From: Stenotrophomonas maltophilia
GTDB lineage: Bacteria; Pseudomonadota; Gammaproteobacteria; Xanthomonadales; Xanthomonadaceae
NCBI RefSeq assembly: GCF_006970445.1
Contig: NZ_CP033877.1
Span: 4,286,750 to 4,350,749, forward strand
Direction of reading: 5' to 3'
Length of the DNA stretch: 64,000 nucleotides
Part shown: positions 1-64,000 of the stretch, piece by piece
Numbering within the stretch: position 1 is the stretch's first letter
Layout: each line of letters opens with the position of its first letter
The notes under the pieces: model-generated
Told to the model about the DNA's origin: nothing
Databases searched by the model: none
What the model saw: the letters and a program-made list of their open reading frames with translations, nothing else
Program-made: the position numbers and the translations under genes

Positions 1-1
1 C

Positions 2-1141
2 TTCTGGCTGTCCGAATCGCCGCGCTGGCTGGTGCGCCGCGGCCGCGTCGACGACGCCCGCCGCAGCCTGCAGCGGGTGCTGCCTGCGGCGCAGGTGGAA
101 CCCACCCTTGCACAGATCCAGGCACCGGAGTCGAGCAGCAACGATGGCAAGCGTGACCCGCTGCTCAGCCGCCGCTACGTGGTCCCGTTCGTGCTGGCCT
201 GCGTGGTGCTGGCCTGCACCCAGGCCACCGGCATCAACTCGGTGCTGGCCTACGCGGTGAACATCCTCAACCAGGCCGGCCTGTCCGGCTCGGTCGCCAA
301 CGGCGCCGACGTGGCGATCAAGCTGCTCAACGCGGTGATGACCGTGGTCGCGCTGCTGCTGGTCGACCGCAAGGGCCGCAAGTTCCTGCTGATGCTCGGC
401 AGCGGCGGCATCTGCGTGGCCCTGCTGGCCGCCGCCACCCTGTTCTTCCAGGCCGAGCGCGGCCGTGCCGACGTGCAGCCGCACCTGCAGGCCGCAGTCA
501 GCGGCGACAGCCTGCAGCTGGTGCTGGACGACGCACAGTGGCAGCGCCTGGGCGGTGGCATCGACAGCGAAGGCCGGCCGATGCAGCTGACCGTGTCGTA
601 CGCCTACGGTGACTTCACCAATGTGCGCGCCCTGCGCAGCGACAGCCTGACCGACCGCGAGCTGCGCATCGAGCGTGCCGGGACCGTGCAGCCGGACAGT
701 GTGATCGGCGCGTTCTTCCGCAAGCTGCATCTGAACCCGTTCGCCGACCCGGCCAAGGCCGCGCAGGCACCGCTGCACATCGAGCAGGCACGCATCGGCC
801 CGGTGCCGCCGCCGGCCCACGGCTGGGCGGTGGCCGCCTGCATCCTGGTGTTCGTCGCGTTCTTCGCGGTCGGCCCCGGCGTCTGCGTGTGGCTGGCGCT
901 GTCGGAGCTGATGCCCAACCGCATCCGCTCCAATGGCATGAGCATCGCGCTGCTGATCAACCAGTTCGTGTCCACCACCATCGCCGCGATCTTCCTGCCG
1001 ACGGTGGGCCACTACGGCTATGCCAGCATGTTCGTGTTCTGGGCGGCATGCACCTTCGTGTTCTTCCTGGTGGCCGCATTCTGGCTGCCGGAGACCAAGG
1101 GCAAATCCCTAGAGGAGATCGAAGCTCGCTTTGCCCGGTAG
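2..1141 (+). CDS. MFS sugar porter, 3' part (5' end outside window)
   Basis: This is the C-terminal part of a sugar porter family (major facilitator) inner-membrane transporter. The reading frame is open to the window edge and begins with the conserved 'SESPRWL' loop that follows TM6, so TM1-6 lie upstream. The family signature at the end, 'LPETKGKSLEEIE', is present. About 125 hydrophilic residues (roughly nt 450-825) sit between predicted TM9 and TM10, where sugar porters normally have a short loop, so an extra extracytoplasmic insert is likely. The TAG stop is part of a GTAG-headed SMAG palindrome. Substrate cannot be told from the sequence; a hexose is the usual guess. Confidence 0.85.
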   Translation, partial: FWLSESPRWLVRRGRVDDARRSLQRVLPAAQVEPTLAQIQAPESSSNDGKRDPLLSRRYVVPFVLACVVLACTQATGINSVLAYAVNILNQAGLSGSVANGADVAIKLLNAVMTVVALLLVDRKGRKFLLMLGSGGICVALLAAATLFFQAERGRADVQPHLQAAVSGDSLQLVLDDAQWQRLGGGIDSEGRPMQLTVSYAYGDFTNVRALRSDSLTDRELRIERAGTVQPDSVIGAFFRKLHLNPFADPAKAAQAPLHIEQARIGPVPPPAHGWAVAACILVFVAFFAVGPGVCVWLALSELMPNRIRSNGMSIALLINQFVSTTIAAIFLPTVGHYGYASMFVFWAACTFVFFLVAAFWLPETKGKSLEEIEARFAR

Positions 1142-1160
1142 CGGTCGACCTTGGTCGACC
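1138..1160 (+). repeat. SMAG-type GTAG palindrome after transporter gene
   Basis: GTAG head followed by the hairpin GGTCGACC-TT-GGTCGACC. The TAG of the head is the stop codon of the transporter. Confidence 0.7.
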
Positions 1161-1192
1161 TCCGCGCGCAGCGCGGGTTCATGGCGCGCCCG

Positions 1193-1663
1193 TCATTCGC
1201 CAGTGATGTGCTTCGCCAGCTCCCGCGCCTCTGCAACGCTGGACAGCCCGCTCAGCATCATCGTTTCACCGAACGGCCCCTGCACCGTCGCCACCATCAG
1301 CACGCGGCCATCCACGCTGATCGCCGCACGCTGGCCGACCAGCGCTGCCGTACCATCGTGGATGCGCTGATGGGCTTCTGGCCGATAGCGGATCTGCAAT
1401 GCCGGTTGCCCATTCGAGTCCTGCACGTAGCGCACATCGGCAATGTCCGCACTGCCGGCAATCGGCGGATCACGCAACGCCAGGGTCTGGCCCTGCCACT
1501 GCGCCGGGGAGCCCTTGCCGTCCGCATCGACCGCACTCAGGCGCACATCCACGCCGGCGCGCGGCGCATGATCCTTGCCTGCCAGCACACCGGGCGTGGC
1601 ACCCGGCATGCATCCGGCCAGCACCAGCGCCGCGCCCAGCAGGAGCGGAAGCGCAACCCTCAC
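1193..1663 (-). CDS. SecD/SecDF P1-head-like lipoprotein
   Basis: A 156-residue predicted lipoprotein. The signal peptide ends in the lipobox 'VLAGC'. The remainder resembles the periplasmic P1 head of SecD: a strand pattern with 'VGQRAAISVDGRVLMVATV' followed by 'GLSSVAEARELAKHI'. SecD itself is a large translocase membrane protein, so this is a free-standing domain of unknown role. The start is GTG, chosen because it overlaps the upstream HdeD-like stop (GTGA, 1660-1663) and leads straight into the signal peptide. It is translationally coupled to the HdeD-like gene. Confidence 0.75.
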   Translation of the reverse strand: MRVALPLLLGAALVLAGCMPGATPGVLAGKDHAPRAGVDVRLSAVDADGKGSPAQWQGQTLALRDPPIAGSADIADVRYVQDSNGQPALQIRYRPEAHQRIHDGTAALVGQRAAISVDGRVLMVATVQGPFGETMMLSGLSSVAEARELAKHITGE

Positions 1664-2211
1664 TTCAGCTTCCGCAGCTTGAACGCCACCAGCACCTGCA
1701 ACAGCCCGTACAGCAGGCTGCCGATGCCGATCCACAGCGTGGTCACCGCCACGCCTGCATACGGATTGGCAGCGAACAGCAGGCCCAGCACCACCGCCAG
1801 CACGCCGCTGAGAATCAGCAGCCACTCGCCCTGGATCTGCTTGCGCACCCGGATCGCGAACACGATGCGATAGATGCCGGCCACCAGCAGCCATGCCGCC
1901 AGGAACAGCACCAGCACGCTGGCGGTGGCCAAGGGATTGATCACCGCCAGGATGCCGAAGCCCAGCGAGGCGATGGCATACAGCGCCAGCCAGCCGCGCG
2001 AGGCACCACTGCCTCCGCTGACCAGTGCGAACAGGCTGATCACCCCTTCGACAATGGCCATCACGCCCAGCGTCCACGCCAGTGCCATCGCCGCCGACAG
2101 CGGCCAGCCGACGGCAACGATGCCGAAGCCCAGCGCAACCAGCCCATACAGCAGCAGGATCCACCAGCTGCGTGCAACCGCTGACAGCAAGGGAGACAGG
2201 GGGGAATTCAT
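1660..2211 (-). CDS. HdeD family membrane protein (DUF308)
   Basis: A 183-residue integral membrane protein with about six hydrophobic segments in the paired pattern of the HdeD/DUF308 family. In E. coli HdeD is linked to acid resistance at high cell density; the molecular activity is not established. The motif 'YGLVALGFGIVAVGWP' in the first repeat and 'YAIASLGFGILAVINP' in the second shows the internal duplication typical of the family. It is the first gene of a two-gene unit with the SecD-like lipoprotein, overlapping it by 4 bases. Confidence 0.85.
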   Translation of the reverse strand: MNSPLSPLLSAVARSWWILLLYGLVALGFGIVAVGWPLSAAMALAWTLGVMAIVEGVISLFALVSGGSGASRGWLALYAIASLGFGILAVINPLATASVLVLFLAAWLLVAGIYRIVFAIRVRKQIQGEWLLILSGVLAVVLGLLFAANPYAGVAVTTLWIGIGSLLYGLLQVLVAFKLRKLK

Positions 2212-2269
2212 GGCTACTCCTTCAGTCCAGTACCGGCCTCATCCTAGCCCCCGGCGATGAAGAGAGCGA

Positions 2270-2980
2270 TCACGGCACGCGCGCACAGACCCACACGCGC
2301 ACTTCTTCTGCGCCTGCGCAGCGCAGTGTTTCGGCAATCTCCACCACCGTGCTGCCGGTGGTCATCACGTCGTCGACTACGGTCAGGCGCGTGGGCACCG
2401 GCCCATCGACATCGAACGCATCGAACAGGTTCTCCCGGCGCTGTTCGGCCGTGCGTTCGGACTGTGGCGCCGTATGCCGCTGCCGGTACAGCCCGTGCCA
2501 GACCGGCATCGGCAGCAGGCGACACAGTTCGGCGGCCTGGTTGTAGCCGCGCTGGCGCAGGCGGCGCCGGTGCAGCGGTACCGGCACCAGCGGTGGGCAT
2601 GACCAGGGCGGCGGTGCGCGTCGCATCAACTGCGCCAGCAGGCGGCCGGCCGCCAGGTCCTGATGAAACTTGTAGCGCACCAGCAGCTGGTCGACCGGTG
2701 GCAGGTACAACAGGCTGGCATGGGTGGCCGTCTGCGGTGGTGCTTCCTCGCGGCAGCTGCCGCAGACGATCAGCGCGTTGTCGGGCAGCGGCAACGCGCA
2801 ACGCAGGCAGGCGCGGCCGGACCACGGCAGGTCGGCAAGGCAGGCGCGGCACAGGTCAAGATCATCGTGGCCCGGGTCGCCGCAGACCAGGCACCGCAGT
2901 GGCAACAGAACGCGAAGCAGCGCACGGGGGACGGTGCTTGCCAGGTGCAGGACGTTGATGCGCATGCGCCAGCCTTCCAT
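2270..2980 (-). CDS. comF: ComF family phosphoribosyltransferase-like protein
   Basis: Encodes 236 residues (218 or so if the second Met is used). N-terminal Cys pairs ('CLVCG', 'CRAC', 'CLRC', 'CGSC') form the zinc-binding part typical of ComF, and the C-terminal half carries the PRPP-binding loop 'VVDDVMTTGST'. ComF proteins are needed for DNA uptake in competent bacteria, acting on the cytoplasmic side; the enzymatic reaction is not settled. The mid-region 'RGYNQAAELCRLL' is also a family hallmark. The gene stands alone on the minus strand; in many gammaproteobacteria comF (gntX) lies next to bioH, and here the biotin operon is only about 2.4 kb away. Confidence 0.9.
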   Translation of the reverse strand: MEGWRMRINVLHLASTVPRALLRVLLPLRCLVCGDPGHDDLDLCRACLADLPWSGRACLRCALPLPDNALIVCGSCREEAPPQTATHASLLYLPPVDQLLVRYKFHQDLAAGRLLAQLMRRAPPPWSCPPLVPVPLHRRRLRQRGYNQAAELCRLLPMPVWHGLYRQRHTAPQSERTAEQRRENLFDAFDVDGPVPTRLTVVDDVMTTGSTVVEIAETLRCAGAEEVRVWVCARVP

Positions 2981-3049
2981 CGCTGCGCTGGTTTCGCCAT
3001 CGGCGAAGCACGTGCTGCGGCGTCGGTGCTATCCGTCATCGCGTCCCCG

Positions 3050-4390
3050 TCAGGAAGGACGTTCGCGATGTCCAGCATCCGACGGCGGCGCAGCCGGCAT
3101 CATCAACAACTCCGCCAGACCACGATAGATCGGCACCCGGCACACGAGCCCGGACACACCACGCGCGATCAACACCGTGGCCAGGATCGGCAGCAGCAGA
3201 TCGCCGCTGTCGGTCAGCTCCAGCGAGATCACCGCCGAAGTCAGCGGTGCCTGGGTGACACCGGTCAGGTAGGCGCACATGCCCAGCAGCACGAACGCGC
3301 GCGGATCCACGCCCGGCATCAGCACCGCCAAGTTGTGGCCGAGGCCGGCACCGACCGCCAGCGCTGGCGAGAACAGGCCACCGGGGATACCCGCCACGTA
3401 GGACGCCAGATTCGCCAGCAGCTTCATCAGACCGAATTCATGGCCCACCATCGCCTGCCCCTGCACCAGGCTGCGCGCCTGTTCGTAGCCGGTGCCGAAC
3501 GCCCCTTCGCCGAACGTCAACGCCAGCGCCACAACCACCAGGCCGCAGCCTGCTGCCAGCAGGACGGGATGCCGCTGCCGCAGCTGGCCCAGCCAACGCG
3601 GGCGGCCCGCGGCACTGGCCAGCACCGCGCGCGCGAACAATCCACCCAGCAATCCGGCCACTACGCCACACAGCAGGATCGCCAGCCAGCCCTGTCCCAG
3701 CGGAAGCCGCGCGCTTACATGGCCGAAATAGGTGTAGTTGCCGAGCAGGCCCAGCGACACCACGCCACCGACGATCACTGCGGTCAGCAAGGTGCCGGAA
3801 AACCGATGCTCGAAACGGCCGCTGAGCTCCTCGATGGCGAAGACGATGCCGGCCAGCGGCGTGTTGAACGCCGCCGCAATGCCCGCTGCACCACCGGCCA
3901 GCAGGAAGTGCGAGAGCTCGCGTGGATCCTTGAAGCCGAACCAGCGGCCAAACAGGTACATCAGGCTGGCGCCCACATGCACGGTGGGTCCCTCGCGCCC
4001 GACCGACGCGCCACCGAGCAGCGACAACGACGTCAGCAGCAGCTTGCCGGCTGAGACCGCAGGCGAAAGATTAGTCTTCCGGAATGGCTCATCGGGCTTG
4101 TCCAACGCAGCGATGACCTGCGGAATGCCGCTGCCCCGCGTGGGTTTCAGCACACCGGAAGTGAGCCACGCCAGCAGCGCGAAGATGCCCGGTGTGAGCA
4201 GCAGGGCCCACCACGGCGAATGCGAGGTGATGCGCTGGAACAGGTGGAAGGCCGCGTCGCTGGCCTTGGCGAACAGGATGGCCACCAGTGCCACGGCCAC
4301 GGCGCCGCCCCAGAGTGCGGCGCGGCGCCGCCAGGCCTCACTGAGAACCAGCGCGGTGATGCGGCCGCGGAGGCGATGGAGATCGGTCAT
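3050..4390 (-). CDS. clcA: ClC family chloride channel/transporter
   Basis: A 446-residue ClC family membrane protein. The three selectivity-filter signatures are present in order: 'GSGIPQ', 'GREGPTVH' (containing the gating glutamate) and 'GIPGGLFSPALAVGAGLG'. The conserved 'EELSGRFEHRFSG' follows. Prokaryotic members are usually Cl-/H+ exchangers used in acid resistance. The start 'MTDLHRLRG' is chosen because the upstream in-frame extension lacks hydrophobic or conserved character. The C-terminus is short with no CBS domains. Exchange versus channel behaviour and anion specificity are inferred from the family. Confidence 0.9.
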   Translation of the reverse strand: MTDLHRLRGRITALVLSEAWRRRAALWGGAVAVALVAILFAKASDAAFHLFQRITSHSPWWALLLTPGIFALLAWLTSGVLKPTRGSGIPQVIAALDKPDEPFRKTNLSPAVSAGKLLLTSLSLLGGASVGREGPTVHVGASLMYLFGRWFGFKDPRELSHFLLAGGAAGIAAAFNTPLAGIVFAIEELSGRFEHRFSGTLLTAVIVGGVVSLGLLGNYTYFGHVSARLPLGQGWLAILLCGVVAGLLGGLFARAVLASAAGRPRWLGQLRQRHPVLLAAGCGLVVVALALTFGEGAFGTGYEQARSLVQGQAMVGHEFGLMKLLANLASYVAGIPGGLFSPALAVGAGLGHNLAVLMPGVDPRAFVLLGMCAYLTGVTQAPLTSAVISLELTDSGDLLLPILATVLIARGVSGLVCRVPIYRGLAELLMMPAAPPSDAGHRERPS

Positions 4391-4631
4391 GCAGGGCAGT
4401 CTGGACGCTGCGGAGGAAGGCGGACAGCGGCTACTGTGGCTGAAGGCCTTGCAGGATGCGGTGAAATGCCCGGGCATGGATCCTGCTGACAGCCTGCCCC
4501 GTGCGTGCGCCGCTAGACGGGCAGCCGCTCCCGCCACCGGCGCTTTTCCACGCTGCGCACGTTGGGCTGCTGCCGCAGCCACTCCAGATAGCGCGGCAGA
4601 TGTGCCAACTCATCATCGCTCGCATCACCGG

Positions 4632-4892
4632 TCAGGGCTGCTGCCGGATGTGCACTTCGCCATGGCGCATGCGCGCCAGGTCGCCCTGTGCTTCCAGTAC
4701 GCCGCGCGCGACCAGTTTGCGCACGCGCTGGGCGTAGAAGACATCGGCAATGCCGGGGCGGCGCTGCGGGTCCAGCGACATCGCGTTGCCCACGATGCAG
4801 GCGATTTTTCGGAACTGCCCATCGCAGTGGGAAAGCAGTTGTGCATCGATCCGGGCGATGCCTCCATCGGTCAGCGCGGCGGTGTTTTGCCG
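4632..4892 (-). pseudogene. DUF3658-like protein, broken at its 5' end
   Basis: An 86-codon stretch with clear protein character and no usable start. It reads 'LTDGGIARIDAQLLSHC', then 'QFRKIACIVGNAM', then 'FYAQRVRKLVARGVLEAQ' and 'GDLARMRHGEVHI', the pattern of a DUF3658 C-terminal domain. It follows in frame directly after the TAG of the next gene (4893-4895), and no ATG, GTG or TTG occurs before the conserved core. Two readings fit: an amber mutation splitting one longer gene, or a frameshift in a separate gene starting at an ATG near 4915 ('MSISLTSSGK') that overlaps the neighbour. Function unknown. Confidence 0.5.
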
Positions 4893-5201
4893 CTACTGGT
4901 CAGTGAGATGGACATCGCTGTCGGGGCCTTCGTCCGTATCACGCAGGCAACCGTTTATCGCCAACAAGCGAACCAAGACATAGTGACCGAATGCTTCGAG
5001 TTCCTCCTTCGGCAGCATCGCCGGATCGAGCTCTCCTGCTGGGTAGTCCTTGAAGGTCACGAAGGCGTGATTCTTCCACTGCCCCGGCGCATTGGCCTGG
5101 CGCAGATCATCCATCACCACGCGCAGGCCGCCGTCAGGCAGTTCGGCCAGGCTGCACAGCACCGCATCGCGGCGGATCGGGTAGGGCTGGTGGCTGTCCA
5201 T
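4893..5201 (-). CDS. Hypothetical protein, 102 aa
   Basis: Unrecognised small soluble protein. It begins 'MDSHQPYPIRRDAVLCSLAE', is rich in acidic residues near its end ('LRDTDEGPDSDVHLTDQ') and has no signal peptide or membrane segment. The start at 5201 is preferred over an upstream in-frame Met at 5231 because the extra ten residues fall in the intergenic spacer. It is divergent from bioB and followed in frame by the DUF3658-like remnant, so it could be the N-terminal half of a protein interrupted by an amber codon. Confidence 0.6.
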   Translation of the reverse strand: MDSHQPYPIRRDAVLCSLAELPDGGLRVVMDDLRQANAPGQWKNHAFVTFKDYPAGELDPAMLPKEELEAFGHYVLVRLLAINGCLRDTDEGPDSDVHLTDQ

Positions 5202-5270
5202 GGCACATGCTCGCGAGTCCGTATGCAGCAATGAAGTTACACCGTAGCGTGCATTTCCGGCGGTCGATTT

Positions 5271-5303
5271 CTGTAAACCACGAACGAATATTTAAGTTGA
5301 CAG
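5271..5303 (+). promoter_or_regulatory. Candidate BirA operator upstream of bioB
   Basis: CTGTAAACC (5271-5279), a 15-base AT-rich spacer, then AGTTGACAG (5295-5303). The E. coli-type BirA operator is TTGTAAACC-N15-GGTTTACAA, so the left half matches 8 of 9 bases and the right half 6 of 9. It lies 58-90 bases before the bioB ATG, and the spacer holds TATTTA, which could be a -10 element. BirA with biotinyl-AMP would repress the whole operon. Binding is inferred from the sequence match only. Confidence 0.55.
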
Positions 5304-5360
5304 CTCGGGCGCACCCACCCACACTGCCGCCCTCGCTCCATTCGTACCCAAGGTCCCGCC

Positions 5361-6404
5361 ATGGCTGCTGCCATCCGCCACGACTGGCAACACGACGAAC
5401 TGCAGGCGCTGTTCGATCTGCCGTTCCCCGAGCTGCTGTTCCGCGCCGCAGCGGTCCATCGCGAGCATTTCGACCCCTCGCAGGTGCAGGTCTCCACGCT
5501 GCTGTCGGTGAAGACCGGCGGCTGCCCGGAAGACTGCGCGTACTGCCCGCAGGCGCAGCGCTACAGCACCGGGGTGAACGCGCAGAAGCTGATGGAAACC
5601 GATGCGGTGCTGGCCAAGGCACGCCAGGCCAAGGCCGCCGGTGCCTCGCGCTTCTGCATGGGTGCCGCGTGGCGTTCGCCGAAGGACCGCGACATTCCGA
5701 AGGTGGCGGCAATGATCGCCGGGGTGAAGGCGCTGGGCCTGGAGACGTGCGCCACGCTGGGCATGCTCAGTCGCGAGCAGGCGCGTGCGCTGAAGGAGGC
5801 GGGCCTGGACTACTACAACCACAACCTCGACACCGCGCCGGACTACTACGATTCGATCATCCACACGCGCCAGTACCAGGACCGTCTGGACACGCTGGAG
5901 CACGTGCGCGATGCCGGCCTGAAGACCTGTTGCGGCGGCATCGTCGGCATGGGCGAGACGCGCGCGCAGCGCGTCGGCCTGCTGCTGGCGCTGGCCACGC
6001 TGCCGGCACATCCCGATTCGGTGCCGATCAACAAGCTGGTGCAGGTGGCGGGCACGCCGCTGCACGGCAGCGCCGAGCTGGACCCGTTCGAGTTCGTGCG
6101 CATGATCGCGGTGGCACGCATCGCCATGCCGCGCTCGATGGTGCGGCTGTCGGCCGGGCGCGAGGCGATGAGCGACGAACTGCAGGCGCTGTGCTTCCTG
6201 GCAGGTGCCAACTCGATCTTCTACGGCGACAAGCTGCTGACCACCGGCAACCCGGAGAGCGAGCGCGACCTGGCCCTGTTCGCTCGGCTGGGATTGCAAC
6301 CGATGGCGGTGCAGGTGGATGCCGAGGGCCATGACCACGGCGGTACCGTGCACGCCGATATCAGCGCCGATGCGCCGGCCTGTGGCTGCGCTCACGCGGC
6401 CTGA
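5361..6404 (+). CDS. bioB: Biotin synthase
   Basis: Radical SAM enzyme of 347 residues that inserts sulfur into dethiobiotin, the last step of biotin synthesis. The SAM [4Fe-4S] cysteines are C55, C59 and C62 in '[12 protein letters not shown]', and the BioB core '[13 protein letters not shown]' and '[13 protein letters not shown]' are intact. A short C-terminal tail ends in 'CGCAHAA', common in this lineage. It is the first gene of bioB-bioF-bioH-SDR-bioC, read away from a candidate BirA operator. bioA and bioD are not in the window. Confidence 0.97.
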
Positions 6405-6471
6405 GACCGGCCGCAAGCAGGCGCCGCAGCAACGCGCTACCCTAGCCGCCCCGTCGCCGCATTCAGCCGCC

Positions 6472-7695
6472 ATGGCCCGCCCCGACCTGACCGCCCGCCT
6501 CCACGCCCAACGCGCCCTGCGCGATGCCCAAGGCCGTCGCCGCACGCGGCGCACGGTCACCCGTCGTGACGGCGTCCGCCTGGAAGTGGACGGCCAGTGG
6601 CTGACCGGCTTCTGCAGCAACGATTACCTGGGCCTGGCCCAGCAGTTCAGCGTGGTCAACGCACTGCAGGATGCGGCCGCACGCGAAGGCACCGGCGCGG
6701 GTGCCTCGCATCTGGTCTGCGGCCACCACGCCCTGCATGACGCGCTGGAGCGCGAAGTGGCAGAGTGGCTGGGCTACCCGCGCGCGCTGCTGTTCGGCAG
6801 TGGCTTCGCCGCCAACCTGGCCGTGCAGCAGGCGCTGCTGAGCGAAGAGAACGATGTGTGCGTGCAGGACAAGCTCAACCACGCCAGCCTGCTCGATGCG
6901 ACGCGGCTGGCCGGTGCGCGCCTGCGCCGTTATCCGCACCTTGATGCCGAAGGCGCGATGCGCCAGCTCAAGCACGCGCCCGATGGCGCGGCGATGCTGG
7001 CCACCGATGGTGTCTTCAGCATGGATGGCGACATCGCACCGCTGCGTGCATTGTCGCTTGTGGCACGCCTGCAGCAGGCGCTGTTCTATGTGGACGATGC
7101 GCATGGCGTGGGCGTGGTGGGCGATGGCCGTGGCGCGGTCGCGGCTGCCGGACTGGGCGTGGACGATGTGCCGCTGCAGCTGGTCACGCTGGGCAAGGCA
7201 CTGGGCGGTTCCGGCGCGCTGGTGCTGGGCCGCGACGACCTGGTCGAGCACCTGGCCGAAACCGCGCGCCCCTACATCTACACCACCGCGATGCCGCCGC
7301 CGCTGGCCGCCGCCGCACTGGAAGCGGTGCGCCTGGCGCGCCGTGACAACTGGCGGCGTTCGAAACTGACCGACCTGATCGCGCTGTTCCGCGGCGAAGC
7401 CCGCCGCCATGGCCTGGACCTGATGGCCTCGGAAACGCCGATCCAGCCGCTGCTGTGTGGCGACGACCACCGCGCCGTGGCGATGTCCAAGGCGTTGCAA
7501 CAGGCCGGTTGGCTGGTCGGCGCGATCCGCCCGCCCACGGTTCCCGAAGGCAAGGCGCGCCTGCGCGTCACCCTGTCCGCGTTGCACACCCCCGAGCAGG
7601 TGCGTGGCCTGGTCGAAGCCATCGCCAGCGCGCGCGATCGCGTCGACCTGGCCGCGCGTGAGGCCGCGCCACCGCCGCTGCCTGTCTTTGCCTGA
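6472..7695 (+). CDS. bioF: 8-amino-7-oxononanoate synthase
   Basis: A 407-residue PLP enzyme of the alpha-oxoamine synthase family that condenses pimeloyl-ACP (or -CoA) with L-alanine. The PLP lysine is K242 in '[10 protein letters not shown]', preceded by '[10 protein letters not shown]', and the N-terminal '[10 protein letters not shown]' is characteristic. The start '[10 protein letters not shown]' at 6472 is chosen because the longer frame would run back into the end of bioB. It follows bioB by 67 bases and precedes bioH by 18. Confidence 0.96.
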
Positions 7696-7713
7696 GCCTG
7701 CTGCCGTTTTCCC

Positions 7714-8493
7714 ATGCATATCGACGTCACCGGCCAGGGGCCGGACCTGGTACTGATCCATGGCTGGGCCCTGCAGGGCGGCGTGTTCGCGCCGTTGGTG
7801 CAACGCCTGGCCGATCGCTTCACCCTGCATCTGGTTGATCTGCCGGGCCACGGCCACAGCCGCGAGGACACCACGCCGCTGCGCCTGCCGTTCGTGGTCA
7901 ACGCCATTGCCGCGGCCACGCCGCCGGCGGTGTGGTGTGGTTGGTCGCTGGGCGGCCTGTTCGCGCTGCACGCCGCCGCAACGCTGCCGAAGGTGCGCGG
8001 GCTGGCGATGATCGCGGCCACGCCGCGCTTCGTGCGTGGCGAAGACTGGCCGCATGCAGTGGAACCGGCGGTGTTCGAACAGTTCGGGCGCGAGCTGGCC
8101 AGCGATTTCGGCGGCACGCTGGAGCGCTTCCTGGCGCTGGATGTGATGGGCTCGGCACACGCCCGCGAGGAGCTGCGCACGCTGCGCCAGCGCCTGGTCG
8201 AGCGCGGTGCACCCACCGAACGCGCCCTGCTGGAAGGCCTGCGCCTGCTGGAAAGCACCGACCTGCGCGGCGCGCTGCCGACGCTGGGCAAATCCAGCCT
8301 GTGGATCGCCGGCCAGCGTGACCGGCTGGTGTCGCCGACGGCGATGCAGGCCGCTGCGGCACTGGCCCCGGGCGGGCAGGCGCTGACCATCGCCCACGGC
8401 GGCCATGCGCCGTTCCTCGGCCATGCCGACGAGGTCGCCGCGGCCCTGCAACACTTCGTTGCCGGCCTGTCACCGGCCGATGGCGGACAATGA
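7714..8493 (+). CDS. bioH: Pimeloyl-ACP methyl ester carboxylesterase
   Basis: Alpha/beta hydrolase of 259 residues that removes the methyl group from pimeloyl-ACP methyl ester, ending the BioC-BioH route to pimeloyl-ACP. The oxyanion segment 'LIHGWALQGGVF' is at residues 10-21 and the nucleophile is S78 in 'CGWSLGG'. The C-terminal catalytic His lies in 'IAHGGHAPFLGH'. Its place between bioF and bioC in one operon supports the specific assignment over a generic esterase. Confidence 0.95.
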   Translation: MHIDVTGQGPDLVLIHGWALQGGVFAPLVQRLADRFTLHLVDLPGHGHSREDTTPLRLPFVVNAIAAATPPAVWCGWSLGGLFALHAAATLPKVRGLAMIAATPRFVRGEDWPHAVEPAVFEQFGRELASDFGGTLERFLALDVMGSAHAREELRTLRQRLVERGAPTERALLEGLRLLESTDLRGALPTLGKSSLWIAGQRDRLVSPTAMQAAAALAPGGQALTIAHGGHAPFLGHADEVAAALQHFVAGLSPADGGQ

Positions 8494-8522
8494 GCCCCCT
8501 CCGAATTCCGCAGGATTGACGC

Positions 8523-9302
8523 ATGGATCTGGGTATCAACGGCCGCTGGGCACTGGTCTGCGGCGCAAGCAAGGGGTTGGGCCTGGGCTGCGCGCGCGCG
8601 CTGGTGCGCGAGGGCGTCAACGTGGTGGTCGTGGCCCGGGGCGAAGCCGCCCTGCAGGCTGCCGCTGAAGCACTGCGCGCCCTGCCCGGCGCTGCTGAGG
8701 TGCGCGCGGTCGCCGCCGATGTCACCACCGAGGCCGGTCGCTCCGCAGCGCTCGCCGCGTGCCCGCAGGTGGACATCCTGGTCACCAATGCCGGTGGTCC
8801 GCCGCCTGGTGATTTCCGCAGCTTCGAGCGCGACGACTGGATCGCCGCACTGGACGCCAACATGCTGGCGCCGATCGCGCTGATCCGCGCCACCGTGGAC
8901 GCGATGATCGCGCGCGGCTTCGGCCGCATCGTCAACATCACGTCCTCGGCAGTGAAAGCCCCGATCGACATCCTGGCGCTGTCCAACGGCGCGCGCAGCG
9001 GCCTGACCGGCTTCGTCGCCGGCCTGTCGCGCCGCACCGTGGCGCACAACGTCACGATCAACAATCTGCTGCCGGGCCAGTTCGACACCGACCGCCTGCG
9101 CGCCAACTTCGCCCACACTGCGGGCAAGGACGGCGATGCCGGCGAAGTGGCCGAACGCCGCCGCCAGCAGATTCCCGCCGGCCGCTTCGGCACCCCGGAT
9201 GAATTCGGCGCCGCCTGCGCCTTCCTGTGCAGTGCACAGGCCGGTTACCTCACCGGGCAGAACCTGCTGATCGACGGCGGCGCCTACCCCGGTACGTTCT
9301 AA
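8523..9302 (+). CDS. SDR-like protein without canonical YxxxK catalytic pair
   Basis: A 259-residue short-chain dehydrogenase/reductase fold protein. The nucleotide-binding 'GASKGLGLG' (residues 14-22) and 'NAGG' are present, and the active-site segment reads 'ITSSAVKAPI'. Where the classical Tyr-x-x-x-Lys should be there is S154-N-G-A-R158. This replacement defines a known FabG-like SDR subgroup lacking the classical tetrad, so the gene is not simply damaged. It sits inside the biotin operon between bioH and bioC (29 and 12 bases away). A role in 3-oxoacyl-ACP reduction during pimeloyl assembly is tempting but unsupported given the missing Tyr and Lys. Confidence 0.8.
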   Translation: MDLGINGRWALVCGASKGLGLGCARALVREGVNVVVVARGEAALQAAAEALRALPGAAEVRAVAADVTTEAGRSAALAACPQVDILVTNAGGPPPGDFRSFERDDWIAALDANMLAPIALIRATVDAMIARGFGRIVNITSSAVKAPIDILALSNGARSGLTGFVAGLSRRTVAHNVTINNLLPGQFDTDRLRANFAHTAGKDGDAGEVAERRRQQIPAGRFGTPDEFGAACAFLCSAQAGYLTGQNLLIDGGAYPGTF

Positions 9303-9314
9303 GAGACTTTCGCA

Positions 9315-10199
9315 ATGCCGTCCCACTTCGATGCCCGCCATGTCCGCCGCGCGTTCGCCCGCGCCGCCAACAGCTATGACGCCGCCGCCGCCCTGCAGCG
9401 CGAGGTGCAGGCGCGGCTGATCGAATCGCTGGACTACCTGGAGGCGCGCAAGCCCGAGGTGGTGCTGGACATCGGTGCCGGTACCGGCCACGCCAGTGCG
9501 CTGATGAAGAAGCGCTGGCCGAAGGCGCAGGTGATTGCGCTGGACGTGGCGCTGCCGATGCTGGACCAGGCCAAGCGCCAGGCGGGCTGGTGGAAGCCGT
9601 TCCAGCGCCTGTGCGGCGACGCCGCCGCGCTGCCGCTGGCCGACAACAGCGTGGACGTGATCTTCAGCAACCTGTGCCTGCAGTGGGTGGACGACCTGCC
9701 GGCGGTGTTCGCCGGGTTCCGTCGCGTGCTCAAGCCCGGTGGCCTGCTGTTGTGCTCCACTTTCGGCCCGGACACGCTGGTCGAACTCAACGAAGCCTTC
9801 GCGGCCGCCGATGACCGCCCGCACGTGAGCCGCTTCGCGCAGATCGCCCAGTTCGGCGATGCGCTGATGATGGCCGGCTTCCGCGACCCGGTGCTGGACC
9901 GCGATCTATTCACCCTGACCTACGACGACCTGCCCTCGCTGATGCGCGAGCTGCGCGCGATGGGCGCGACCAATGCGCGGGTGGACCGCCGCCACACGCT
10001 GACCGGGCGTGGCCGTTTCACCGCTGCGGCAGCGGCGTATGAGCCGATGCGGCGCGCCGACGGCAAGCTGCCCAGCAGCTGGGAAGTGATCTATGCCCAC
10101 GCCTGGGCACCGGACCCGGGCGCACCAATCCGCGAAGGCGGGCACGACGTGGCCTCGGTGCCGGTGTCGGCGATTCCGATCCGGCGCAAGCAGACCTGA
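9315..10199 (+). CDS. bioC: Malonyl-ACP O-methyltransferase
   Basis: SAM-dependent methyltransferase of 294 residues that caps malonyl-ACP as a methyl ester so that the fatty acid synthase can extend it to pimelate. The N-terminal 'VRRAFARAANSYDAAAALQ' is the BioC signature, followed by the SAM loop 'VLDIGAGTGHASALM' and 'SNLCLQWVDD'. It is the last gene of the biotin operon, 12 bases after the SDR gene. Downstream are SMAG palindromes that could end or trim the transcript. Confidence 0.95.
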   Translation: MPSHFDARHVRRAFARAANSYDAAAALQREVQARLIESLDYLEARKPEVVLDIGAGTGHASALMKKRWPKAQVIALDVALPMLDQAKRQAGWWKPFQRLCGDAAALPLADNSVDVIFSNLCLQWVDDLPAVFAGFRRVLKPGGLLLCSTFGPDTLVELNEAFAAADDRPHVSRFAQIAQFGDALMMAGFRDPVLDRDLFTLTYDDLPSLMRELRAMGATNARVDRRHTLTGRGRFTAAAAAYEPMRRADGKLPSSWEVIYAHAWAPDPGAPIREGGHDVASVPVSAIPIRRKQT

Positions 10200-10205
10200 T
10201 CGTCC

Positions 10206-10386
10206 GGTGGTGCTGGCCGCTGGCCGGCAACCTCACGATTCCATAGTGGGCATCTGCCGGCCAGCGGCCGGCACTACCGCATTCCACACCGCACGCGAAT
10301 CGCTCCGGTAGGTGCCAACCTTGGTTGGCACACCCCATCAGATCGCGGTGCCGCCAGCAGTGTGCCGACCAAGGTCGGCACCCACC
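10206..10386. repeat. Cluster of four SMAG palindromes
   Basis: An inverted pair of GCCGGCC(G/A)GC-type hairpins (10206-10278), then GGTAGGTGCCAACC-TT-GGTTGGCAC (10307-10331) and the reverse-oriented GTGCCGACC-AA-GGTCGGCACCCACC (10362-10386). They fill the gap between convergent bioC and the ydcF-like gene. Confidence 0.85.
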
Positions 10387-10404
10387 CAAATGCAGGCTTC
10401 CGCC

Positions 10405-11037
10405 TCAGGTATTGGCCGGCGAACTCAGCGGCGGGCGCACCAGGTCGCGGTGGAAGAAATAGATTTCCTGCACCAGGAAGCGCCAGCTGGTGTGGAAGCT
10501 GCGGAAGCGCGTGCTGGGCGTGGACGAGGCCAGCGCATCGATGCCCAGCGCCTTGCTCAGGCGCAGCGCGCGCGCCATGTGCAGCGGGTCGCTGACGATG
10601 ATCACCCGGTGCAGGTCGCGCTGGTCCATCAGCCGCTTGGCTTCGACCAGGTTCTGCACGGTGTTGCGCGAGGCGGTCTCGATCAGGATCGCATCGTCCG
10701 GCACGCCATGCTTGAGCGCATAGCGCCGCGCCACCTGCGATTCGGAAAAGCGCGCGCCGGTACCACCGTAGCCGCCGGTGAAGATCAGCAATGGTGCGTA
10801 CCGGGCTTCATAGAGATCCAGGCCATGACGGATGCGTTCTTCGAACACCGGCGACGGCTTGGCGTCATAGGCCGCCGCACCGAGCACGATGATGGCGTCG
10901 GCCTTGGCGGCCTGGTCACGCTCGCCGACCCAGACGATCCAGGCGGTCACGCCCAGCAGCCAGATCACCAGCACCACGAACAGCCGCCACAGCCAGCCCA
11001 GCAGGCCGGTACGAGGACGATGCCGGTCGCGGCTCAC
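10405..11037 (-). CDS. YdcF family (DUF218) membrane-anchored protein
   Basis: A 210-residue protein with one N-terminal membrane segment ('LWRLFVVLVIWLLGVTAWIV') and a DUF218/YdcF domain marked by 'ADAIIVLGAAAYDAKPSP', 'LIFTGGYG' and 'ETASRNTVQNLVEAKRLM'. E. coli YdcF binds S-adenosylmethionine and SanA/ElyC relatives act in envelope biogenesis; the reaction is unknown. The start is GTG at 11037, overlapping the TGA of the dehydratase-like gene (GTGA), so the two are probably co-translated. Confidence 0.85.
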   Translation of the reverse strand: MSRDRHRPRTGLLGWLWRLFVVLVIWLLGVTAWIVWVGERDQAAKADAIIVLGAAAYDAKPSPVFEERIRHGLDLYEARYAPLLIFTGGYGGTGARFSESQVARRYALKHGVPDDAILIETASRNTVQNLVEAKRLMDQRDLHRVIIVSDPLHMARALRLSKALGIDALASSTPSTRFRSFHTSWRFLVQEIYFFHRDLVRPPLSSPANT

Positions 11038-11996
11038 GGCGTCCCCCAGCGTAGTGCGGGCAGGTCGACATTGCCGCCGGACAGCACCAGGCCCACGCGC
11101 AGGCCGGCGAAACGTTGCGGCTGTGCCAGCACCGCGGCCAGCACGGTGGCCGAGGACGGTTCGACCACCTGCTTGAGCACCTCCCACAGCAGGCGCATCG
11201 CCGCCATCGTCGCGGCATCATCGACCACGATCACCTCAGCACCGGCCGCACGCAGCAACGCAAAGTTGGGTGCGCCGATCAGGGTACGCAGGCCATCGCA
11301 GATCGTGTCCGGGGTGACGGCCGCCTGGCGCTCGCCTGCGGCCAACGAGCGCGCGGTGTCGTCGGCGCCGGCCGGTTCGGCCAGCACCAGCCGGGTCTGC
11401 GGGCTGGCGAGCTGCAGGGCCCGGGCGGTACCGCTGGCCAGGCCACCGCCGCCCACCGGCACCACCAGCACATCGAACGGGCCGTCGCTGTGCAGCAGTT
11501 CCAGTGCCGCGGTGCCCTGCCCGGCCATCACCGCCGGGTCCGAATAGGGGTGGACCAGCGTGGCGCCGGTATCAGCCTGTACTTTGGCGCAGGTGGCCTC
11601 GCGGTCGGCGATGGTGGGCGGGCAGCGCCAGAGCGTGGCGCCGTGGCGGGCAATGTTGGCCAGCTTGGCCGCCACCGCACCTTCGGGCACCACCACGTGG
11701 CAGGGAATGCCACGGGTGCGCGCGGCCAGGGCCAGGGCGGCGCCGTGGTTGCCGGAGGAATGGGTGACCACGCCGGCACGGGCGCGATCGGCATCCAGCG
11801 ACCACACCGCATTGCAGGCGCCGCGGAACTTGAATGCGCCACCGCGCTGCAGATGCTCGGCCTTGAACGCCAGCTGCGCGCCGGCCAGCGCATCAAGCGT
11901 GCGCGAGCGCAGCACCGGGGTCACGCTGGCGTGCGGCGCGATCCGCGCAGCGGCAGCCAGGACATCATCGGCACGGGGCAACAGTGAATCGCTCAT
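11034..11996 (-). CDS. Threonine/serine dehydratase-like PLP enzyme
   Basis: Fold-type II PLP enzyme of 320 residues, similar to catabolic threonine dehydratase and serine racemase. The PLP lysine is K56 in 'GGAFKFRGA', then 'SSGNHG' for phosphate/substrate contact and the glycine loop 'VPVGGGGLASG'. No regulatory ACT domain follows, so it is not the biosynthetic IlvA type. Likely reaction: L-threonine or L-serine to the 2-oxoacid and ammonia; racemase activity cannot be excluded. It is upstream of, and overlapping, the YdcF-like gene. Confidence 0.85.
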   Translation of the reverse strand: MSDSLLPRADDVLAAAARIAPHASVTPVLRSRTLDALAGAQLAFKAEHLQRGGAFKFRGACNAVWSLDADRARAGVVTHSSGNHGAALALAARTRGIPCHVVVPEGAVAAKLANIARHGATLWRCPPTIADREATCAKVQADTGATLVHPYSDPAVMAGQGTAALELLHSDGPFDVLVVPVGGGGLASGTARALQLASPQTRLVLAEPAGADDTARSLAAGERQAAVTPDTICDGLRTLIGAPNFALLRAAGAEVIVVDDAATMAAMRLLWEVLKQVVEPSSATVLAAVLAQPQRFAGLRVGLVLSGGNVDLPALRWGTP

Positions 11997-12156
11997 GACG
12001 CAAGATTAACGTATGGCTCCACGCTGGCGACCCCGGCACAGGTCATGCCAGCATGAGGGCCTTCACCTCCATTCATCCTGGCCAGTGAAGTTAAGGGCCG
12101 ATTCAACGCCTGCGCACGAAGCTGACTGCACAACCCGTCCTCTGGGGGGACCCACC

Positions 12157-12645
12157 ATGAAAACGCGCCTGATGCTTGCCGGTGGCCTGATGCTGGCCCT
12201 GACCGGCTGCACCACCTACGACTATGTCGGCGGTGGCCGCAGCGGCAGCTACTACCACGGTGCGCCGTCGGTGGAATACCGCTACCCGGCCGGCTATCCC
12301 TACAACTACGGCTACCCGTACTACGGTGGCTATGGCGGCTACTACGGCGGCTATGGCAACCCGTACTACTCGCGCCCGGTCTACCGCCCGCCGCACAACC
12401 ACCGTCCGCCGCCGCGCCCGCCCGGCAACGGTGGCGAGAACCGTCCGCCGCCGTCGCGGCCGTCGTACAACGGCGGTTCGCCGTGGCGGAACATGGACTC
12501 GATGCGTCGCCCGCCGCAATCGAACATCCAGCCGTCGGCACCTCCGCCGCAGGCCCGTCCGGCCCCGGCGCCCAGTGCGCCGAGGATGAACGGCTCCCCC
12601 TGGCGCAACATGGATCGTGGGACGCAGCGCACAGTTGAGCGCTGA
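12157..12645 (+). CDS. Gly/Tyr- and Pro-rich lipoprotein
   Basis: A 162-residue predicted lipoprotein with lipobox 'LALTGC'. Residues about 30-75 are a low-complexity Gly/Tyr tract ('YGGYGGYYGGYGNPYY'), followed by a Pro/Arg-rich stretch. The sequence 'SPWRNMD' occurs twice, once mid-tail and once near the C-terminus, suggesting a duplicated ligand or partner motif. The ATG has a purine-rich ribosome site (TGGGGGGA) 7 bases upstream. No enzymatic domain is visible; an outer-membrane or surface structural role is the likeliest guess. Confidence 0.75.
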   Translation: MKTRLMLAGGLMLALTGCTTYDYVGGGRSGSYYHGAPSVEYRYPAGYPYNYGYPYYGGYGGYYGGYGNPYYSRPVYRPPHNHRPPPRPPGNGGENRPPPSRPSYNGGSPWRNMDSMRRPPQSNIQPSAPPPQARPAPAPSAPRMNGSPWRNMDRGTQRTVER

Positions 12646-12691
12646 ACCGTATTGCATTTCACACGGTCCAAGCCGCACTCTACGGGACCAG

Positions 12692-12736
12692 TGACGGCCC
12701 GCGTCACAAAGTGACAAAAACGACACGGGCCGCCGC
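12692..12736 (+). repeat. Imperfect inverted repeat downstream of the Gly/Tyr-rich lipoprotein
   Basis: ACGGCCCGCGTC and GACACGGGCCGC form the arms, with a small GTCAC/GTGAC hairpin between them. It could terminate the lipoprotein mRNA. Confidence 0.45.
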
Positions 12737-12749
12737 AAAAAGCTCTACG

Positions 12750-12851
12750 TCGATATCCGACAGGAACATCTGGATCCCCCCTGTTCCGGCCCTGTCGGAT
12801 GTCGGCACCTCTGAAGGCAGACGGCCCCGCAGCGCGGGGCCGTTTGTTTTG
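12750..12851 (+). ncRNA. Candidate small RNA A (C-rich loop hairpin plus terminator)
   Basis: A hairpin with stems ATCCGACAG (12755-12763)/CTGTCGGAT (12792-12800) and GGAACA/TGTTCC encloses a loop holding six consecutive C residues (12776-12781). It is followed at 12822-12850 by GGCCCCG-CAG-CGGGGCC with a T-rich tail, a good intrinsic terminator. No open reading frame with coding character covers it. C-rich exposed loops of this kind are used for target pairing in xanthomonad small RNAs such as sX13. The 5' end and promoter are not clear. Confidence 0.45.
12821..12851 (+). terminator. Intrinsic terminator, plus strand
   Basis: ACGGCCCCGC-AG-CGCGGGGCCGT stem followed by TTGTTTT. Confidence 0.8.
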
Positions 12852-12887
12852 CCGGGGCGCCCCAACCGGCGAGAGCCCCAGCGTCAG

Positions 12888-12913
12888 TGGATCCACGCCA
12901 TGCGTGGATCGCG
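12888..12913. repeat. ATCCACGC/GCGTGGAT palindrome
   Basis: GATCCACGC-CAT-GCGTGGATC, the same hairpin as the GTAGATCCACGC elements at 15198 and 43598, but without a GTAG head. Confidence 0.7.
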
Positions 12914-12927
12914 CCTTCCCGGCAGCC

Positions 12928-12966
12928 AAAAAAAACAGGGCCGGACAGTCCCCCGACTGCCGGCCC
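12928..12966 (-). terminator. Intrinsic terminator, minus strand
   Basis: GGGCCGGCAGTC/GACTGTCCGGCCC stem followed on the minus strand by eight T. No protein gene on that strand reads into it, which supports an upstream RNA gene. Confidence 0.75.
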
Positions 12967-13055
12967 TCTGCTCCCCCACCGTGCGCCTGTACCGGCCCCT
13001 GTTCCAATTCCGGTCACGGGCGCCTACGGCGCCAGCCACGGTGGGTGCTATTGGG
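12928..13055 (-). ncRNA. Candidate structured RNA B with intrinsic terminator
   Basis: Read on the minus strand, a 9-bp closing stem (CCCACCGTG at 13045-13037 with CACGGTGGG at 12983-12975) encloses two hairpins (GGCGCC-GTA-GGCGCC and ACCGG/CCGGT). A strong GC stem (12966-12938) and a run of eight T (12935-12928) follow, a textbook terminator in this direction. The loop between ACCGG and CCGGT holds GGAACAGGGG, the exact complement of CCCCTGTTCC in candidate RNA A. A weak TTGGCA -35-like hexamer lies near 13076. The RNA is inferred; no known family was recognised. Confidence 0.45.
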
Positions 13056-13193
13056 TTATCTGCAAAAATCCTGCCAACTTTAGGGCTGATTTCGACGCCG
13101 GCCGGCCGGTGCCGACGTCCCGGCCCCGAATGGCGCTAAAATCGCCACCCCGGCGCCGCCCCGGCCGCGCCCGCCCCCAGCTGAACAGCCCCC

Positions 13194-15083
13194 ATGAACC
13201 CGTCCTTCCATCGTTACGACGTCATCGTCATCGGCGGTGGCCACGCCGGCACCGAAGCCGCGCTGGCCGCGGCCCGCACCGGCGTGCGCACCCTGCTGCT
13301 GACCCACAACATCGAGACGGTGGGCGCGATGAGCTGCAACCCGGCCATCGGCGGCATCGGCAAGGGCCACCTGGTCAAGGAAATCGACGCCCTCGGCGGT
13401 GCGATGGCGCATGCCGCCGACCGGGCCGGCATCCAGTGGCGCACCCTCAACGCGTCCAAGGGCCCGGCCGTGCGCGCCACCCGCTGCCAGGCCGACCGCA
13501 ACCTCTACCGCATGGCGATCCGCGCCATCGTCGAAGGCCAGGCCAACCTGACCGTGTTCCAGGCCGCCGTGGACGACCTGGTCATTGAAGGCGACGCCGT
13601 ACGCGGGGTCATTACCCAGACCGGGCTGCGCTTCGATGCCGAGGCCGTGGTGCTGACCGCTGGCACGTTCCTGGCCGGCAAGATCCATGTCGGCCCGACC
13701 CAGTACGCCGCCGGCCGCATGGGCGACCCGCCGGCCACCACGCTGGCCGCGCGCCTGCGCGAGCGTCCGTTCCAGGTGGACCGCCTGAAGACCGGCACGC
13801 CGCCGCGCATCGACGGCCGCTCGCTGGACTACAGCGTGATGGATGAGCAGCCCGGCGACTCGCCGCGCCCGGTGATGTCCTTCCTCGGCTCGGTGGACGA
13901 GCATCCGCAGCAGGTCAGCTGCTGGATCACCCACACCACGGAACAGACCCACCAGATCATCCGCGATGCGCTGCACCGCTCACCGCTGTACAGCGGCCAG
14001 ATCGAAGGCATCGGCCCCCGCTACTGCCCGTCCATCGAGGACAAGGTGGTGCGCTTCGCCGAGAAGGCCAGCCACCAGATCTTCGTCGAACCCGAAGGCC
14101 TGGGCATCGTCGAGATCTACCCCAACGGCATTTCCACCTCGCTGCCGTTCGACGTGCAGCTGGAGATGGTGCGCAGCATCCGCGGCTTCGAGAACGCGCA
14201 CATCACCCGCCCCGGCTACGCGATCGAGTACGACTTCTTCGATCCGCGCGGGCTGAAGGCCTCGCTGGAAACCAAGCTGGTCAACGGCCTGTTCTTCGCC
14301 GGCCAGATCAACGGCACCACCGGCTATGAGGAGGCCGCCGCGCAGGGCCTGCTGGCCGGCCTCAACGCCGCGCGCCAGGTGCGCGGGCTGGACAGCTGGT
14401 GCCCGCGCCGCGACGAGGCGTACCTGGGCGTGCTGGTGGATGACCTGATCACCCACGGCACCAACGAGCCGTACCGCATGTTCACCAGCCGCGCCGAGTA
14501 CCGCCTGCAGCTGCGCGAGGACAATGCCGACCAGCGCCTGACCCCGGCCGGCCGCGAGATGGGCCTGGTGGATGACCGCCGCTGGAACGCGTTCGAGACC
14601 AAGCAGGCCGCCGTCGCCGCCGAGCGCGCACGCCTGGGCGCACTGTGGGCAACCCCGGCCAATGCGCTGGGCCGCGAGGTGCAGGACACGCTGGGCGTGG
14701 CGGTCAGTCGCGAAACCAACGTGCTGGATCTGATCAAGCGCCCCGAGCTGGATTACGCGCAGCTGATGCAGGTGCCATCGCTGGGCCCGGCCGTGACCGA
14801 CGCCAAGGTGGCCGAGCAGGTGGAGATCGGCGTGAAGTACGCCGGCTACCTGGACCGCCAACGCGAGGAGATCGAGCGCCAGCAGCGGCATGAAGCCACG
14901 CCGATCGCCGAAGCCTTCGACTACGCGACGGTGCGCGGGCTGTCGGCCGAAGCCTTGCAGAAGCTGGAGCGCGTGCGCCCGCAGACCATCGGCCAGGCAC
15001 AGCGCATCCCGGGCATGACCCCGGCGGCGATCTCGCTGCTGCTGGTGCACCTGGAGCGGGCGCGGCGCGGCCGCGTGGCGTAA
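13194..15083 (+). CDS. mnmG: tRNA uridine-5-carboxymethylaminomethyl(34) synthesis enzyme
   Basis: A 629-residue FAD protein that, with MnmE, makes the cmnm5 modification at wobble U34 of several tRNAs. The dinucleotide-binding motif '[19 protein letters not shown]' lies near the N-terminus, followed by '[20 protein letters not shown]' and '[14 protein letters not shown]', all MnmG signatures. The C-terminal helical MnmE/tRNA-binding part ('[15 protein letters not shown]') is complete. A TAAAAT hexamer at about 13136 could be the promoter -10. mnmE is not in the window. Confidence 0.97.
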
Positions 15084-15100
15084 GCGGTCGCACCTGCTCT

Positions 15101-15255
15101 GGTGGGTGCCGACCTTGGTCGGCACGAATCATCAGATCGCGATGCTGCATGCATTTGTGCCGACCAAGGTCGGCACCTACCAAGGCCTCCCCCCCCGGTA
15201 GATCCACGCCATGCGTGGATGAAGGCATTTGTGCCGACCAAGGTCGGCACCCACC
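15101..15255. repeat. Cluster of four SMAG-family palindromes
   Basis: GGTGGGTGCCGACC-TT-GGTCGGCAC, two reverse-oriented GTGCCGACC-AA-GGTCGGCAC copies and GTAGATCCACGC-CAT-GCGTGGAT, between convergent mnmG and smeC. Confidence 0.85.
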
Positions 15256-15288
15256 GGAGCGGAAGACATACACACATTGGCGGGCGCG

Positions 15289-16704
15289 TTACCGTGCGTC
15301 CGCGCCACCGCCCAGCACCTTGAACAACGTCACCCGGTTGCCCGCCTCCTGCTGCTGCAGGGCGATCAGGTCCTGCTGCGCGGCATACAGGCTGCGCTGC
15401 GCATCCAGCGCCTGCAGATAGCCGTCCAGGCCGGTGCGATAACGCGCGTCGGCCAGCGTGTAGCTGCGCTGGCTGGCGGCGACCAGTGCACGCTGGGCGT
15501 CCATCTGCGTGGCCAGGTGATCGCGCGAGGCGAGGGCATCGGCCACTTCACTGAAGGCCTGCTGGATCGCCTTCTCGTACTGGGCGATGCCGATGTCCTT
15601 GCCGATCTTCGAGGCATCCAGCGAGGCCTTCAGCGCGCCGGCGTGGAAGATCGGCGCAGTGATGCTGGGCGCGAACGACCAGCCGCGGGTGCCAGCCGAG
15701 AACAGCGTCGACAACGCGGTGGAGCTGTGGCCGTAGTTGGCAGTCAGCGTCAGCGTCGGGAAGAACGCGGCGCGCGCGGCACCGATATCGGCATTGGCCG
15801 CCTGCAACGCGTGTTCGGCAGACAGCACGTCCGGGCGCTGCAGCAGCACGCTTGACGGCAGGTTGGAAGGCAACGGCGCCAGCGCCACGGTGCCGTCCAG
15901 TGCCTGCGCGCTGGGCAGCAATGCCACGTCCAGCGGCGCGCCCACCAGCAACTGCAGCGCGTCACGATCCTGCGCCTGCTGGGTCTGCAGCTTGGCCAGC
16001 GCGCCGCGCGCGGCGTCCACGCTGGTCTGCACCTGCGACAGGTCCAGGCCCGAGGCCAGGCCCTGTGCATGGCGGGCTTCGGTGCGCAGCAGGGTCTGCT
16101 GCTGGCTGTCCAGGGTTTGCCGGGTGAACGCCAGCGACTGTTCGTCGGCCGCCAGCGCCAGCCAGGCCGTGGCCACTTCGGCGACCAGGCTGGTGCGCGC
16201 GGCGCGCTGGTTCTCGGCACTGCCCAGCCAGTTCTGCAGGGCCTCGTCCTTCAGGCTGCGGACGCGGCCGAACAGGTCCAGCTCCCAGCTGCTGATACCG
16301 ACCTGCACGCTATCGGATTCGGTCACCTGGGTGACGCCGATCTCGCTGTTGGCATCGCTCACCCGCGAGCGGGTGACACTGCCGCTGGCATCCACCGACG
16401 GCAGCAGCGCCGCGCGCTGGATGCGGTACTGCGCGCGTTCCTTCTCCACCTGCAGCACCGCCACGCGCAGGTCGCGGTTGTTCTGCAGCGCCAGCGTGAT
16501 CACCTGCTGCAGGCGCGGTTCCAGGAACACCTCGCGCCAGGCCGGCACCGCCAGTGCCGGCCCGGCCTCGCCGGTGGCGGCATTGCCGAACTGTGCCGGC
16601 ACCGGCGCCTCGGGGCGCTGGTAGTGCGGTGCCATGCTCACGCAGCCGCCCAGCACGGTGGTCATCGTTGCGGCCGCCAGGGCGCGCAGCAGCATCGGCT
16701 TCAT
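15289..16704 (-). CDS. smeC: RND efflux outer-membrane channel SmeC
   Basis: A TolC/OprM-type outer membrane factor of 471 residues. It has a lipoprotein signal ('VLGGCVSMAPHY') and the two repeated coiled-coil/beta-barrel halves of the NodT family, for example 'ALQNNRDLRVAVLQVEKERA' early and 'RYRTGLDGYLQALDAQRSLY' late. It provides the outer-membrane exit duct for SmeAB and is reported to serve other pumps too. It begins inside the smeB stop (ATGA, 16701-16704), showing co-translation. The symbol is assigned from operon layout with the divergent smeSR pair. Confidence 0.88.
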   Translation of the reverse strand: MKPMLLRALAAATMTTVLGGCVSMAPHYQRPEAPVPAQFGNAATGEAGPALAVPAWREVFLEPRLQQVITLALQNNRDLRVAVLQVEKERAQYRIQRAALLPSVDASGSVTRSRVSDANSEIGVTQVTESDSVQVGISSWELDLFGRVRSLKDEALQNWLGSAENQRAARTSLVAEVATAWLALAADEQSLAFTRQTLDSQQQTLLRTEARHAQGLASGLDLSQVQTSVDAARGALAKLQTQQAQDRDALQLLVGAPLDVALLPSAQALDGTVALAPLPSNLPSSVLLQRPDVLSAEHALQAANADIGAARAAFFPTLTLTANYGHSSTALSTLFSAGTRGWSFAPSITAPIFHAGALKASLDASKIGKDIGIAQYEKAIQQAFSEVADALASRDHLATQMDAQRALVAASQRSYTLADARYRTGLDGYLQALDAQRSLYAAQQDLIALQQQEAGNRVTLFKVLGGGADAR

Positions 16705-19700
16705 GGGCTTGCCTCCGGGGCAGTGGCTTCGGCCGGTGCGCGGCCCGGGAACATGCGGCGCACCAGCAGGTAGAACAACGGCACGAAGAACATGCCCAGC
16801 ACCATCGAGGCAACCGTACCGCCGGCCACGCCGGTACCCAGCGAACGGCGCGCAGCCGAACCGGCGCCGGTGGCGAACACCAGCGGCAACACGCCCATCA
16901 GGAACGCCAGCGAAGTCATCACGATTGGCCGCAGCCGCAGATAGACGGCCTGCAGGATCGCTTCGCGGGTGCTCTTGCCCTGCTGTTCGAGGATGCGCGC
17001 GAACTCGACGATCAGGATGCCGTTCTTCGCTGCCAGACCAATCGTGGTCAACAGGCCGACCTGGAAGTACACGTCGTTGTTGAGGCCACGCAGGTTCATC
17101 ATCAGCACGGCACCGAACACGCCCACCGGCACCGCCAGCATCACCGCGAACGGCACCGCCCAGCTTTCATACAGCGCGGCCAGGCACAGGAACACGAACA
17201 GCAGCGAGATGGCATACAGCATCGGCGCCTGATTGCCCGACAGCTGTTCCTGGTAGGCCATGTCCGACCAGGCATGGCTGAAGCCTTCCGGCAGTGTGTC
17301 GGCCAGGCGCGCGATCTCGGCCATCGCTTCACCGGAGCTGACGCCCGGCGCCGGCTGGCCGGTGATTTCCATCGCCGATACGCCGTTGTAGCGCTGCAGT
17401 GCGGCCGGCGCGCTGGTCCAGTGGGCGCTGACCAGCGACGACAGCGGCACCATCTGCCCGGCCTGGTTGCGCACGCTCCAGCGCTCGATGTCCTGCGGCT
17501 GCATGCGCGCTTCGGCCGTGCCCTGGATGAACACCTTCTTGATGCGGCCCTTGTAGATGAAGTTGTTGACGAAGTCGCCGCCCAACGCCGCGTTCAAGGT
17601 GTCATTGATGTCCTGCGGATTCACGCCCATGGCCTGTGCCTTGGCGTCGTCCACCTTCACCGCGTACACCGGCGCGTCTTCCAGGCTGGCATAACGCACG
17701 TTGACCAGCTTCGGATCCTTGGCGGCGTCCCGCAGCAGGGTATTGCGCGCGGCCACAGCGGCGGCATGGCCGGCACCGCCTTCGTCCTGCAGTTCCAGGG
17801 TGAATCCACCCGCATCGCCCAGGCCGAGGATGGCCGGTGGCGAGGTGATGAACACCTGCGCATCGGGCACGCTGGCCATGGCGGCGGTCAGCCGCGCGGC
17901 GATGGTATCGGCGTCGTCCTTGCGGTCATCCCAGTCCTTGAGCCGGATGAAGGCCTGGCCGACGTTCTGGCCGCTGCCGGTGACACTGAAACCGGCGGTG
18001 GCCTGGATCGACAGCACGCTGTCGTCCTTCACTGCGGCGGCACTGAGGCGATCCATCACCGCACGGGTCTGCTCCAGGGTGGAGCCGGCTGGCAGCTTCA
18101 CCAGCGCGTTGAGCATGCCCTGGTCCTCATCGGGCAGGAATGCACCCGGCAGGTGCCACAGCAGCAGGCCGGTGGCCACGCTCAGCACCAGGTAGAACAG
18201 TACCCCCAGCGTGCGCCGGCCAAGGAAACCATCCACGCGATGGCGCAGGCCGTTGGAAGTGCGCTCGAAGCGGTGGTTGAACCAGATGAAGAACTTGCCC
18301 AGCAGGCTCGGCTCGCCAGCGTGGTCGCCATGCGGATGGCCGCCCTTGGGAATCTGATGCAGGATGCTGCCGCACAGCGCCGGGGTGATGGTCATCGCCA
18401 CCAGCACCGACAGGATCATCGCAGCAGCGATCGTCACCGAGAACTGGCGATAGATCACGCCGGTGACACCGCTGAAGAACGCCATCGGCAGGAACACCGC
18501 GGTCAGCACCAGCACGATGCCGACCAGCGCACCGGTGATCTGGCCCATCGCCTTCAGCGTGGCCGGCTTCGGTGCCAGCCCTTCGAAGGTCATCACCCGC
18601 TCCACGTTCTCCACCACGACGATGGCATCGTCCACCAGCAGGCCGATGGCCAGCACCAGCGCGAACATGGTCAGCGTGTTGATCGAGTACCCGAACGCGG
18701 CCAGCACGCCGAACGTGCCCAGCAGCACCACCGGCACCGCGATGGTCGGGATCAACGTGGCCCGCCAGTTCTGCAGGAACAGGTACATCACCAGCACGAC
18801 CAGCGCGATCGCCTCGATCAGGGTGATCACCACTTCCTTCAGCGAGATGGTCACGAACGGCGTGGTGGTGAATGCCACATGGGCGGTGTAGCCATGAGGC
18901 CAGTACTTCTGCAGCTGCTGAAGCCGTGCATCGATGGTCTTGGAGACGGCGATCGCGTTCGCACCGGCATTGAGTTCAATGCCCAGCGAGGCCGACGGCT
19001 TGCCGTTGAAGGTGCTGATGCTGTCGTAGCTCTCCGGCCCCAGGCCGATCGTCGCCACGTCGCCCAGGTGCACCACGCTGCCGTTGGCATCGGCCTTGAG
19101 CACCACCTGCGCGAACTGCTCGGGCGTGTGCAGGCGGCTGCGCGCGGTCACGGTTGCGTCCAGCTGCTGGCCCTTCAGCGCCGGCTGGCCACCCAGCTCA
19201 CCGGCCGACACGTCGGTGTTCTGCGCCTGCAGTGCGGTCTCGATGTCCGACGGCATCAGTGCGTACTGGCGCATCTTTTCCGGATCCAGCCAGATGCGCA
19301 TGGCGTATTCCTGGCCGATCGGCTGGATGTTGCCGACGCCGCTGACACGGCTGATCTGATCGTCGATGCGCGCTTCCATGAAGTTGGCGACATCGAAGTT
19401 GTCCATGCTGCCGTCTTCGCTGGTGAACGACAGCACCTCGAAGATCGAACCACTGGACTTGGTGATGGTCAGGCCGTTCTGCTGTACCGCCTGCGGCAGT
19501 GTGGCCATGGCGGCCTGCAGCTGGTTCTGCACCTGTACCTGCGCGGTATCCGGGTTGGTGCCGGTGGCGAACACCAGGTTGACCTGTGCCGAACCATCGG
19601 AAGCGCTGGTGGAGGTCATGTACATCAGGTGGTCCAGGCTCTGCTGGGACTGCTCGATGACCTGGGTGACCGCGTTTTCCACGGTCTGCGACGAGGCGCC

Positions 19701-19850
19701 GGTGTAGGTGGCGCGGATGGTGATGGTGGGCGGGGCAATCTGCGGGTAGCGGTCCACCGGCAGGATCAGGATCGCGAGCAGGCCGAGCAGGCTGACCGCG
19801 ATGGCGATCACCCAGGCAAAGATCGGCCGGTCGATGAAGAAACGAACCAT
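16701..19850 (-). CDS. smeB: RND multidrug efflux transporter SmeB
   Basis: A 1049-residue HAE1-type RND pump with 12 predicted membrane helices and two large periplasmic loops. The proton-relay aspartates are in 'GLLVDDAIVVVENVERVM' (TM4) and the TM10-11 region is 'FATGAGSAARRSLGTGVAGG'. The N-terminus 'FFIDRPIFAWVIAI' is standard for AcrB relatives. It exports amphiphilic drugs from inner membrane and periplasm together with SmeA and SmeC. The smeA stop lies 12 bases upstream of its ATG. Drug range is inferred from the family and the SmeABC literature. Confidence 0.92.
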   Translation of the reverse strand: MVRFFIDRPIFAWVIAIAVSLLGLLAILILPVDRYPQIAPPTITIRATYTGASSQTVENAVTQVIEQSQQSLDHLMYMTSTSASDGSAQVNLVFATGTNPDTAQVQVQNQLQAAMATLPQAVQQNGLTITKSSGSIFEVLSFTSEDGSMDNFDVANFMEARIDDQISRVSGVGNIQPIGQEYAMRIWLDPEKMRQYALMPSDIETALQAQNTDVSAGELGGQPALKGQQLDATVTARSRLHTPEQFAQVVLKADANGSVVHLGDVATIGLGPESYDSISTFNGKPSASLGIELNAGANAIAVSKTIDARLQQLQKYWPHGYTAHVAFTTTPFVTISLKEVVITLIEAIALVVLVMYLFLQNWRATLIPTIAVPVVLLGTFGVLAAFGYSINTLTMFALVLAIGLLVDDAIVVVENVERVMTFEGLAPKPATLKAMGQITGALVGIVLVLTAVFLPMAFFSGVTGVIYRQFSVTIAAAMILSVLVAMTITPALCGSILHQIPKGGHPHGDHAGEPSLLGKFFIWFNHRFERTSNGLRHRVDGFLGRRTLGVLFYLVLSVATGLLLWHLPGAFLPDEDQGMLNALVKLPAGSTLEQTRAVMDRLSAAAVKDDSVLSIQATAGFSVTGSGQNVGQAFIRLKDWDDRKDDADTIAARLTAAMASVPDAQVFITSPPAILGLGDAGGFTLELQDEGGAGHAAAVAARNTLLRDAAKDPKLVNVRYASLEDAPVYAVKVDDAKAQAMGVNPQDINDTLNAALGGDFVNNFIYKGRIKKVFIQGTAEARMQPQDIERWSVRNQAGQMVPLSSLVSAHWTSAPAALQRYNGVSAMEITGQPAPGVSSGEAMAEIARLADTLPEGFSHAWSDMAYQEQLSGNQAPMLYAISLLFVFLCLAALYESWAVPFAVMLAVPVGVFGAVLMMNLRGLNNDVYFQVGLLTTIGLAAKNGILIVEFARILEQQGKSTREAILQAVYLRLRPIVMTSLAFLMGVLPLVFATGAGSAARRSLGTGVAGGTVASMVLGMFFVPLFYLLVRRMFPGRAPAEATAPEASP

Positions 19851-19862
19851 GCGCGGCAGGCC

Positions 19863-21059
19863 TCAGTGCGACTTTTCGTCGGTGTTGCCGTTCGGGTCGA
19901 TCGCCGGCATTGCTGCCAGCTGTGCGGTGGTGGCCGCCACCGCCTTCACCTGCTGGCCGAGCGAAACCCCACTGCCGTTGCTGACGATCACCCGCTCGCC
20001 GGCCTTCAGCCCCTGCGTGATCTGCCACTGGTTGCCCACCACCTGGCCGGTGCTGACCCGCCGCTCGACCACGCGATCCTTTGCGTCGAGCAGGCGCAGC
20101 AGCGGCTCGCCACGTTCATTGCGCAGCACCGCCTTCTGTGGCACCAGCAGGGCACGCGCGTCGGTGGCCATCGGCAGCACTGCCTTCAGGTACATGCCCG
20201 GCAGCAGCAGGCCGTCCGGGTTCGGAATGACCGCGCGCAGCACCACGTTGCCGGTGCCCGGATCGACCGCGCTGCCGACGAACTCCAGGGTGCCTTCATG
20301 GGCATAGGTGCTGCCGTCCTCCAGCAGCACCTTCACCTGCGCCTTGCCGTCGATGGCCTTCACCAGGCCGGCATCGAGCTGCTTGCGCAGCGCCAGCATC
20401 TGCGTGCTGGACTGGGTGACATCCAGATAGACCGGGTCCAACCGTTGAATGGTCGCCAGCGCGGCATCCTGGCCGGCGGCGACCAGCGCGCCGGCGGTGA
20501 CGCTGGAGGTACCGATGCGGCCCTCGATCGGTGCGGTCACCCGGGTGTAGTCGAGGTTGATGCGGGCGGCCTGCAATGCGGCGCGAGCGGCGATCACATT
20601 GGCCTGGGCCTGCTTCAGTGCCGAGGTGGCATCGTCGGCGTCCTGCTTGCTGGCCGCATCCATGCCCAGCAGCGTGCGGGTGCGCTCGGCCTTCGGCTGC
20701 GCCGACAGCACGGTGGCCTCGGCCTGCGCCAGCTGGCCACGCGCGGTATCGAAGGCGGCCTGGTACGGCGCCGGATCGACCTGGTACAGCAACTGGCCGG
20801 CCTTGACCTGCTGGCCTTCGGTGAACAACCGCTGGCGGATCAGCCCACCGATCTGCGGCCGCACCTCGGACACCTCGAACGGCACCGCCCGACCAGGCAG
20901 GGTCTGCTGCAGTGCCAGCGCCTGCGCACTGGCAGTGATGACGCCCACTTCGGGGGTGGCCGGGGCTTCGGTCCTGCCCGCCGAGCAGGCCGCCAGGGCC
21001 AGCAGCAGGGGCAGCAACAGCGGACGGGGGGAGCAGGACAGCGGACGCAGGAGTGACAT
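19863..21059 (-). CDS. smeA: RND efflux periplasmic adaptor SmeA
   Basis: A 398-residue membrane fusion protein with lipobox 'LALAAC'. The lipoyl half-motifs 'VRPQIGGLIRQRLFTEGQQV' and 'LDYTRVTAPIEGRIGTS' flank an alpha-hairpin (roughly residues 100-165), followed by beta-barrel and membrane-proximal domains ('PNPDGLLLPGMYLKAVLP'). The start at 21059 is preferred since an in-frame extension to 21167 adds residues without signal-peptide character. It is the first gene of smeABC, divergent from smeS, so both promoters lie within the 129 bases between them. Confidence 0.9.
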   Translation of the reverse strand: MSLLRPLSCSPRPLLLPLLLALAACSAGRTEAPATPEVGVITASAQALALQQTLPGRAVPFEVSEVRPQIGGLIRQRLFTEGQQVKAGQLLYQVDPAPYQAAFDTARGQLAQAEATVLSAQPKAERTRTLLGMDAASKQDADDATSALKQAQANVIAARAALQAARINLDYTRVTAPIEGRIGTSSVTAGALVAAGQDAALATIQRLDPVYLDVTQSSTQMLALRKQLDAGLVKAIDGKAQVKVLLEDGSTYAHEGTLEFVGSAVDPGTGNVVLRAVIPNPDGLLLPGMYLKAVLPMATDARALLVPQKAVLRNERGEPLLRLLDAKDRVVERRVSTGQVVGNQWQITQGLKAGERVIVSNGSGVSLGQQVKAVAATTAQLAAMPAIDPNGNTDEKSH

Positions 21060-21188
21060 GGGGGGCGTGGGGGCCTTTCGTTGACCCGTGCACGCTGCCG
21101 TGGAACTGTGCAGAGAATATGGAGATTGTGCGACCGGCTCAGCTGGCGCTTGCTTTCGGCGCCGCATGCGCCGCTAATGGCCCCCGCG

Positions 21189-22580
21189 ATGGCGAAGATT
21201 CGACTCAAATTCGGCCTGACCGCGAAGACCTTCCTCGCGATCTTCACCGCCTGCCTGCTGGTGCTGGCAGTGAACGGCATTGCCAGCCGCGTGGCGTTCC
21301 AGACCGGCTTCCTGGACTACCTCAACGATCAGGGCGATCTGCGCATGCAGCGCCTGATGCCACACCTGCAGCGCGAGTACAGCGCGCACGGCGGCTGGGA
21401 GCATCTGCGCGGTGACAGCGACCGCTGGGCGCGACTGCTGCGCCCGGATCTGGCCCATGGGCACGAAGGACCGGTACCACCGCTGTCCGACCAGACCGGC
21501 GTTCCTTCCCGGCTGGGCCTGTTCGATGCGCAGCATCGATTCGTGGCCGGCAACCCCGATGCCACCAGCGATGACGAGCCGCATCCGGTACAGCTGGATG
21601 GGCGCACCGTCGGCTGGCTGGGCATGGTGCCGTTCCAGACCGTCATCGCCACCAACGACCTGAATTTCTACAACACCCAGATGCGCGCATGGTGGGTGAT
21701 CGGCATCTCGCTGCTGCTGGTGACGGTGTTGCTGGCCTGGCTGGTGTCACGCGCGCTGCGCCAGCGCCTGGCCAAGCTGGCCGCGGCCACCCACCGGCTC
21801 GCTGCCGGCGACTACGCCACCCGCATCGAGCGCACCAGCGATGACGAGCTGGATGCACTGGTCAACGACTTCAACCGGATGGCGCAGGCGCTTGATGACA
21901 CCGAGCGCAACCGCCGCGCCTTCATCGCCGACATCTCGCACGAACTGCGCACGCCGCTGGCGGTGGTGCGCGCCGAGCTGGAGGCGATCGAGGACGGCAT
22001 CCGCCCGCTGGACCGCGCCAACCTCGGTGCGCTGCAGAGCGAGATCCGCCAGCTGGGCAAGCTGGTCGACGACCTGCACGATCTGTCGATGACCCAGTCC
22101 GGTGGCTTGGCCTACCGCTTCGCCCCGCTGGACCTGGTAGCGCTGCTACGCAGCGAGCTCAATGGCATGCGCGTGCGCTTCAACACTGCGGGGCTGGCAC
22201 TGGAAGAAGACCTGCCCGCCACACCGCTGCAGGTATCCGGTGACGAGCGACGCCTGCAGCAGGTCCTGGCCAACCTGCTGGAAAATGCGCTGCGCTATAC
22301 CCATGCCGGCGGCCACGTACGTGTGCAGGCCGCGCGCGTACCGGCCGGCGTGCAGCTGATCGTGGAAGACACCGCGCCGGGCGTTCCGGCCGACAAGTGC
22401 GCACTGCTGTTCGAGCGCTTCTACCGGGTGGAGAGCTCGCGCAACCGGGCCAGCGGCGGCAGCGGGCTGGGCCTGGCCATCAGCCACAACATCATCCTCG
22501 CCCACCGCGGCCACATCCATGCCGAGCCCTCGCCGCTGGGCGGGCTGCGCGTGGTCATCACCCTGCCGGAGTCTGCATGA
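21189..22580 (+). CDS. smeS: Sensor histidine kinase SmeS
   Basis: A 463-residue two-component sensor kinase: a TM helix at about 12-34, a periplasmic domain, a second TM ('WWVIGISLLLVTVLLAWLV'), HAMP, the phospho-accepting His in 'ADISHELRTPL' and an HATPase with 'NLLENALRYTHAGGH' and 'GGSGLGLAI'. The similar E. coli kinase is BaeS. ATG at 21189 ('MAKIRLKFGL') puts TM1 close to the N-terminus; an alternative start lies at 21177. Its stop overlaps the smeR start. It lies divergent from smeA, the arrangement known for the SmeSR-SmeABC locus. Confidence 0.88.
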   Translation: MAKIRLKFGLTAKTFLAIFTACLLVLAVNGIASRVAFQTGFLDYLNDQGDLRMQRLMPHLQREYSAHGGWEHLRGDSDRWARLLRPDLAHGHEGPVPPLSDQTGVPSRLGLFDAQHRFVAGNPDATSDDEPHPVQLDGRTVGWLGMVPFQTVIATNDLNFYNTQMRAWWVIGISLLLVTVLLAWLVSRALRQRLAKLAAATHRLAAGDYATRIERTSDDELDALVNDFNRMAQALDDTERNRRAFIADISHELRTPLAVVRAELEAIEDGIRPLDRANLGALQSEIRQLGKLVDDLHDLSMTQSGGLAYRFAPLDLVALLRSELNGMRVRFNTAGLALEEDLPATPLQVSGDERRLQQVLANLLENALRYTHAGGHVRVQAARVPAGVQLIVEDTAPGVPADKCALLFERFYRVESSRNRASGGSGLGLAISHNIILAHRGHIHAEPSPLGGLRVVITLPESA

Positions 22581-23266
22581 GCGCGTCCCCCGCCACGTCC
22601 GCGAAGATCCTGATCGTCGAGGACGAGCCACGCCTGGCGTCGGTCCTGCGTGACTACCTGGCCGCCGCCGGCATGACCAGCGAATGGGTGGACGATGGCG
22701 GCCAGGTGATCGACGCGTTCGCGCGCTACCAGCCCGACCTGGTGCTGCTGGACCTGATGCTGCCGCAGCGCGACGGCGTGGACCTGTGCCGCGAACTGCG
22801 CGCCGGCAGCGACGTACCGGTGATCATGGTCACCGCACGAGTGGAAGAGATCGACCGCCTGCTGGGCCTGGACATCGGTGCCGACGACTACATCTGCAAG
22901 CCGTTCAGCCCGCGCGAAGTGGTCGCGCGGGTGCTGGCGGTACTGCGCCGCTACCGCCCGGACCCCGCTGCACGCGCCAACAGCGGGCTGCACATCGACG
23001 AACCGGCGGCACGCGCCACCTGGAACGGCAAGGGCCTGGACCTGACGCCGGTGGAGTACCGCCTGCTGCGCACCCTGCTGGCCACGCCAGGCCGGATCTG
23101 GGCGCGCGATGAGCTGCTCGACCGCCTCTATCTGGACCATCGCGTGGTGGTCGACCGTACCGTCGACAGCCACGTGCGCAACCTGCGCCGCAAGCTGGCC
23201 GACGCCGGCATGGAAGGCGAGCCGATCCGTTCGGTATACGGGATGGGCTACAGCTACGAACCGTAG
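22577..23266 (+). CDS. smeR: Response regulator SmeR
   Basis: An OmpR/PhoB-class regulator of 229 residues. The receiver domain has the acidic pocket 'VEDE', the phospho-acceptor Asp in 'VLLDLMLPQRDG' and the Lys in 'ICKPFSPREV'. The winged-helix domain ends in 'VDSHVRNLRRKL' and 'SVYGMGYSYEP'. It starts in the smeS stop (ATGA), so the pair is co-translated. It is expected to act on the smeABC promoter in the adjacent divergent gap. Its TAG stop is the head of a SMAG palindrome. Confidence 0.9.
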   Translation: MSASPATSAKILIVEDEPRLASVLRDYLAAAGMTSEWVDDGGQVIDAFARYQPDLVLLDLMLPQRDGVDLCRELRAGSDVPVIMVTARVEEIDRLLGLDIGADDYICKPFSPREVVARVLAVLRRYRPDPAARANSGLHIDEPAARATWNGKGLDLTPVEYRLLRTLLATPGRIWARDELLDRLYLDHRVVVDRTVDSHVRNLRRKLADAGMEGEPIRSVYGMGYSYEP

Positions 23267-23297
23267 CGGGCCGTGCCGGCCGCTGGCCGGCACGACC
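23263..23297 (+). repeat. SMAG palindrome overlapping smeR stop
   Basis: GTAG head (23263-23266) and GTGCCGGCC-GCT-GGCCGGCAC hairpin. The TAG is the stop of smeR. Confidence 0.8.
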
Positions 23298-23349
23298 CGT
23301 GCGCACCTGCGTTACAGTCGAGCACGCTCGACATTACGAACACAACTGC

Positions 23350-24171
23350 ATGGACGACATCCACCCGATCGCGCCGGACAAGCGCGCCGCCATTCTTTCC
23401 AGCCTCGCCGACATCGAACAGCGCCACGATGTGCGTGTGCTGCTGGCCTGCGAATCCGGCAGCCGTGGCTGGGGCTTCTCTTCGCCGGACAGCGACTACG
23501 ATGCACGCTTCATCTACGTGCATCGCCAGCCGTGGTATCTCAGCGTCAACGAGAGCACCGGCCCGGGCGATGCCCAGCGCGATGTGATCGAGCTGCCGAT
23601 CGACGATGAGCTCGATGTCAGCGGCTGGGACCTGCGCAAGGCATTGCGCCTGGTTTCAAAATCCAATCCGACACTGATCGAGTGGCTGCGCTCGCCGATC
23701 GTGTACCGGCAGGAGGACGCTGCGGTGGCGCAGCTGTGGGAAGCGGCGAAGGGGTTCTATTCGCCGCTGGGCAGCTGGTGGCACTACATGAGCATGGCCA
23801 GGACCACGCACAGCCGCCATCTGGGTGAGCCCACCATCAGCACCAAGAAGTACCTGTATGTGCTGCGCGCCCTGCTTGCCTGCCAGTGGATCGAGAGCGA
23901 GCCCACGCCGCCGCCGATGGCCTTCGAGGATCTGCTGGACCGGTTGTTGCCGGACGGCCCGGTGCGCCACGCCATCGACGCATTGCTGGTGGTCAAGCGC
24001 GCCAGCGCCGAGGTCAGCGCCCGCCCGCGCATCGCGCTCATCAGCGAGTACATCGACCATGCGATGGCTGTTCGCGCAGCGCAGGCTCCGCAGCTCCCGG
24101 CCGGACAGGGCGACAGCGCCTGGCTGGACGTGCTGTTCCGGCGGATGCTGGCCGAGCACGCACCGGCATGA
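23350..24171 (+). CDS. RlaP/YcgL-type nucleotidyltransferase
   Basis: A 273-residue Pol-beta-superfamily nucleotidyltransferase of the RlaP (PF10127) family. The catalytic pattern is 'CESGSRGWGF' followed by 'SPDSDYDARFIYV', giving the GS and D-x-D metal ligands. Conserved 'ELPIDDELDVSGWDLRKAL' and 'NPTLIEWLRSPIVY' follow. Relatives are linked to RNA repair next to RNA ligases, but no ligase is nearby here, so its substrate is unknown. It is a single gene bounded by SMAG elements on both sides. Confidence 0.85.
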   Translation: MDDIHPIAPDKRAAILSSLADIEQRHDVRVLLACESGSRGWGFSSPDSDYDARFIYVHRQPWYLSVNESTGPGDAQRDVIELPIDDELDVSGWDLRKALRLVSKSNPTLIEWLRSPIVYRQEDAAVAQLWEAAKGFYSPLGSWWHYMSMARTTHSRHLGEPTISTKKYLYVLRALLACQWIESEPTPPPMAFEDLLDRLLPDGPVRHAIDALLVVKRASAEVSARPRIALISEYIDHAMAVRAAQAPQLPAGQGDSAWLDVLFRRMLAEHAPA

Positions 24172-24190
24172 AGAGCCGCAGCTGCGCCTG

Positions 24191-24267
24191 GTAGTGCCGG
24201 CCGCTGGCCGGCAACCGCAGAAATCCAGATGCGCCCATGAGGTTGCCGGCCAGCGGCCGGCACTACC
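24191..24267. repeat. Inverted pair of SMAG palindromes
   Basis: GTAGTGCCGGCC-GCT-GGCCGGCAAC and, about 30 bases on, its reverse complement form GTTGCCGGCC-AGC-GGCCGGCACTAC. Together they form a REPIN-like dimer. Confidence 0.85.
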
Positions 24268-24328
24268 ACGCGGCGTGGGGACCACGCGCGTATCATCGCG
24301 GTGAACGCCCTGATTTCCGGAGACACCG

Positions 24329-24859
24329 ATGAACCCGCTGCGCCCCTTCCGCGACAAGATGCCCGTCCTCGGCGAGCGCGTGTACATCGATCCGGCCTGC
24401 ACCGTGATCGGTGACGTGGAACTGGCCGAGGACGTGTCGGTGTGGCCGGGCACGATCATCCGCGGCGACGTCAACTACGTGCGCATCGGTGCGCGTACCA
24501 ATGTGCAGGACGGCACCATCATCCACGTCAGCCACCACAGCCCGTACAACAAGGCCGGCTACCCGACCCTGATCGGCGAAGGCGTGACGGTCGGTCACGG
24601 CTGCATCATCCACGCCTGCACCATCGGTGATTACAGCCTGATCGGCATGGGCGCCTGCATCCTCGATGGCGCCCGTGTGGAACGCCATGGCTTCGTCGGT
24701 GCCGGTGCGGTGGTCGGCCCGGGCAAGGTGGTCGGCGAAGGCGAGCTGTGGGTGGGCAACCCGGCGCGCCCGGCGCGCACGTTGAGCGACAAGGAGATCG
24801 AGTCGCTGCACTACTCGGCCGACCACTACGTGCGGCTGAAGGACGAATACCTGGGCTGA
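24329..24859 (+). CDS. Gamma-carbonic anhydrase family protein
   Basis: A 176-residue left-handed beta-helix protein with hexapeptide repeats. Candidate zinc histidines are in 'TIIHVSHHSPYN' and 'VTVGHGCIIHACTIG'. E. coli YrdA and the CaiE/PaaY proteins are relatives; they form trimers with zinc between subunits. Some family members hydrate CO2, others are thioesterases or inactive, so activity is not certain. It stands alone, 61 bases after an inverted SMAG pair. Confidence 0.9.
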   Translation: MNPLRPFRDKMPVLGERVYIDPACTVIGDVELAEDVSVWPGTIIRGDVNYVRIGARTNVQDGTIIHVSHHSPYNKAGYPTLIGEGVTVGHGCIIHACTIGDYSLIGMGACILDGARVERHGFVGAGAVVGPGKVVGEGELWVGNPARPARTLSDKEIESLHYSADHYVRLKDEYLG

Positions 24860-24982
24860 ACGGCCAACGCCGCCATGCGGCTCTGCTAAAGTCTGGGCCC
24901 GACCAGGACCTGTCGAGACCCCCATGCCTGTGGCTGCCTGCCGGAGAGGACTCCGCCGCCCACAACGAAGGCCATCGCACTG

Positions 24983-25672
24983 ATGGCCGCACCGATGCTC
25001 GATACCTACCGCGAGGTGGTGACGCCGGAGGGTGTGCCGCTGCAGTTGCCGGCGGCCGGCCCGGTGCCACGGGCGATGGCCTGGCTGGTGGATCTGGGCG
25101 TGCGCATCGCGGTGCTGGTGATGATGTCGATCCCGCTGGCATTGCTGGACAAGTTCGGCTCCGGCCTCTACCTGGTGCTGATGTTCCTGGTCTACTGGGC
25201 CTACCCGATCGTCTGCGAGGCATTGTGGGGCCGTACCCTGGGCAAGCGCGCACTGGGCCTGCGCGTACTGTCGCGCGATGGCGCACCGGTGGGCTGGATG
25301 GCGTCGATCACCCGCAACCTGCTGCGCACCGTGGACATGCTGCCGTTCGGCTATGCATTGGGCCTGATCAGCAGTCTGTTCGACCCGCATGGCCGCCGCC
25401 TGGGTGACCTGGTGGCTGGCACCGTGGTGGTGCACGCGCCTGCGCTGTACCTGCCGCCTCCGTCCACCATCGACAGCGTGCTGGCCCCGCCGCAACCGCT
25501 GCGGCCGGAAGAACAGGCGGCGCTGATGGCCTTCGCCGAGCGCGCGCCGCGCTTGTCGGCGGCGCGCCAGCAGGAACTGGCCGGCATTGCCGAACCGCTG
25601 ACCGGCACCCACGGCCAGATCGGCGTGCTGCGCCTGTATGCCATGGCCAACTGGCTGCTGGGGCGACGATGA
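24983..25672 (+). CDS. RDD family membrane protein
   Basis: A 229-residue protein with an RDD domain. It has three membrane segments; the conserved Arg is in 'MAWLVDLGVRIAVLVMM', and 'WGRTLGKRALGLRVL' and 'LLRTVDMLPFGYALGLIS' are family marks. It has a cytoplasmic C-terminal tail. It opens a six-gene unit (RDD, SpoIIM, DUF4129-like, DUF4350-like, MoxR, DUF58) in which each stop overlaps the next start. Some RDD proteins act as ion antiporters; here it is probably an accessory of the MoxR system. Confidence 0.85.
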   Translation: MAAPMLDTYREVVTPEGVPLQLPAAGPVPRAMAWLVDLGVRIAVLVMMSIPLALLDKFGSGLYLVLMFLVYWAYPIVCEALWGRTLGKRALGLRVLSRDGAPVGWMASITRNLLRTVDMLPFGYALGLISSLFDPHGRRLGDLVAGTVVVHAPALYLPPPSTIDSVLAPPQPLRPEEQAALMAFAERAPRLSAARQQELAGIAEPLTGTHGQIGVLRLYAMANWLLGRR

Positions 25673-26661
25673 AGCAGGAGCAGTTCGTCGCCCGCTACCA
25701 GCAGGAATGGCAGGACCTGGAACACTGGCTGCTGCTGCGCGCCGGTGCTTCACGCCGCACGCGGCGCAAGGCCAGCGCGCTGGCGCTGGACGATACCGCC
25801 TTCCCGCAGCGCTACCGGCGCCTGTGCCAGCAACTGGCGCTGGCCCGCGAGCGCGGCTACAGCCCGCAGCTGGTTCAGCGCCTGCAGCAGTTGATGCAGC
25901 AGGGCCACAGCGTGCTGTACCGCACGCCGCCGACGCGCTGGCGCGGTGCACTGGAATTCCTGGTGGCCGACTTCCCGCTGCTGGTGCGCAGCCAGGCGCG
26001 CAGCATGTGGGTGGCGCTGGCGATGTTCGCGCTGCCGGCGGTGGCCTGCTTCGTGCTGGTGCAGGTCTTCCCGGACCTGATCCACATGGTGATGGACAAC
26101 CGCCAGATCGCCGAGATGGAGCGCATGTACGATCCGGCCGCCGAGCGCCTCGGGCGCGACAGCGGCACCGATTGGATGATGTTCGGCCACTACGTCATGA
26201 ACAACATCAGCATCGCCCTGCGTACCTTCGCCAGCGGCCTGCTGGCCGGCCTGGGCACGCTGCTGGTACTGCTGTTCAACGGCGTGACCATCGGTGCGGT
26301 GGCCGGCCACCTGCAGCACATCGGCCACGGTAGCCCGTTCTGGCGCTTCGTGGTCGGCCATGGCGCCTTCGAGTTGACCGCGATCGTGATCGCCGGCGGT
26401 GCCGGCCTGCAGCTGGGCATGAAACTACTGGCACCCGGCCGGCGCAGCCGCCTGGATGCGCTGGTCGAGGGCGGCCGCATCGGTGCCCGCCTGTGCCTGG
26501 GCGTGGCGTTCATGCTGCTGGTGGCCGCCTTCATCGAGGCCTTCTGGTCGTCGATTGCCGAAGTGCCGGCGTGGGGCAAGTTCAGCGTGGCCGGCGTGCT
26601 GTGGGCCGGTGTGCTGCTGTGGCTGTGGCGCGGCGGACGCAGAGGCGGCAATGCGAATTGA
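25669..26661 (+). CDS. SpoIIM-like (stage II sporulation protein M family) membrane protein
   Basis: A 330-residue polytopic protein with at least five membrane segments after a cytoplasmic N-terminal domain of about 110 residues. The core 'FGHYVMNNISIALRTFASGL' and 'GTLLVLLFNGVTIGAVAGH', then 'VVGHGAFELTAIVIAGGAG', match the SpoIIM superfamily. This organism does not sporulate; in such bacteria the family is tied to RDD and MoxR clusters. It starts in the RDD stop and overlaps the next gene by 11 bases. Confidence 0.85.
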   Translation: MKQEQFVARYQQEWQDLEHWLLLRAGASRRTRRKASALALDDTAFPQRYRRLCQQLALARERGYSPQLVQRLQQLMQQGHSVLYRTPPTRWRGALEFLVADFPLLVRSQARSMWVALAMFALPAVACFVLVQVFPDLIHMVMDNRQIAEMERMYDPAAERLGRDSGTDWMMFGHYVMNNISIALRTFASGLLAGLGTLLVLLFNGVTIGAVAGHLQHIGHGSPFWRFVVGHGAFELTAIVIAGGAGLQLGMKLLAPGRRSRLDALVEGGRIGARLCLGVAFMLLVAAFIEAFWSSIAEVPAWGKFSVAGVLWAGVLLWLWRGGRRGGNAN

Positions 26662-28267
26662 CCGCCTGGACGTGGTGCTGCGCGCACGCAGTGGCTGGGA
26701 AGCGATGGAGCTGGGCAGCGCCCTGTCGCGCCGCCACGCACGTGCGGTATGGGGCAGCTGGCTGCTGGCCAGCGCACCGCTGTTCGTGATCTTCAACGCG
26801 CTGGGCTGGTGGCTGGATGCGTTCGGCTGGGCCTGGCTGGCGATGTGGTGGTGCAAGCCGCTGTTCGAACGAGCGCCGCTGTACGTGCTGTCGCGCGGCA
26901 TCTTCGGCGAGCCGGTCGGTACGCTGGCGGCGCTGCGCGCGCAACGCAGCTGGGGCAACAGCGGATTCTGGGGCTATCTGGGCTGGCGCCGTTTCAGCGT
27001 GCTGCGCAGCCTGTGCCTGCCGGTGAACCTGCTGGAAGGCAATGCGCCGGCCCAGCGCGGCGCACGCCGCCGCGCCGTGGTCGCCGGTGCCGCGGGCGCC
27101 GCTGTCGTGCTGACCGTGGCCTGCATGGCCTTTGAAGCGGTGCTGGTGTCCGGCGCAATCGGCGCGGTGTTCATGTTCATGCCACTGGAGCTGATGTCCG
27201 AATCGTGGCGGGCCGCATGGGACATGATCGGCCAGGACACGCCTGCATGGGCGCGGCTGGGCTTCAACCTGGCGTGCTGGCTGGCGTCGGTGCTGATCGG
27301 GCCGTTCTACGTCGGCGCCGGCTTCGGCCTGTACTTGAACCGGCGCACCCAGATGGAAGCCTGGGACGTGGAGATCGCCCTGCGCCGCCTGCGCGAGCGG
27401 CTGCTGCCGGCGGCGTCGACACTGGCCCTGCTGCTGTGCCTGGCACTGCCGCTGGTGTCCATGCCGGTGCATGCGCAGGACGCGCAGACGGTCGCGGAGC
27501 AGGCAGACGATGCCGACGAGGACGAAGACAGCGCGGAGGAACCCGCCACCGCGGCGAACGATCCGGCCAATGCACCGGCCATGATCTTCGGTGCGGCGCC
27601 AGTGGACACCGCCGGTTTCCGCCAGGCGGTGAACCGCGCCTATGAAGACCCGCTGCAGCGCCCGACCCGCCAGGTCACGCGCTGGAAGCCGATCGAACAG
27701 GCCGAGGAAAAGAAGAAGGAAGACACGTCGCCGCAGGGCGACAGCAGCAACAAGGGCGAGCGCAGCAACCGCAAGGCCGGCATCGCCTGGTTGGCGCGCC
27801 TGGCCGAGTGGGGCCTGTGGGGCCTGCTGGGCGTCCTGCTGCTGGTGCTGCTGTTGACCGCACGGCTGTGGCTGCCGTGGCTGCGCGGCAGTGGCCGGCG
27901 CAAGGCCGACGCTGCACCGCAGGTGGTGGAGGAACAGGTGGAGCTGCCGGTGGTGCTGCCGCCGGACGTGGCCACCCAGGCCGGCCTGCTGTGGGATCAG
28001 GGCCGGCCGCGGCAGGCGCTGGCCCTGCTGTACCGCGCCAGCGTGCGCACGGTGGGCGAACGCAGTGGTATCGCGCTTCCGCCCGGTGCCACCGAAGCGC
28101 AATGCCTGCGCGCCTCGCGGCGTATGCCCGATGCCACCGACCGTGACCTGTTCGCGCGCATCGTGCGCATGTGGCAGTACGCCGCCTACGGTGGCCGCCT
28201 GCCCAGCCGCGCCGATTTCGATGCATTGGCCGATACCCTGCGCCAGCAGTACAGGTGGCTGGCATGA
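26651..28267 (+). CDS. Multipass membrane protein with DUF4129-like C-terminal domain
   Basis: A 538-residue protein. The N-terminal 270 residues carry about four to five membrane segments. A further hydrophobic stretch ends in 'MPVHAQD', followed by an acidic low-complexity linker ('DADEDEDSAEEPAT'), another membrane helix near residue 400 ('LLGVLLLVLLLTARLWLP') and a C-terminal domain with 'ALALLYRASVRTV' and 'WQYAAYGGRLPSRADFDALA' like DUF4129. The internal 'SMPVHAQD' looks like a signal-peptide end, so it may be a fusion of two ancestral proteins. The start ATG overlaps the end of the SpoIIM-like gene by 11 bases. Confidence 0.75.
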   Translation: MRIDRLDVVLRARSGWEAMELGSALSRRHARAVWGSWLLASAPLFVIFNALGWWLDAFGWAWLAMWWCKPLFERAPLYVLSRGIFGEPVGTLAALRAQRSWGNSGFWGYLGWRRFSVLRSLCLPVNLLEGNAPAQRGARRRAVVAGAAGAAVVLTVACMAFEAVLVSGAIGAVFMFMPLELMSESWRAAWDMIGQDTPAWARLGFNLACWLASVLIGPFYVGAGFGLYLNRRTQMEAWDVEIALRRLRERLLPAASTLALLLCLALPLVSMPVHAQDAQTVAEQADDADEDEDSAEEPATAANDPANAPAMIFGAAPVDTAGFRQAVNRAYEDPLQRPTRQVTRWKPIEQAEEKKKEDTSPQGDSSNKGERSNRKAGIAWLARLAEWGLWGLLGVLLLVLLLTARLWLPWLRGSGRRKADAAPQVVEEQVELPVVLPPDVATQAGLLWDQGRPRQALALLYRASVRTVGERSGIALPPGATEAQCLRASRRMPDATDRDLFARIVRMWQYAAYGGRLPSRADFDALADTLRQQYRWLA

Positions 28268-29448
28268 GCCCGCGCCTGTTCTGGTCGCTGCTGCTGGGTG
28301 GGCTGGTGCTGTTCGGCGTACCGCTGACGATCCTTTACCTGCGCACGCACGAACGCGTGACCGAGACCGTGCAGCTGCCGCCGCAGGGCGAAGCGGGCTA
28401 CAACCCGCTGTACGTGCTCGGCCAGGCCCTGCGTGCCGATGGCATCGACGTGCACTCGCGGCCCCGATTGGACCTGCAGCAGATGGCGCTGGGCCCGCAC
28501 GATACGGTGGTGCTGCTGCAGGACAGCAGCGAACTGCCGGCGCCGGCGGCCAGGGCCCTGCTGGACTGGGTCGGCGGCGGTGGCCATCTGCTGGTGCGCA
28601 CGCCGCCACCGGCCGAGGACGACGCCAGCAGCACGCAGGGGCCGCTGCTGGACCAGCTGGGCGTGGACAGCCTGTACCAGCAAAGCGACTGCCAGCCGTT
28701 CCACGTCATCGACGATCCCAGCCATGTGGAATTCTGCGGCGGCCGTCGCTTCACGCTGGGCTTTGCCGCCAGCGCGCAGGCCGAACGACGCTGGGGCAAC
28801 GAGCGCAACCTGGTGTTCGCGCGACTGCGCCATGGCCAGGGCAGGGTGAGCGTGCTGGCCGACATGGAATTCATGCGCGGCGAGGTGGACTCGCCGGCGG
28901 CACGCCTGGCGTCGGCTGCGGGCAAGGCCAGCGACGGCCTGCACGATCTCTCGCACCGCGACCTGACCCGTTACCTGCTCGATCCGAACTACGGAAAGGG
29001 CGTTTTCTGGCTGGTCTACGCCAGCCGCCCGCCGTCGCTGTGGGCGCGCCTGTTCTACCAGGGCTGGCCGGTGTGGGCGCCGCTGCTGCTGGCGCTGCTG
29101 GGCTGGCTGTGGGGCCGTTCGCAACGCTTCGGCAGCCGCCTGCCGTCGCCGGTGCTGGAGCGTCGCTCGCTGCTGGAACACGTACGTGCCAGCGGCGAGC
29201 TGCTGCTGCGTTTCGGACACGGCGCGCGCCTGTACGACGCCGTGCTCGCCCTGTTCCTGCATCGCCTGCGCCTGCGCGCACCGGTGGCCGCCGCACTGGA
29301 GGGCGCACCGCGCGAACAGGCCATCGCCGAACTGCTGAAGTGGCCGCAAGGCCGCGTTGCCAGCGTGCTCACGCCACCTCCGCCGCACGATTCCTCCGCC
29401 CTGCGCGAGCGCATCCGCTTGCTGCTCCAGATGAGATCCCTGCTATGA
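28264..29448 (+). CDS. DUF4350 domain protein of MoxR cluster
   Basis: A 394-residue protein with an N-terminal membrane helix (residues about 5-25), an extracytoplasmic DUF4350-like domain beginning 'GEAGYNPLYVLGQALRADGI' with 'DTVVLLQDSS', a second membrane helix near residue 275 ('WAPLLLALLGWLWG') and a cytoplasmic tail ('SLLEHVRASGELLLRFG'). It precedes the MoxR ATPase, sharing a 4-base overlap. Function unknown; the fold resembles a glutamine-amidotransferase-like domain used for ligand binding. Confidence 0.8.
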   Translation: MSPRLFWSLLLGGLVLFGVPLTILYLRTHERVTETVQLPPQGEAGYNPLYVLGQALRADGIDVHSRPRLDLQQMALGPHDTVVLLQDSSELPAPAARALLDWVGGGGHLLVRTPPPAEDDASSTQGPLLDQLGVDSLYQQSDCQPFHVIDDPSHVEFCGGRRFTLGFAASAQAERRWGNERNLVFARLRHGQGRVSVLADMEFMRGEVDSPAARLASAAGKASDGLHDLSHRDLTRYLLDPNYGKGVFWLVYASRPPSLWARLFYQGWPVWAPLLLALLGWLWGRSQRFGSRLPSPVLERRSLLEHVRASGELLLRFGHGARLYDAVLALFLHRLRLRAPVAAALEGAPREQAIAELLKWPQGRVASVLTPPPPHDSSALRERIRLLLQMRSLL

Positions 29449-30431
29449 CCGAAGTCCCCGAGCTGCCGGCGGCCGCCAATGCCCGCCTGATTGAACGCGT
29501 CGATGCCATCCGCGATGCCATCGGCCACGCCTTCATCGGCCAGGCCGAAGTGCTGGACCAGATCCTGGTGGCGCTGTTGGCCGGTGGCCACGTGCTGATC
29601 GAGGGCGTGCCCGGTCTGGGCAAGACCCTGCTGGTGCGTGCGCTGGCACAGGCCCTGGAACTGGATTACGGCCGCGTGCAGTTCACCCCCGACCTGATGC
29701 CCAGCGACGTCAGTGGCCACGCGGTGTACGACCCGAAGAGCGAGAGCTTCAAGATCCGCCGCGGCCCGGTGTTCACCAACCTGCTGCTGGCCGACGAGAT
29801 CAATCGTGCGCCGGCCAAGACCCAGTCGGCACTGCTGGAAGTGATGCAGGAAGGCCAGGTGACCATCGAAGGCAAGGCCTTCACCCTGGCACCGCCGTTC
29901 ATGGCGCTGGCCACGCAGAACCCGCTGGAGCAGGAAGGCACCTACCCGTTGCCGGAAGCACAGCTGGATCGTTTCCTGCTGAAGGTGCTGATCGACTACC
30001 CGCAGCTGGAGGACGAGAAGCGCATGGTGACCGCGATCACCAGTGGCCGTGCCGCCAGCGATTTCGACCTGAGCCAGGTGCCACGTGTACTGGGGGCTGG
30101 CGAGCTGCTGGAACTGCAGCGCGCGACCGCGGCGATCACCGTCGATGACGAAGTGATCGACTACGCAGTGCGCATCGTCGCGGCGACCCGCCAGTGGCCG
30201 GGCATCGCGGTCGGCGCTGGCCCGCGCGGCAGCATCGCGCTGGTGCGTGCCTCGCGCGCGCAGGCGGTGCTGGCCGGCCGCGACTTCGTCACTCCGGACG
30301 ATGTGCGCGACATCGCGCGCCCCGCGCTGCGCCACCGCATCGCGCTGGCCCCGGAACTGCAGATCGAAGGCCAGGACGCCGACGATGTACTGGGCGCGCT
30401 GCTGGCCAAGGTGGAAGCACCGCGCCGATGA
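29445..30431 (+). CDS. MoxR family AAA+ ATPase
   Basis: A 328-residue AAA+ ATPase. Walker A is 'EGVPGLGKT', Walker B is 'LLLADEINRAPAKTQSALLE', sensor 1 is 'ALATQNPLEQEGTYPLPEAQ' and the C-terminal lid includes 'GAGPRGSIALVRASRAQA'. MoxR proteins act as chaperones that activate VWA- or DUF58-containing partners, often for metal insertion or envelope stress. Its partner is very likely the adjacent DUF58 protein, whose start overlaps its stop. Confidence 0.93.
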   Translation: MTEVPELPAAANARLIERVDAIRDAIGHAFIGQAEVLDQILVALLAGGHVLIEGVPGLGKTLLVRALAQALELDYGRVQFTPDLMPSDVSGHAVYDPKSESFKIRRGPVFTNLLLADEINRAPAKTQSALLEVMQEGQVTIEGKAFTLAPPFMALATQNPLEQEGTYPLPEAQLDRFLLKVLIDYPQLEDEKRMVTAITSGRAASDFDLSQVPRVLGAGELLELQRATAAITVDDEVIDYAVRIVAATRQWPGIAVGAGPRGSIALVRASRAQAVLAGRDFVTPDDVRDIARPALRHRIALAPELQIEGQDADDVLGALLAKVEAPRR

Positions 30432-31726
30432 GGCCGGCCCCGCTGCTGCTGGCGCTGCTGCTGGCCTGGGCTGCCCTGGGCGGCCTGGTGCTGGGTGGGT
30501 TGCTGCCGCGCTGGAGCTGGGCGCTCGCGGCGCTGGCGATTGCCGTGCCGGCGCTGATGGATCTGTGGCGGCAGTCGCGGCGCCCGTCGCCGCATGTACA
30601 GCGCGAACTACCCGAAGCGCTGGCGCTGGGCGTGCGCCGCGAGGCGGCGCTGCGGTTGCAGGCAGACGCGTCGATGAGCGTAGAGGTGTTCGACCTGGTG
30701 CCCGGCGGCTGGCCGCTGGAAGCGCTGCCGCAGCGCGTGCGCCTGCAGGCGGGCACCGCTGCCACCCTGCACTATCACCTGCAGCCGCTGCAGCGTGGGC
30801 ACTTCCGCTTCGAGGGCGTGCACCTGCGCATGCGCTCGCCGTGGCGCCTGTGGTGGCAGCAACGCACGCTGCCGCCCGCGCTGGACGTGCGGGTCTATCC
30901 GAACTTCGTGCCGCTCACCCGCTTTGCGTTGTTCAGTGCCGACCAGGCCTCGCGGCTGGTTGGTGCGCACGTGAAGCGCCGCCGTGGTGAAGGCACCGAC
31001 TTCCACCAGATGCGCGAGTACCGCATCGGCGACAGCCTGCGCCAACTCGACTGGAAGGCCACCGCGCGTGCGCGCAAGCTGATCTCGCGCGAATACCAGG
31101 ACGAGAAGAACCAGCAGCTGCTGCTGATGCTCGACAGTGGCCGGCGCATGCTGGCCAGCGAAGGCGGACTCTCGCACTTCGACCACGCATTGAACGCCTC
31201 GCTGGTGGTGGCCTACCTGGCGCTGCGCCAGGGCGATGCCGCCGGCCTGTTCGCTGCTGGTGGTGAACGCCGCTGGGTGGCGCCGCAGCGCGGCATGGGC
31301 ACCGTCGAGCACCTGCTGCGCGCCAGCTACGACCTGCAGCCGCGCGCGGTGGCCACCGATTACCTGGCCGCCGCCACAGAAGTGTCGCTGCGCCAGCGCC
31401 GGCGTGCGCTGGTGATGCTGGTCAGCAACGTGCGCGACGAGGACATCGAAGACCTGCTGGCGGCGGTGCGCCTGCTGCAGCGGCGCCACCTGGTGTGCGT
31501 GGCCAGCCTGCGCGAGCGCGAGCTGGACGGCGCACTGGAGGGTGAGGTGCAGACGCTGGAGGACGCCACCCAGGCCGGTGCCGCAGCGCTGTACCTGCAG
31601 CAGCGCGCGAAGGCGCATGAAGCGCTGCGCAGCGAGAAGGTGATGGTGCTCGACGTGACCGCCGATGCCCTGCCGGGCGCGCTGGTAGAGCGCTACCTGG
31701 CGGTGAAGCGCGAAGGTCTGCTCTGA
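30428..31726 (+). CDS. DUF58 domain (VWA-like) membrane protein
   Basis: A 432-residue protein with two N-terminal membrane helices, an extracytoplasmic beta-rich part, then the DUF58 signature 'GEGTDFHQMREYRIGDSLRQ' followed by 'DWKATARARKLISREYQDE'. A von Willebrand-like metal site follows ('LLLMLDSGRRM'). It is the last gene of the cluster and the expected client or partner of the MoxR ATPase. A long array of palindromes begins 15 bases after its stop. Confidence 0.88.
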   Translation: MRPAPLLLALLLAWAALGGLVLGGLLPRWSWALAALAIAVPALMDLWRQSRRPSPHVQRELPEALALGVRREAALRLQADASMSVEVFDLVPGGWPLEALPQRVRLQAGTAATLHYHLQPLQRGHFRFEGVHLRMRSPWRLWWQQRTLPPALDVRVYPNFVPLTRFALFSADQASRLVGAHVKRRRGEGTDFHQMREYRIGDSLRQLDWKATARARKLISREYQDEKNQQLLLMLDSGRRMLASEGGLSHFDHALNASLVVAYLALRQGDAAGLFAAGGERRWVAPQRGMGTVEHLLRASYDLQPRAVATDYLAAATEVSLRQRRRALVMLVSNVRDEDIEDLLAAVRLLQRRHLVCVASLRERELDGALEGEVQTLEDATQAGAAALYLQQRAKAHEALRSEKVMVLDVTADALPGALVERYLAVKREGLL

Positions 31727-31740
31727 TACCAACGATCGCT

Positions 31741-32494
31741 CTGGTGGGTGCCAACCTTGGGTGGCACGGAACCCACAGCGCCGATCAAGCATCTACCAAC
31801 AACGGCTGCCGGCCAGCGGCCGGCACTACCCATGCAACAGCCGGCACATCTCTCTGGTGGGTGCCAACCTTGGGTGGCACGGAACCCACAGCGCCGACCA
31901 AGGTCGGCATCTACCAGCACCGGCTGCCGGCCAGCGGCCGGCACTACCCCTGCGGCAATCGGCGCATCGCTCTGGTGGGTGCCAACCTTGGGTGGCACGG
32001 AACCCACAGCGCCGACCAAGGTCGGCATCTACCAACAACGGCTGCCGGCCAGCGGCCGGCACTACCCCTGCGGCAATCGGCGCATCGCTCTGGTGGGTGC
32101 CAACCTTGGTTGGCACGGAATCCACAGCGCCGACCAAGGTCGGCATCTACCAGCACCGGCTGCCGGCCAGCGGCCGGCACTACCCCTGCAACAGCCGACG
32201 CATCGCTCTGGTGGGTGCCAACCTTGGGTGGCACGGAACCCACAGCGCCGACCAAGGTCGGCATCTACCAACAACGGCTGCCGGCCAGCGGCCGGCACTA
32301 CCCCTGCAACAACCGCTGCATCGCTCTGGTGGGTGCCAACCTTGGGTGGCACGGAACCCACAGCGCCGATCAAGCATCTACCAGCAACGGCTGCCGGCCA
32401 GCGGCCGGCACTACCCATGCAGCAGCCGGCACATCGCCCGGGTAGGTGCCAACCTTGGTTGGCACGAAACCCACAGCGCCGACCAAGGCCCGCA
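31741..32494. repeat. Tandem array of a 118-bp composite SMAG unit (6.5 copies)
   Basis: Units start at 31741, 31854, 31972, 32090, 32208, 32326 and 32439 (partial). Four internal units are exactly 118 bp; the first and sixth are 113 bp because GACCAAGGTCGG is shortened to GATCAA, which breaks one hairpin. Each full unit has three palindromes: GTGCCAACC-TTGG-GTGGCAC, GCCGACC-AA-GGTCGGC and GCCGGCC-AGC-GGCCGGC. The first is in forward and the other two in reverse GTAG orientation. The array fills the entire gap between convergent genes and touches the stop of the zinc-ribbon gene. Confidence 0.95.
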
Positions 32495-33154
32495 TCACCC
32501 CTGCAGCAATCGCCGCTGCAGCCGCTCCACCGCTCGCTGCAGCAGCACCCGGTTGCGGGCCAGCTTCATCCACTGCGGCAGGCGCGAGAACATGGAGCCA
32601 TTGGTGACGCCCGCGCGCTCGCGCAGAGGCGCGGCGGCATAATCGTGCAGTGCCTGCAGATGGGCCTCGTTGTAGGCCCACAGCACGCCCGCCGCCGTCT
32701 TTTCGACCAACCGCAGCGGCAGGCCGAAATGCGGGTCGATCGCCTCATTGCCACGCCATCGCGACAGCGTGACCTCCACCTCGCTGCTACGTCCGCACTG
32801 ACTGCAGTCCGCCGCCAGCGTCCGCAGTGGCGGCGTCGCACGTGCACGATGCACTTCAGCGCTTACCCACTTGTGGCCGCAGTAGCCGCAAGGCCGGTAG
32901 CCGCCGTAGCGCACCGGTCCCACCCAGTCACCCGGGCCACAACGACTGCAGCCGCAGCCTCCGTTCAGTGCTTCGCTGCAGCCCAGGCAGCGGAAGCGTC
33001 GCGATTCCGACGTACCCACCACCCAGCCGGGGGTATCGCAGCGGTGGCAACGCACCGCGATACGGTCGGCATAGCGCCACAGGGCGTGGCCGTCATCCAG
33101 ATGCCGACCCGGCAGCGGCGCAGGCCGCAGGTCGCGATTGCGCCGCACCGTCAT
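32495..33154 (-). CDS. Cysteine-rich zinc-ribbon protein in ygiBC-like operon
   Basis: A 219-residue soluble protein whose first 125 residues carry five Cys pairs ('CHRC', 'CLGC', 'CSRC', 'CGYC', 'CSQC'), consistent with two or more zinc ribbons. The C-terminal part is basic and helical ('LARNRVLLQRAVERLQRRLL'). No enzyme signature is seen; similar proteins are annotated as TFIIB-type zinc-ribbon proteins. The start overlaps the stop of the glutathionylspermidine synthase-like gene (ATGA), so it belongs to that operon. The stop abuts the 118-bp array. Confidence 0.75.
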   Translation of the reverse strand: MTVRRNRDLRPAPLPGRHLDDGHALWRYADRIAVRCHRCDTPGWVVGTSESRRFRCLGCSEALNGGCGCSRCGPGDWVGPVRYGGYRPCGYCGHKWVSAEVHRARATPPLRTLAADCSQCGRSSEVEVTLSRWRGNEAIDPHFGLPLRLVEKTAAGVLWAYNEAHLQALHDYAAAPLRERAGVTNGSMFSRLPQWMKLARNRVLLQRAVERLQRRLLQG

Positions 33155-34332
33155 CAGACGTAGATCCGCGTCGGCGCCTCATCAACGATCGCGTGCGGCA
33201 CGAAGCGCGCACTGTCGCGGGTGATCGCGCTGTCGTCCTCGCGGATGCCGATGCCGCAGGCGCGGTCGCCCACCACCCAGCTGCCGATCAGCGGATAGCC
33301 GCCTTCGAAGTGGGTCAGCGGATGGGCGCGCTGGATGATCGCCGGGCCATCGTAGGGACCGTCGCTGCGCTGGGTACTGCCATCGGCCAGGTGCATCTCG
33401 ATGTTGGCACCTTCGCGCGAGAACAGCGGCTTGCGCACCCAGCCCGACGCCAGCGTGCTGCCGTCGTCGAAGTGCGCTTCCAGCAGGTTCGGATGACCCA
33501 CGTTGCGCTGCCACAGCAGCGGCAGGATGCCCTTGTTGCTCAGCACCGCCTTCCAGGCCGGTTCCAGCAGCTGCACGCCCGAACCGGGCAGCGCGCGGCC
33601 GAACTCTTCGGCCATCAGGTCTTCCAGCGGATACAGCTTGAACAGCGTGCCGATCACCGAGTCGTCCAGCGCGGTGAAACGGCCATCCTCGGACAGACCG
33701 ATGTCCTCGATGGCGATGGCCTGGCCATGCAGACCGGCCTGCGAGGCGCAGTCGCGCAGGTAATCGACGGTGCCACGGTCTTCTTCGGAACTGCCCACCG
33801 CGCTGAAGTACAGCGGCGGTGGCAACTGCGTGGCCAGCTCGCCGAAACGCTCGACCAGCGCCTCGTGGATCGCGTTGAACTGGTCGGCGTGCTGCGGCAG
33901 GCGACCGGCATTGCGCTGGTCTTCCAGCCACTGCCACTGGAAGAAGCTGGCCTCGAACAGCGAGGTCGGCGTGTCGTAGTTCAGTTCGTACAGCTTGGCC
34001 GGACCGGTGCCGTCGTAGGCCAGGTCCAGGCGGCCATAGAGGTGTGGCTGGCGCTGGCGCCAGCTGTCGGCGATCCAGTCGCGGTAGTGCGACGGAATCG
34101 CCAACTGGTCCATCAACCGTTCGCTGCCGATGACATCACCGACCAGGTCCAGCGCCATCTGGTGCAGCTCGGCGCTGGGGTCTTCGATGTCCTGTTCGAT
34201 CTGGCGCAGGGTGAACGCGTAGTACGCGCTTTCATCCCAGTACGGCTGGCCGTCGATGGTGTGGAAGCGGAAACCCGCCTCTTCCGCGCGTGCCCGCCAC
34301 TGGGCACGCTCGGCAATCCGGATGCGCTGCAT
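33154..34332 (-). CDS. ygiC: Glutathionylspermidine synthase-like ATP-grasp protein (YgiC)
   Basis: A 392-residue protein of the GSP_synth (PF03738) family, covering the ATP-grasp synthetase half only; the amidase domain of GspSA is absent. Recognisable parts are 'GRLDLAYDGTGPAKLYELNY', 'DTPTSLFEASFFQWQWL', 'EPAWKAVLSNKGILPLLW' and 'KPLFSREGANIEM'. E. coli YgiC and YjfC are the counterparts and are thought to ligate a peptide-like substrate with ATP; true glutathionylspermidine synthesis has not been shown for them. It follows the DUF1190 lipoprotein gene by 7 bases, the same order as ygiB-ygiC. Confidence 0.85.
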   Translation of the reverse strand: MQRIRIAERAQWRARAEEAGFRFHTIDGQPYWDESAYYAFTLRQIEQDIEDPSAELHQMALDLVGDVIGSERLMDQLAIPSHYRDWIADSWRQRQPHLYGRLDLAYDGTGPAKLYELNYDTPTSLFEASFFQWQWLEDQRNAGRLPQHADQFNAIHEALVERFGELATQLPPPLYFSAVGSSEEDRGTVDYLRDCASQAGLHGQAIAIEDIGLSEDGRFTALDDSVIGTLFKLYPLEDLMAEEFGRALPGSGVQLLEPAWKAVLSNKGILPLLWQRNVGHPNLLEAHFDDGSTLASGWVRKPLFSREGANIEMHLADGSTQRSDGPYDGPAIIQRAHPLTHFEGGYPLIGSWVVGDRACGIGIREDDSAITRDSARFVPHAIVDEAPTRIYV

Positions 34333-34339
34333 GGGTCAG

Positions 34340-34912
34340 TCAGCCGCCGTAGCTGCCGCTGGTGCTGCGGCGTTCGCTGCTGTTGCCGAAGCCACCACGG
34401 CTGGCCGTGACCGCACGGTTCGGTTCACTGGTGACCGGGGCCAGGCCGGCCTTGCCTGCGCCGATGCCGCTGGCGGTGTTGAGGCCACCGCTGCCGCCCG
34501 GGGCCGGGCGCGCCCAACCGGCGCTCTTGTCCTGGTAGGCCGGCGACGCCGCCGGCGCCTGCGGGGCCAGGCCGCCGCGGTTGCTCAGCATCTGCGACAT
34601 GAAGAAGCCCATCATCATCGGGCCGATGAACGAGGTACCGGCCGAGGTGTGCTGCTGCACGCACTGTTCCGGCTTGTAGTCCTTCTCGCAGGCTTCCTTG
34701 CTGGCGTACTTCGGCGCCGCATCGGCAGCCTGCTTCTGCGCTTCGGCGAAGGCGTTGCGGCACGACGACGGATCGCCGGTGGCCTCGGTGCAGGACTCGA
34801 CCGAGGTGTACAGGCCTTCCTGCACCTTCACCTCCGGCTCCTTCTGGCAGGCGGTGAACAGCAGCGGCGCGGCGCTCATCAGCAGCAGCGCAGTGGTGCG
34901 GGAACGTTTCAT
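34340..34912 (-). CDS. ygiB: DUF1190 lipoprotein (YgiB-like)
   Basis: A 190-residue predicted lipoprotein, lipobox 'PLLFTACQKE', with the DUF1190 core containing paired cysteines ('SVESCTEATGDPSSCRNAF', 'SKEACEKDY', 'EQCVQQ') and a Gly/Ser-rich tail ('GGFGNSSERRSTSGSYGG'). The start at 34912 leads directly into the signal peptide; the in-frame extension to 35008 is not signal-like. In E. coli ygiB lies before ygiC as here. Function is unknown; the cysteine spacing suggests disulfides in the periplasm. Confidence 0.85.
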   Translation of the reverse strand: MKRSRTTALLLMSAAPLLFTACQKEPEVKVQEGLYTSVESCTEATGDPSSCRNAFAEAQKQAADAAPKYASKEACEKDYKPEQCVQQHTSAGTSFIGPMMMGFFMSQMLSNRGGLAPQAPAASPAYQDKSAGWARPAPGGSGGLNTASGIGAGKAGLAPVTSEPNRAVTASRGGFGNSSERRSTSGSYGG

Positions 34913-35024
34913 GGCCTCATGCCTTGTCGACGGATCAATGCCCCAATGATGCCAAATCCGGACCAGCAACCGGAATCGGCAAAGTGGGAAAGATGAACGG
35001 CCTTTCATTTTCGTCGATCTCCAT

Positions 35025-35073
35025 CATCCACGCATGGCGTGGATTACCGTGTCGACCAGGGTCGACACCTACC
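35025..35073. repeat. Two palindromes (ATCCACGC and GTGTCGACC types)
   Basis: ATCCACGC-ATG-GCGTGGAT (35026-35044) and the reverse-oriented SMAG-like GTGTCGACC-AG-GGTCGACACCTACC (35049-35073). Confidence 0.75.
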
Positions 35074-35122
35074 AAAGTCAACGCAGAGCGCCGGCCCCGA
35101 CAGATCGCAGGAAACTGTCGAA

Positions 35123-35224
35123 GGCGGGGTGGGTCAGGTTGCGGGGGCGTGAGCGCCATGGATGGCGCGACCGAGGCTACATGGACGTACTTGCGCCGTC
35201 CCCCACAGCCGGACCCACCCCGCC
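35123..35224. repeat. 102-bp long imperfect palindrome
   Basis: Terminal arms GGCGGGGTGGGTC (35123-35135) and GACCCACCCCGCC (35212-35224) are perfect inverted repeats. Inside are G-rich/C-rich arms (GCGGGGGCG with CGCCGTCCCCCAC) and a GCGCCATGGATGGCGC hairpin. The size is that of a miniature palindromic mobile element rather than a terminator. The rest of the 484-base gap (34913-35396) holds only SMAG-type palindromes and the ilvD leader. Confidence 0.7.
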
Positions 35225-35255
35225 ATCCCACGGATAGCCCAGCTGTTGCTGTTGA

Positions 35256-35282
35256 GGTTGCCGGCCAGCGGCCGGCACTACC
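35256..35282 (-). repeat. SMAG palindrome upstream of ilvD
   Basis: GGTTGCCGGCC-AGC-GGCCGGCACTACC, reverse orientation. A further GCCGGGCGCAGCCCGGCC hairpin follows directly. Confidence 0.8.
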
Positions 35283-35396
35283 GCGGGTGCCGGGCGCAGC
35301 CCGGCCGGACCACCTCCGGTGGTTGCAGCAGCAACCGAAAAAATTGGCCATGATCAGGCGACCCCCACGTCGTACGGCCCGCCCGTTCCGCCAGCC

Positions 35397-37235
35397 ATGC
35401 CCGAATACCGTTCCCGCACCTCCACCGCCGGCCGCAACATGGCCGGCGCCCGCGCCCTGTGGCGTGCCACCGGCATGAAGGACGGCGACTTCCACAAGCC
35501 GATCATCGCCATCGCCAACTCCTTCACCCAGTTCGTGCCCGGCCACGTGCACCTGAAGGACCTCGGCCAATTGGTCGCGCGCGAGATCGAGCAGGTCGGC
35601 GGCGTCGCCAAGGAATTCAACACCATCGCCGTGGACGACGGCATCGCGATGGGCCACGACGGCATGCTGTATTCGCTGCCCAGCCGCGAGATCATCGCCG
35701 ACGCCGTGGAATACATGGTCAACGCGCACTGCGCCGACGCGCTGGTGTGCATCAGCAACTGCGACAAGATCACCCCCGGCATGCTGATGGCCGCGCTGCG
35801 CCTGAACATCCCGGTGGTGTTCGTCTCCGGCGGGCCGATGGAAGCGGGCAAGACCAAGCTGTCCGAGCACAAGCTGGACCTGGTCGATGCGATGGTGGTG
35901 GCTGCCGATGACAGCGCCTCCGATGAGAAGGTTGCCGCGTTCGAGCGCAGCGCCTGCCCCACCTGCGGTTCCTGCTCGGGCATGTTCACCGCCAACTCGA
36001 TGAACTGCCTGACCGAAGCGCTGGGCCTGTCGCTGCCCGGCAACGGCACCACGCTGGCCACCCACGCCGACCGCGAGGCACTGTTCCGCCGTGCCGGCCG
36101 CCTGATCGTTGAGCTCTGCCACCGCTGGTATGGCGGCGAAGATCCCAGCGCGCTGCCGCGCGGCATCGCCACCCAGGCCGCGTTCGCCAATGCGATGACC
36201 CTGGACATCGCCATGGGCGGCTCCACCAACACCATCCTGCACCTGCTGGCCGCAGCACAGGAAGCGGAGGTCGACTTTGACCTGACCCACATCGACGCGC
36301 TGTCGCGGCGCGTGCCGCAGCTGTGCAAGGTGGCGCCGAACACGCCGAAGTACCACATCGAGGACGTGCACCGTGCCGGCGGCGTGTTCGGCATTCTCGG
36401 TGAACTGGACCGCGCCGGCCTGCTCGATGCCACGGTGCCGACCGTGCACAGCGCCAGCCTGGCCGAAGCGCTGGAACGCTGGGACGTGGTGCGCTGTGAC
36501 AACGACACCCTGCACACCTTCTTCAAGGCCGGCCCGGCCGGTATTCCCACCCAGGAGGCCTTCAGCCAGGCCACGCGCTGGCCGACACTGGACGTGGACC
36601 GCGCCGAGGGCTGCATCCGTTCGCTGCAGCACGCGTACTCACTGGAAGGCGGCCTCGCCGTGCTGCGCGGCAACCTGGCCGTCGATGGCTGCGTGGTGAA
36701 GACCGCCGGCGTGGACGAATCGATCCACGTGTTCGAGGGCCCCGCGCGCGTCTACGAAAGCCAGGACGCCGCCGTCGCCGGCATCCTCGCCGACGAAGTG
36801 CAGCCGGGTGAGGTAGTGGTGATCCGCTACGAAGGGCCGAAGGGCGGCCCCGGCATGCAGGAAATGCTGTACCCGACCAGTTACCTGAAGTCGAAGGGCC
36901 TGGGCAAGCAGTGCGCACTGCTCACCGACGGCCGCTTCTCCGGGGGGACCTCGGGCCTGTCGATCGGCCACGTCTCGCCGGAAGCCGCCAGCGGCGGTGT
37001 CATCGGCCTGGTGGAGAACGGCGACCGCATCCGCATCGACATCCCCGCCCGCCGCATCGACCTGCTGCTGGATGAGGCCGCGCTGGCCAAACGTCGCACC
37101 GATGCCGATGCGCGCGGCTGGAAGCCACGCGCACCGCGCCCGCGAAAGGTCACCAGCGCGTTGAAGGCCTACGCCCTGCTCGCCACCAGCGCCGACAAGG
37201 GCGCCGTACGCAACACCGCCCTGCTCGGCGATTGA
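35397..37235 (+). CDS. ilvD: Dihydroxy-acid dehydratase
   Basis: A 612-residue Fe-S dehydratase converting 2,3-dihydroxy-isovalerate and -methylvalerate to the keto acids in valine and isoleucine synthesis. Cluster cysteines lie in '[12 protein letters not shown]' and '[19 protein letters not shown]', and the carbamylated-lysine region and C-terminal '[20 protein letters not shown]' are intact. Length matches E. coli IlvD (616). ATG at 35397 ('[10 protein letters not shown]') is the family start. No other ilv gene lies in the window. Confidence 0.97.
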
Positions 37236-37245
37236 TCCCCGTGCG

Positions 37246-37323
37246 GTAGTGCCGGCCGCTGGCCGGCATCTGCACAATGCGTCTGCACGTCAATGAGGTT
37301 GCCGGCCAGCGGCCGGCGCTACC
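37246..37323. repeat. Inverted pair of SMAG palindromes
   Basis: GTAGTGCCGGCC-GCT-GGCCGGCAT and GTTGCCGGCC-AGC-GGCCGGCGCTACC, about 28 bases apart, between ilvD and the DUF418 gene. Confidence 0.85.
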
Positions 37324-37343
37324 GATCCGGTACGCTGCGCGGC

Positions 37344-38516
37344 ATGACCCATCGCCCGCCGCGCCAACCCCTCCTCGATGCCCTGCGTGGGTTCGCGCTG
37401 CTCGGCGTATTCCTGGTCAACCTGCGCTTCTTCTCGCTCGATGCGTTGATGACCGAGGCCGCGCAGCAGGCGCTGCCCAGCGCGGCACTCGACCACACCA
37501 TCCGTACCGGCATGGAATGGCTGGTGGACATGAAGGCGATCACCCTGTTCTCGCTGCTGTTCGGCATGGGCGTGGCGATGCAGATGGATGGCAATGCGCA
37601 GGGCAGCATGGCTGCGCACCTGCGCCGCATGGGCGTGCTGCTGGTGATCGGCCTGCTGCATTCGATACTGCTGTGGTGGGGTGACATCCTGCTGGTGTAT
37701 GCGCTGGTGGGCCTGCTGCTGCCGTTGTTCCGTCACCTGGGTGATCGCGCACTGCTGTTCAGCGGGGTGTTCATTGCCCTGTTGCTGCCACCGCTGCTGT
37801 CGCCGTGGATCCGCGAATGGGTCGCCCTGCTCACACCGCGCGCGCCGATGAACGCCATGGCGCTCGATGCTCTGGCGCACGGCACGCTGGCGCAGGCGTG
37901 GTGGCACAACCTGCAGCTGGCCGCATGGCTGAAGCTGAGCAACTGGGCGCTGCTGTTCTTCGTGCTCGGCCGCTTCCTGCTGGGCTACTGGGCCGGCCGT
38001 CGCGGGCTGCTGCTGCAGCCGCAGGCGCATCTGCCGCTGCTGCGCTCGATCGCCATCGGCAGCCTGCTGCTGACGGCGGTGTTCCTGTGGATCGATGCCC
38101 AGGCCGATGCGCTCAAACAGGCATCGCCGGCGCTGCGGGCGGGCGTGCCCGGCTACCTGCTGCGCGTGTCCTATCGCGTTGCGCCGCTGGCACTGGGCAT
38201 TGCTGCGGCGGCGATCTTCACCCTGCTCTATCTGCGCCCGTGGGCCGAGCGCATGCTGCGCGTGTTCGTGCCAGCCGGGCGCATGGCACTGAGCAACTAC
38301 CTGCTGCAAAGCGCGATCTGCGTGCCGCTGTTTGCCGGCTTCGGGCTGGGTATCGGCCCGCAGCACGGGCTGTGGCCAGTGCTGCTGGTGGCGGCGGTGG
38401 TGTTCCCGCTGCAACTGTGGGCGAGCGCGTGGTGGCTGCGTGGCCATCGCTTCGGGCCGGTCGAATGGCTGTGGCGCAGCGCCAGCGAAGGGCAATGGCT
38501 GCCGCTGCGGCGCTAG
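37344..38516 (+). CDS. DUF418 family membrane protein
   Basis: A 390-residue polytopic protein with roughly eight to ten membrane helices. The family pattern is seen in 'LLDALRGFALLGVFLVNL' at the start, 'ITLFSLLFGMGVAMQ', and the DUF418 block 'PAGRMALSNYLLQSAICVPL' near the C-terminus. It is related to acyltransferase-3 and YeiB proteins, with unknown substrate. The start follows the SMAG pair by 20 bases; the next gene follows by 27, so the two may be co-transcribed. Confidence 0.85.
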   Translation: MTHRPPRQPLLDALRGFALLGVFLVNLRFFSLDALMTEAAQQALPSAALDHTIRTGMEWLVDMKAITLFSLLFGMGVAMQMDGNAQGSMAAHLRRMGVLLVIGLLHSILLWWGDILLVYALVGLLLPLFRHLGDRALLFSGVFIALLLPPLLSPWIREWVALLTPRAPMNAMALDALAHGTLAQAWWHNLQLAAWLKLSNWALLFFVLGRFLLGYWAGRRGLLLQPQAHLPLLRSIAIGSLLLTAVFLWIDAQADALKQASPALRAGVPGYLLRVSYRVAPLALGIAAAAIFTLLYLRPWAERMLRVFVPAGRMALSNYLLQSAICVPLFAGFGLGIGPQHGLWPVLLVAAVVFPLQLWASAWWLRGHRFGPVEWLWRSASEGQWLPLRR

Positions 38517-38543
38517 AGTGTGCGCGGTCTGCAGGAAGCCCCC

Positions 38544-39137
38544 ATGAAATTCTCCCGCGTGGTCCTGCTGCTGGCACTGGCCGGCGCCTCCGCCCCGGCG
38601 CGGGCCGACGACTGCCGGTTCGACGATCACGCCGGACTGCAGGCGATGACGCCCGAGGCGTTCAACCGCGGGCCTGGCGATGGCTGGGACGCACTGATCG
38701 AGCGCTCGGGCTGCCAGCTGGAGATCGCTGACCTGTTCGCCGCCTACCGCCGACAGTCCAAGGCGGCCGGGCATACCGAGCTGACCTGGCATGAGGCGCA
38801 GCTACGCGCCGACGCAGGGCAGCGCGATCCCGCCAGCGCCTTGATGCGGCTGACCTACAGGCCCCGCAACGCTGATCCGGAGGGATGGAACCTGTACGTC
38901 GACGCCACCATTGCGTTTCTCGATGACGACCTGCCGGCACTGCGCCGCATTCGCGCGCGACTGGCTGCACTGCCACCGCCGGCGGGCAGCGGGCTCAACG
39001 ATGGGTCGGCGCTGATGCAGGCCGTGGATGGCGCGCAGAGGGCGCCTTGGCCGCCACGGTTGAAGATCGTCGATGCCCTCATCCGCTGCATGTACCAGCC
39101 CTACGCGCTGGCGTCCGGATCGTGCCCGGAACCGTAG
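38544..39137 (+). CDS. Periplasmic hypothetical protein, 197 aa
   Basis: Not recognised. A cleavable signal peptide is likely ('VVLLLALAGASAPARADD', cut after Ala-Arg-Ala). The mature protein has four cysteines ('DDCRF', 'SGCQLEI', 'IRCMYQ', 'GSCPEP') that could form two disulfides, and is mainly helical. It follows the DUF418 gene and converges on dinG with 12 bases between the stops. Confidence 0.65.
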   Translation: MKFSRVVLLLALAGASAPARADDCRFDDHAGLQAMTPEAFNRGPGDGWDALIERSGCQLEIADLFAAYRRQSKAAGHTELTWHEAQLRADAGQRDPASALMRLTYRPRNADPEGWNLYVDATIAFLDDDLPALRRIRARLAALPPPAGSGLNDGSALMQAVDGAQRAPWPPRLKIVDALIRCMYQPYALASGSCPEP

Positions 39138-39149
39138 TACGGCCCCCGG

Positions 39150-41252
39150 TCAGCCGATCACGCGCTTGAACGGCGGCAGCGCGTCGATGATGCGCTTGCC
39201 GTAGCGGCGGGTCAGCAGCCGCGAATCGAGAATGACCACGCGGCCGGTGTCGGTGGAGGTACGGATCAGGCGGCCGGCAAACTGGGTCAACGTGCGCAGC
39301 GCATGCGGAATGGCGATCAGGTTGAAGGCATTGAGCCCGCGCCCCTCGAACCACTCGCTGAGGGTGGCGGTCTGCGGGTCGGTCGGCACCGCGAACGGCA
39401 CCTGGGTGATCACCACGGTGGTGCAGGCCTCGCCGGGCAGGTCGAGGCCCTCGCCGAACGAGTTCAGGCCGAACAGCACCGAGCCCTCGCCTGCCGCCAC
39501 ACGCCGCAGGTGCTCGTCGATCAGGCGGGTCTTGGACATCTCGCCCTGCACCAGCACCTGCTTGCGGCGCGCGGCCGACATCAGCCCGGCCACCTTCTCC
39601 ATCTTCCAGCGCGAGGTGAACAACACCATCGAACCCTTGGCCCAGTCCAGTTCGGTGTCCAGATAGCGCGCCACTTCACGCGGGTGGCCCTCGCGGTCGT
39701 CCGGCGTGACCGGGAACTTCGGCACGATCAGCTCGGCCTGGTTGGGCAGGTCGAACGGCGAAGACAGCGAAACCATCTCGGCCTCTTCCGGAATACCGTT
39801 GTCGATCGCCAGCGACTGGAAGTCGCCACCGCCGGTCAGCGTCGCCGAGGTCATCACCACCGAGTCCACTTCATCCCACAGCAGCTTGCGCAGCACGTGC
39901 GCGGCCGACACCGGCGAGCCGTGCAGCACCAGGTCGCCGTCGCGGGTGGCGGTGACCCAGCGTGCCATCGGCGGCGCGCCGTCCTTGTCCTCGCGGCGCC
40001 AGGCCTGCCACAGGTTGTACTGCTGCTCGATCATCTCCAGCGCCATGCCCAGGTTGCGCTGCAGGCGCTCGCGCGCGGCATCGTCCGGCTTGCCCTTGGC
40101 TACCTGTGCGGTGGCGGCGTGCGCCCAGTTGTAGAGGCTGCGGGTATCGTCAGCCAGCGCCTCGATCGGCTCGCGCCAGGCCTCGGGCAGGCGCCCGTTG
40201 GCCGCGCGCCACATCGGCTCTTCGTCCGCCGGCGCCGGCATCCACACCCGCTCGACGTGGTCACGGAACGCACGCAGCTGCTTGGCCACGTTGCTGGCGA
40301 CCTCGATCGCTTCGTTCGGCAGCAGGTTGCCCAGCCGATCCTTGTCGACCGCGCGGTAGGCACCGGCAATCAGGATCTGCAGGCGGCCGGTGCGCTTGGC
40401 CATCTCGTCCAGCGCCAGGCTGGCCGCACCCTGGTCGATCGCCACGTTGCCGATGTGATGGCCTTCGTCCAGCACCAGCAGCATGTCCGACGGCGGCGCG
40501 ATCAACGGCTGGCCGTTGTCGCTGTCGCCGATCGACAGCGCCGACAGCAGCAGCGCGTGGTTGGTGACCACGATCTGCGCATCGCGCACGGTGTTGCGTG
40601 AGCGCAGCACCGCGCACTGCGCCGAATAGGCGCAGCGGCGCCCGGCGCAGCCCGAAGCCGGCGTGGTGATGCGGCTGCGCAGGCCGGGGCTGATGGTCTC
40701 CGGTGCGTTGTCGATATCGCCGTCCCAGCTGCCGCCGGTGAAGGCGTCAGTCAGGCGCTTGGCGATGTCCATCTCGATCGGCGCCAGCGGCCGGTCGAAC
40801 AGTGGCGCGTCATCCTCGAACATGCCGCCCTGCGAGCCCTCGCCCTGCGCTTCGGCGGCATTGCGCGTGCACAGGTAGCGGGTACGGCCCTTGGCCAGCG
40901 CGACGGTTGCTTCCAGGCCGGTGGCCTTGAGGAAGTTCGGGATATCGCGCTCGACCAGCTGCGACTGCAGCGCCACGGTACCGGTACTGATCACCAGCTT
41001 CTTCTTGCTGGCCAGCGCAATGGGTACGCCTGCGGTGAGATAGCCCAGGCTCTTACCGACGCCGGTGGGCGCCTCGACCACGCCGACGCCGCCACTTTTC
41101 GACAGCGCGCGCGACACCACGCCGATCATCTGGCTCTGCGAGCGGCGGGTGGAAAATCCGGGCGTATTGGCCTGCAGCGTCGTGTACGCCTTGCGGATTG
41201 CATCCTTCAAGGTGTCATCGAGCGTGCGCGGAGCGGCGACGGTTTCGGTCAC
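39150..41252 (-). CDS. dinG: ATP-dependent DNA helicase DinG
   Basis: A 700-residue XPD-like superfamily 2 helicase with an Fe-S cluster. Walker A is 'VEAPTGVGKSLGY', the DEAH box reads 'LVLDEGHHIGN', and cluster cysteines lie in 'TRYLCTRN' and 'SGCAGRRCAYSAQCAVL'. It unwinds 5'-3' and resolves R-loops and structured DNA. The start is GTG at 41252 ('MTETVAAPRTL'), since the longer frame is a low-complexity Arg-rich stretch. Length is close to E. coli DinG (716). Confidence 0.92.
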   Translation of the reverse strand: MTETVAAPRTLDDTLKDAIRKAYTTLQANTPGFSTRRSQSQMIGVVSRALSKSGGVGVVEAPTGVGKSLGYLTAGVPIALASKKKLVISTGTVALQSQLVERDIPNFLKATGLEATVALAKGRTRYLCTRNAAEAQGEGSQGGMFEDDAPLFDRPLAPIEMDIAKRLTDAFTGGSWDGDIDNAPETISPGLRSRITTPASGCAGRRCAYSAQCAVLRSRNTVRDAQIVVTNHALLLSALSIGDSDNGQPLIAPPSDMLLVLDEGHHIGNVAIDQGAASLALDEMAKRTGRLQILIAGAYRAVDKDRLGNLLPNEAIEVASNVAKQLRAFRDHVERVWMPAPADEEPMWRAANGRLPEAWREPIEALADDTRSLYNWAHAATAQVAKGKPDDAARERLQRNLGMALEMIEQQYNLWQAWRREDKDGAPPMARWVTATRDGDLVLHGSPVSAAHVLRKLLWDEVDSVVMTSATLTGGGDFQSLAIDNGIPEEAEMVSLSSPFDLPNQAELIVPKFPVTPDDREGHPREVARYLDTELDWAKGSMVLFTSRWKMEKVAGLMSAARRKQVLVQGEMSKTRLIDEHLRRVAAGEGSVLFGLNSFGEGLDLPGEACTTVVITQVPFAVPTDPQTATLSEWFEGRGLNAFNLIAIPHALRTLTQFAGRLIRTSTDTGRVVILDSRLLTRRYGKRIIDALPPFKRVIG

Positions 41253-41388
41253 GCCGGGAATTACCGTGGCTGGATCAGGCCGGTCATTGTCGCATGGCCG
41301 GCCGCATTCACCGTTGCCGGCACCCTGAACGGGCCAGCGGCGACGCTCGGCGGCGGCCACGGTCCGAAGCCCGCGCCGCTCCAGGGCG

Positions 41389-41416
41389 AGATACGCCGGG
41401 CATGCCCGGCGCTACC
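41389..41416. repeat. Palindrome GCCGGGCATGCCCGGC with CTACC end
   Basis: A SMAG-like hairpin in reverse orientation between dinG and the small membrane protein gene. Confidence 0.6.
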
Positions 41417-41418
41417 GC

Positions 41419-41772
41419 TCAGGACGCCGGGATGGAACGGGTACGCAGCAGGCGCACCAGCGCCCACACCAGCAGGACCACGCCAATGGCCTCGACCATC
41501 GCCAGTGCGAAATGCACCACACCCAGGATGGCGCTCATGCCCGAGATGGCGCTGAAGTTGCCATTGCTGACCAGCCACATCGGCAGCATGCCCGCGGCCA
41601 GGCCGCCCAGGCTGGACAGCAGCAACAGCAGCAGGCCGACCAGCGCGCCGGTGCGGGTGGCATCGCGCGGCGCACCGACCACCCAGACCAGGCCGACGCA
41701 CAGCGCGATCAGCACCGGCAGGCGCACGCCGACCATGCTCAGCACGGTCACCATCAGGGCAGTGCTGTCCAT
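41419..41772 (-). CDS. Small membrane protein, 117 aa
   Basis: Unrecognised protein with four hydrophobic segments ('MVTVLSMVGVRLPVLIALCV', 'LVGLLLLLLSSLGGLAAGML', the 'ILGVVHFALAMVEAIGVVLL' region) and few charged residues. It lies 3 bases after aroE and is probably co-transcribed with it. No functional motif seen. Confidence 0.65.
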   Translation of the reverse strand: MDSTALMVTVLSMVGVRLPVLIALCVGLVWVVGAPRDATRTGALVGLLLLLLSSLGGLAAGMLPMWLVSNGNFSAISGMSAILGVVHFALAMVEAIGVVLLVWALVRLLRTRSIPAS

Positions 41773-41775
41773 CGA

Positions 41776-42621
41776 TCAGTCCTCGCCTGCCAGCACCGCC
41801 GAACCCTGCCGCAGCGACTGGTAGACCTCGCCGGTCTGCGGGCGCACGCCGTGCCACTGCAGGAAGCTCTCGGCGGCCTGCTCGACCAGCATGCCCAGGC
41901 CGTCGACGGTATTGCGGCACTGCGCCGCACGGGCCCAGGCCAGGAAGGCGATGGCTGCCTCGCCGTAGTTCAGGTCGACGGCGGTGGTCATCGAATTGAC
42001 CAGCGACAGCGGCAGCTTGAACTCGACGTCGCGGTCACGGCCGGCGGAGGTGGCGTTGACGATCAGCTCGAAGTCGCCCAGGTCGCGCAGGTCTTCCCAG
42101 TAGCGGCTGATCGCGCGGCCCGGTTCACCCATGGCATCGATCAGTTCGTCGGCACGTTCCGGCGTGCGGTTGACCACCACCAGTTCGGTGATGCCGGCAT
42201 CGAGCAGCGCCGGGGCGACACTGCGCGCCGAGCCACCGGCACCGATCATCAGCACGCGACGGCCACGCAGGTCCAGGCCGTGGCGGTCGGTCAGGTCGCG
42301 CACCAGGCCGATGCCATCGGTGGTGTCACCGTGCCAGCGGTCGCCCTTGCGCAGCAGCGTGTTGACCGAGCCGGCGCGGCGCGCCCGTGCGGTCAGCGTG
42401 GTGCACACCGAGAACGCGGTTTCCTTGTGCGGCAGGGTGACGTTGGCACCGACACCGCCTTCGGCAGCGAAGGCCTCCAGGCCGGCCAGGAACGCATCCG
42501 GGGCCAGGTCGATCGCGCGGTAGTCGATGGCGATGCCTTCCTGGCGACCGAACGTCGCATGGATCTGCGGCGACTTCGAGTGGGCAACGGGGTGTCCGAA
42601 GACGGCGTAACGGTCGGTCAT
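41776..42621 (-). CDS. aroE: Shikimate dehydrogenase (NADP+)
   Basis: A 281-residue enzyme reducing 3-dehydroshikimate to shikimate. The substrate site '[14 protein letters not shown]' and 'NVTLPHKE' (catalytic Lys) are in the N-terminal domain, the NADP loop is '[11 protein letters not shown]' and the cofactor Arg is in 'VVNRTPERA'. The start '[10 protein letters not shown]' is the family start. It is divergent from the beta-propeller gene with 49 bases between the starts, so both promoters must be compact or shared. Confidence 0.95.
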
Positions 42622-42670
42622 GGAATCCTCAAGCTGGCTAGACTGATGCTCTGTTCGTGCATGGAACCGG

Positions 42671-43543
42671 ATGATGCGCATCACCCCGCCCCTGCTGGTG
42701 CTCGCCGCCAGTCTACTCTCTGCCCCCGTGGCGATGGCGTTGAACGAGTACGGCATCGAAGGCATGGGCGTGGTCTCGACCCGCGCCGACGAGGGTCGCG
42801 CCACGATCAGCGCCGATGGCCAGCGCATCGTCTTCGCCCGCCGTGGCGAGGCCGGCTGGGGCCTGTGGCAGGCACGCGTGATCGATGGCCGCTGGCAGCA
42901 GGCACAGGCGCTGCCGGTGGGCGTGGCTGGCGAGGCCCGCGATCCCTACTTCAGCCGTGACGGCCGCTGGCTGCTGTTCGCGGCCGGCCGCGAGGGCGCG
43001 CTGGCGCTGTACCGCGCCGCATTGGCCGCCGACGGCCAGCTGGGCCATGCGCAGGCGCTGGCCGGTGATGGCGGTCGCCGGGAAGAGCGCGGGCCGGCCC
43101 TGAGCGCGGATGGCAAGCAGCTGATGTTTGCCCGCCAGCAGGGCCGTGGCGCCGGCTGGGACCTGTTCGTGGCGACGCTGGATGCGCAGGGCCTGCGCGG
43201 CCCGGCCAGCGCACTGAGCGCGTTGAACAGCGCCGACGACGAGACCGACGGTGACTGGCTGGGCCATGACGGCGCCGTGGTGTTCAGCCGCGGCAGCGGC
43301 AGTACCGCGCAGGTCTGGAGCAGCGATTGTGCGTGGAGCGGCGTGGCGCTGCAGCCGCTGGGACTGTCGTTCAACCAGGCCGGCGGCTGGACCGGCGCGC
43401 CGGTGATCGACAACGCCAAGCCGGGCGAGATGGTGGTCGCCAGCAGCGCGGCGAAGGCACCACGTGCCGGCGGCGTGGATGTGTACCGGTTGGCGGTGCC
43501 GAAGGTGGCGGCGGTGGCTGGGTGCGTGCCGAGCGCTCGGTAG
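42671..43543 (+). CDS. TolB-like beta-propeller periplasmic protein
   Basis: A 290-residue exported protein with an N-terminal signal ('[16 protein letters not shown]'). It contains repeated WD40-like PD40 blades: '[16 protein letters not shown]', '[15 protein letters not shown]', '[15 protein letters not shown]'. Blades of this sort bind partner proteins, as in TolB, but length allows only about four, so the propeller is short or incomplete. The start may be the Met at 42674. Its TAG stop is the head of a SMAG palindrome. Confidence 0.75.
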
Positions 43544-43620
43544 ATGCCAACCTTGGTTGGCCTGTGTGAAAGCGCCAACCAAGGTTGGCGGCTACCAGTA
43601 GATCCACGCCATGCGTGGAT
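43540..43620. repeat. Three SMAG-family palindromes, first supplies a stop codon
   Basis: GTAGATGCCAACC-TT-GGTTGGC (its TAG ends the upstream gene), the reverse copy GCCAACC-AA-GGTTGGCGGCTACC, and GTAGATCCACGC-CAT-GCGTGGAT. Confidence 0.85.
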
Positions 43621-43632
43621 GGCGCCCGCGAA

Positions 43633-43671
43633 GGGGTCAGAGCCCCTTCCTGCGGAAAGGGATCCGACCCC
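43633..43671. repeat. 39-bp GGGGTCAGAGCCC...GGGATCCGACCCC palindrome, copy 1
   Basis: Imperfect inverted repeat GGGGTCAGAGCCCCTT-CCTGCGG-AAAGGGATCCGACCCC. A second copy is at 52026-52064 with a different loop. Confidence 0.8.
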
Positions 43672-43683
43672 GGGCATTGCCCG

Positions 43684-43953
43684 TCAGCGCGACAACACCT
43701 TGGCGCGCAACTGCTCGTACTCCACTTCGCTCAGCTGGCCGTTGTCCTTGCGCTGGTTCAACGCGGCCAGCTCGGCCTGCACGTTGTCCGGCAGGGCCTG
43801 CTCACGGGCCACGTGGCGAGCAGCGGAGAGCTGCTCCGGCGGGCGCTTGCCGGCCCGCCAGGCGGCGATGAAGACACCGACGATGATGGCGCCGAACACC
43901 AGCGTACCGATGCCCCAGATCAACCATTGCATCCATCCCAGTTCGGGTCCCAT
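43684..43953 (-). CDS. Small membrane protein with SHOCT domain
   Basis: An 89-residue protein: one membrane helix (residues about 9-32, 'WLIWGIGTLVFGAIIVGVFI') and a C-terminal SHOCT motif ('ALNQRKDNGQLSEVEYEQLR'). SHOCT is a short oligomerisation domain found at the ends of many membrane proteins. It lies just downstream of hemB on the other side of a 32-base gap, on the same strand. Confidence 0.8.
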   Translation of the reverse strand: MGPELGWMQWLIWGIGTLVFGAIIVGVFIAAWRAGKRPPEQLSAARHVAREQALPDNVQAELAALNQRKDNGQLSEVEYEQLRAKVLSR

Positions 43954-43985
43954 CGCGTATTCCTCCGTCTATCGTGGCGCTATTG

Positions 43986-45912
<1,927 letters not shown>

Positions 45913-46035
45913 GGGGCAGCCGCGCCGGGCGCGGATTCACAGGCACGCGGGGGGCTCGCGCAGCCGTTCATTGTACGCCCCTGCCCGGCCCGCGGCCGTG
46001 TACCTGCGACGCCCTGTCGCACCCGGCGACGCGGC

Positions 46036-46284
46036 TCAGATCACGCCGCCACCCAGGCCCAGGCGCAGGATGCCGACCACCACCACGATGCCGTTCAGCA
46101 CCAGCCCGGCCCAGGCCCGGCCACGCTTGGTCGGGTGGGTGAACAGGATGCCCAGCGCGGCGATCACCGCGCCCACGGCGGCGAACGGGATCAGGAACCA
46201 GTTGCCCCAGCCCAGCAGCGGAATCAGCGCCAGGATCATCCACAACAGCGCCAGTACGCCCCACAACAGACTGATCACACCCAT
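46036..46284 (-). CDS. Small two- to three-helix membrane protein, 82 aa
   Basis: Two to three hydrophobic segments ('LLWGVLALLWMILALIPLLG', 'IPFAAVGAVIAALGILF', 'GLVLNGIVVVVGILRLGL') joined by 'THPTKRGRAW', the arrangement of DUF4190-like small proteins. No function known. Confidence 0.7.
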   Translation of the reverse strand: MGVISLLWGVLALLWMILALIPLLGWGNWFLIPFAAVGAVIAALGILFTHPTKRGRAWAGLVLNGIVVVVGILRLGLGGGVI

Positions 46285-46470
46285 TCCGCTCTCCCGCAGT
46301 TGGTTCCTGTCTGTCCACCATAGTCGTTCCCGCGGTCGCCGCCTACTGCCGTTGGCGGGGCTGTCACCGGCAGCGTGCTAGCGTGCTGCCGTGCGTGCTC
46401 TGGGCCGGGTGTTGGCGCCGATTCAGAGTGGCCCGCCGATGATCGCAACCAGTCCTACAGGGGTCGTGCC

Positions 46471-46935
46471 ATGAACATCCGTTGGGCCGCGTTGGCGGCC
46501 ATCCTGCTGGTCGCCGCCGGCTGTGCCAGCACTTCCAAGGTCATGCTGGGGCGCGCCCGCGCGCCGATCGATCCGGCACTGGTGCAGATCTATTCGACGC
46601 CGCCGGCCGGCTCCCAGGAAATCGCCCAGCTGGAATCGGCGTCTGCCGTGGGCTTCGGCACGCAGGGCCAGACCGATGCGGCAGTGGCACGCCTGAAGCG
46701 TGAGGCAGCGGCACTGGGCGCCAATGGCGTGGTGCTGATGGGCGTGGGCAGCAGCGGCTCGCCGGTCGGCATGTCGGTGGGCGCCGGCACGTTCGGCTCG
46801 CATGTGGGCGGTGGCGTCGGCATTGGTATTCCGACCACGCAGAAGCGCGCCGCCGGCGTCGCGATCTGGGTACCGAACCCGGCACCCCCGGCACGGCTGC
46901 CGACGCAGGTGATCACGCCGCAGCCGCAGCGTTGA
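46471..46935 (+). CDS. Gly-rich lipoprotein, 154 aa
   Basis: A lipoprotein with lipobox 'LLVAAGCAST'. Residues about 30-90 form a small domain ('EIAQLESASAVGFGTQGQTD', 'AARL...LGANGVVLMGVGS' style alternating pattern) like the YbjQ/DUF4156 outer-membrane lipoproteins, followed by a Gly-rich stretch ('GVGIGIPTT') and a Pro-rich tail. The TGA stop is inside the hairpin GTTGACCC-TCCC-GGGTCAAC (46931-46950). Function unknown. Confidence 0.7.
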   Translation: MNIRWAALAAILLVAAGCASTSKVMLGRARAPIDPALVQIYSTPPAGSQEIAQLESASAVGFGTQGQTDAAVARLKREAAALGANGVVLMGVGSSGSPVGMSVGAGTFGSHVGGGVGIGIPTTQKRAAGVAIWVPNPAPPARLPTQVITPQPQR

Positions 46936-46950
46936 CCCTCCCGGGTCAAC
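46931..46950. terminator. Hairpin overlapping the lipoprotein stop codon
   Basis: GTTGACCC/GGGTCAAC inverted repeat without a T-run; likely 3'-end stabiliser or weak terminator. Confidence 0.5.
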
Positions 46951-46954
46951 GCCG

Positions 46955-47268
46955 GTAGTGCCGGCCGCTGGCCGGCAACCTCAGGAATGCTTCCTGCGCC
47001 AAGGGAATGCCGGCCAGCGGCCGGCACTACCCCTGCAACAACCGACGCATCGTTCTGGTAGGTGCCAACCTTGGTTGGCACGAAACCCGCGGCGCCGACC
47101 AAGGTCGGCATCTACCAACGGCGATTGCCGGCCAGCGGCCGGCACTACCCCTGCAACAACCGACGCATCGTTCTGGTAGGTGCCAACCTTGGTTGGCACG
47201 AAACCCGCGGCGCCGACCAGGGTCGGCATCTACCAACGGCGATTGCCGGCCAGCGGCCGGCACTACCC
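46955..47268. repeat. Second 118-bp composite SMAG array (about 2.5 units)
   Basis: An inverted SMAG pair (46955-47030) leads into two units starting at 47055 and 47173, exactly 118 bp apart, each with the same three palindromes in the same order as the array at 31741. The spacer CCCCTGCAACAACCGACGCATCG is almost identical to that of the first array. The block fills the 341-base gap between convergent genes. Confidence 0.93.
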
Positions 47269-47276
47269 GATGATGC

Positions 47277-49076
47277 TCAGCGCTTGTACTTCGGCACGAA
47301 CACCTTGTTCACCGCATCGGCCAGCTGGTCCGGCGGCAGCAGGCCCTGGTCGAGCAGGAAGTTGTTGAACGCCAGGCGATCAAACTTCGCACCCAGTGCC
47401 AGCTCGGTCTGCATGCGCAGTTCCAGGATGCGGGTGTAGCCGTAGAAGTAGCTGCCGGCCTGGCCCGGCATGCGCACCATGTAGCGGTCCAGTTCCTGGG
47501 TGGCCATCGCCTTGGACAGGCCGACCTGCTCCATCAGCACTCGCTCGCCGTTGGCACGGTCGGTCAGGCCGAGGTTGAGCATCGGGTCGAGCATCGCGCG
47601 TGCGGCGCGCAGCAGGCGGAACTGCAGGGCGATCATCTGCCCGTCCAGCGGCTCGTACGGCACCATCTCGGCTTCGGCATACAGCGCCCAGCCTTCCACG
47701 TTCACCGAATTGAACGCGAACATGGTGCGTGCCAGCGACACGCCGCGCTCGACCATGGCGGTGAACTGCAGCTCGTGACCGGGGCGGCCTTCATGCGCGC
47801 TCAGCGTCCACGCCGCCGCACCGAAGTTGAAATCGTCGTACTGTGCGCCTGGGCCCGCCGCCGGGTTGCCCAGCGGCAGCACGAAGGTGCCCTGCTGCCC
47901 GGTGTTGTTGACCAGCGGTGCCGGCAGGAAATGCGGGGCCGGGCTGGCCGCGCTCTCGGCCGCCGAACCCAGGCGCATCTGCATGGCGCGCTTGGGCACG
48001 TCGACGATGGCATGCTCGCGGATCAGCGGATCGATCGCGTCGATCACCTTGCGGTAGTGGCCTTCCAGATGGTCGTCGGCGATCTTGTCGGCCTTCAGCG
48101 CACGGATCACCGCCACCGGGTCGCTCGGGTCGGCCACCTTCAGGCCCTTGTCCTTCGCCACCAGCGGCGCCAGTTGCTGCATCGCCGAACGGGTTTCCAT
48201 GAACTCCAGCTGCGCGCGCTGCATCAGCAGCTTCGGGTCGATATCGATACCGACCTGCTTGAGCTGGTAGGCGTACAACGGTGCCGGCAGGCGCGCGTCG
48301 GCACGCGCCTTCGGCAGCACGGTCGTGCGCGTCCAGCTGGCGTAGTCCTTCATCTGCCCGGCCAGAGCCTTCATCGCTTCATCGGCGCCGGCGATCTGGT
48401 ACTTCTTCAGCAGCGACTCGATGCCGGTGATGTAGGTCTCGACGTTGTCCAGCGACTGCTGCACTTCGATCTTCGTCGGCTGCAGCCGGCTGCCGTCCTT
48501 CAAGCGCTCTTCGTAGCGCTGGCGGGCCAGCGTGGTGAACGCGGTGCCGCCCGGCTGCAGGCCGGCGTAAGCCTTGAGGCGGTCGAGTGCCTTGGCCCGG
48601 CGCTCGGCCGGCACCTGGTCGGACAGCAGCAGGTTGAGGCCACTGAACACCGTCTGCGGCGCGTCACTCCACGGCAGCAGGTACTTCTCGTTGAGCTCGC
48701 TGCCTTCGATGTTCTGGTTGGCGGCGTGGATCATGATCTCCAGGTCCTGGCGGACATTGGGATCCCTTTCGGTGGCCAGCTTCGCCTTCAGTTCGTCGCG
48801 GGCCTTGGCCATCGCGGCGCGGTAGCGCTTGCCGTTGTCCGGGCCGAGGTCGGCCACCTTGTCGTCGTAGCCGGGCACGCCGAAGAAGCCGGTTTCTTCC
48901 GGCTGGAACGGGCCCTGCGCATCAAGCAGGATCTGCGCCAGTGCATTGCTGCGGGCCACCCAGGCCGGGCTGGCAGGAGTAGCGGACTTGGCGGCAGGTG
49001 CAGCCAGCGCCGGCGGTGCGGACAGCAACGGGGCAGCGGTCAGGGCCAGGGCAACGGCCAACGCGATCGGCTTCAT
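47277..49076 (-). CDS. DUF885 family exported metallopeptidase-like protein
   Basis: A 599-residue protein with a signal peptide ('VALALTAAPLLSAPPALAAP'). The DUF885 domain covers most of the chain and carries the zinc-peptidase-like motif 'HEGRPGHELQF' followed downstream by 'NVEGWALYAEAEMVPYE', whose Glu would be the third ligand. Substrate is unknown; family members are probably periplasmic carboxypeptidase-like enzymes. It is oriented against the 118-bp array. Confidence 0.88.
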   Translation of the reverse strand: MKPIALAVALALTAAPLLSAPPALAAPAAKSATPASPAWVARSNALAQILLDAQGPFQPEETGFFGVPGYDDKVADLGPDNGKRYRAAMAKARDELKAKLATERDPNVRQDLEIMIHAANQNIEGSELNEKYLLPWSDAPQTVFSGLNLLLSDQVPAERRAKALDRLKAYAGLQPGGTAFTTLARQRYEERLKDGSRLQPTKIEVQQSLDNVETYITGIESLLKKYQIAGADEAMKALAGQMKDYASWTRTTVLPKARADARLPAPLYAYQLKQVGIDIDPKLLMQRAQLEFMETRSAMQQLAPLVAKDKGLKVADPSDPVAVIRALKADKIADDHLEGHYRKVIDAIDPLIREHAIVDVPKRAMQMRLGSAAESAASPAPHFLPAPLVNNTGQQGTFVLPLGNPAAGPGAQYDDFNFGAAAWTLSAHEGRPGHELQFTAMVERGVSLARTMFAFNSVNVEGWALYAEAEMVPYEPLDGQMIALQFRLLRAARAMLDPMLNLGLTDRANGERVLMEQVGLSKAMATQELDRYMVRMPGQAGSYFYGYTRILELRMQTELALGAKFDRLAFNNFLLDQGLLPPDQLADAVNKVFVPKYKR

Positions 49077-49143
49077 GGTGCACTCCAGGACAGGGTTGCC
49101 CGCACCCTACGCGCTCAGCGCGGTGGCGACAATCGGCCGGAGG

Positions 49144-49659
49144 TCACAACGCCGCGGTCAGCGGGCATTCGCCACGTTCGCGGCAGGCCTGCAGCTCGCA
49201 TTCCTGCGCGGCCTCATCGTCATCCAGCGCGGTCAGGTCGAAGGTCTGCTTGTTCTCGCCCAGCACGTACATCACCGGGTAGTCCCACACGTCGTCGCTG
49301 CGGGTGCCCTTCACGAACAGCCGGCCGTGCGCATGCGGTCCTTCCAGGGCCACGGTCAGGCCGACATCGCGCTGGCCGTTGATCGCGGTCTGCATGCTGC
49401 CCAGCGGCATCGATTCGGTACGCAGCGGTTCGCCGAAGGCTTCCACCAGTTCGATGCTGCATCCGGCGCGACGCATCGCCTCGCGCATCGGCGGGCTCTC
49501 GCGTGCCGCCTCGCTCCAGCGCAGCACGCTCCAGGCCACCACGCCACCGGCACCGGCCAGTACCAGCAGCACGGCCAGCGGCATCGCCCAGCGCCAGTGA
49601 CGGCACCACCAACCGGCAGGCTTCGGGCCATGGGTGGGAATCGGCGGTGGCAGGGTCAT
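49144..49659 (-). CDS. Coa1-like (cytochrome oxidase complex assembly 1) membrane protein
   Basis: A 171-residue protein with one membrane helix (about 24-45, 'WAMPLAVLLVLAGAGGVVAW') and an extracytoplasmic domain resembling PF08695: 'SEAARESPPMREAM', 'PLGSMQTAINGQRDVGLTV', 'VKGTRSDDVWDYPVMYVL'. Four cysteines near the C-terminus ('CSIELV', 'CELQACRERGECP') are unusual for the family. No oxidase genes are nearby, so the role is unclear. It lies between DUF885 and DPP-IV genes on the same strand. Confidence 0.7.
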   Translation of the reverse strand: MTLPPPIPTHGPKPAGWWCRHWRWAMPLAVLLVLAGAGGVVAWSVLRWSEAARESPPMREAMRRAGCSIELVEAFGEPLRTESMPLGSMQTAINGQRDVGLTVALEGPHAHGRLFVKGTRSDDVWDYPVMYVLGENKQTFDLTALDDDEAAQECELQACRERGECPLTAAL

Positions 49660-49684
49660 CGGCGGGCTCCTTCCCGTTGGTGCA

Positions 49685-52072
<2,388 letters not shown>

Positions 52073-52762
52073 TCAACGCTGGCCGAACAGGTGCTTGCGC
52101 TCCTCGTCGCTGAGCGGCTTGCCGGCGTTCGGGTTCACCTGCTGGCGCAGGGCATAGGCGCGCTGGGTGGCCGGGCGCGCGGCGATGGCCTCGTGCCAGC
52201 GCTTGAGGTTCGGGAAGGCGGCGAAGTCCACCGGCAGCTTGTCGTAGGCGCCGATCCACGGGTAGCTGGCCATGTCGGCGATGGTGTACTCGTCGCCGGC
52301 CAGGAAGGCATGCTCGGCCAGGCGCTTGTCCATCACGCCGTGCAGGCGGCGCACTTCGTTGTCATAGCGCTCGACCGCGTAGGGGATCTTTTCCGGCGCA
52401 TACACATTGAAATGCCCCATCTGGCCGCTCATCGGGCCCAGGCCCGCCATCTGCCAGAACAGCCATTCCAGGGTGGTCACGCGGCCGCGCGGGTCGCTGG
52501 GCAGGAAGCGGCCGGTCTTCTCGGCCAGGTACAGCAGGATCGCACCGGACTCGAACACGCTCTGCGGGGCGCCGCCATCGGCCGGGGCCTGGTCGACGAT
52601 GGCCGGCATCTTGTTGTTGGGCGAAATGGCCAGGAATTCCGGCTTGAACTGGTCGCCCGAGCCGATGTTGACCGGGTGGATGCGGTATTCCAGGCCGGCT
52701 TCTTCCAGCAACAGGGTCACTTTGTGGCCGTTCGGGGTGGGCCAGTAATACAGGTCGATCAT
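52073..52762 (-). CDS. Glutathione S-transferase (YfcG/Ure2p-like)
   Basis: A 229-residue GST. The thioredoxin-like N-domain begins 'MIDLYYWPTPNGHKVTLLLE' with 'NNKMPAIVD' and 'VFESGAILLYLAEK' (glutathione-binding Ser and cis-Pro). The C-terminal helical domain has 'WQMAGLGPMSGQMGHFNVYA', typical of the Nu class that acts as disulfide reductase with bound GSSG. The start at 52762 is the family start; the longer frame covers intergenic sequence. Confidence 0.92.
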   Translation of the reverse strand: MIDLYYWPTPNGHKVTLLLEEAGLEYRIHPVNIGSGDQFKPEFLAISPNNKMPAIVDQAPADGGAPQSVFESGAILLYLAEKTGRFLPSDPRGRVTTLEWLFWQMAGLGPMSGQMGHFNVYAPEKIPYAVERYDNEVRRLHGVMDKRLAEHAFLAGDEYTIADMASYPWIGAYDKLPVDFAAFPNLKRWHEAIAARPATQRAYALRQQVNPNAGKPLSDEERKHLFGQR

Positions 52763-52874
52763 GGCGTCGGCTCGGGGTGCGGAAAGGAACCTGAAGTCTA
52801 GTGCGTGAGTTGGGTTGGCACCGTCATGGCGGGCCGGTAACCTCGCCTCTCCCCCGAAACGCAGCATCCCCCGC

Positions 52875-53495
52875 ATGAGTGCAAACCGCCCGCCGCTCTC
52901 CCCGTTGTCCACGCTGATCTTCGCCTCGCGCTGGCTGCAGCTGCCGCTGTACCTGGGCCTGATCGTGGCGCAGTGCGTCTACGTGTTCCTGTTCGGCAAG
53001 GAACTGTGGCACCTGATCTCGCATTCCGCCTCGATGGGTGAACAGCAGATCATGCTGATCGTGCTGGGCCTGATCGACGTGGTGATGATCTCCAACCTGC
53101 TGGTGATGGTGATCGTCGGCGGCTATGAGACCTTCGTCTCGCGCCTGCGCCTGGAAGGCCACCCGGACCAGCCGGAGTGGCTGAGCCACGTCAACGCCAG
53201 CGTGCTGAAGGTGAAGCTGGCGATGGCGATCATCGGCATTTCCTCGATCCACCTGCTGAAGACCTTCATCGCCAGTGGCGCGCTGAATGGCATCCCGCTG
53301 TGCACGCCGGAGCAGATGACTGTGGCCGCCGCCAACATCGGTGTCGCCCGCTGCTCGATGCTGACCCCGGACGGCGTGCTGTGGCAGACCATCATCCACT
53401 GCGTGTTCATCCTGTCGGCGATCGGCATCGCCTGGACCGACAAGCTGATGTCCAACGGCCACAGCAAGCACCACGACAAAGCGCAAGACCACTGA
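52875..53495 (+). CDS. UPF0114 (YqhA-like) membrane protein
   Basis: A 206-residue protein of the TIGR00645/UPF0114 family with four membrane helices. Signatures are '[20 protein letters not shown]', '[15 protein letters not shown]' and '[20 protein letters not shown]'. Function is not established. The start '[10 protein letters not shown]' at 52875 avoids overlapping the divergent gst promoter region. A GC-rich hairpin (53533-53566, CCGGCCACCGCC/GGCGGTGGCCGG) follows and may end the transcript. Confidence 0.9.
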
Positions 53496-53532
53496 GGTCG
53501 TTGCCAGCAGCGGCATGACGCCGTTGCCCGTT

Positions 53533-53566
53533 CCGGCCACCGCCCCTTGTACGCGGCGGTGGCCGG
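53533..53566 (+). terminator. GC-rich hairpin after UPF0114 gene
   Basis: CCGGCCACCGCC-N10-GGCGGTGGCCGG; no T-run, so termination is uncertain. Confidence 0.45.
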
Positions 53567-53695
53567 GATGCTAGATTGCACCCTCGCCGTTGCCGGCGGT
53601 GGCGTCGGGAAACGTCACCCTGCCGCGCCCGGACCGCAGGTCCCGGCCATGCACATCAATGATTTACGTCACGTCGTCTTCTAGAGGGGAGCAGG

Positions 53696-54709
53696 ATGTC
53701 GCACGTCTCAACGATCACCGCCGCGCGCCGGTGGCTGCCGGTTGCCCTGGCACTGGCACTGGCCGCCTGCTCGGGCAAGGAAGAAACCGCAGCACCGGCC
53801 CCGGCCGCCGCACCCAGCGCCGCTGCACCGGCCGCACCGGTGGTCGCTGCCAAGGTGCAGTCGATGGGCACCGAGCAGCTGCGTGAGTCGGCCAGCCAGG
53901 CGCTGCGCGAGAACCGCATGTACGCGCCGGCCGGCGACAACGCCATCGAGTACTACCTCGCCCTGCGCGACAAGACCCCGGACGACGCCTCGGTGAAGAG
54001 CGCGCTGACCGACCTGCTGCCCTACACCCTGATCGCCGCCGAACAGCACCTGGGTCGCGAGGACTACACCGAAGCGCAGCGCCTGGTGGCGCTGATCGAG
54101 AAGGTGGATGCGTCCGCACCGGCGCTACCGCGCCTGAAGGAAGGCCTCGCCAAGGGCGTGCAGAACGCTGCCAAGCGCACCGAGGCCGAAGCCGAGAAGG
54201 CGAAGAAGGACGCCGACGACCGCAGCAAGCAGCAGACCGAACAGCAGCGCCTGGCCGAGCAGCGCGCCAAGGAAGCCGACGCGGCCAAGCAGATCGCCGC
54301 GCAGCAGGATGCCGCCCGTCGCGACAATGAACGCCAGGAAGCCGAGCGCCAGGCCGCCGCCCGCCGCGAAGCCGAGCAGAAGCAGCAGCAGGCCGCCGCC
54401 CAGCAGGCCAGCGCCGCGCGCCAGGCCGCGGCTCCGGCGGCCGCTGCGGCCCCGAACCTGCGCCCGGTCAGCACCCCGGCACCCCGCTATCCGTCCGAGG
54501 CACTGCGTGCGGGCACCTCCGGCGAAGTGCTGGTGGAAATCACCGTCGGCACCGATGGCTCGGTGATCAACGCCCGCGTGCTGCGCGCAACGCCGTCGCG
54601 CGTCTTCGATCGCGAAGCAATGAACGCCGTCAAGCGCTGGCGCTTCGAGCCGGTCAGCGCACCGGTCACCACCCGCCGCACCCTCGTATTCGCCCCGGGC
54701 GGCACCTGA
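53696..54709 (+). CDS. TonB-like lipoprotein with Ala/Gln/Glu-rich coiled coil
   Basis: A 337-residue protein with lipobox 'ALALAACSGK', an N-terminal helical domain (about 55-150), a long charged coiled coil (about 155-250) and a C-terminal TonB domain ('PRYPSEALRAGTSGEVLVEI', 'DREAMNAVKRWRFEPV'). TonB proteins are normally anchored by an uncleaved inner-membrane helix; here a lipoprotein signal with Ser at +2 predicts outer-membrane sorting. It may be structural or link envelope layers instead of driving transport. No ExbB/ExbD genes are nearby. Confidence 0.8.
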   Translation: MSHVSTITAARRWLPVALALALAACSGKEETAAPAPAAAPSAAAPAAPVVAAKVQSMGTEQLRESASQALRENRMYAPAGDNAIEYYLALRDKTPDDASVKSALTDLLPYTLIAAEQHLGREDYTEAQRLVALIEKVDASAPALPRLKEGLAKGVQNAAKRTEAEAEKAKKDADDRSKQQTEQQRLAEQRAKEADAAKQIAAQQDAARRDNERQEAERQAAARREAEQKQQQAAAQQASAARQAAAPAAAAAPNLRPVSTPAPRYPSEALRAGTSGEVLVEITVGTDGSVINARVLRATPSRVFDREAMNAVKRWRFEPVSAPVTTRRTLVFAPGGT

Positions 54710-54712
54710 CCG

Positions 54713-54745
54713 CAAAAGGGGACGGAGGGGATTAAGTCGTTTCCG
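54713..54745 (+). repeat. Solo copy of RAYT-linked REP
   Basis: AAAAGGGGACGGAGGGGATTAAGTCGTTTC, matching the two copies flanking the RAYT gene 1.2 kb downstream. Confidence 0.85.
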
Positions 54746-54760
54746 ACCCGCAATGACGAC

Positions 54761-54783
54761 ACGGCCCGGCATGTCCGGGCCGT
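54761..54783. terminator. Bidirectional hairpin between convergent genes
   Basis: ACGGCCCGG-CATGT-CCGGGCCGT between the TonB-like gene and the small minus-strand gene. Confidence 0.6.
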
Positions 54784-54790
54784 ACTCGTT

Positions 54791-55045
54791 TCAGGAGAGA
54801 CTGTCGATCAGGCGCTGCAGTGCCGGATCGCGTGCGGCCAGCACCTGGAACAGGCCCAGCGCATGCAGGCCCGGCAGCAGCGCACGCAGGTCGGCTTCGG
54901 CGGTGGCGCGGAGGGCGGAATCACTGGCCGGGTCCCGCCAGTCGCGGACGCTGGCAAGGAAGGCACCGACGCTGCCCTTGCGCACGGTGACGCCGTTCAC
55001 CTGCACGTCGTTCTGGTGGTCGGGAAGAATGTCCTGTGGCTGCAT
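54791..55045 (-). CDS. Small hypothetical protein, 84 aa, divergent from AraC gene
   Basis: Unrecognised soluble protein beginning 'MQPQDILPDHQNDVQVNGVT', with 'KGSVGAFLASVRDW' and a Leu/Ala-rich helical C-terminal half ('LRALLPGLHALGLFQVLAAR'). It is divergent from the AraC-type regulator with 72 bases between starts, so it is a likely target of that regulator. No function can be given. Confidence 0.6.
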   Translation of the reverse strand: MQPQDILPDHQNDVQVNGVTVRKGSVGAFLASVRDWRDPASDSALRATAEADLRALLPGLHALGLFQVLAARDPALQRLIDSLS

Positions 55046-55117
55046 GGGTGATGCTCCTGTGGGATCGGGAGCCCAGTGTGCCGCCCAGCCAGCGGCACTT
55101 CTGCCGTATAACTGCCA

Positions 55118-55921
55118 TTGGATATGGCAGATCAGACATCACCTGCGTTGATTGACCCCGCTTTGGCGAACGCCGAAGGCGGTCCCCTCGTCATGGCCTC
55201 CCAGCTGCGGGTGCCCGGACGGCGCCGCACCGCGCGCCACCAGCACGTGCGCGGCCAGTTGCTGGGTGCCCACCACGGCATGCTGCGGATCGCGGCCGGC
55301 GACCTGCACTGGCTGCTGCCGGCGGGGCATGTTGCCTGGATTCCGCCCTTGCTGCCCCACGCACTGGTGGGGGCGGAAGGGTTCGATGGCTGGAGCCTGT
55401 ACTTCTGCGCCGAGGCCTGCCTGGATCTTCCCGCCCAACCGCGTATTTTCCAGCCCAACGCGCTGTTGCAGGCCGCGATGACGCGTGCGCTGCACTGGCC
55501 ACACCAGGCACTGGACGCCGCGCAGGCACGCCTGGCCGGCGTGATCGCCGATGAGATCACCGCCAGCACGCCCCTGCCGCTTGCCCTGCCACAACCGCAG
55601 GATCGGCGGTTGCAGAAGATCGCTTCGGTGCTGGCGCGTTCGCCGGACGACCTGCGCAGCATCGAGGCGTGGGCGGCCGCCAGCGGGCTGTCCAGCCGCA
55701 GTCTCGCCCGCCGTTGGCAGGCCGAAACCCACATGACGCTGAGCCAGTGGCGGCAACGCCTGCGCGTGCTGCTGGCGCTGCCCCGTCTGCTGTCCGGCGA
55801 GCCGGTGATCAGCGTCGCGCTGTCGATGGGCTACGACACGCCGAGTGCCTTCATCACCGTATTCAAGCGTGAGATGGGGGTGACGCCCGCGCGGTACGCA
55901 AAAGGGGACGGAGGGGATTAA
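55118..55921 (+). CDS. AraC family transcriptional regulator
   Basis: A 267-residue regulator: an N-terminal cupin-like ligand domain ('RRTARHQHVRGQLLGAHHG', 'LLPAGHVAWIPPLLPHAL') and a C-terminal double helix-turn-helix ('WAAASGLSSRSLARRW', 'VISVALSMGYDTPSAFITVF'). The last residues 'KGDGGD' and the TAA stop are encoded by a REP copy (55900-55931). The start may be the Met at 55124. The natural target is probably the divergent small gene or itself. Confidence 0.88.
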   Translation: MDMADQTSPALIDPALANAEGGPLVMASQLRVPGRRRTARHQHVRGQLLGAHHGMLRIAAGDLHWLLPAGHVAWIPPLLPHALVGAEGFDGWSLYFCAEACLDLPAQPRIFQPNALLQAAMTRALHWPHQALDAAQARLAGVIADEITASTPLPLALPQPQDRRLQKIASVLARSPDDLRSIEAWAAASGLSSRSLARRWQAETHMTLSQWRQRLRVLLALPRLLSGEPVISVALSMGYDTPSAFITVFKREMGVTPARYAKGDGGD

Positions 55922-55931
55922 GTCGCTTTCG
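55900..55931 (+). repeat. Left REP copy flanking RAYT
   Basis: AAAAGGGGACGGAGGGGATTAAGTCG followed by CTTTCGAC; overlaps the last codons and stop of the AraC gene. Confidence 0.85.
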
Positions 55932-56020
55932 ACTCATCCGACACGGCTTCGCGGCGTTGCCTGATGTCCTGCTCCGCGGCCGCGATGACAGGCTGGAAAC
56001 CCCTTCAGTCTTCGAATCCC

Positions 56021-56731
56021 ATGCCCCGACAAGCGCGCCTGATGCTGGCAGGCCAGGCCTATCACGTGGTCCAGCGCGGTGTGAACAAGGGTGCGATCTT
56101 CGTCGACGACATCGACCGCCAACTGTTCCTGCATCTGTTGCACGGTGCTTTCCTCAAGCACCACGTCGCGTTGCATGCCTATGTCCTGATGGGCAACCAC
56201 ATCCACCTGCTCGCCACGCCCTCCACACAGCAGGGACTAGCGGGCGCAATGCGCATGCAGGGCAACAACTACGTGCAGGCCTTCAACCAGCGGCACGGAC
56301 GCAGTGGGCCGCTGTGGCAGGGCCGCTTCCATTCCTCGATGATCGACAGCGATGCTTATCTTCTCAGTGTGTACCGCTACATCGAACGCAATCCCGTTCG
56401 TGCCGGGATTGCGGTCAGCGCCGAAGATCATCCATGGTCCAGCGTGCACGGCAACCTTCAACGACGCGATGATCCGATGCTGACACCGCATCCTGCGTTC
56501 AAAGCGCTGGCAGCGACTGCCCGGAAAAGGGCAACGTTGTATGCCGAGTTCCTGCGCGACGTGAATGCATCCGCCGATGTACCTGCGATCCGCAACCACA
56601 GTGCCAGGCAACGCCCAATGGGGGACGCTGCATTCCTGCGGATGGTGGAACAGACGCTGGGATGCCCCGTGGTGATACGCAGACGAGGGCGCCCGCGCAA
56701 GCAGGGGACGGGAGAGGCAGAAACGACTTAA
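56021..56731 (+). CDS. rayT: REP-associated tyrosine transposase (RAYT, TnpA_REP)
   Basis: A 236-residue Y1 transposase of the IS200/IS605 superfamily. The metal-binding HUH motif is H60-I-H62 in 'YVLMGNHIHLLATP' and the candidate catalytic tyrosine is Y84 in 'GNNYVQAFNQRHGRSGPLWQ', followed by 'GRFHSS' and 'YRYIERNPVRAGI', all RAYT hallmarks. The C-terminal tail contains 'RRRGRPRKQGTG', a basic DNA-contact segment. The start at 56021 ('MPRQARLML') is preferred over an in-frame Met at 55964. It is flanked by inverted REPs of its own family, not SMAG. Confidence 0.92.
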   Translation: MPRQARLMLAGQAYHVVQRGVNKGAIFVDDIDRQLFLHLLHGAFLKHHVALHAYVLMGNHIHLLATPSTQQGLAGAMRMQGNNYVQAFNQRHGRSGPLWQGRFHSSMIDSDAYLLSVYRYIERNPVRAGIAVSAEDHPWSSVHGNLQRRDDPMLTPHPAFKALAATARKRATLYAEFLRDVNASADVPAIRNHSARQRPMGDAAFLRMVEQTLGCPVVIRRRGRPRKQGTGEAETT

Positions 56732-56748
56732 TCCCCTCCGTCCCCTTT
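56720..56748 (-). repeat. Right REP copy flanking RAYT (inverted)
   Basis: GAAACGACTTAATCCCCTCCGTCCCCTTTT, reverse complement of the left copy; its ACT-TAA provides the last Thr and stop of the transposase. Confidence 0.85.
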
Positions 56749-56753
56749 TTGGG

Positions 56754-57938
56754 TCAGCCGGAGATCGCCAGGCGCTCGTTGTGGTAACGGCGAACGGCGG
56801 CGAACCACAGCACCGCGGCCAGGCCGAGGCTGGCGCCCAGGTAGATCGCCCAGACCGTCGGGGTGATGGTCTCGTGGCGGATCACCTTCAGCAGCATCTG
56901 GTTCTGCGACAGGAACGGCACGGCGTACTGCCACATCTCGCTCTTCAGCGGATAGGCCACCAGTGCGTAGCCGGGCAGCATCGGCAGCAGCATCAGCCAG
57001 GTCATGTGGCTCTGCGCTTCCTTCATGCTCTTGGCCGCGGCCGACAGGAAGGTCAGCAGCGAGGTGCCGATCAGCAGCATCGGCAACATCACCAGCAGCA
57101 TCTGCAGCATCGAGCCGACGTTCATGTTGAACTGGCGACCGATGTTGCCGGGCGCGATCTGCGCGCTCACCTTGAACGCGACCAGCGTCAGCAGCAGCGA
57201 CACGAAACCGACCACGCAGGCGGCGGCGATCTTGCCGCTGACGATCGCGCTGCGCGAGCCCGGCGTGGCCAGCAGTGGCTCCAGCGACTGCCGCTCGCGC
57301 TCGCCGGCGGTGGCGTCCATCACCAGGTAGGCGCCACCGATGAACGAGGTAAGCGTCAGCAGTACCGGCAGCAGCATCGACAGGATCATGCCGCGCTTGG
57401 CCTCGGCACTGGCCAGGTCCTGGCGCGCCACGTCCAGCGGGCGTGCCACCTGTGCATCGATGCCGCGCGCCATCAGACGCAGTGCTCCGACCTGGCCGTT
57501 GTAGGTGGCCAGCGCCGCCTCCAGGCGGGCGCCGGGCACTTCGGCAGCGCGCCGCGTGCTGTCCTTGATCACCTCCACCAGTGCCGGCTTGCCATCGGCC
57601 CAGTCCTTGCCGAAGTCATCGCTGATGCGCAGCGCCACATCGATGTCCTGGGTACGGATGGCCTCGGCCAGGTCCTTCGGTGCCGGTGCGGCATTGAGGC
57701 CCTGTGCGGCGAGGAAGCGCACCAGGTTCGGTGCGTTCTCCGCGCCGATGGTCGGGATCTGCAACGGCTCTTCGATCTGGGTGCGCACCCGGCTCTCGGC
57801 CAGCTTGCCCATGCCCAGCAGCAGCACCGGGTACAGCAGCGGCCCGAACAGCAGGGTCAGCAGCAGCGTGCGGCGGTCACGCGACAGGTCGCGCAGTTCC
57901 TTGCGCATCACCGTCATCAGGGTCGACATCATGCTCAT
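56754..57938 (-). CDS. ABC-2 type exporter permease (NatB-like)
   Basis: A 394-residue permease with an N-terminal membrane helix, a large extracytoplasmic domain (about 50-175), and five further helices in the C-terminal half. Marks of the NatB group are 'VMRKELRDLSRDRRTL' and 'GAYLVMDATAGERERQSLEP'. NatAB exports Na+ in Bacillus; the substrate here is unknown. The ATG overlaps the stop of the ATPase gene (57935-57938). The stop lies 5 bases from the right REP. Confidence 0.88.
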   Translation of the reverse strand: MSMMSTLMTVMRKELRDLSRDRRTLLLTLLFGPLLYPVLLLGMGKLAESRVRTQIEEPLQIPTIGAENAPNLVRFLAAQGLNAAPAPKDLAEAIRTQDIDVALRISDDFGKDWADGKPALVEVIKDSTRRAAEVPGARLEAALATYNGQVGALRLMARGIDAQVARPLDVARQDLASAEAKRGMILSMLLPVLLTLTSFIGGAYLVMDATAGERERQSLEPLLATPGSRSAIVSGKIAAACVVGFVSLLLTLVAFKVSAQIAPGNIGRQFNMNVGSMLQMLLVMLPMLLIGTSLLTFLSAAAKSMKEAQSHMTWLMLLPMLPGYALVAYPLKSEMWQYAVPFLSQNQMLLKVIRHETITPTVWAIYLGASLGLAAVLWFAAVRRYHNERLAISG

Positions 57939-58681
57939 GCGTGCAGGCCCTCTTCGCTGCCGATCAGTTTCACGAACGCGTCCTCAAGATTGGCTTCACC
58001 GGCCTGTGCGCGCAGCTCGTCGGCGCTGCCGGCGGCCATCACCGTGCCCTTGGCGATGATCACGATGTGGTCACACAACGCGCCCACCTCCTGCATGATG
58101 TGGCTGGAAAGGATCACGCAGCGGCCCTCTTCGCGCAGGCCCAGCAGGAAGCGGCGCAGCGCGCGCGTGGTCATCACGTCCAGGCCGTTGGTCGGTTCGT
58201 CGAGGATGACGTTGCGCGGGTCGTGCACCAGCGCGCGGGCAATTGCGGTCTTGGTGCGCTGGCCCTGCGAGAAGCCATCGGTCTGCCGATCGAGGATGTC
58301 GCCCATGTCCAGCGCGTGCGACAGCACCTCGATGCGTTCGCGGATGCGCTCGGCCGACAGGCCATGCAGCTCGCCGAAATAGGCGATGTTCTCGCGCGCG
58401 GTCAGGCGCTTGTAGACGCCACGCGCATCAGGCAGCACGCCCAGGTGGCGACGCACCTCCACCGGATGGCGCGCCGCATCGATGCCATCGACGGTGATGC
58501 TGCCCTGGTCAGGCGTCATCAGTGTGTAGAGCATGCGCATGGTGGTGGTCTTGCCGGCACCGTTGGGGCCGAGCAGGCCGGTGATCTGCCCATCCCCGGC
58601 GCGGAAGCCGACGTTGGCGACCGCCTGGATGCGGCCCGTGCGGGTATCGAAGGCCTTGTGCAGGTTGTCGGCGACGATCAT
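57935..58681 (-). CDS. ABC-2 type exporter ATP-binding protein (NatA-like)
   Basis: A 248-residue ATPase. Walker A is 'GLLGPNGAGKTTTMRML', the signature is 'FSQGQRTKTAIARAL', Walker B is 'VILDEPTNGLD' and the switch His is in 'ILSSHIMQEV'. The start at 58681 ('MIVADNLHKAF') overlaps the upstream hydrolase stop (ATGA); an alternative Met is three codons earlier at 58690. It energises the adjacent permease. Confidence 0.92.
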   Translation of the reverse strand: MIVADNLHKAFDTRTGRIQAVANVGFRAGDGQITGLLGPNGAGKTTTMRMLYTLMTPDQGSITVDGIDAARHPVEVRRHLGVLPDARGVYKRLTARENIAYFGELHGLSAERIRERIEVLSHALDMGDILDRQTDGFSQGQRTKTAIARALVHDPRNVILDEPTNGLDVMTTRALRRFLLGLREEGRCVILSSHIMQEVGALCDHIVIIAKGTVMAAGSADELRAQAGEANLEDAFVKLIGSEEGLHA

Positions 58682-60204
58682 GGTTCCCATCCGTTGAACG
58701 AGGTGAACGCCGGCACGTAGCTCAGCGTGTCCAGGCAGCCGGCATCCAGCGCCTTGGCATCGGTCTTGTCGATGAACTGGCCGAGCAGGCGCGGCATGCA
58801 GCCGGCGGTCAACGTGCCATGGCCCTGGCCACGGGCGACCAGCGCACGGCCATTGGGCAGGCCCTTGAGCACCTGCGCGGCGTAGCGCGGCGGGGTCACC
58901 GGGTCCAGCTCACCGGACAGCAGCAGTGCCGGCACGTCGCTGCGCAGCGGCACGGCATCGGTTGCCGGCGCCGGACGATGCGGCCACACCGGGCAGGCGG
59001 CGAAGAAAGCACTGGCGACTTCGTTGCCGAACAGCCGCTCGGGGTCCTCGGCCGGCGCGTGGTAGCGCGGCGCATCCTCGCTGCAGATCACCGACCACTG
59101 CATGCCGCGGTTGATCTGGAAATCCATGCTGCGGTTCGCGCCCCGCGCCAGCGATGCCAGCGGTGCGTAGCGACCGTGTGCGGCCTCATCCAGCACCAGT
59201 GGCAGCAGCGAGGAATACTGCGGCACGTAGGAGAAGGCGAAGGCCAGGCCGACCACGCTGTCCGGCGTCAGGACATCCTGCCGCGGCGCGTTGGTACCCG
59301 GGTCGCGATACTCGACCGAGACCGGCGCGCGGCGCAGGGTGTCGACCACGCTGCGCAGCTGCGCGCGGGTGTCGGTCGGGAAACGCTTGCTGCACGCGGC
59401 ATCCTTGCGGCACTGCGCCGACTGCAGGGCGATCGCATCCTCGAACGTGGTCGCAAAGTCACCGCCGACCACCAGCTCGTTCGGCACCACGCCATCGATG
59501 ACGATGCTGCGGGTGTGCTGCGGGTAGGCCCCGGCATAGCGCTGGGCCACGCGGGTGCCGTAGGAGCCGCCGACCAGGTTGAGCTGGTCCACACCGAGCG
59601 CCGCACGCACCGCATCCAGATCGGCGATGGCCTCGGTGGTGGTGTAGAAGCGCGCATCGGCACGCCCCTGCAGCGACGCCGCGCAGCGCTGGGCGTAGTC
59701 GCGCAGCGATGCCTCGGAAGACGCGGCGTCCTCGTCCACCTGCAGCGGCTTGCCGTCCGCGCCCAGGCAGCTGAGCGGGTTGGAGCCGCCGGTGCCGCGC
59801 TGGTCGATCAGGAACACGTCGCGCTGCTTGCGCACCTGGCGGAGCGCGGTATCGACGATGACCGCCACCTCGCTGGCCGCCTGGCCGGGGCCTCCGGCCA
59901 GGAAGAACACCGGATCGGGCTGGCTGGCACCGCTGCTGCCCGATTCCAGCCAGGCAATGCGCAGGCCGATCCGGCGGCCATCGGGCTGGGCCCGGTCCTC
60001 CGGTACCTGCAGGGTGGCGCACTGCGCCTCCACGTTGGCGCTGGCGCCTTCGGTGGACAGCGTGCAGGGCTGGAAGTCGATCGTGCCGAAACGGCGGCTG
60101 GGTGCATCGCTGGCGCTTCCGGCGTCGGCCGGCGGCGGCTGGCTGCACCCGGCAAGCATCAGGCTGGCCAGCATCCCGGCCAGCGCGAGGTGGTGTCTTT
60201 GCAT
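58678..60204 (-). CDS. Exported alpha/beta hydrolase lipoprotein (TAP/SlpD-like)
   Basis: A 508-residue lipoprotein (lipobox 'LMLAGCSQPP') of the tripeptidyl aminopeptidase-like hydrolase group. The oxyanion region is 'PVFFLAGGPGQAAS', the nucleophile Ser is in 'LVGGSYGTRVAQ', the acid in 'LLSGELDPVTPP' and His in 'RGQGHGTLTAG'. A conserved Asp-Gln-Arg-Gly stretch ('LIDQRGTGGSN') supports the family. It is upstream of and overlapping the ABC exporter genes by 4 bases, so peptide release and export or import may be coupled. Confidence 0.88.
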   Translation of the reverse strand: MQRHHLALAGMLASLMLAGCSQPPPADAGSASDAPSRRFGTIDFQPCTLSTEGASANVEAQCATLQVPEDRAQPDGRRIGLRIAWLESGSSGASQPDPVFFLAGGPGQAASEVAVIVDTALRQVRKQRDVFLIDQRGTGGSNPLSCLGADGKPLQVDEDAASSEASLRDYAQRCAASLQGRADARFYTTTEAIADLDAVRAALGVDQLNLVGGSYGTRVAQRYAGAYPQHTRSIVIDGVVPNELVVGGDFATTFEDAIALQSAQCRKDAACSKRFPTDTRAQLRSVVDTLRRAPVSVEYRDPGTNAPRQDVLTPDSVVGLAFAFSYVPQYSSLLPLVLDEAAHGRYAPLASLARGANRSMDFQINRGMQWSVICSEDAPRYHAPAEDPERLFGNEVASAFFAACPVWPHRPAPATDAVPLRSDVPALLLSGELDPVTPPRYAAQVLKGLPNGRALVARGQGHGTLTAGCMPRLLGQFIDKTDAKALDAGCLDTLSYVPAFTSFNGWEP

Positions 60205-60272
60205 CGTGCTCGTTTCCCCTGGAGGACGTTCCTGTCGACCACGACGGGCTGCCGCGGAAGATGTGACCCAAC

Positions 60273-61475
60273 TTACACGGGCAGCGCGCCGACGGCGATG
60301 GGCAATGAAGAATCCGCCGCCGACGGCGCGCAGACCAGGCGGTCCCGCCCCTCGGCCTTGGCCCGGTACAGGGCGGCATCGGCGGCGGCCAGCAAGGTCG
60401 ACAGGTCGCCCTGCCCCGCGTCCATCGCAAGGCCAACGCTGGCGGTGACCCGCACCGGTCCGTCGGCCAGCAATGCCGGCCGCTGCTGCAGGCGTGTGCG
60501 GATCGCGGCTGCCCGCTCCACCGCGTCGCCGCGCGTGCTCCCGGCCAGCACCAGCACGAACTCTTCGCCGCCGTAACGGCCCAGCAGGTGCTCATGGCCC
60601 TGCACGCAGTGCTGCAGCGTCGCCGAAAAATGGCGCAGCACCTGGTCGCCGGCCAGGTGCCCCCACCGATCGTTGATCTTCTTGAAGTGGTCCACGTCGA
60701 TCAGCAACAGCACCAGCGGGCGGCGCTGGCGACGCAGCTTCTGCAGTTGCGCCTGGCCGTCGGCCAGTACCGCACTGCGATTGAGCAGCCCGGTCAGGCC
60801 ATCGGTGCGGGCCGCACGGCGCAGGTCGACCAGCATGCGCTCGACCAGCAGCAGCACCATCGCGAAACAACGCGCCAGTTCCAGCATCACCCCGGCTATG
60901 TAGGTGGCGAACATCGGCGAACCGGTCCGCATGATGTCCTCACCGGCGTCGGGCGCCACCGGCAGGAACAGGCGTATCGCATACAACGCCGCTTCTGCCA
61001 GGAACACGGCAGCGGCCAGGCGGCAGCTGGTGCGTTGCTGCGGCGGTGCATGCCGCAGCAGCAACCCGGCGATCCAACCGTCGACGATCAGTGCGAACAC
61101 ACTGAACACCTGCAGGCGCATGCCCAGGTTCGGCCACAGCACCAGGAAGGCGAAGATGCAGGCCATGAACGCGGCCGCCACCAGCAACGGCCGCCACAGC
61201 GGCAACGGCTGCTCAAGGTGCAGGGCCACGCCGCGCAGCATCATCAGACCGCAGCCGGCCATCGCCGCATTGCCGGCCAGCACCGCCGGTACCAGTGGCA
61301 GGTAGGGCCGCAGGGCCAGCAGGGTCACCCCCAGGGTCAGCAGCCACAGGCTGATGGTCCACTGCCGCAGCACCGGTTGCCCGCGCAGTACGACCAGCAA
61401 CAGCGAGAACCCCACCGCAATGCCGATGCAGAGCAGGAAGCCAAGCACGGTGATGGTGGGGAAATCCAGGGACAT
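60273..61475 (-). CDS. Membrane diguanylate cyclase (GGDEF)
   Basis: A 400-residue protein: seven predicted membrane helices in the first 215 residues, then a GGDEF domain. The catalytic site is 'GRYGGEEFVLVLAG', preceded by 'LLLIDVDHFKKINDRWGHLA', so the cyclase is expected to be active and make c-di-GMP. No RxxD inhibitory site is evident upstream of the GGEEF motif ('VQGHEHLLGR'). No EAL domain. The membrane part could sense an envelope or lipid signal. Confidence 0.92.
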   Translation of the reverse strand: MSLDFPTITVLGFLLCIGIAVGFSLLLVVLRGQPVLRQWTISLWLLTLGVTLLALRPYLPLVPAVLAGNAAMAGCGLMMLRGVALHLEQPLPLWRPLLVAAAFMACIFAFLVLWPNLGMRLQVFSVFALIVDGWIAGLLLRHAPPQQRTSCRLAAAVFLAEAALYAIRLFLPVAPDAGEDIMRTGSPMFATYIAGVMLELARCFAMVLLLVERMLVDLRRAARTDGLTGLLNRSAVLADGQAQLQKLRRQRRPLVLLLIDVDHFKKINDRWGHLAGDQVLRHFSATLQHCVQGHEHLLGRYGGEEFVLVLAGSTRGDAVERAAAIRTRLQQRPALLADGPVRVTASVGLAMDAGQGDLSTLLAAADAALYRAKAEGRDRLVCAPSAADSSLPIAVGALPV

Positions 61476-61629
61476 GCGGCGCTCGTCAGCCGGGGCGGCG
61501 CGCGCATCTTAGCGCCTTGCGATGCGATCCCCGTGGCGTGTTCCGGCCCGAGGGCGATGCGGGGTCCGAAAACGGCGAGCACGGCAGCCGGTGCACGCGC
61601 AGAATCCGCGGCAGACCCAGGAGACGCCC

Positions 61630-62115
61630 ATGCACGCGTGGTACCTCGGTGGCATCGACCACCGCCCGTTCCTGCACCTGTTCGAGATGAGTGACAGCGC
61701 GCTCGCCGCGCTCGGCATCCAGCGTCGCTGGGCGGGCGACAGCGGCGGCCATCCCTGCAGGATCAGCCTGAGCGATCCCGCACCTGGCAGCGAACTGCTC
61801 CTGCTGTCCCACGCCCACCTGCCGCTGCACTCGCCGTATCGCGCCGCCGGCCCGATCTTCGTACAGCGTGGCGTGACCCGTTGCGTGCTGCCGCCCGGCG
61901 AAGTGCCGCCGTATGTGCAGCGCCGGATGATCTCGGTGCGCGCCTATGACCACGCCGCACTGATGCACGGTGCCCAGGTCTGTGCGGGCACCAACATTGC
62001 CGACCGGCTGGATGCACTGTTCGCCGACCCCGCGGTGGCCTTTGTCCAGTTGCACAACGCGGCGCATGGCTGCTTCTCGTGCCAGGCGGATCGCGTGGAT
62101 ATACAGACCACGTAG
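61630..62115 (+). CDS. DUF1203 family protein
   Basis: A 161-residue soluble protein matching the DUF1203 pattern: 'HPCRISLSDPAPGSELLLLS', 'SPYRAAGPIFVQRG', 'RRMISVRAYDHAALM', 'AFVQLHNAAHGCFSCQADRV'. Function unknown. The ATG at 61630 is preferred; the longer frame is an Arg-rich non-conserved stretch. Confidence 0.8.
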   Translation: MHAWYLGGIDHRPFLHLFEMSDSALAALGIQRRWAGDSGGHPCRISLSDPAPGSELLLLSHAHLPLHSPYRAAGPIFVQRGVTRCVLPPGEVPPYVQRRMISVRAYDHAALMHGAQVCAGTNIADRLDALFADPAVAFVQLHNAAHGCFSCQADRVDIQTT

Positions 62116-62348
62116 TGCGATCTCCATGACGTGATCGATGCCACGCCGATCACGTGACGTCCAGCGCATCCGTTCAGCCCTGCGTGAAGCCTGCGGGAAG
62201 GGCTTCACATGCGCAGTCACGGATCGGCACTGCGATGGTTCCGTCGCCTGCATCGCCACTCGATACTCGCCGTGGTGCCGCCGAAAGTCCGCCGCGCAGC
62301 GCAGCTCCTGCGGTCACCGTTCCCTTTCGACGACCACAAGGATGCGCC

Positions 62349-63518
62349 ATGTCATTCCGATCCACACCGCTGCTGCTGGCCACCTCGTTCGTGGCTGCGG
62401 GCCTGTGCCTGGCCGGCAACGCGTTCGCCCACGGCACCATGACCACGCCGGTCAGCCGTGTCTATGCCTGCTTCCAGGGCAATCCCGAGAACCCAACCAA
62501 CCCGGCCTGCGCTGCGGCCAAGGCCATCGGCGGTTCACAGGCGTTCTACGACTGGAACGGCATCAATCAGGCCAATGCCAACGGCAACCACCAGGCCGTG
62601 GTGCCCGACGGCAAGCTGTGCAGCGGCAACAACCCGACCTTCCGCGGCCTGGACGTGAACCGCAGTGACTGGCAGACCACGCCGATCCAGCCTGATGCCA
62701 ATGGCAAGTTCACCTTCGTGTTCAAGGCGACCGCGCCGCACGCCACCCGTGACTGGCGCTTCTTCGTCACCCGCGAAGGCTGGCAGCCGGGCAGCCCGCT
62801 GCGCTGGGCCGACCTGCAGGAGTTCTGCACGCTGGGCAATACGCCGCTGTCGGCCGATGGCACCTACAAGCTGCAGTGCACGTTGCCGCAGCGCACCGGC
62901 CAGCATGTGATCTACAACACCTGGCAGCGCTCGGATTCGACCGAGGCGTTCTATACCTGCATGGACGTGCGCTTCCAGGGCGGTGGAGGCACTACACCGG
63001 CGCCGCAGTGGCAGGATGCCGGTCCGGTCACCGCGCGCGTTGAGCTGCCGGTGGGTACGACGCTGGCACTGCGCGTGTTCAACGCCAACGGCAATGACGT
63101 CGAACGCGTCGAGGCCACGCTGGCCAGTGGCCAGACCGGGGCAACGCAGTGGCCGTTGGCGCTGGCCCGCAAGGTCAATGCCAGCGCACAGCATGCACGC
63201 GTGGGCGTGCTCGCCAATGGCGTGATCACGCCGGCGGCCTCGGCCACCGACAACCGCGTGTACCTGAAGGACGGCAACCGCTTCCAGCTCGATACCCAGG
63301 TGCCGGACCCGGGTACGCCGTCGCCGGGCGGTGATTTCGACCACGTGTACCCGGCGGGCATTGGCAGCTATGTGCCGGGCCAGACCGTGGTGAAGGGCAG
63401 CGACGGCAAGCTGTACGCCTGCCGCCCGTTCCCGGAGGGTGCATGGTGCAACGTCAACGCCGAGGCGTACCGGCCGGGAGTGGGTGCCGCCTGGCGCGAT
63501 GCGTGGATCGCGTACTGA
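62349..63518 (+). CDS. AA10 lytic polysaccharide monooxygenase with C-terminal CBM5/12
   Basis: A 389-residue secreted copper enzyme that oxidatively cleaves chitin or cellulose. The signal peptide is cut after 'AGNAFA', exposing H28, the N-terminal copper ligand; the second ligand is H131 in 'FKATAPHATRDWRFFV'. The N-terminal 'HGTMTTPVSRVYAC' and 'NWNG'-type loops resemble the cellulose-active AA10 group. A middle beta-domain (about 220-330) is followed by a Pro/Gly linker and a Cys-containing carbohydrate-binding module ('YPAGIGSYVPGQTVVKGSDG'). Ribosome site AAGGA about 7 bases upstream. Confidence 0.92.
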   Translation: MSFRSTPLLLATSFVAAGLCLAGNAFAHGTMTTPVSRVYACFQGNPENPTNPACAAAKAIGGSQAFYDWNGINQANANGNHQAVVPDGKLCSGNNPTFRGLDVNRSDWQTTPIQPDANGKFTFVFKATAPHATRDWRFFVTREGWQPGSPLRWADLQEFCTLGNTPLSADGTYKLQCTLPQRTGQHVIYNTWQRSDSTEAFYTCMDVRFQGGGGTTPAPQWQDAGPVTARVELPVGTTLALRVFNANGNDVERVEATLASGQTGATQWPLALARKVNASAQHARVGVLANGVITPAASATDNRVYLKDGNRFQLDTQVPDPGTPSPGGDFDHVYPAGIGSYVPGQTVVKGSDGKLYACRPFPEGAWCNVNAEAYRPGVGAAWRDAWIAY

Positions 63519-63696
63519 GGCGCCGATGCGGGAGGCGGTGCAGCGTGCACCGCCTTCTGCCTGCAAAGCGGCACAGTGAGCACCGTGTTGCAGATCGATC
63601 ACGGCCGCCATCGAATTCAAACTTGTCCGATGTTGCCGGCGGGCCTGCATGTAAAGACTGCGCGAGGTTTCCCACACTTCGCAAAGGAGTTCCTGC

Positions 63697-64000
63697 ATGC
63701 ACCTGTCCCATCGGGCAGTCCTCGTTCTGTCCGTCGTTGCCGGCCTGGCCCTGTCCAGCAGTGCCTTCGCCCACGGCACCATGACCAAGCCGCTCAGCCG
63801 CGTGAAGCAGTGCCACGAGGGCAATCCTGAGAATCCGACCAACCCGGCCTGTGCCGCGGCCAAGGCGATCGGCGGCGCGCAGCCGTTCTATGACTGGAGC
63901 GCGATCGCCCACGGCAACGCCAATGGCAACCACCGCGACCTGGTGCGTGATGGCGAGCTGTGCAGCGCGAGCATCCCCAAGTACCGCGGCCTCGATCTGA
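63697..64000 (+). CDS. Second AA10 LPMO, 5' part (runs off window)
   Basis: The first 101 codons of a paralogue of the upstream LPMO, 178 bases away. The signal peptide is cut after 'SSAFA' so the mature chain starts at H26 ('HGTMTKPLSRVKQC'). 'GNPENPTNPACAAAKAIGG' is identical to the first copy, showing a recent tandem duplication, while the following residues diverge. A strong ribosome site AAAGGAG lies 7 bases before the ATG. The second copper ligand lies beyond the window. Confidence 0.88.
   Translation, partial: MHLSHRAVLVLSVVAGLALSSSAFAHGTMTKPLSRVKQCHEGNPENPTNPACAAAKAIGGAQPFYDWSAIAHGNANGNHRDLVRDGELCSASIPKYRGLDL

What the first reader, a model, noticed from the sequence alone, without database searches (positions are those of the whole stretch)
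31741..32494. Tandem array of a 118-bp unit made of three nested SMAG palindromes
Single SMAG repeats are scattered, but here three palindromes plus spacers are amplified as one fixed unit six to seven times. Four internal units are exactly 118 bp and the two variant units lack the same hairpin half. Transcription from the DUF58 operon would enter about 20 consecutive hairpins. Such an array is a plausible hot spot for copy-number variation, and could act as a strong terminator/processing block or a protein-binding platform.
Basis: seen in the sequence. Interest (0 to 1): 0.72.

Follow-up and report, generated by a model that had tools for sequence, protein, structure and literature searches.

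The report
Tandem repeat array between convergent genes
A stretch of small hairpin repeats between two bacterial genes, together with the tail of one gene, has been copied head-to-tail about seven times; related bacteria carry anything from none to twelve copies, so it is a variable repeat of a kind already known in this group, with the unusual twist that single copies also turn up at two neighbouring sites.

Summary
The array is real (31735-32496; about 6.5 copies of 118 bp) and far beyond chance. It belongs to a published class: SMAG/REP palindromes repeated in tandem with flanking DNA in S. maltophilia, used for strain typing since 2008. Primers of the 12 published typing loci do not match this window.

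What I add comes from comparing 81 loci. (1) The unit is not a bare palindrome trio: it is a whole intergenic region (a head-to-head REP pair plus a SMAG) with the last codons of the convergent gene. Four array species that lack that gene still carry its tail in their units. (2) Copy number runs up to 12 between species, and seven other relatives have different repeat units at the same site, two carrying the DUF58 gene end. (3) The unit also sits in SMAG pairs 5 and 15 kb downstream (47008-47268 is one). All 29 junction matches in 91 genomes lie at these three sites, although this genome has 471 SMAGs; two other arrays tested showed no dispersal.

Best reading: passive tandem duplication, unequal recombination and local SMAG-templated copying. 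A role for the SMAG transposase is not excluded. No intrinsic terminator is predicted; regulatory roles are untested.

The parts
31735..32496 (.). Locus 1: tandem array, units at 31735-31847 (113 bp), 31848-31965, 31966-32083, 32084-32201, 32202-32319 (118 bp each), 32320-32432 (113 bp), 32433-32496 (truncated)
   Evidence: TRF; repeats; unit listing; shuffle control
31979..31998 (+). First REP of a unit (GTGCCAACC..GGTGGCAC, tag GTGG), example from unit 3; seven copies, tag GTGG in six and GTAG in the seventh
   Evidence: hairpin listing
32011..32026 (-). Second REP of a unit (head-to-head partner, GCCGACC AA GGTCGGC followed by ATCTAC), example from unit 3; four intact, two with the same 5-nt loss (units 1, 6), one degenerate (unit 7)
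   Evidence: hairpin listing
32043..32065 (-). SMAG palindrome of a unit (TGCCGGCC AGC GGCCGGCA CTAC), example from unit 3; six copies, absent from unit 7
   Evidence: 471 copies within 2 mismatches in the own genome
32066..32083 (-). Gene-tail segment inside a unit (example, unit 3, somewhat diverged), related to the last codons of the convergent gene
   Evidence: compared by eye with single-copy alleles
30428..31726 (+). DUF58 gene; 8 bp separate its stop codon from the array
   Evidence: ORF (start chosen by eye); Pfam PF01882
32495..33154 (-). Convergent gene of unknown family; its 3' end borders the array; no tblastn hit in 12 of 39 nearest related loci
   Evidence: ORF; no Pfam or NCBIfam hit; tblastn
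47008..47268 (.). Locus 2: second array of the same unit, 2.2 copies, at a SMAG head-to-head pair (46955-47268) between a lipoprotein-like gene and a DUF885 gene
   Evidence: TRF; ORFs; Pfam
37246..37322 (.). Locus 3: SMAG head-to-head pair after ilvD, empty in this genome; holds one unit in G040, G060 and G033

Best explanation
The array is a tandem duplication of one complete intergenic region, not a dedicated device. Shown: single-copy alleles (DUF58 stop, REP head-to-head pair, SMAG, convergent gene) exist in related species, and the array unit is that region plus the convergent gene's last codons. Inferred: one duplication, with little or no microhomology at the joint, fused the gene tail to the start of the intergenic region; later unequal recombination between 118-bp units changed the number and partly homogenised units within a genome. 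Shown: units also sit at two SMAG pairs 5 and 15 kb downstream, joined at SMAG. Inferred: they were copied there by short-homology recombination or template switching between SMAGs on neighbouring DNA, the donor being a tandem array (SMAG-unit-SMAG). Any effect on transcript ends would be a side effect of hairpins at a convergent-gene junction.
For: Single-unit alleles in G003, G015, G024, G045 and others; gene tail in array units, also in G025, G060, G090 and G063, where tblastn finds no convergent gene. Seven of 81 loci with 1.9 to 11.9 copies. Seven other loci have different repeat units at the same site (50-302 bp), two of them (G041, G073) including the end of DUF58: repeated independent duplication. 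In a 54-unit tree the locus-1 units of the own genome, G048 and G090 each group together, with modest support. Junction motif (38 nt, up to 3 mismatches): 9 of 91 genomes, 29 matches, 21 at locus 1, 6 at locus 2, 2 at locus 3, none elsewhere; in the 118-nt search every listed match covering 104 nt or more is at these loci. Locus 2 filled in 9 of 30 and locus 3 in 3 of 30 examined. At locus 3 in G060 the right flank equals the own empty allele and keeps its GCGCTACC variant on the right of the insert, while the left SMAG has GCACTACC, placing the switch at or inside SMAG (by eye); G033 has the same pattern.
Against: Two other SMAG arrays of the same genome show no dispersal: their junctions occur at one place per genome, so local spread is not shown to be general. 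The locality argument rests on two target sites. G025 and G060 units are intermixed and G033 units split in the tree, and the own locus 2 units group with G040 locus 2, not with the own array, so donor and order of events are unclear. G003, G009 and G043 have a unit at locus 2 but no array at locus 1 now. Three of the nine filled locus 2 alleles (G003, G090, G043) have lost part of the SMAG pair and do not show a clean insertion. Distant matches of 92-93 nt at 82-83% without the tail exist in G048 and G003. SMAG homology is only about 20 bp, short for RecA-dependent recombination (recalled). G033 is a draft genome.
Confidence: 0.67

Rival explanations
1. Transposase-driven spread: the SMAG-specific REP-associated transposase (RAYT/TnpAREP) excises and inserts the composite unit as single-stranded DNA, building the tandem array and the copies at loci 2 and 3.
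For: The genome has a RAYT gene with an open 206-aa frame, flanked by SMAGs (C1:2533783-2534187). The S. maltophilia enzyme cuts a 23-nt REP with an 8-bp stem and 3-nt loop, the SMAG architecture, in vitro at CT (PMC8266576 passages). Insertions sit at SMAG.
Against: In the clearest comparisons (locus 2, G025 filled against G060 empty; locus 3, G060 filled against own empty) the DNA on both outer sides of the target SMAG is kept and no CT outside the hairpin marks the joint (by eye); the SMAG loop itself contains a CT, which I cannot exclude. 29 of 29 junction matches are local although SMAGs number 471. The RAYT next to GTAGATGCCAACC-type REPs is split into two frames here.
Confidence: 0.18
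2. Selected function: a hairpin block that ends or protects transcripts of the two convergent genes, or binds protein (gyrase, IHF and Pol I are named for E. coli REPs/BIMEs in PMC3686654, passage), kept by selection.
For: Palindromes are about four times less variable than spacers across 54 units (0.040 against 0.151, P 6e-6; 23 one-per-locus units 0.033 against 0.137, P 7e-6). Strong folding, z -8.25 and -7.53. Location between convergent genes.
Against: Most of the 81 loci have no array, and where counted outside the arrays there were 0 to 4 tagged hairpins at this site. No intrinsic terminator predicted. Low palindrome variation can also come from conversion with the 471 genomic SMAGs or from the element's own constraint.
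Confidence: 0.12
3. Assembly artefact: the repeat number is inflated or collapsed.
For: Tandem repeats are error-prone; some compared genomes are drafts with many contigs, and G034's contig ends in this region.
Against: The own genome and G048, G090, G060 and G025 are single contigs, and units of the own, G048 and G090 arrays differ from each other in sequence.
Confidence: 0.03

Closest known systems
SMAG tandem arrays of Stenotrophomonas maltophilia (Roscetto 2008, PMC2613905)
   Same: SMAG monomers or dimers repeated head-to-tail with flanking DNA, copy number differing between isolates, 12-locus typing scheme (parts 1-3 of 4 of the text read)
   Different: None of the 24 published primers has fewer than 6 mismatches in this window (strain K279a itself not examined); the unit here has three palindromes of two kinds and a gene tail, and copies at two nearby sites
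Tandem REPIN clusters of Pseudomonas fluorescens SBW25 (Bertels and Rainey 2011, PMC3116915)
   Same: [quoted passage not shown] mixed-class GI-GIII arrays; near-identical arrays at two chromosome sites (passages read)
   Different: Different REP classes; those two arrays lie on opposite sides of the chromosome, here copies are within 16 kb
GTAG REP super-family clusters (Di Nocera and co-workers 2013, PMC3733652)
   Same: Large clusters of singletons or dimers repeated in tandem with segments of flanking DNA; GTAG families 6 to 9 include the SMAGs (passages read)
   Different: The passages read do not trace the origin of a unit or its local copying

Membership tests
SMAG / GTAG REP element | GTAG (or GTGG) tag followed by a short palindrome | tested here: met
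   SMAG is identical to the published consensus on the reverse strand; first REP has tag GTGG in six copies and GTAG in one
SMAG / GTAG REP element | High copy number, mostly intergenic | tested here: met
   471 SMAG copies within 2 mismatches in the own genome; intergenic position looked at only for the sites studied
SMAG tandem array (VNTR) | Palindromes plus flanking DNA repeated head-to-tail | tested here: met
SMAG tandem array (VNTR) | Copy number differs between strains | tested here: met
   Between species-level genomes only; within a species not tested
REPIN | Two REPs in inverted orientation, tags outside, able to form one long hairpin | tested here: met
   First and second REP of each unit; the RNA fold pairs them with each other in several units
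RAYT-mobilised element | Joints at the transposase cut site (CT) near the REP | tested here: inconclusive
   No CT outside the hairpin at the joint in two filled/empty comparisons by eye, but the SMAG loop holds a CT; cut site from PMC8266576 passages
Intrinsic terminator | GC-rich stem followed by a T run | tested here: not met
   0 found at 31600-32700, shuffles mean 0.9
BIME-type protein binding platform | Binding by gyrase, IHF or Pol I | not testable with these tools
   needs binding assays

The most novel reading that the evidence does not exclude
Tandem REP arrays act as donors from which composite units, including pieces of genes, are copied into the nearest REP pairs by distance-limited template switching, so that REPs serve as local docking sites for new DNA without the REP transposase.
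Probability: 0.3. Interest if true: 0.55.

Novelty: new member of a known kind. Interest (0 to 1): 0.36.

Why it matters
It gives a traceable origin for a REP tandem array: the gene tail in the unit marks where the unit was born, so later copies elsewhere can be assigned to that source. This makes the open question of how REP clusters form and move testable at one locus with natural empty, single-copy and multi-copy alleles. Practically it is a further candidate variable-number marker for the S. maltophilia complex.

Tried and rejected
Rejected: that the three palindromes are a mobile trio on their own (the unit carries gene-derived DNA, and full-length units were found at three neighbouring sites only). 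Rejected: that the array is a published typing locus, as far as primer matches in this window show. Rejected: intrinsic terminator and known RNA family (no Rfam match at gathering score in 30000-48000). Tested and not supported as a general rule: dispersal of other SMAG arrays (two of seven other arrays seen). A 236-bp higher-order period in the own array, suggested by alternating spacers, was not supported: mean differences at lag 1 and lag 2 are 7.5 and 7.6; in G090 lag 2 is lower (5.8 against 8.2), few units. The first diversity script had a wrong SMAG segment and was redone. In some searches and 43 loci whose match was on the minus strand were not turned round; redone. The paper searches listed nothing that I saw to bear on the origin of SMAG units. 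The 2010 SMAG paper (FEMS Microbiol Lett) was not read; known only from a reference list.

Limits: one genome per species; within-strain variation not seen. All 91 genus genomes matched the DUF58 3' end, but G079 only over 23 bases; 80 relatives were fetched and 10 not (G016, G018, G021, G047, G054, G067, G071, G075, G076, G079). Loci 2 and 3 were examined only in the 30 best-matching genomes each, own included. In one search only 9 candidate regions per genome were scored and matches were cut at E 1e-18. After re-checking I raised the transposase rival from 0.15 to 0.18 and lowered the main reading from 0.70 to 0.67, because the SMAG loop holds a CT and three locus 2 alleles are not clean insertions.

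Full report
Observation. The array is as described, slightly larger: 31735-32496, period 118, 6.5 copies, TRF score 1216, against a best score of 53 in 50 single-base shuffles. Units are 113, 118, 118, 118, 118, 113 bp and a truncated seventh. Each unit is built on a head-to-head REP pair and one SMAG in the minus orientation (the seventh lacks the SMAG); 17 of 20 palindrome positions score as hairpins.

Setting. The array sits between the 3' ends of a DUF58 gene on the plus strand and an unassigned gene on the minus strand, followed by a GSP_synth-domain gene and ilvD. The genome is one contig of 4,549,249 bases. Relatives with identical contig sizes are S. maltophilia D457 (G048), SJTL3 (G060), ATCC 700475 (G003) and MDMC339 (G033); no call names the own genome, which I place with the S. 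maltophilia complex by similarity.

Origin of the unit. The DUF58 3' end matched 91 of 91 genus genomes (in G079 only 23 bases). I fetched 80 related loci. In G003, G015, G024 and others the region after DUF58 is a single unit. The unit's spacer CCCCTGCAACAACCG(A/C)CG equals the last codons of the convergent gene (RRLLQG, stop supplied by the SMAG tag), and related forms of this gene end occur without a SMAG (G017, G068, by eye), so the direction gene to unit is the likelier one. Four array species (G025, G060, G090, G063) show no such gene by tblastn in the stretch fetched but keep its tail in their units. The gene has no hit in 12 of the 39 nearest loci whose contig spans the region. So the duplicated segment ran from just after the DUF58 stop to about 20 bp inside the convergent gene.

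Copy number. Locus 1 has 11.9 copies in G048, 7.0 in G090, 6.5 here, 5.6 in G060, 5.1 in G025, 4.8 in G033 and 1.9 in G063 out of 81 loci. Seven further loci carry other units of 50 to 302 bp (G041, G073, G013, G089, G050, G051, G087), and those of G041 and G073 include the end of DUF58; G029 has a 14-bp repeat. In a tree of 54 units those of the own array, G048 and G090 each group together; G025 and G060 units are intermixed and those of G033 are split; support is modest. This fits recurrent tandem duplication with partial homogenisation.

Local copies. The 38-nt junction motif with up to 3 mismatches occurs in 9 of 91 genomes, 29 times: 21 at locus 1, 6 at locus 2 and 2 at locus 3, nowhere else (sorted by coordinates). 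In the 118-nt search every listed match of at least 104 nt is at these loci (9 candidate regions per genome scored); shorter matches without the tail occur elsewhere, up to 93 nt at 82% (G003). Locus 2 holds a unit in 9 of 30 and locus 3 in 3 of 30 examined genomes. Empty alleles in several species are a plain SMAG pair; others have different elements there. In this window the SMAG sites next downstream of the array are a single one at 35259, then locus 3, then locus 2; the genome has 471 SMAGs within 2 mismatches. With two target sites the locality is suggestive, not proven. Two other SMAG arrays of this genome showed no copies beyond one place per genome.

Joints. At locus 2, G025 (filled) keeps the outer flanks of the pair seen empty in G060. 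At locus 3, G060 keeps the right flank and GCGCTACC variant of the own empty allele, while its left SMAG has GCACTACC; G033 looks alike. The switch therefore lies at or inside SMAG, by eye. Three filled locus 2 alleles (G003, G090, G043) have lost part of the pair. No CT outside the hairpin, the kind of site used by the S. maltophilia TnpAREP in vitro (PMC8266576, passages), marks the joint, but the SMAG loop holds a CT. A RAYT gene with an open frame and SMAG flanks exists at C1:2533783-2534187; another, flanked by REPs like those of the pair, is split into two frames.

Function. No sigma-70-like or intrinsic-terminator-like site was found at 31600-32700; both strands fold better than each of 20 shuffles (z -8.25, -7.53); no Rfam match. 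Palindromes vary less than spacers, which fits function, conversion among genomic SMAGs, or both.

Known or new. Tandem SMAG arrays with flanking DNA and variable number are published (PMC2613905, parts 1-3 of 4; PMC3733652, passages), as are tandem REPIN clusters (PMC3116915, passages). Nothing I saw in these texts or in the listings traces a unit to a gene tail or to local copies. I file it as a new member of a known kind, with an informative history.

Noticed in passing
window 55900-56750: A Y1-transposase gene (269-aa frame) bounded by a terminal inverted repeat of about 26 bp (GGGGACGGAGGGGATTAAGTCG type), resembling the TIR-associated class (TIRYT) described in PMC3733652 rather than a REP-flanked RAYT (repeat seen by eye).
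   Followed up: partly
locus 3 in G024 (L190), G053 (L176), G048 (L178): A short element made of the same inverted repeats sits at or inside the SMAG pair after ilvD, apparently a small non-coding relative of the window's TIR transposase gene.
   Followed up: no
L046 2900-3200 (G025 C1, about 3 kb after DUF58): A partial unit (the REP pair with the start of the unit, without SMAG) lies near the place where this genome has the single SMAG at 35259; perhaps a fourth nearby copy.
   Followed up: no
L171 (G000 C1:1074779-1075176): RAYT gene flanked by GTAGATGCCAACC-type REPs is split between two reading frames; disrupted or a sequencing error.
   Followed up: no
window 32495-33154: The convergent gene has no Pfam or NCBIfam match, no hit in 12 of 39 nearest loci, and occurs in two divergent forms (about 79-93% and 57-62% identity): a presence/absence gene beside a REP array.
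   Followed up: partly
G000 C1: 2188642-2189055, 4192355-4192981, 4177954-4178353, 2415451-2415837, 526896-527154, 3616926-3617381, 1871083-1871522: Seven further SMAG/REP tandem arrays with periods of about 88, 238, 83, 89, 88, 100 and 220 bp; the 220-bp unit seems by eye to carry a gene end too.
   Followed up: partly
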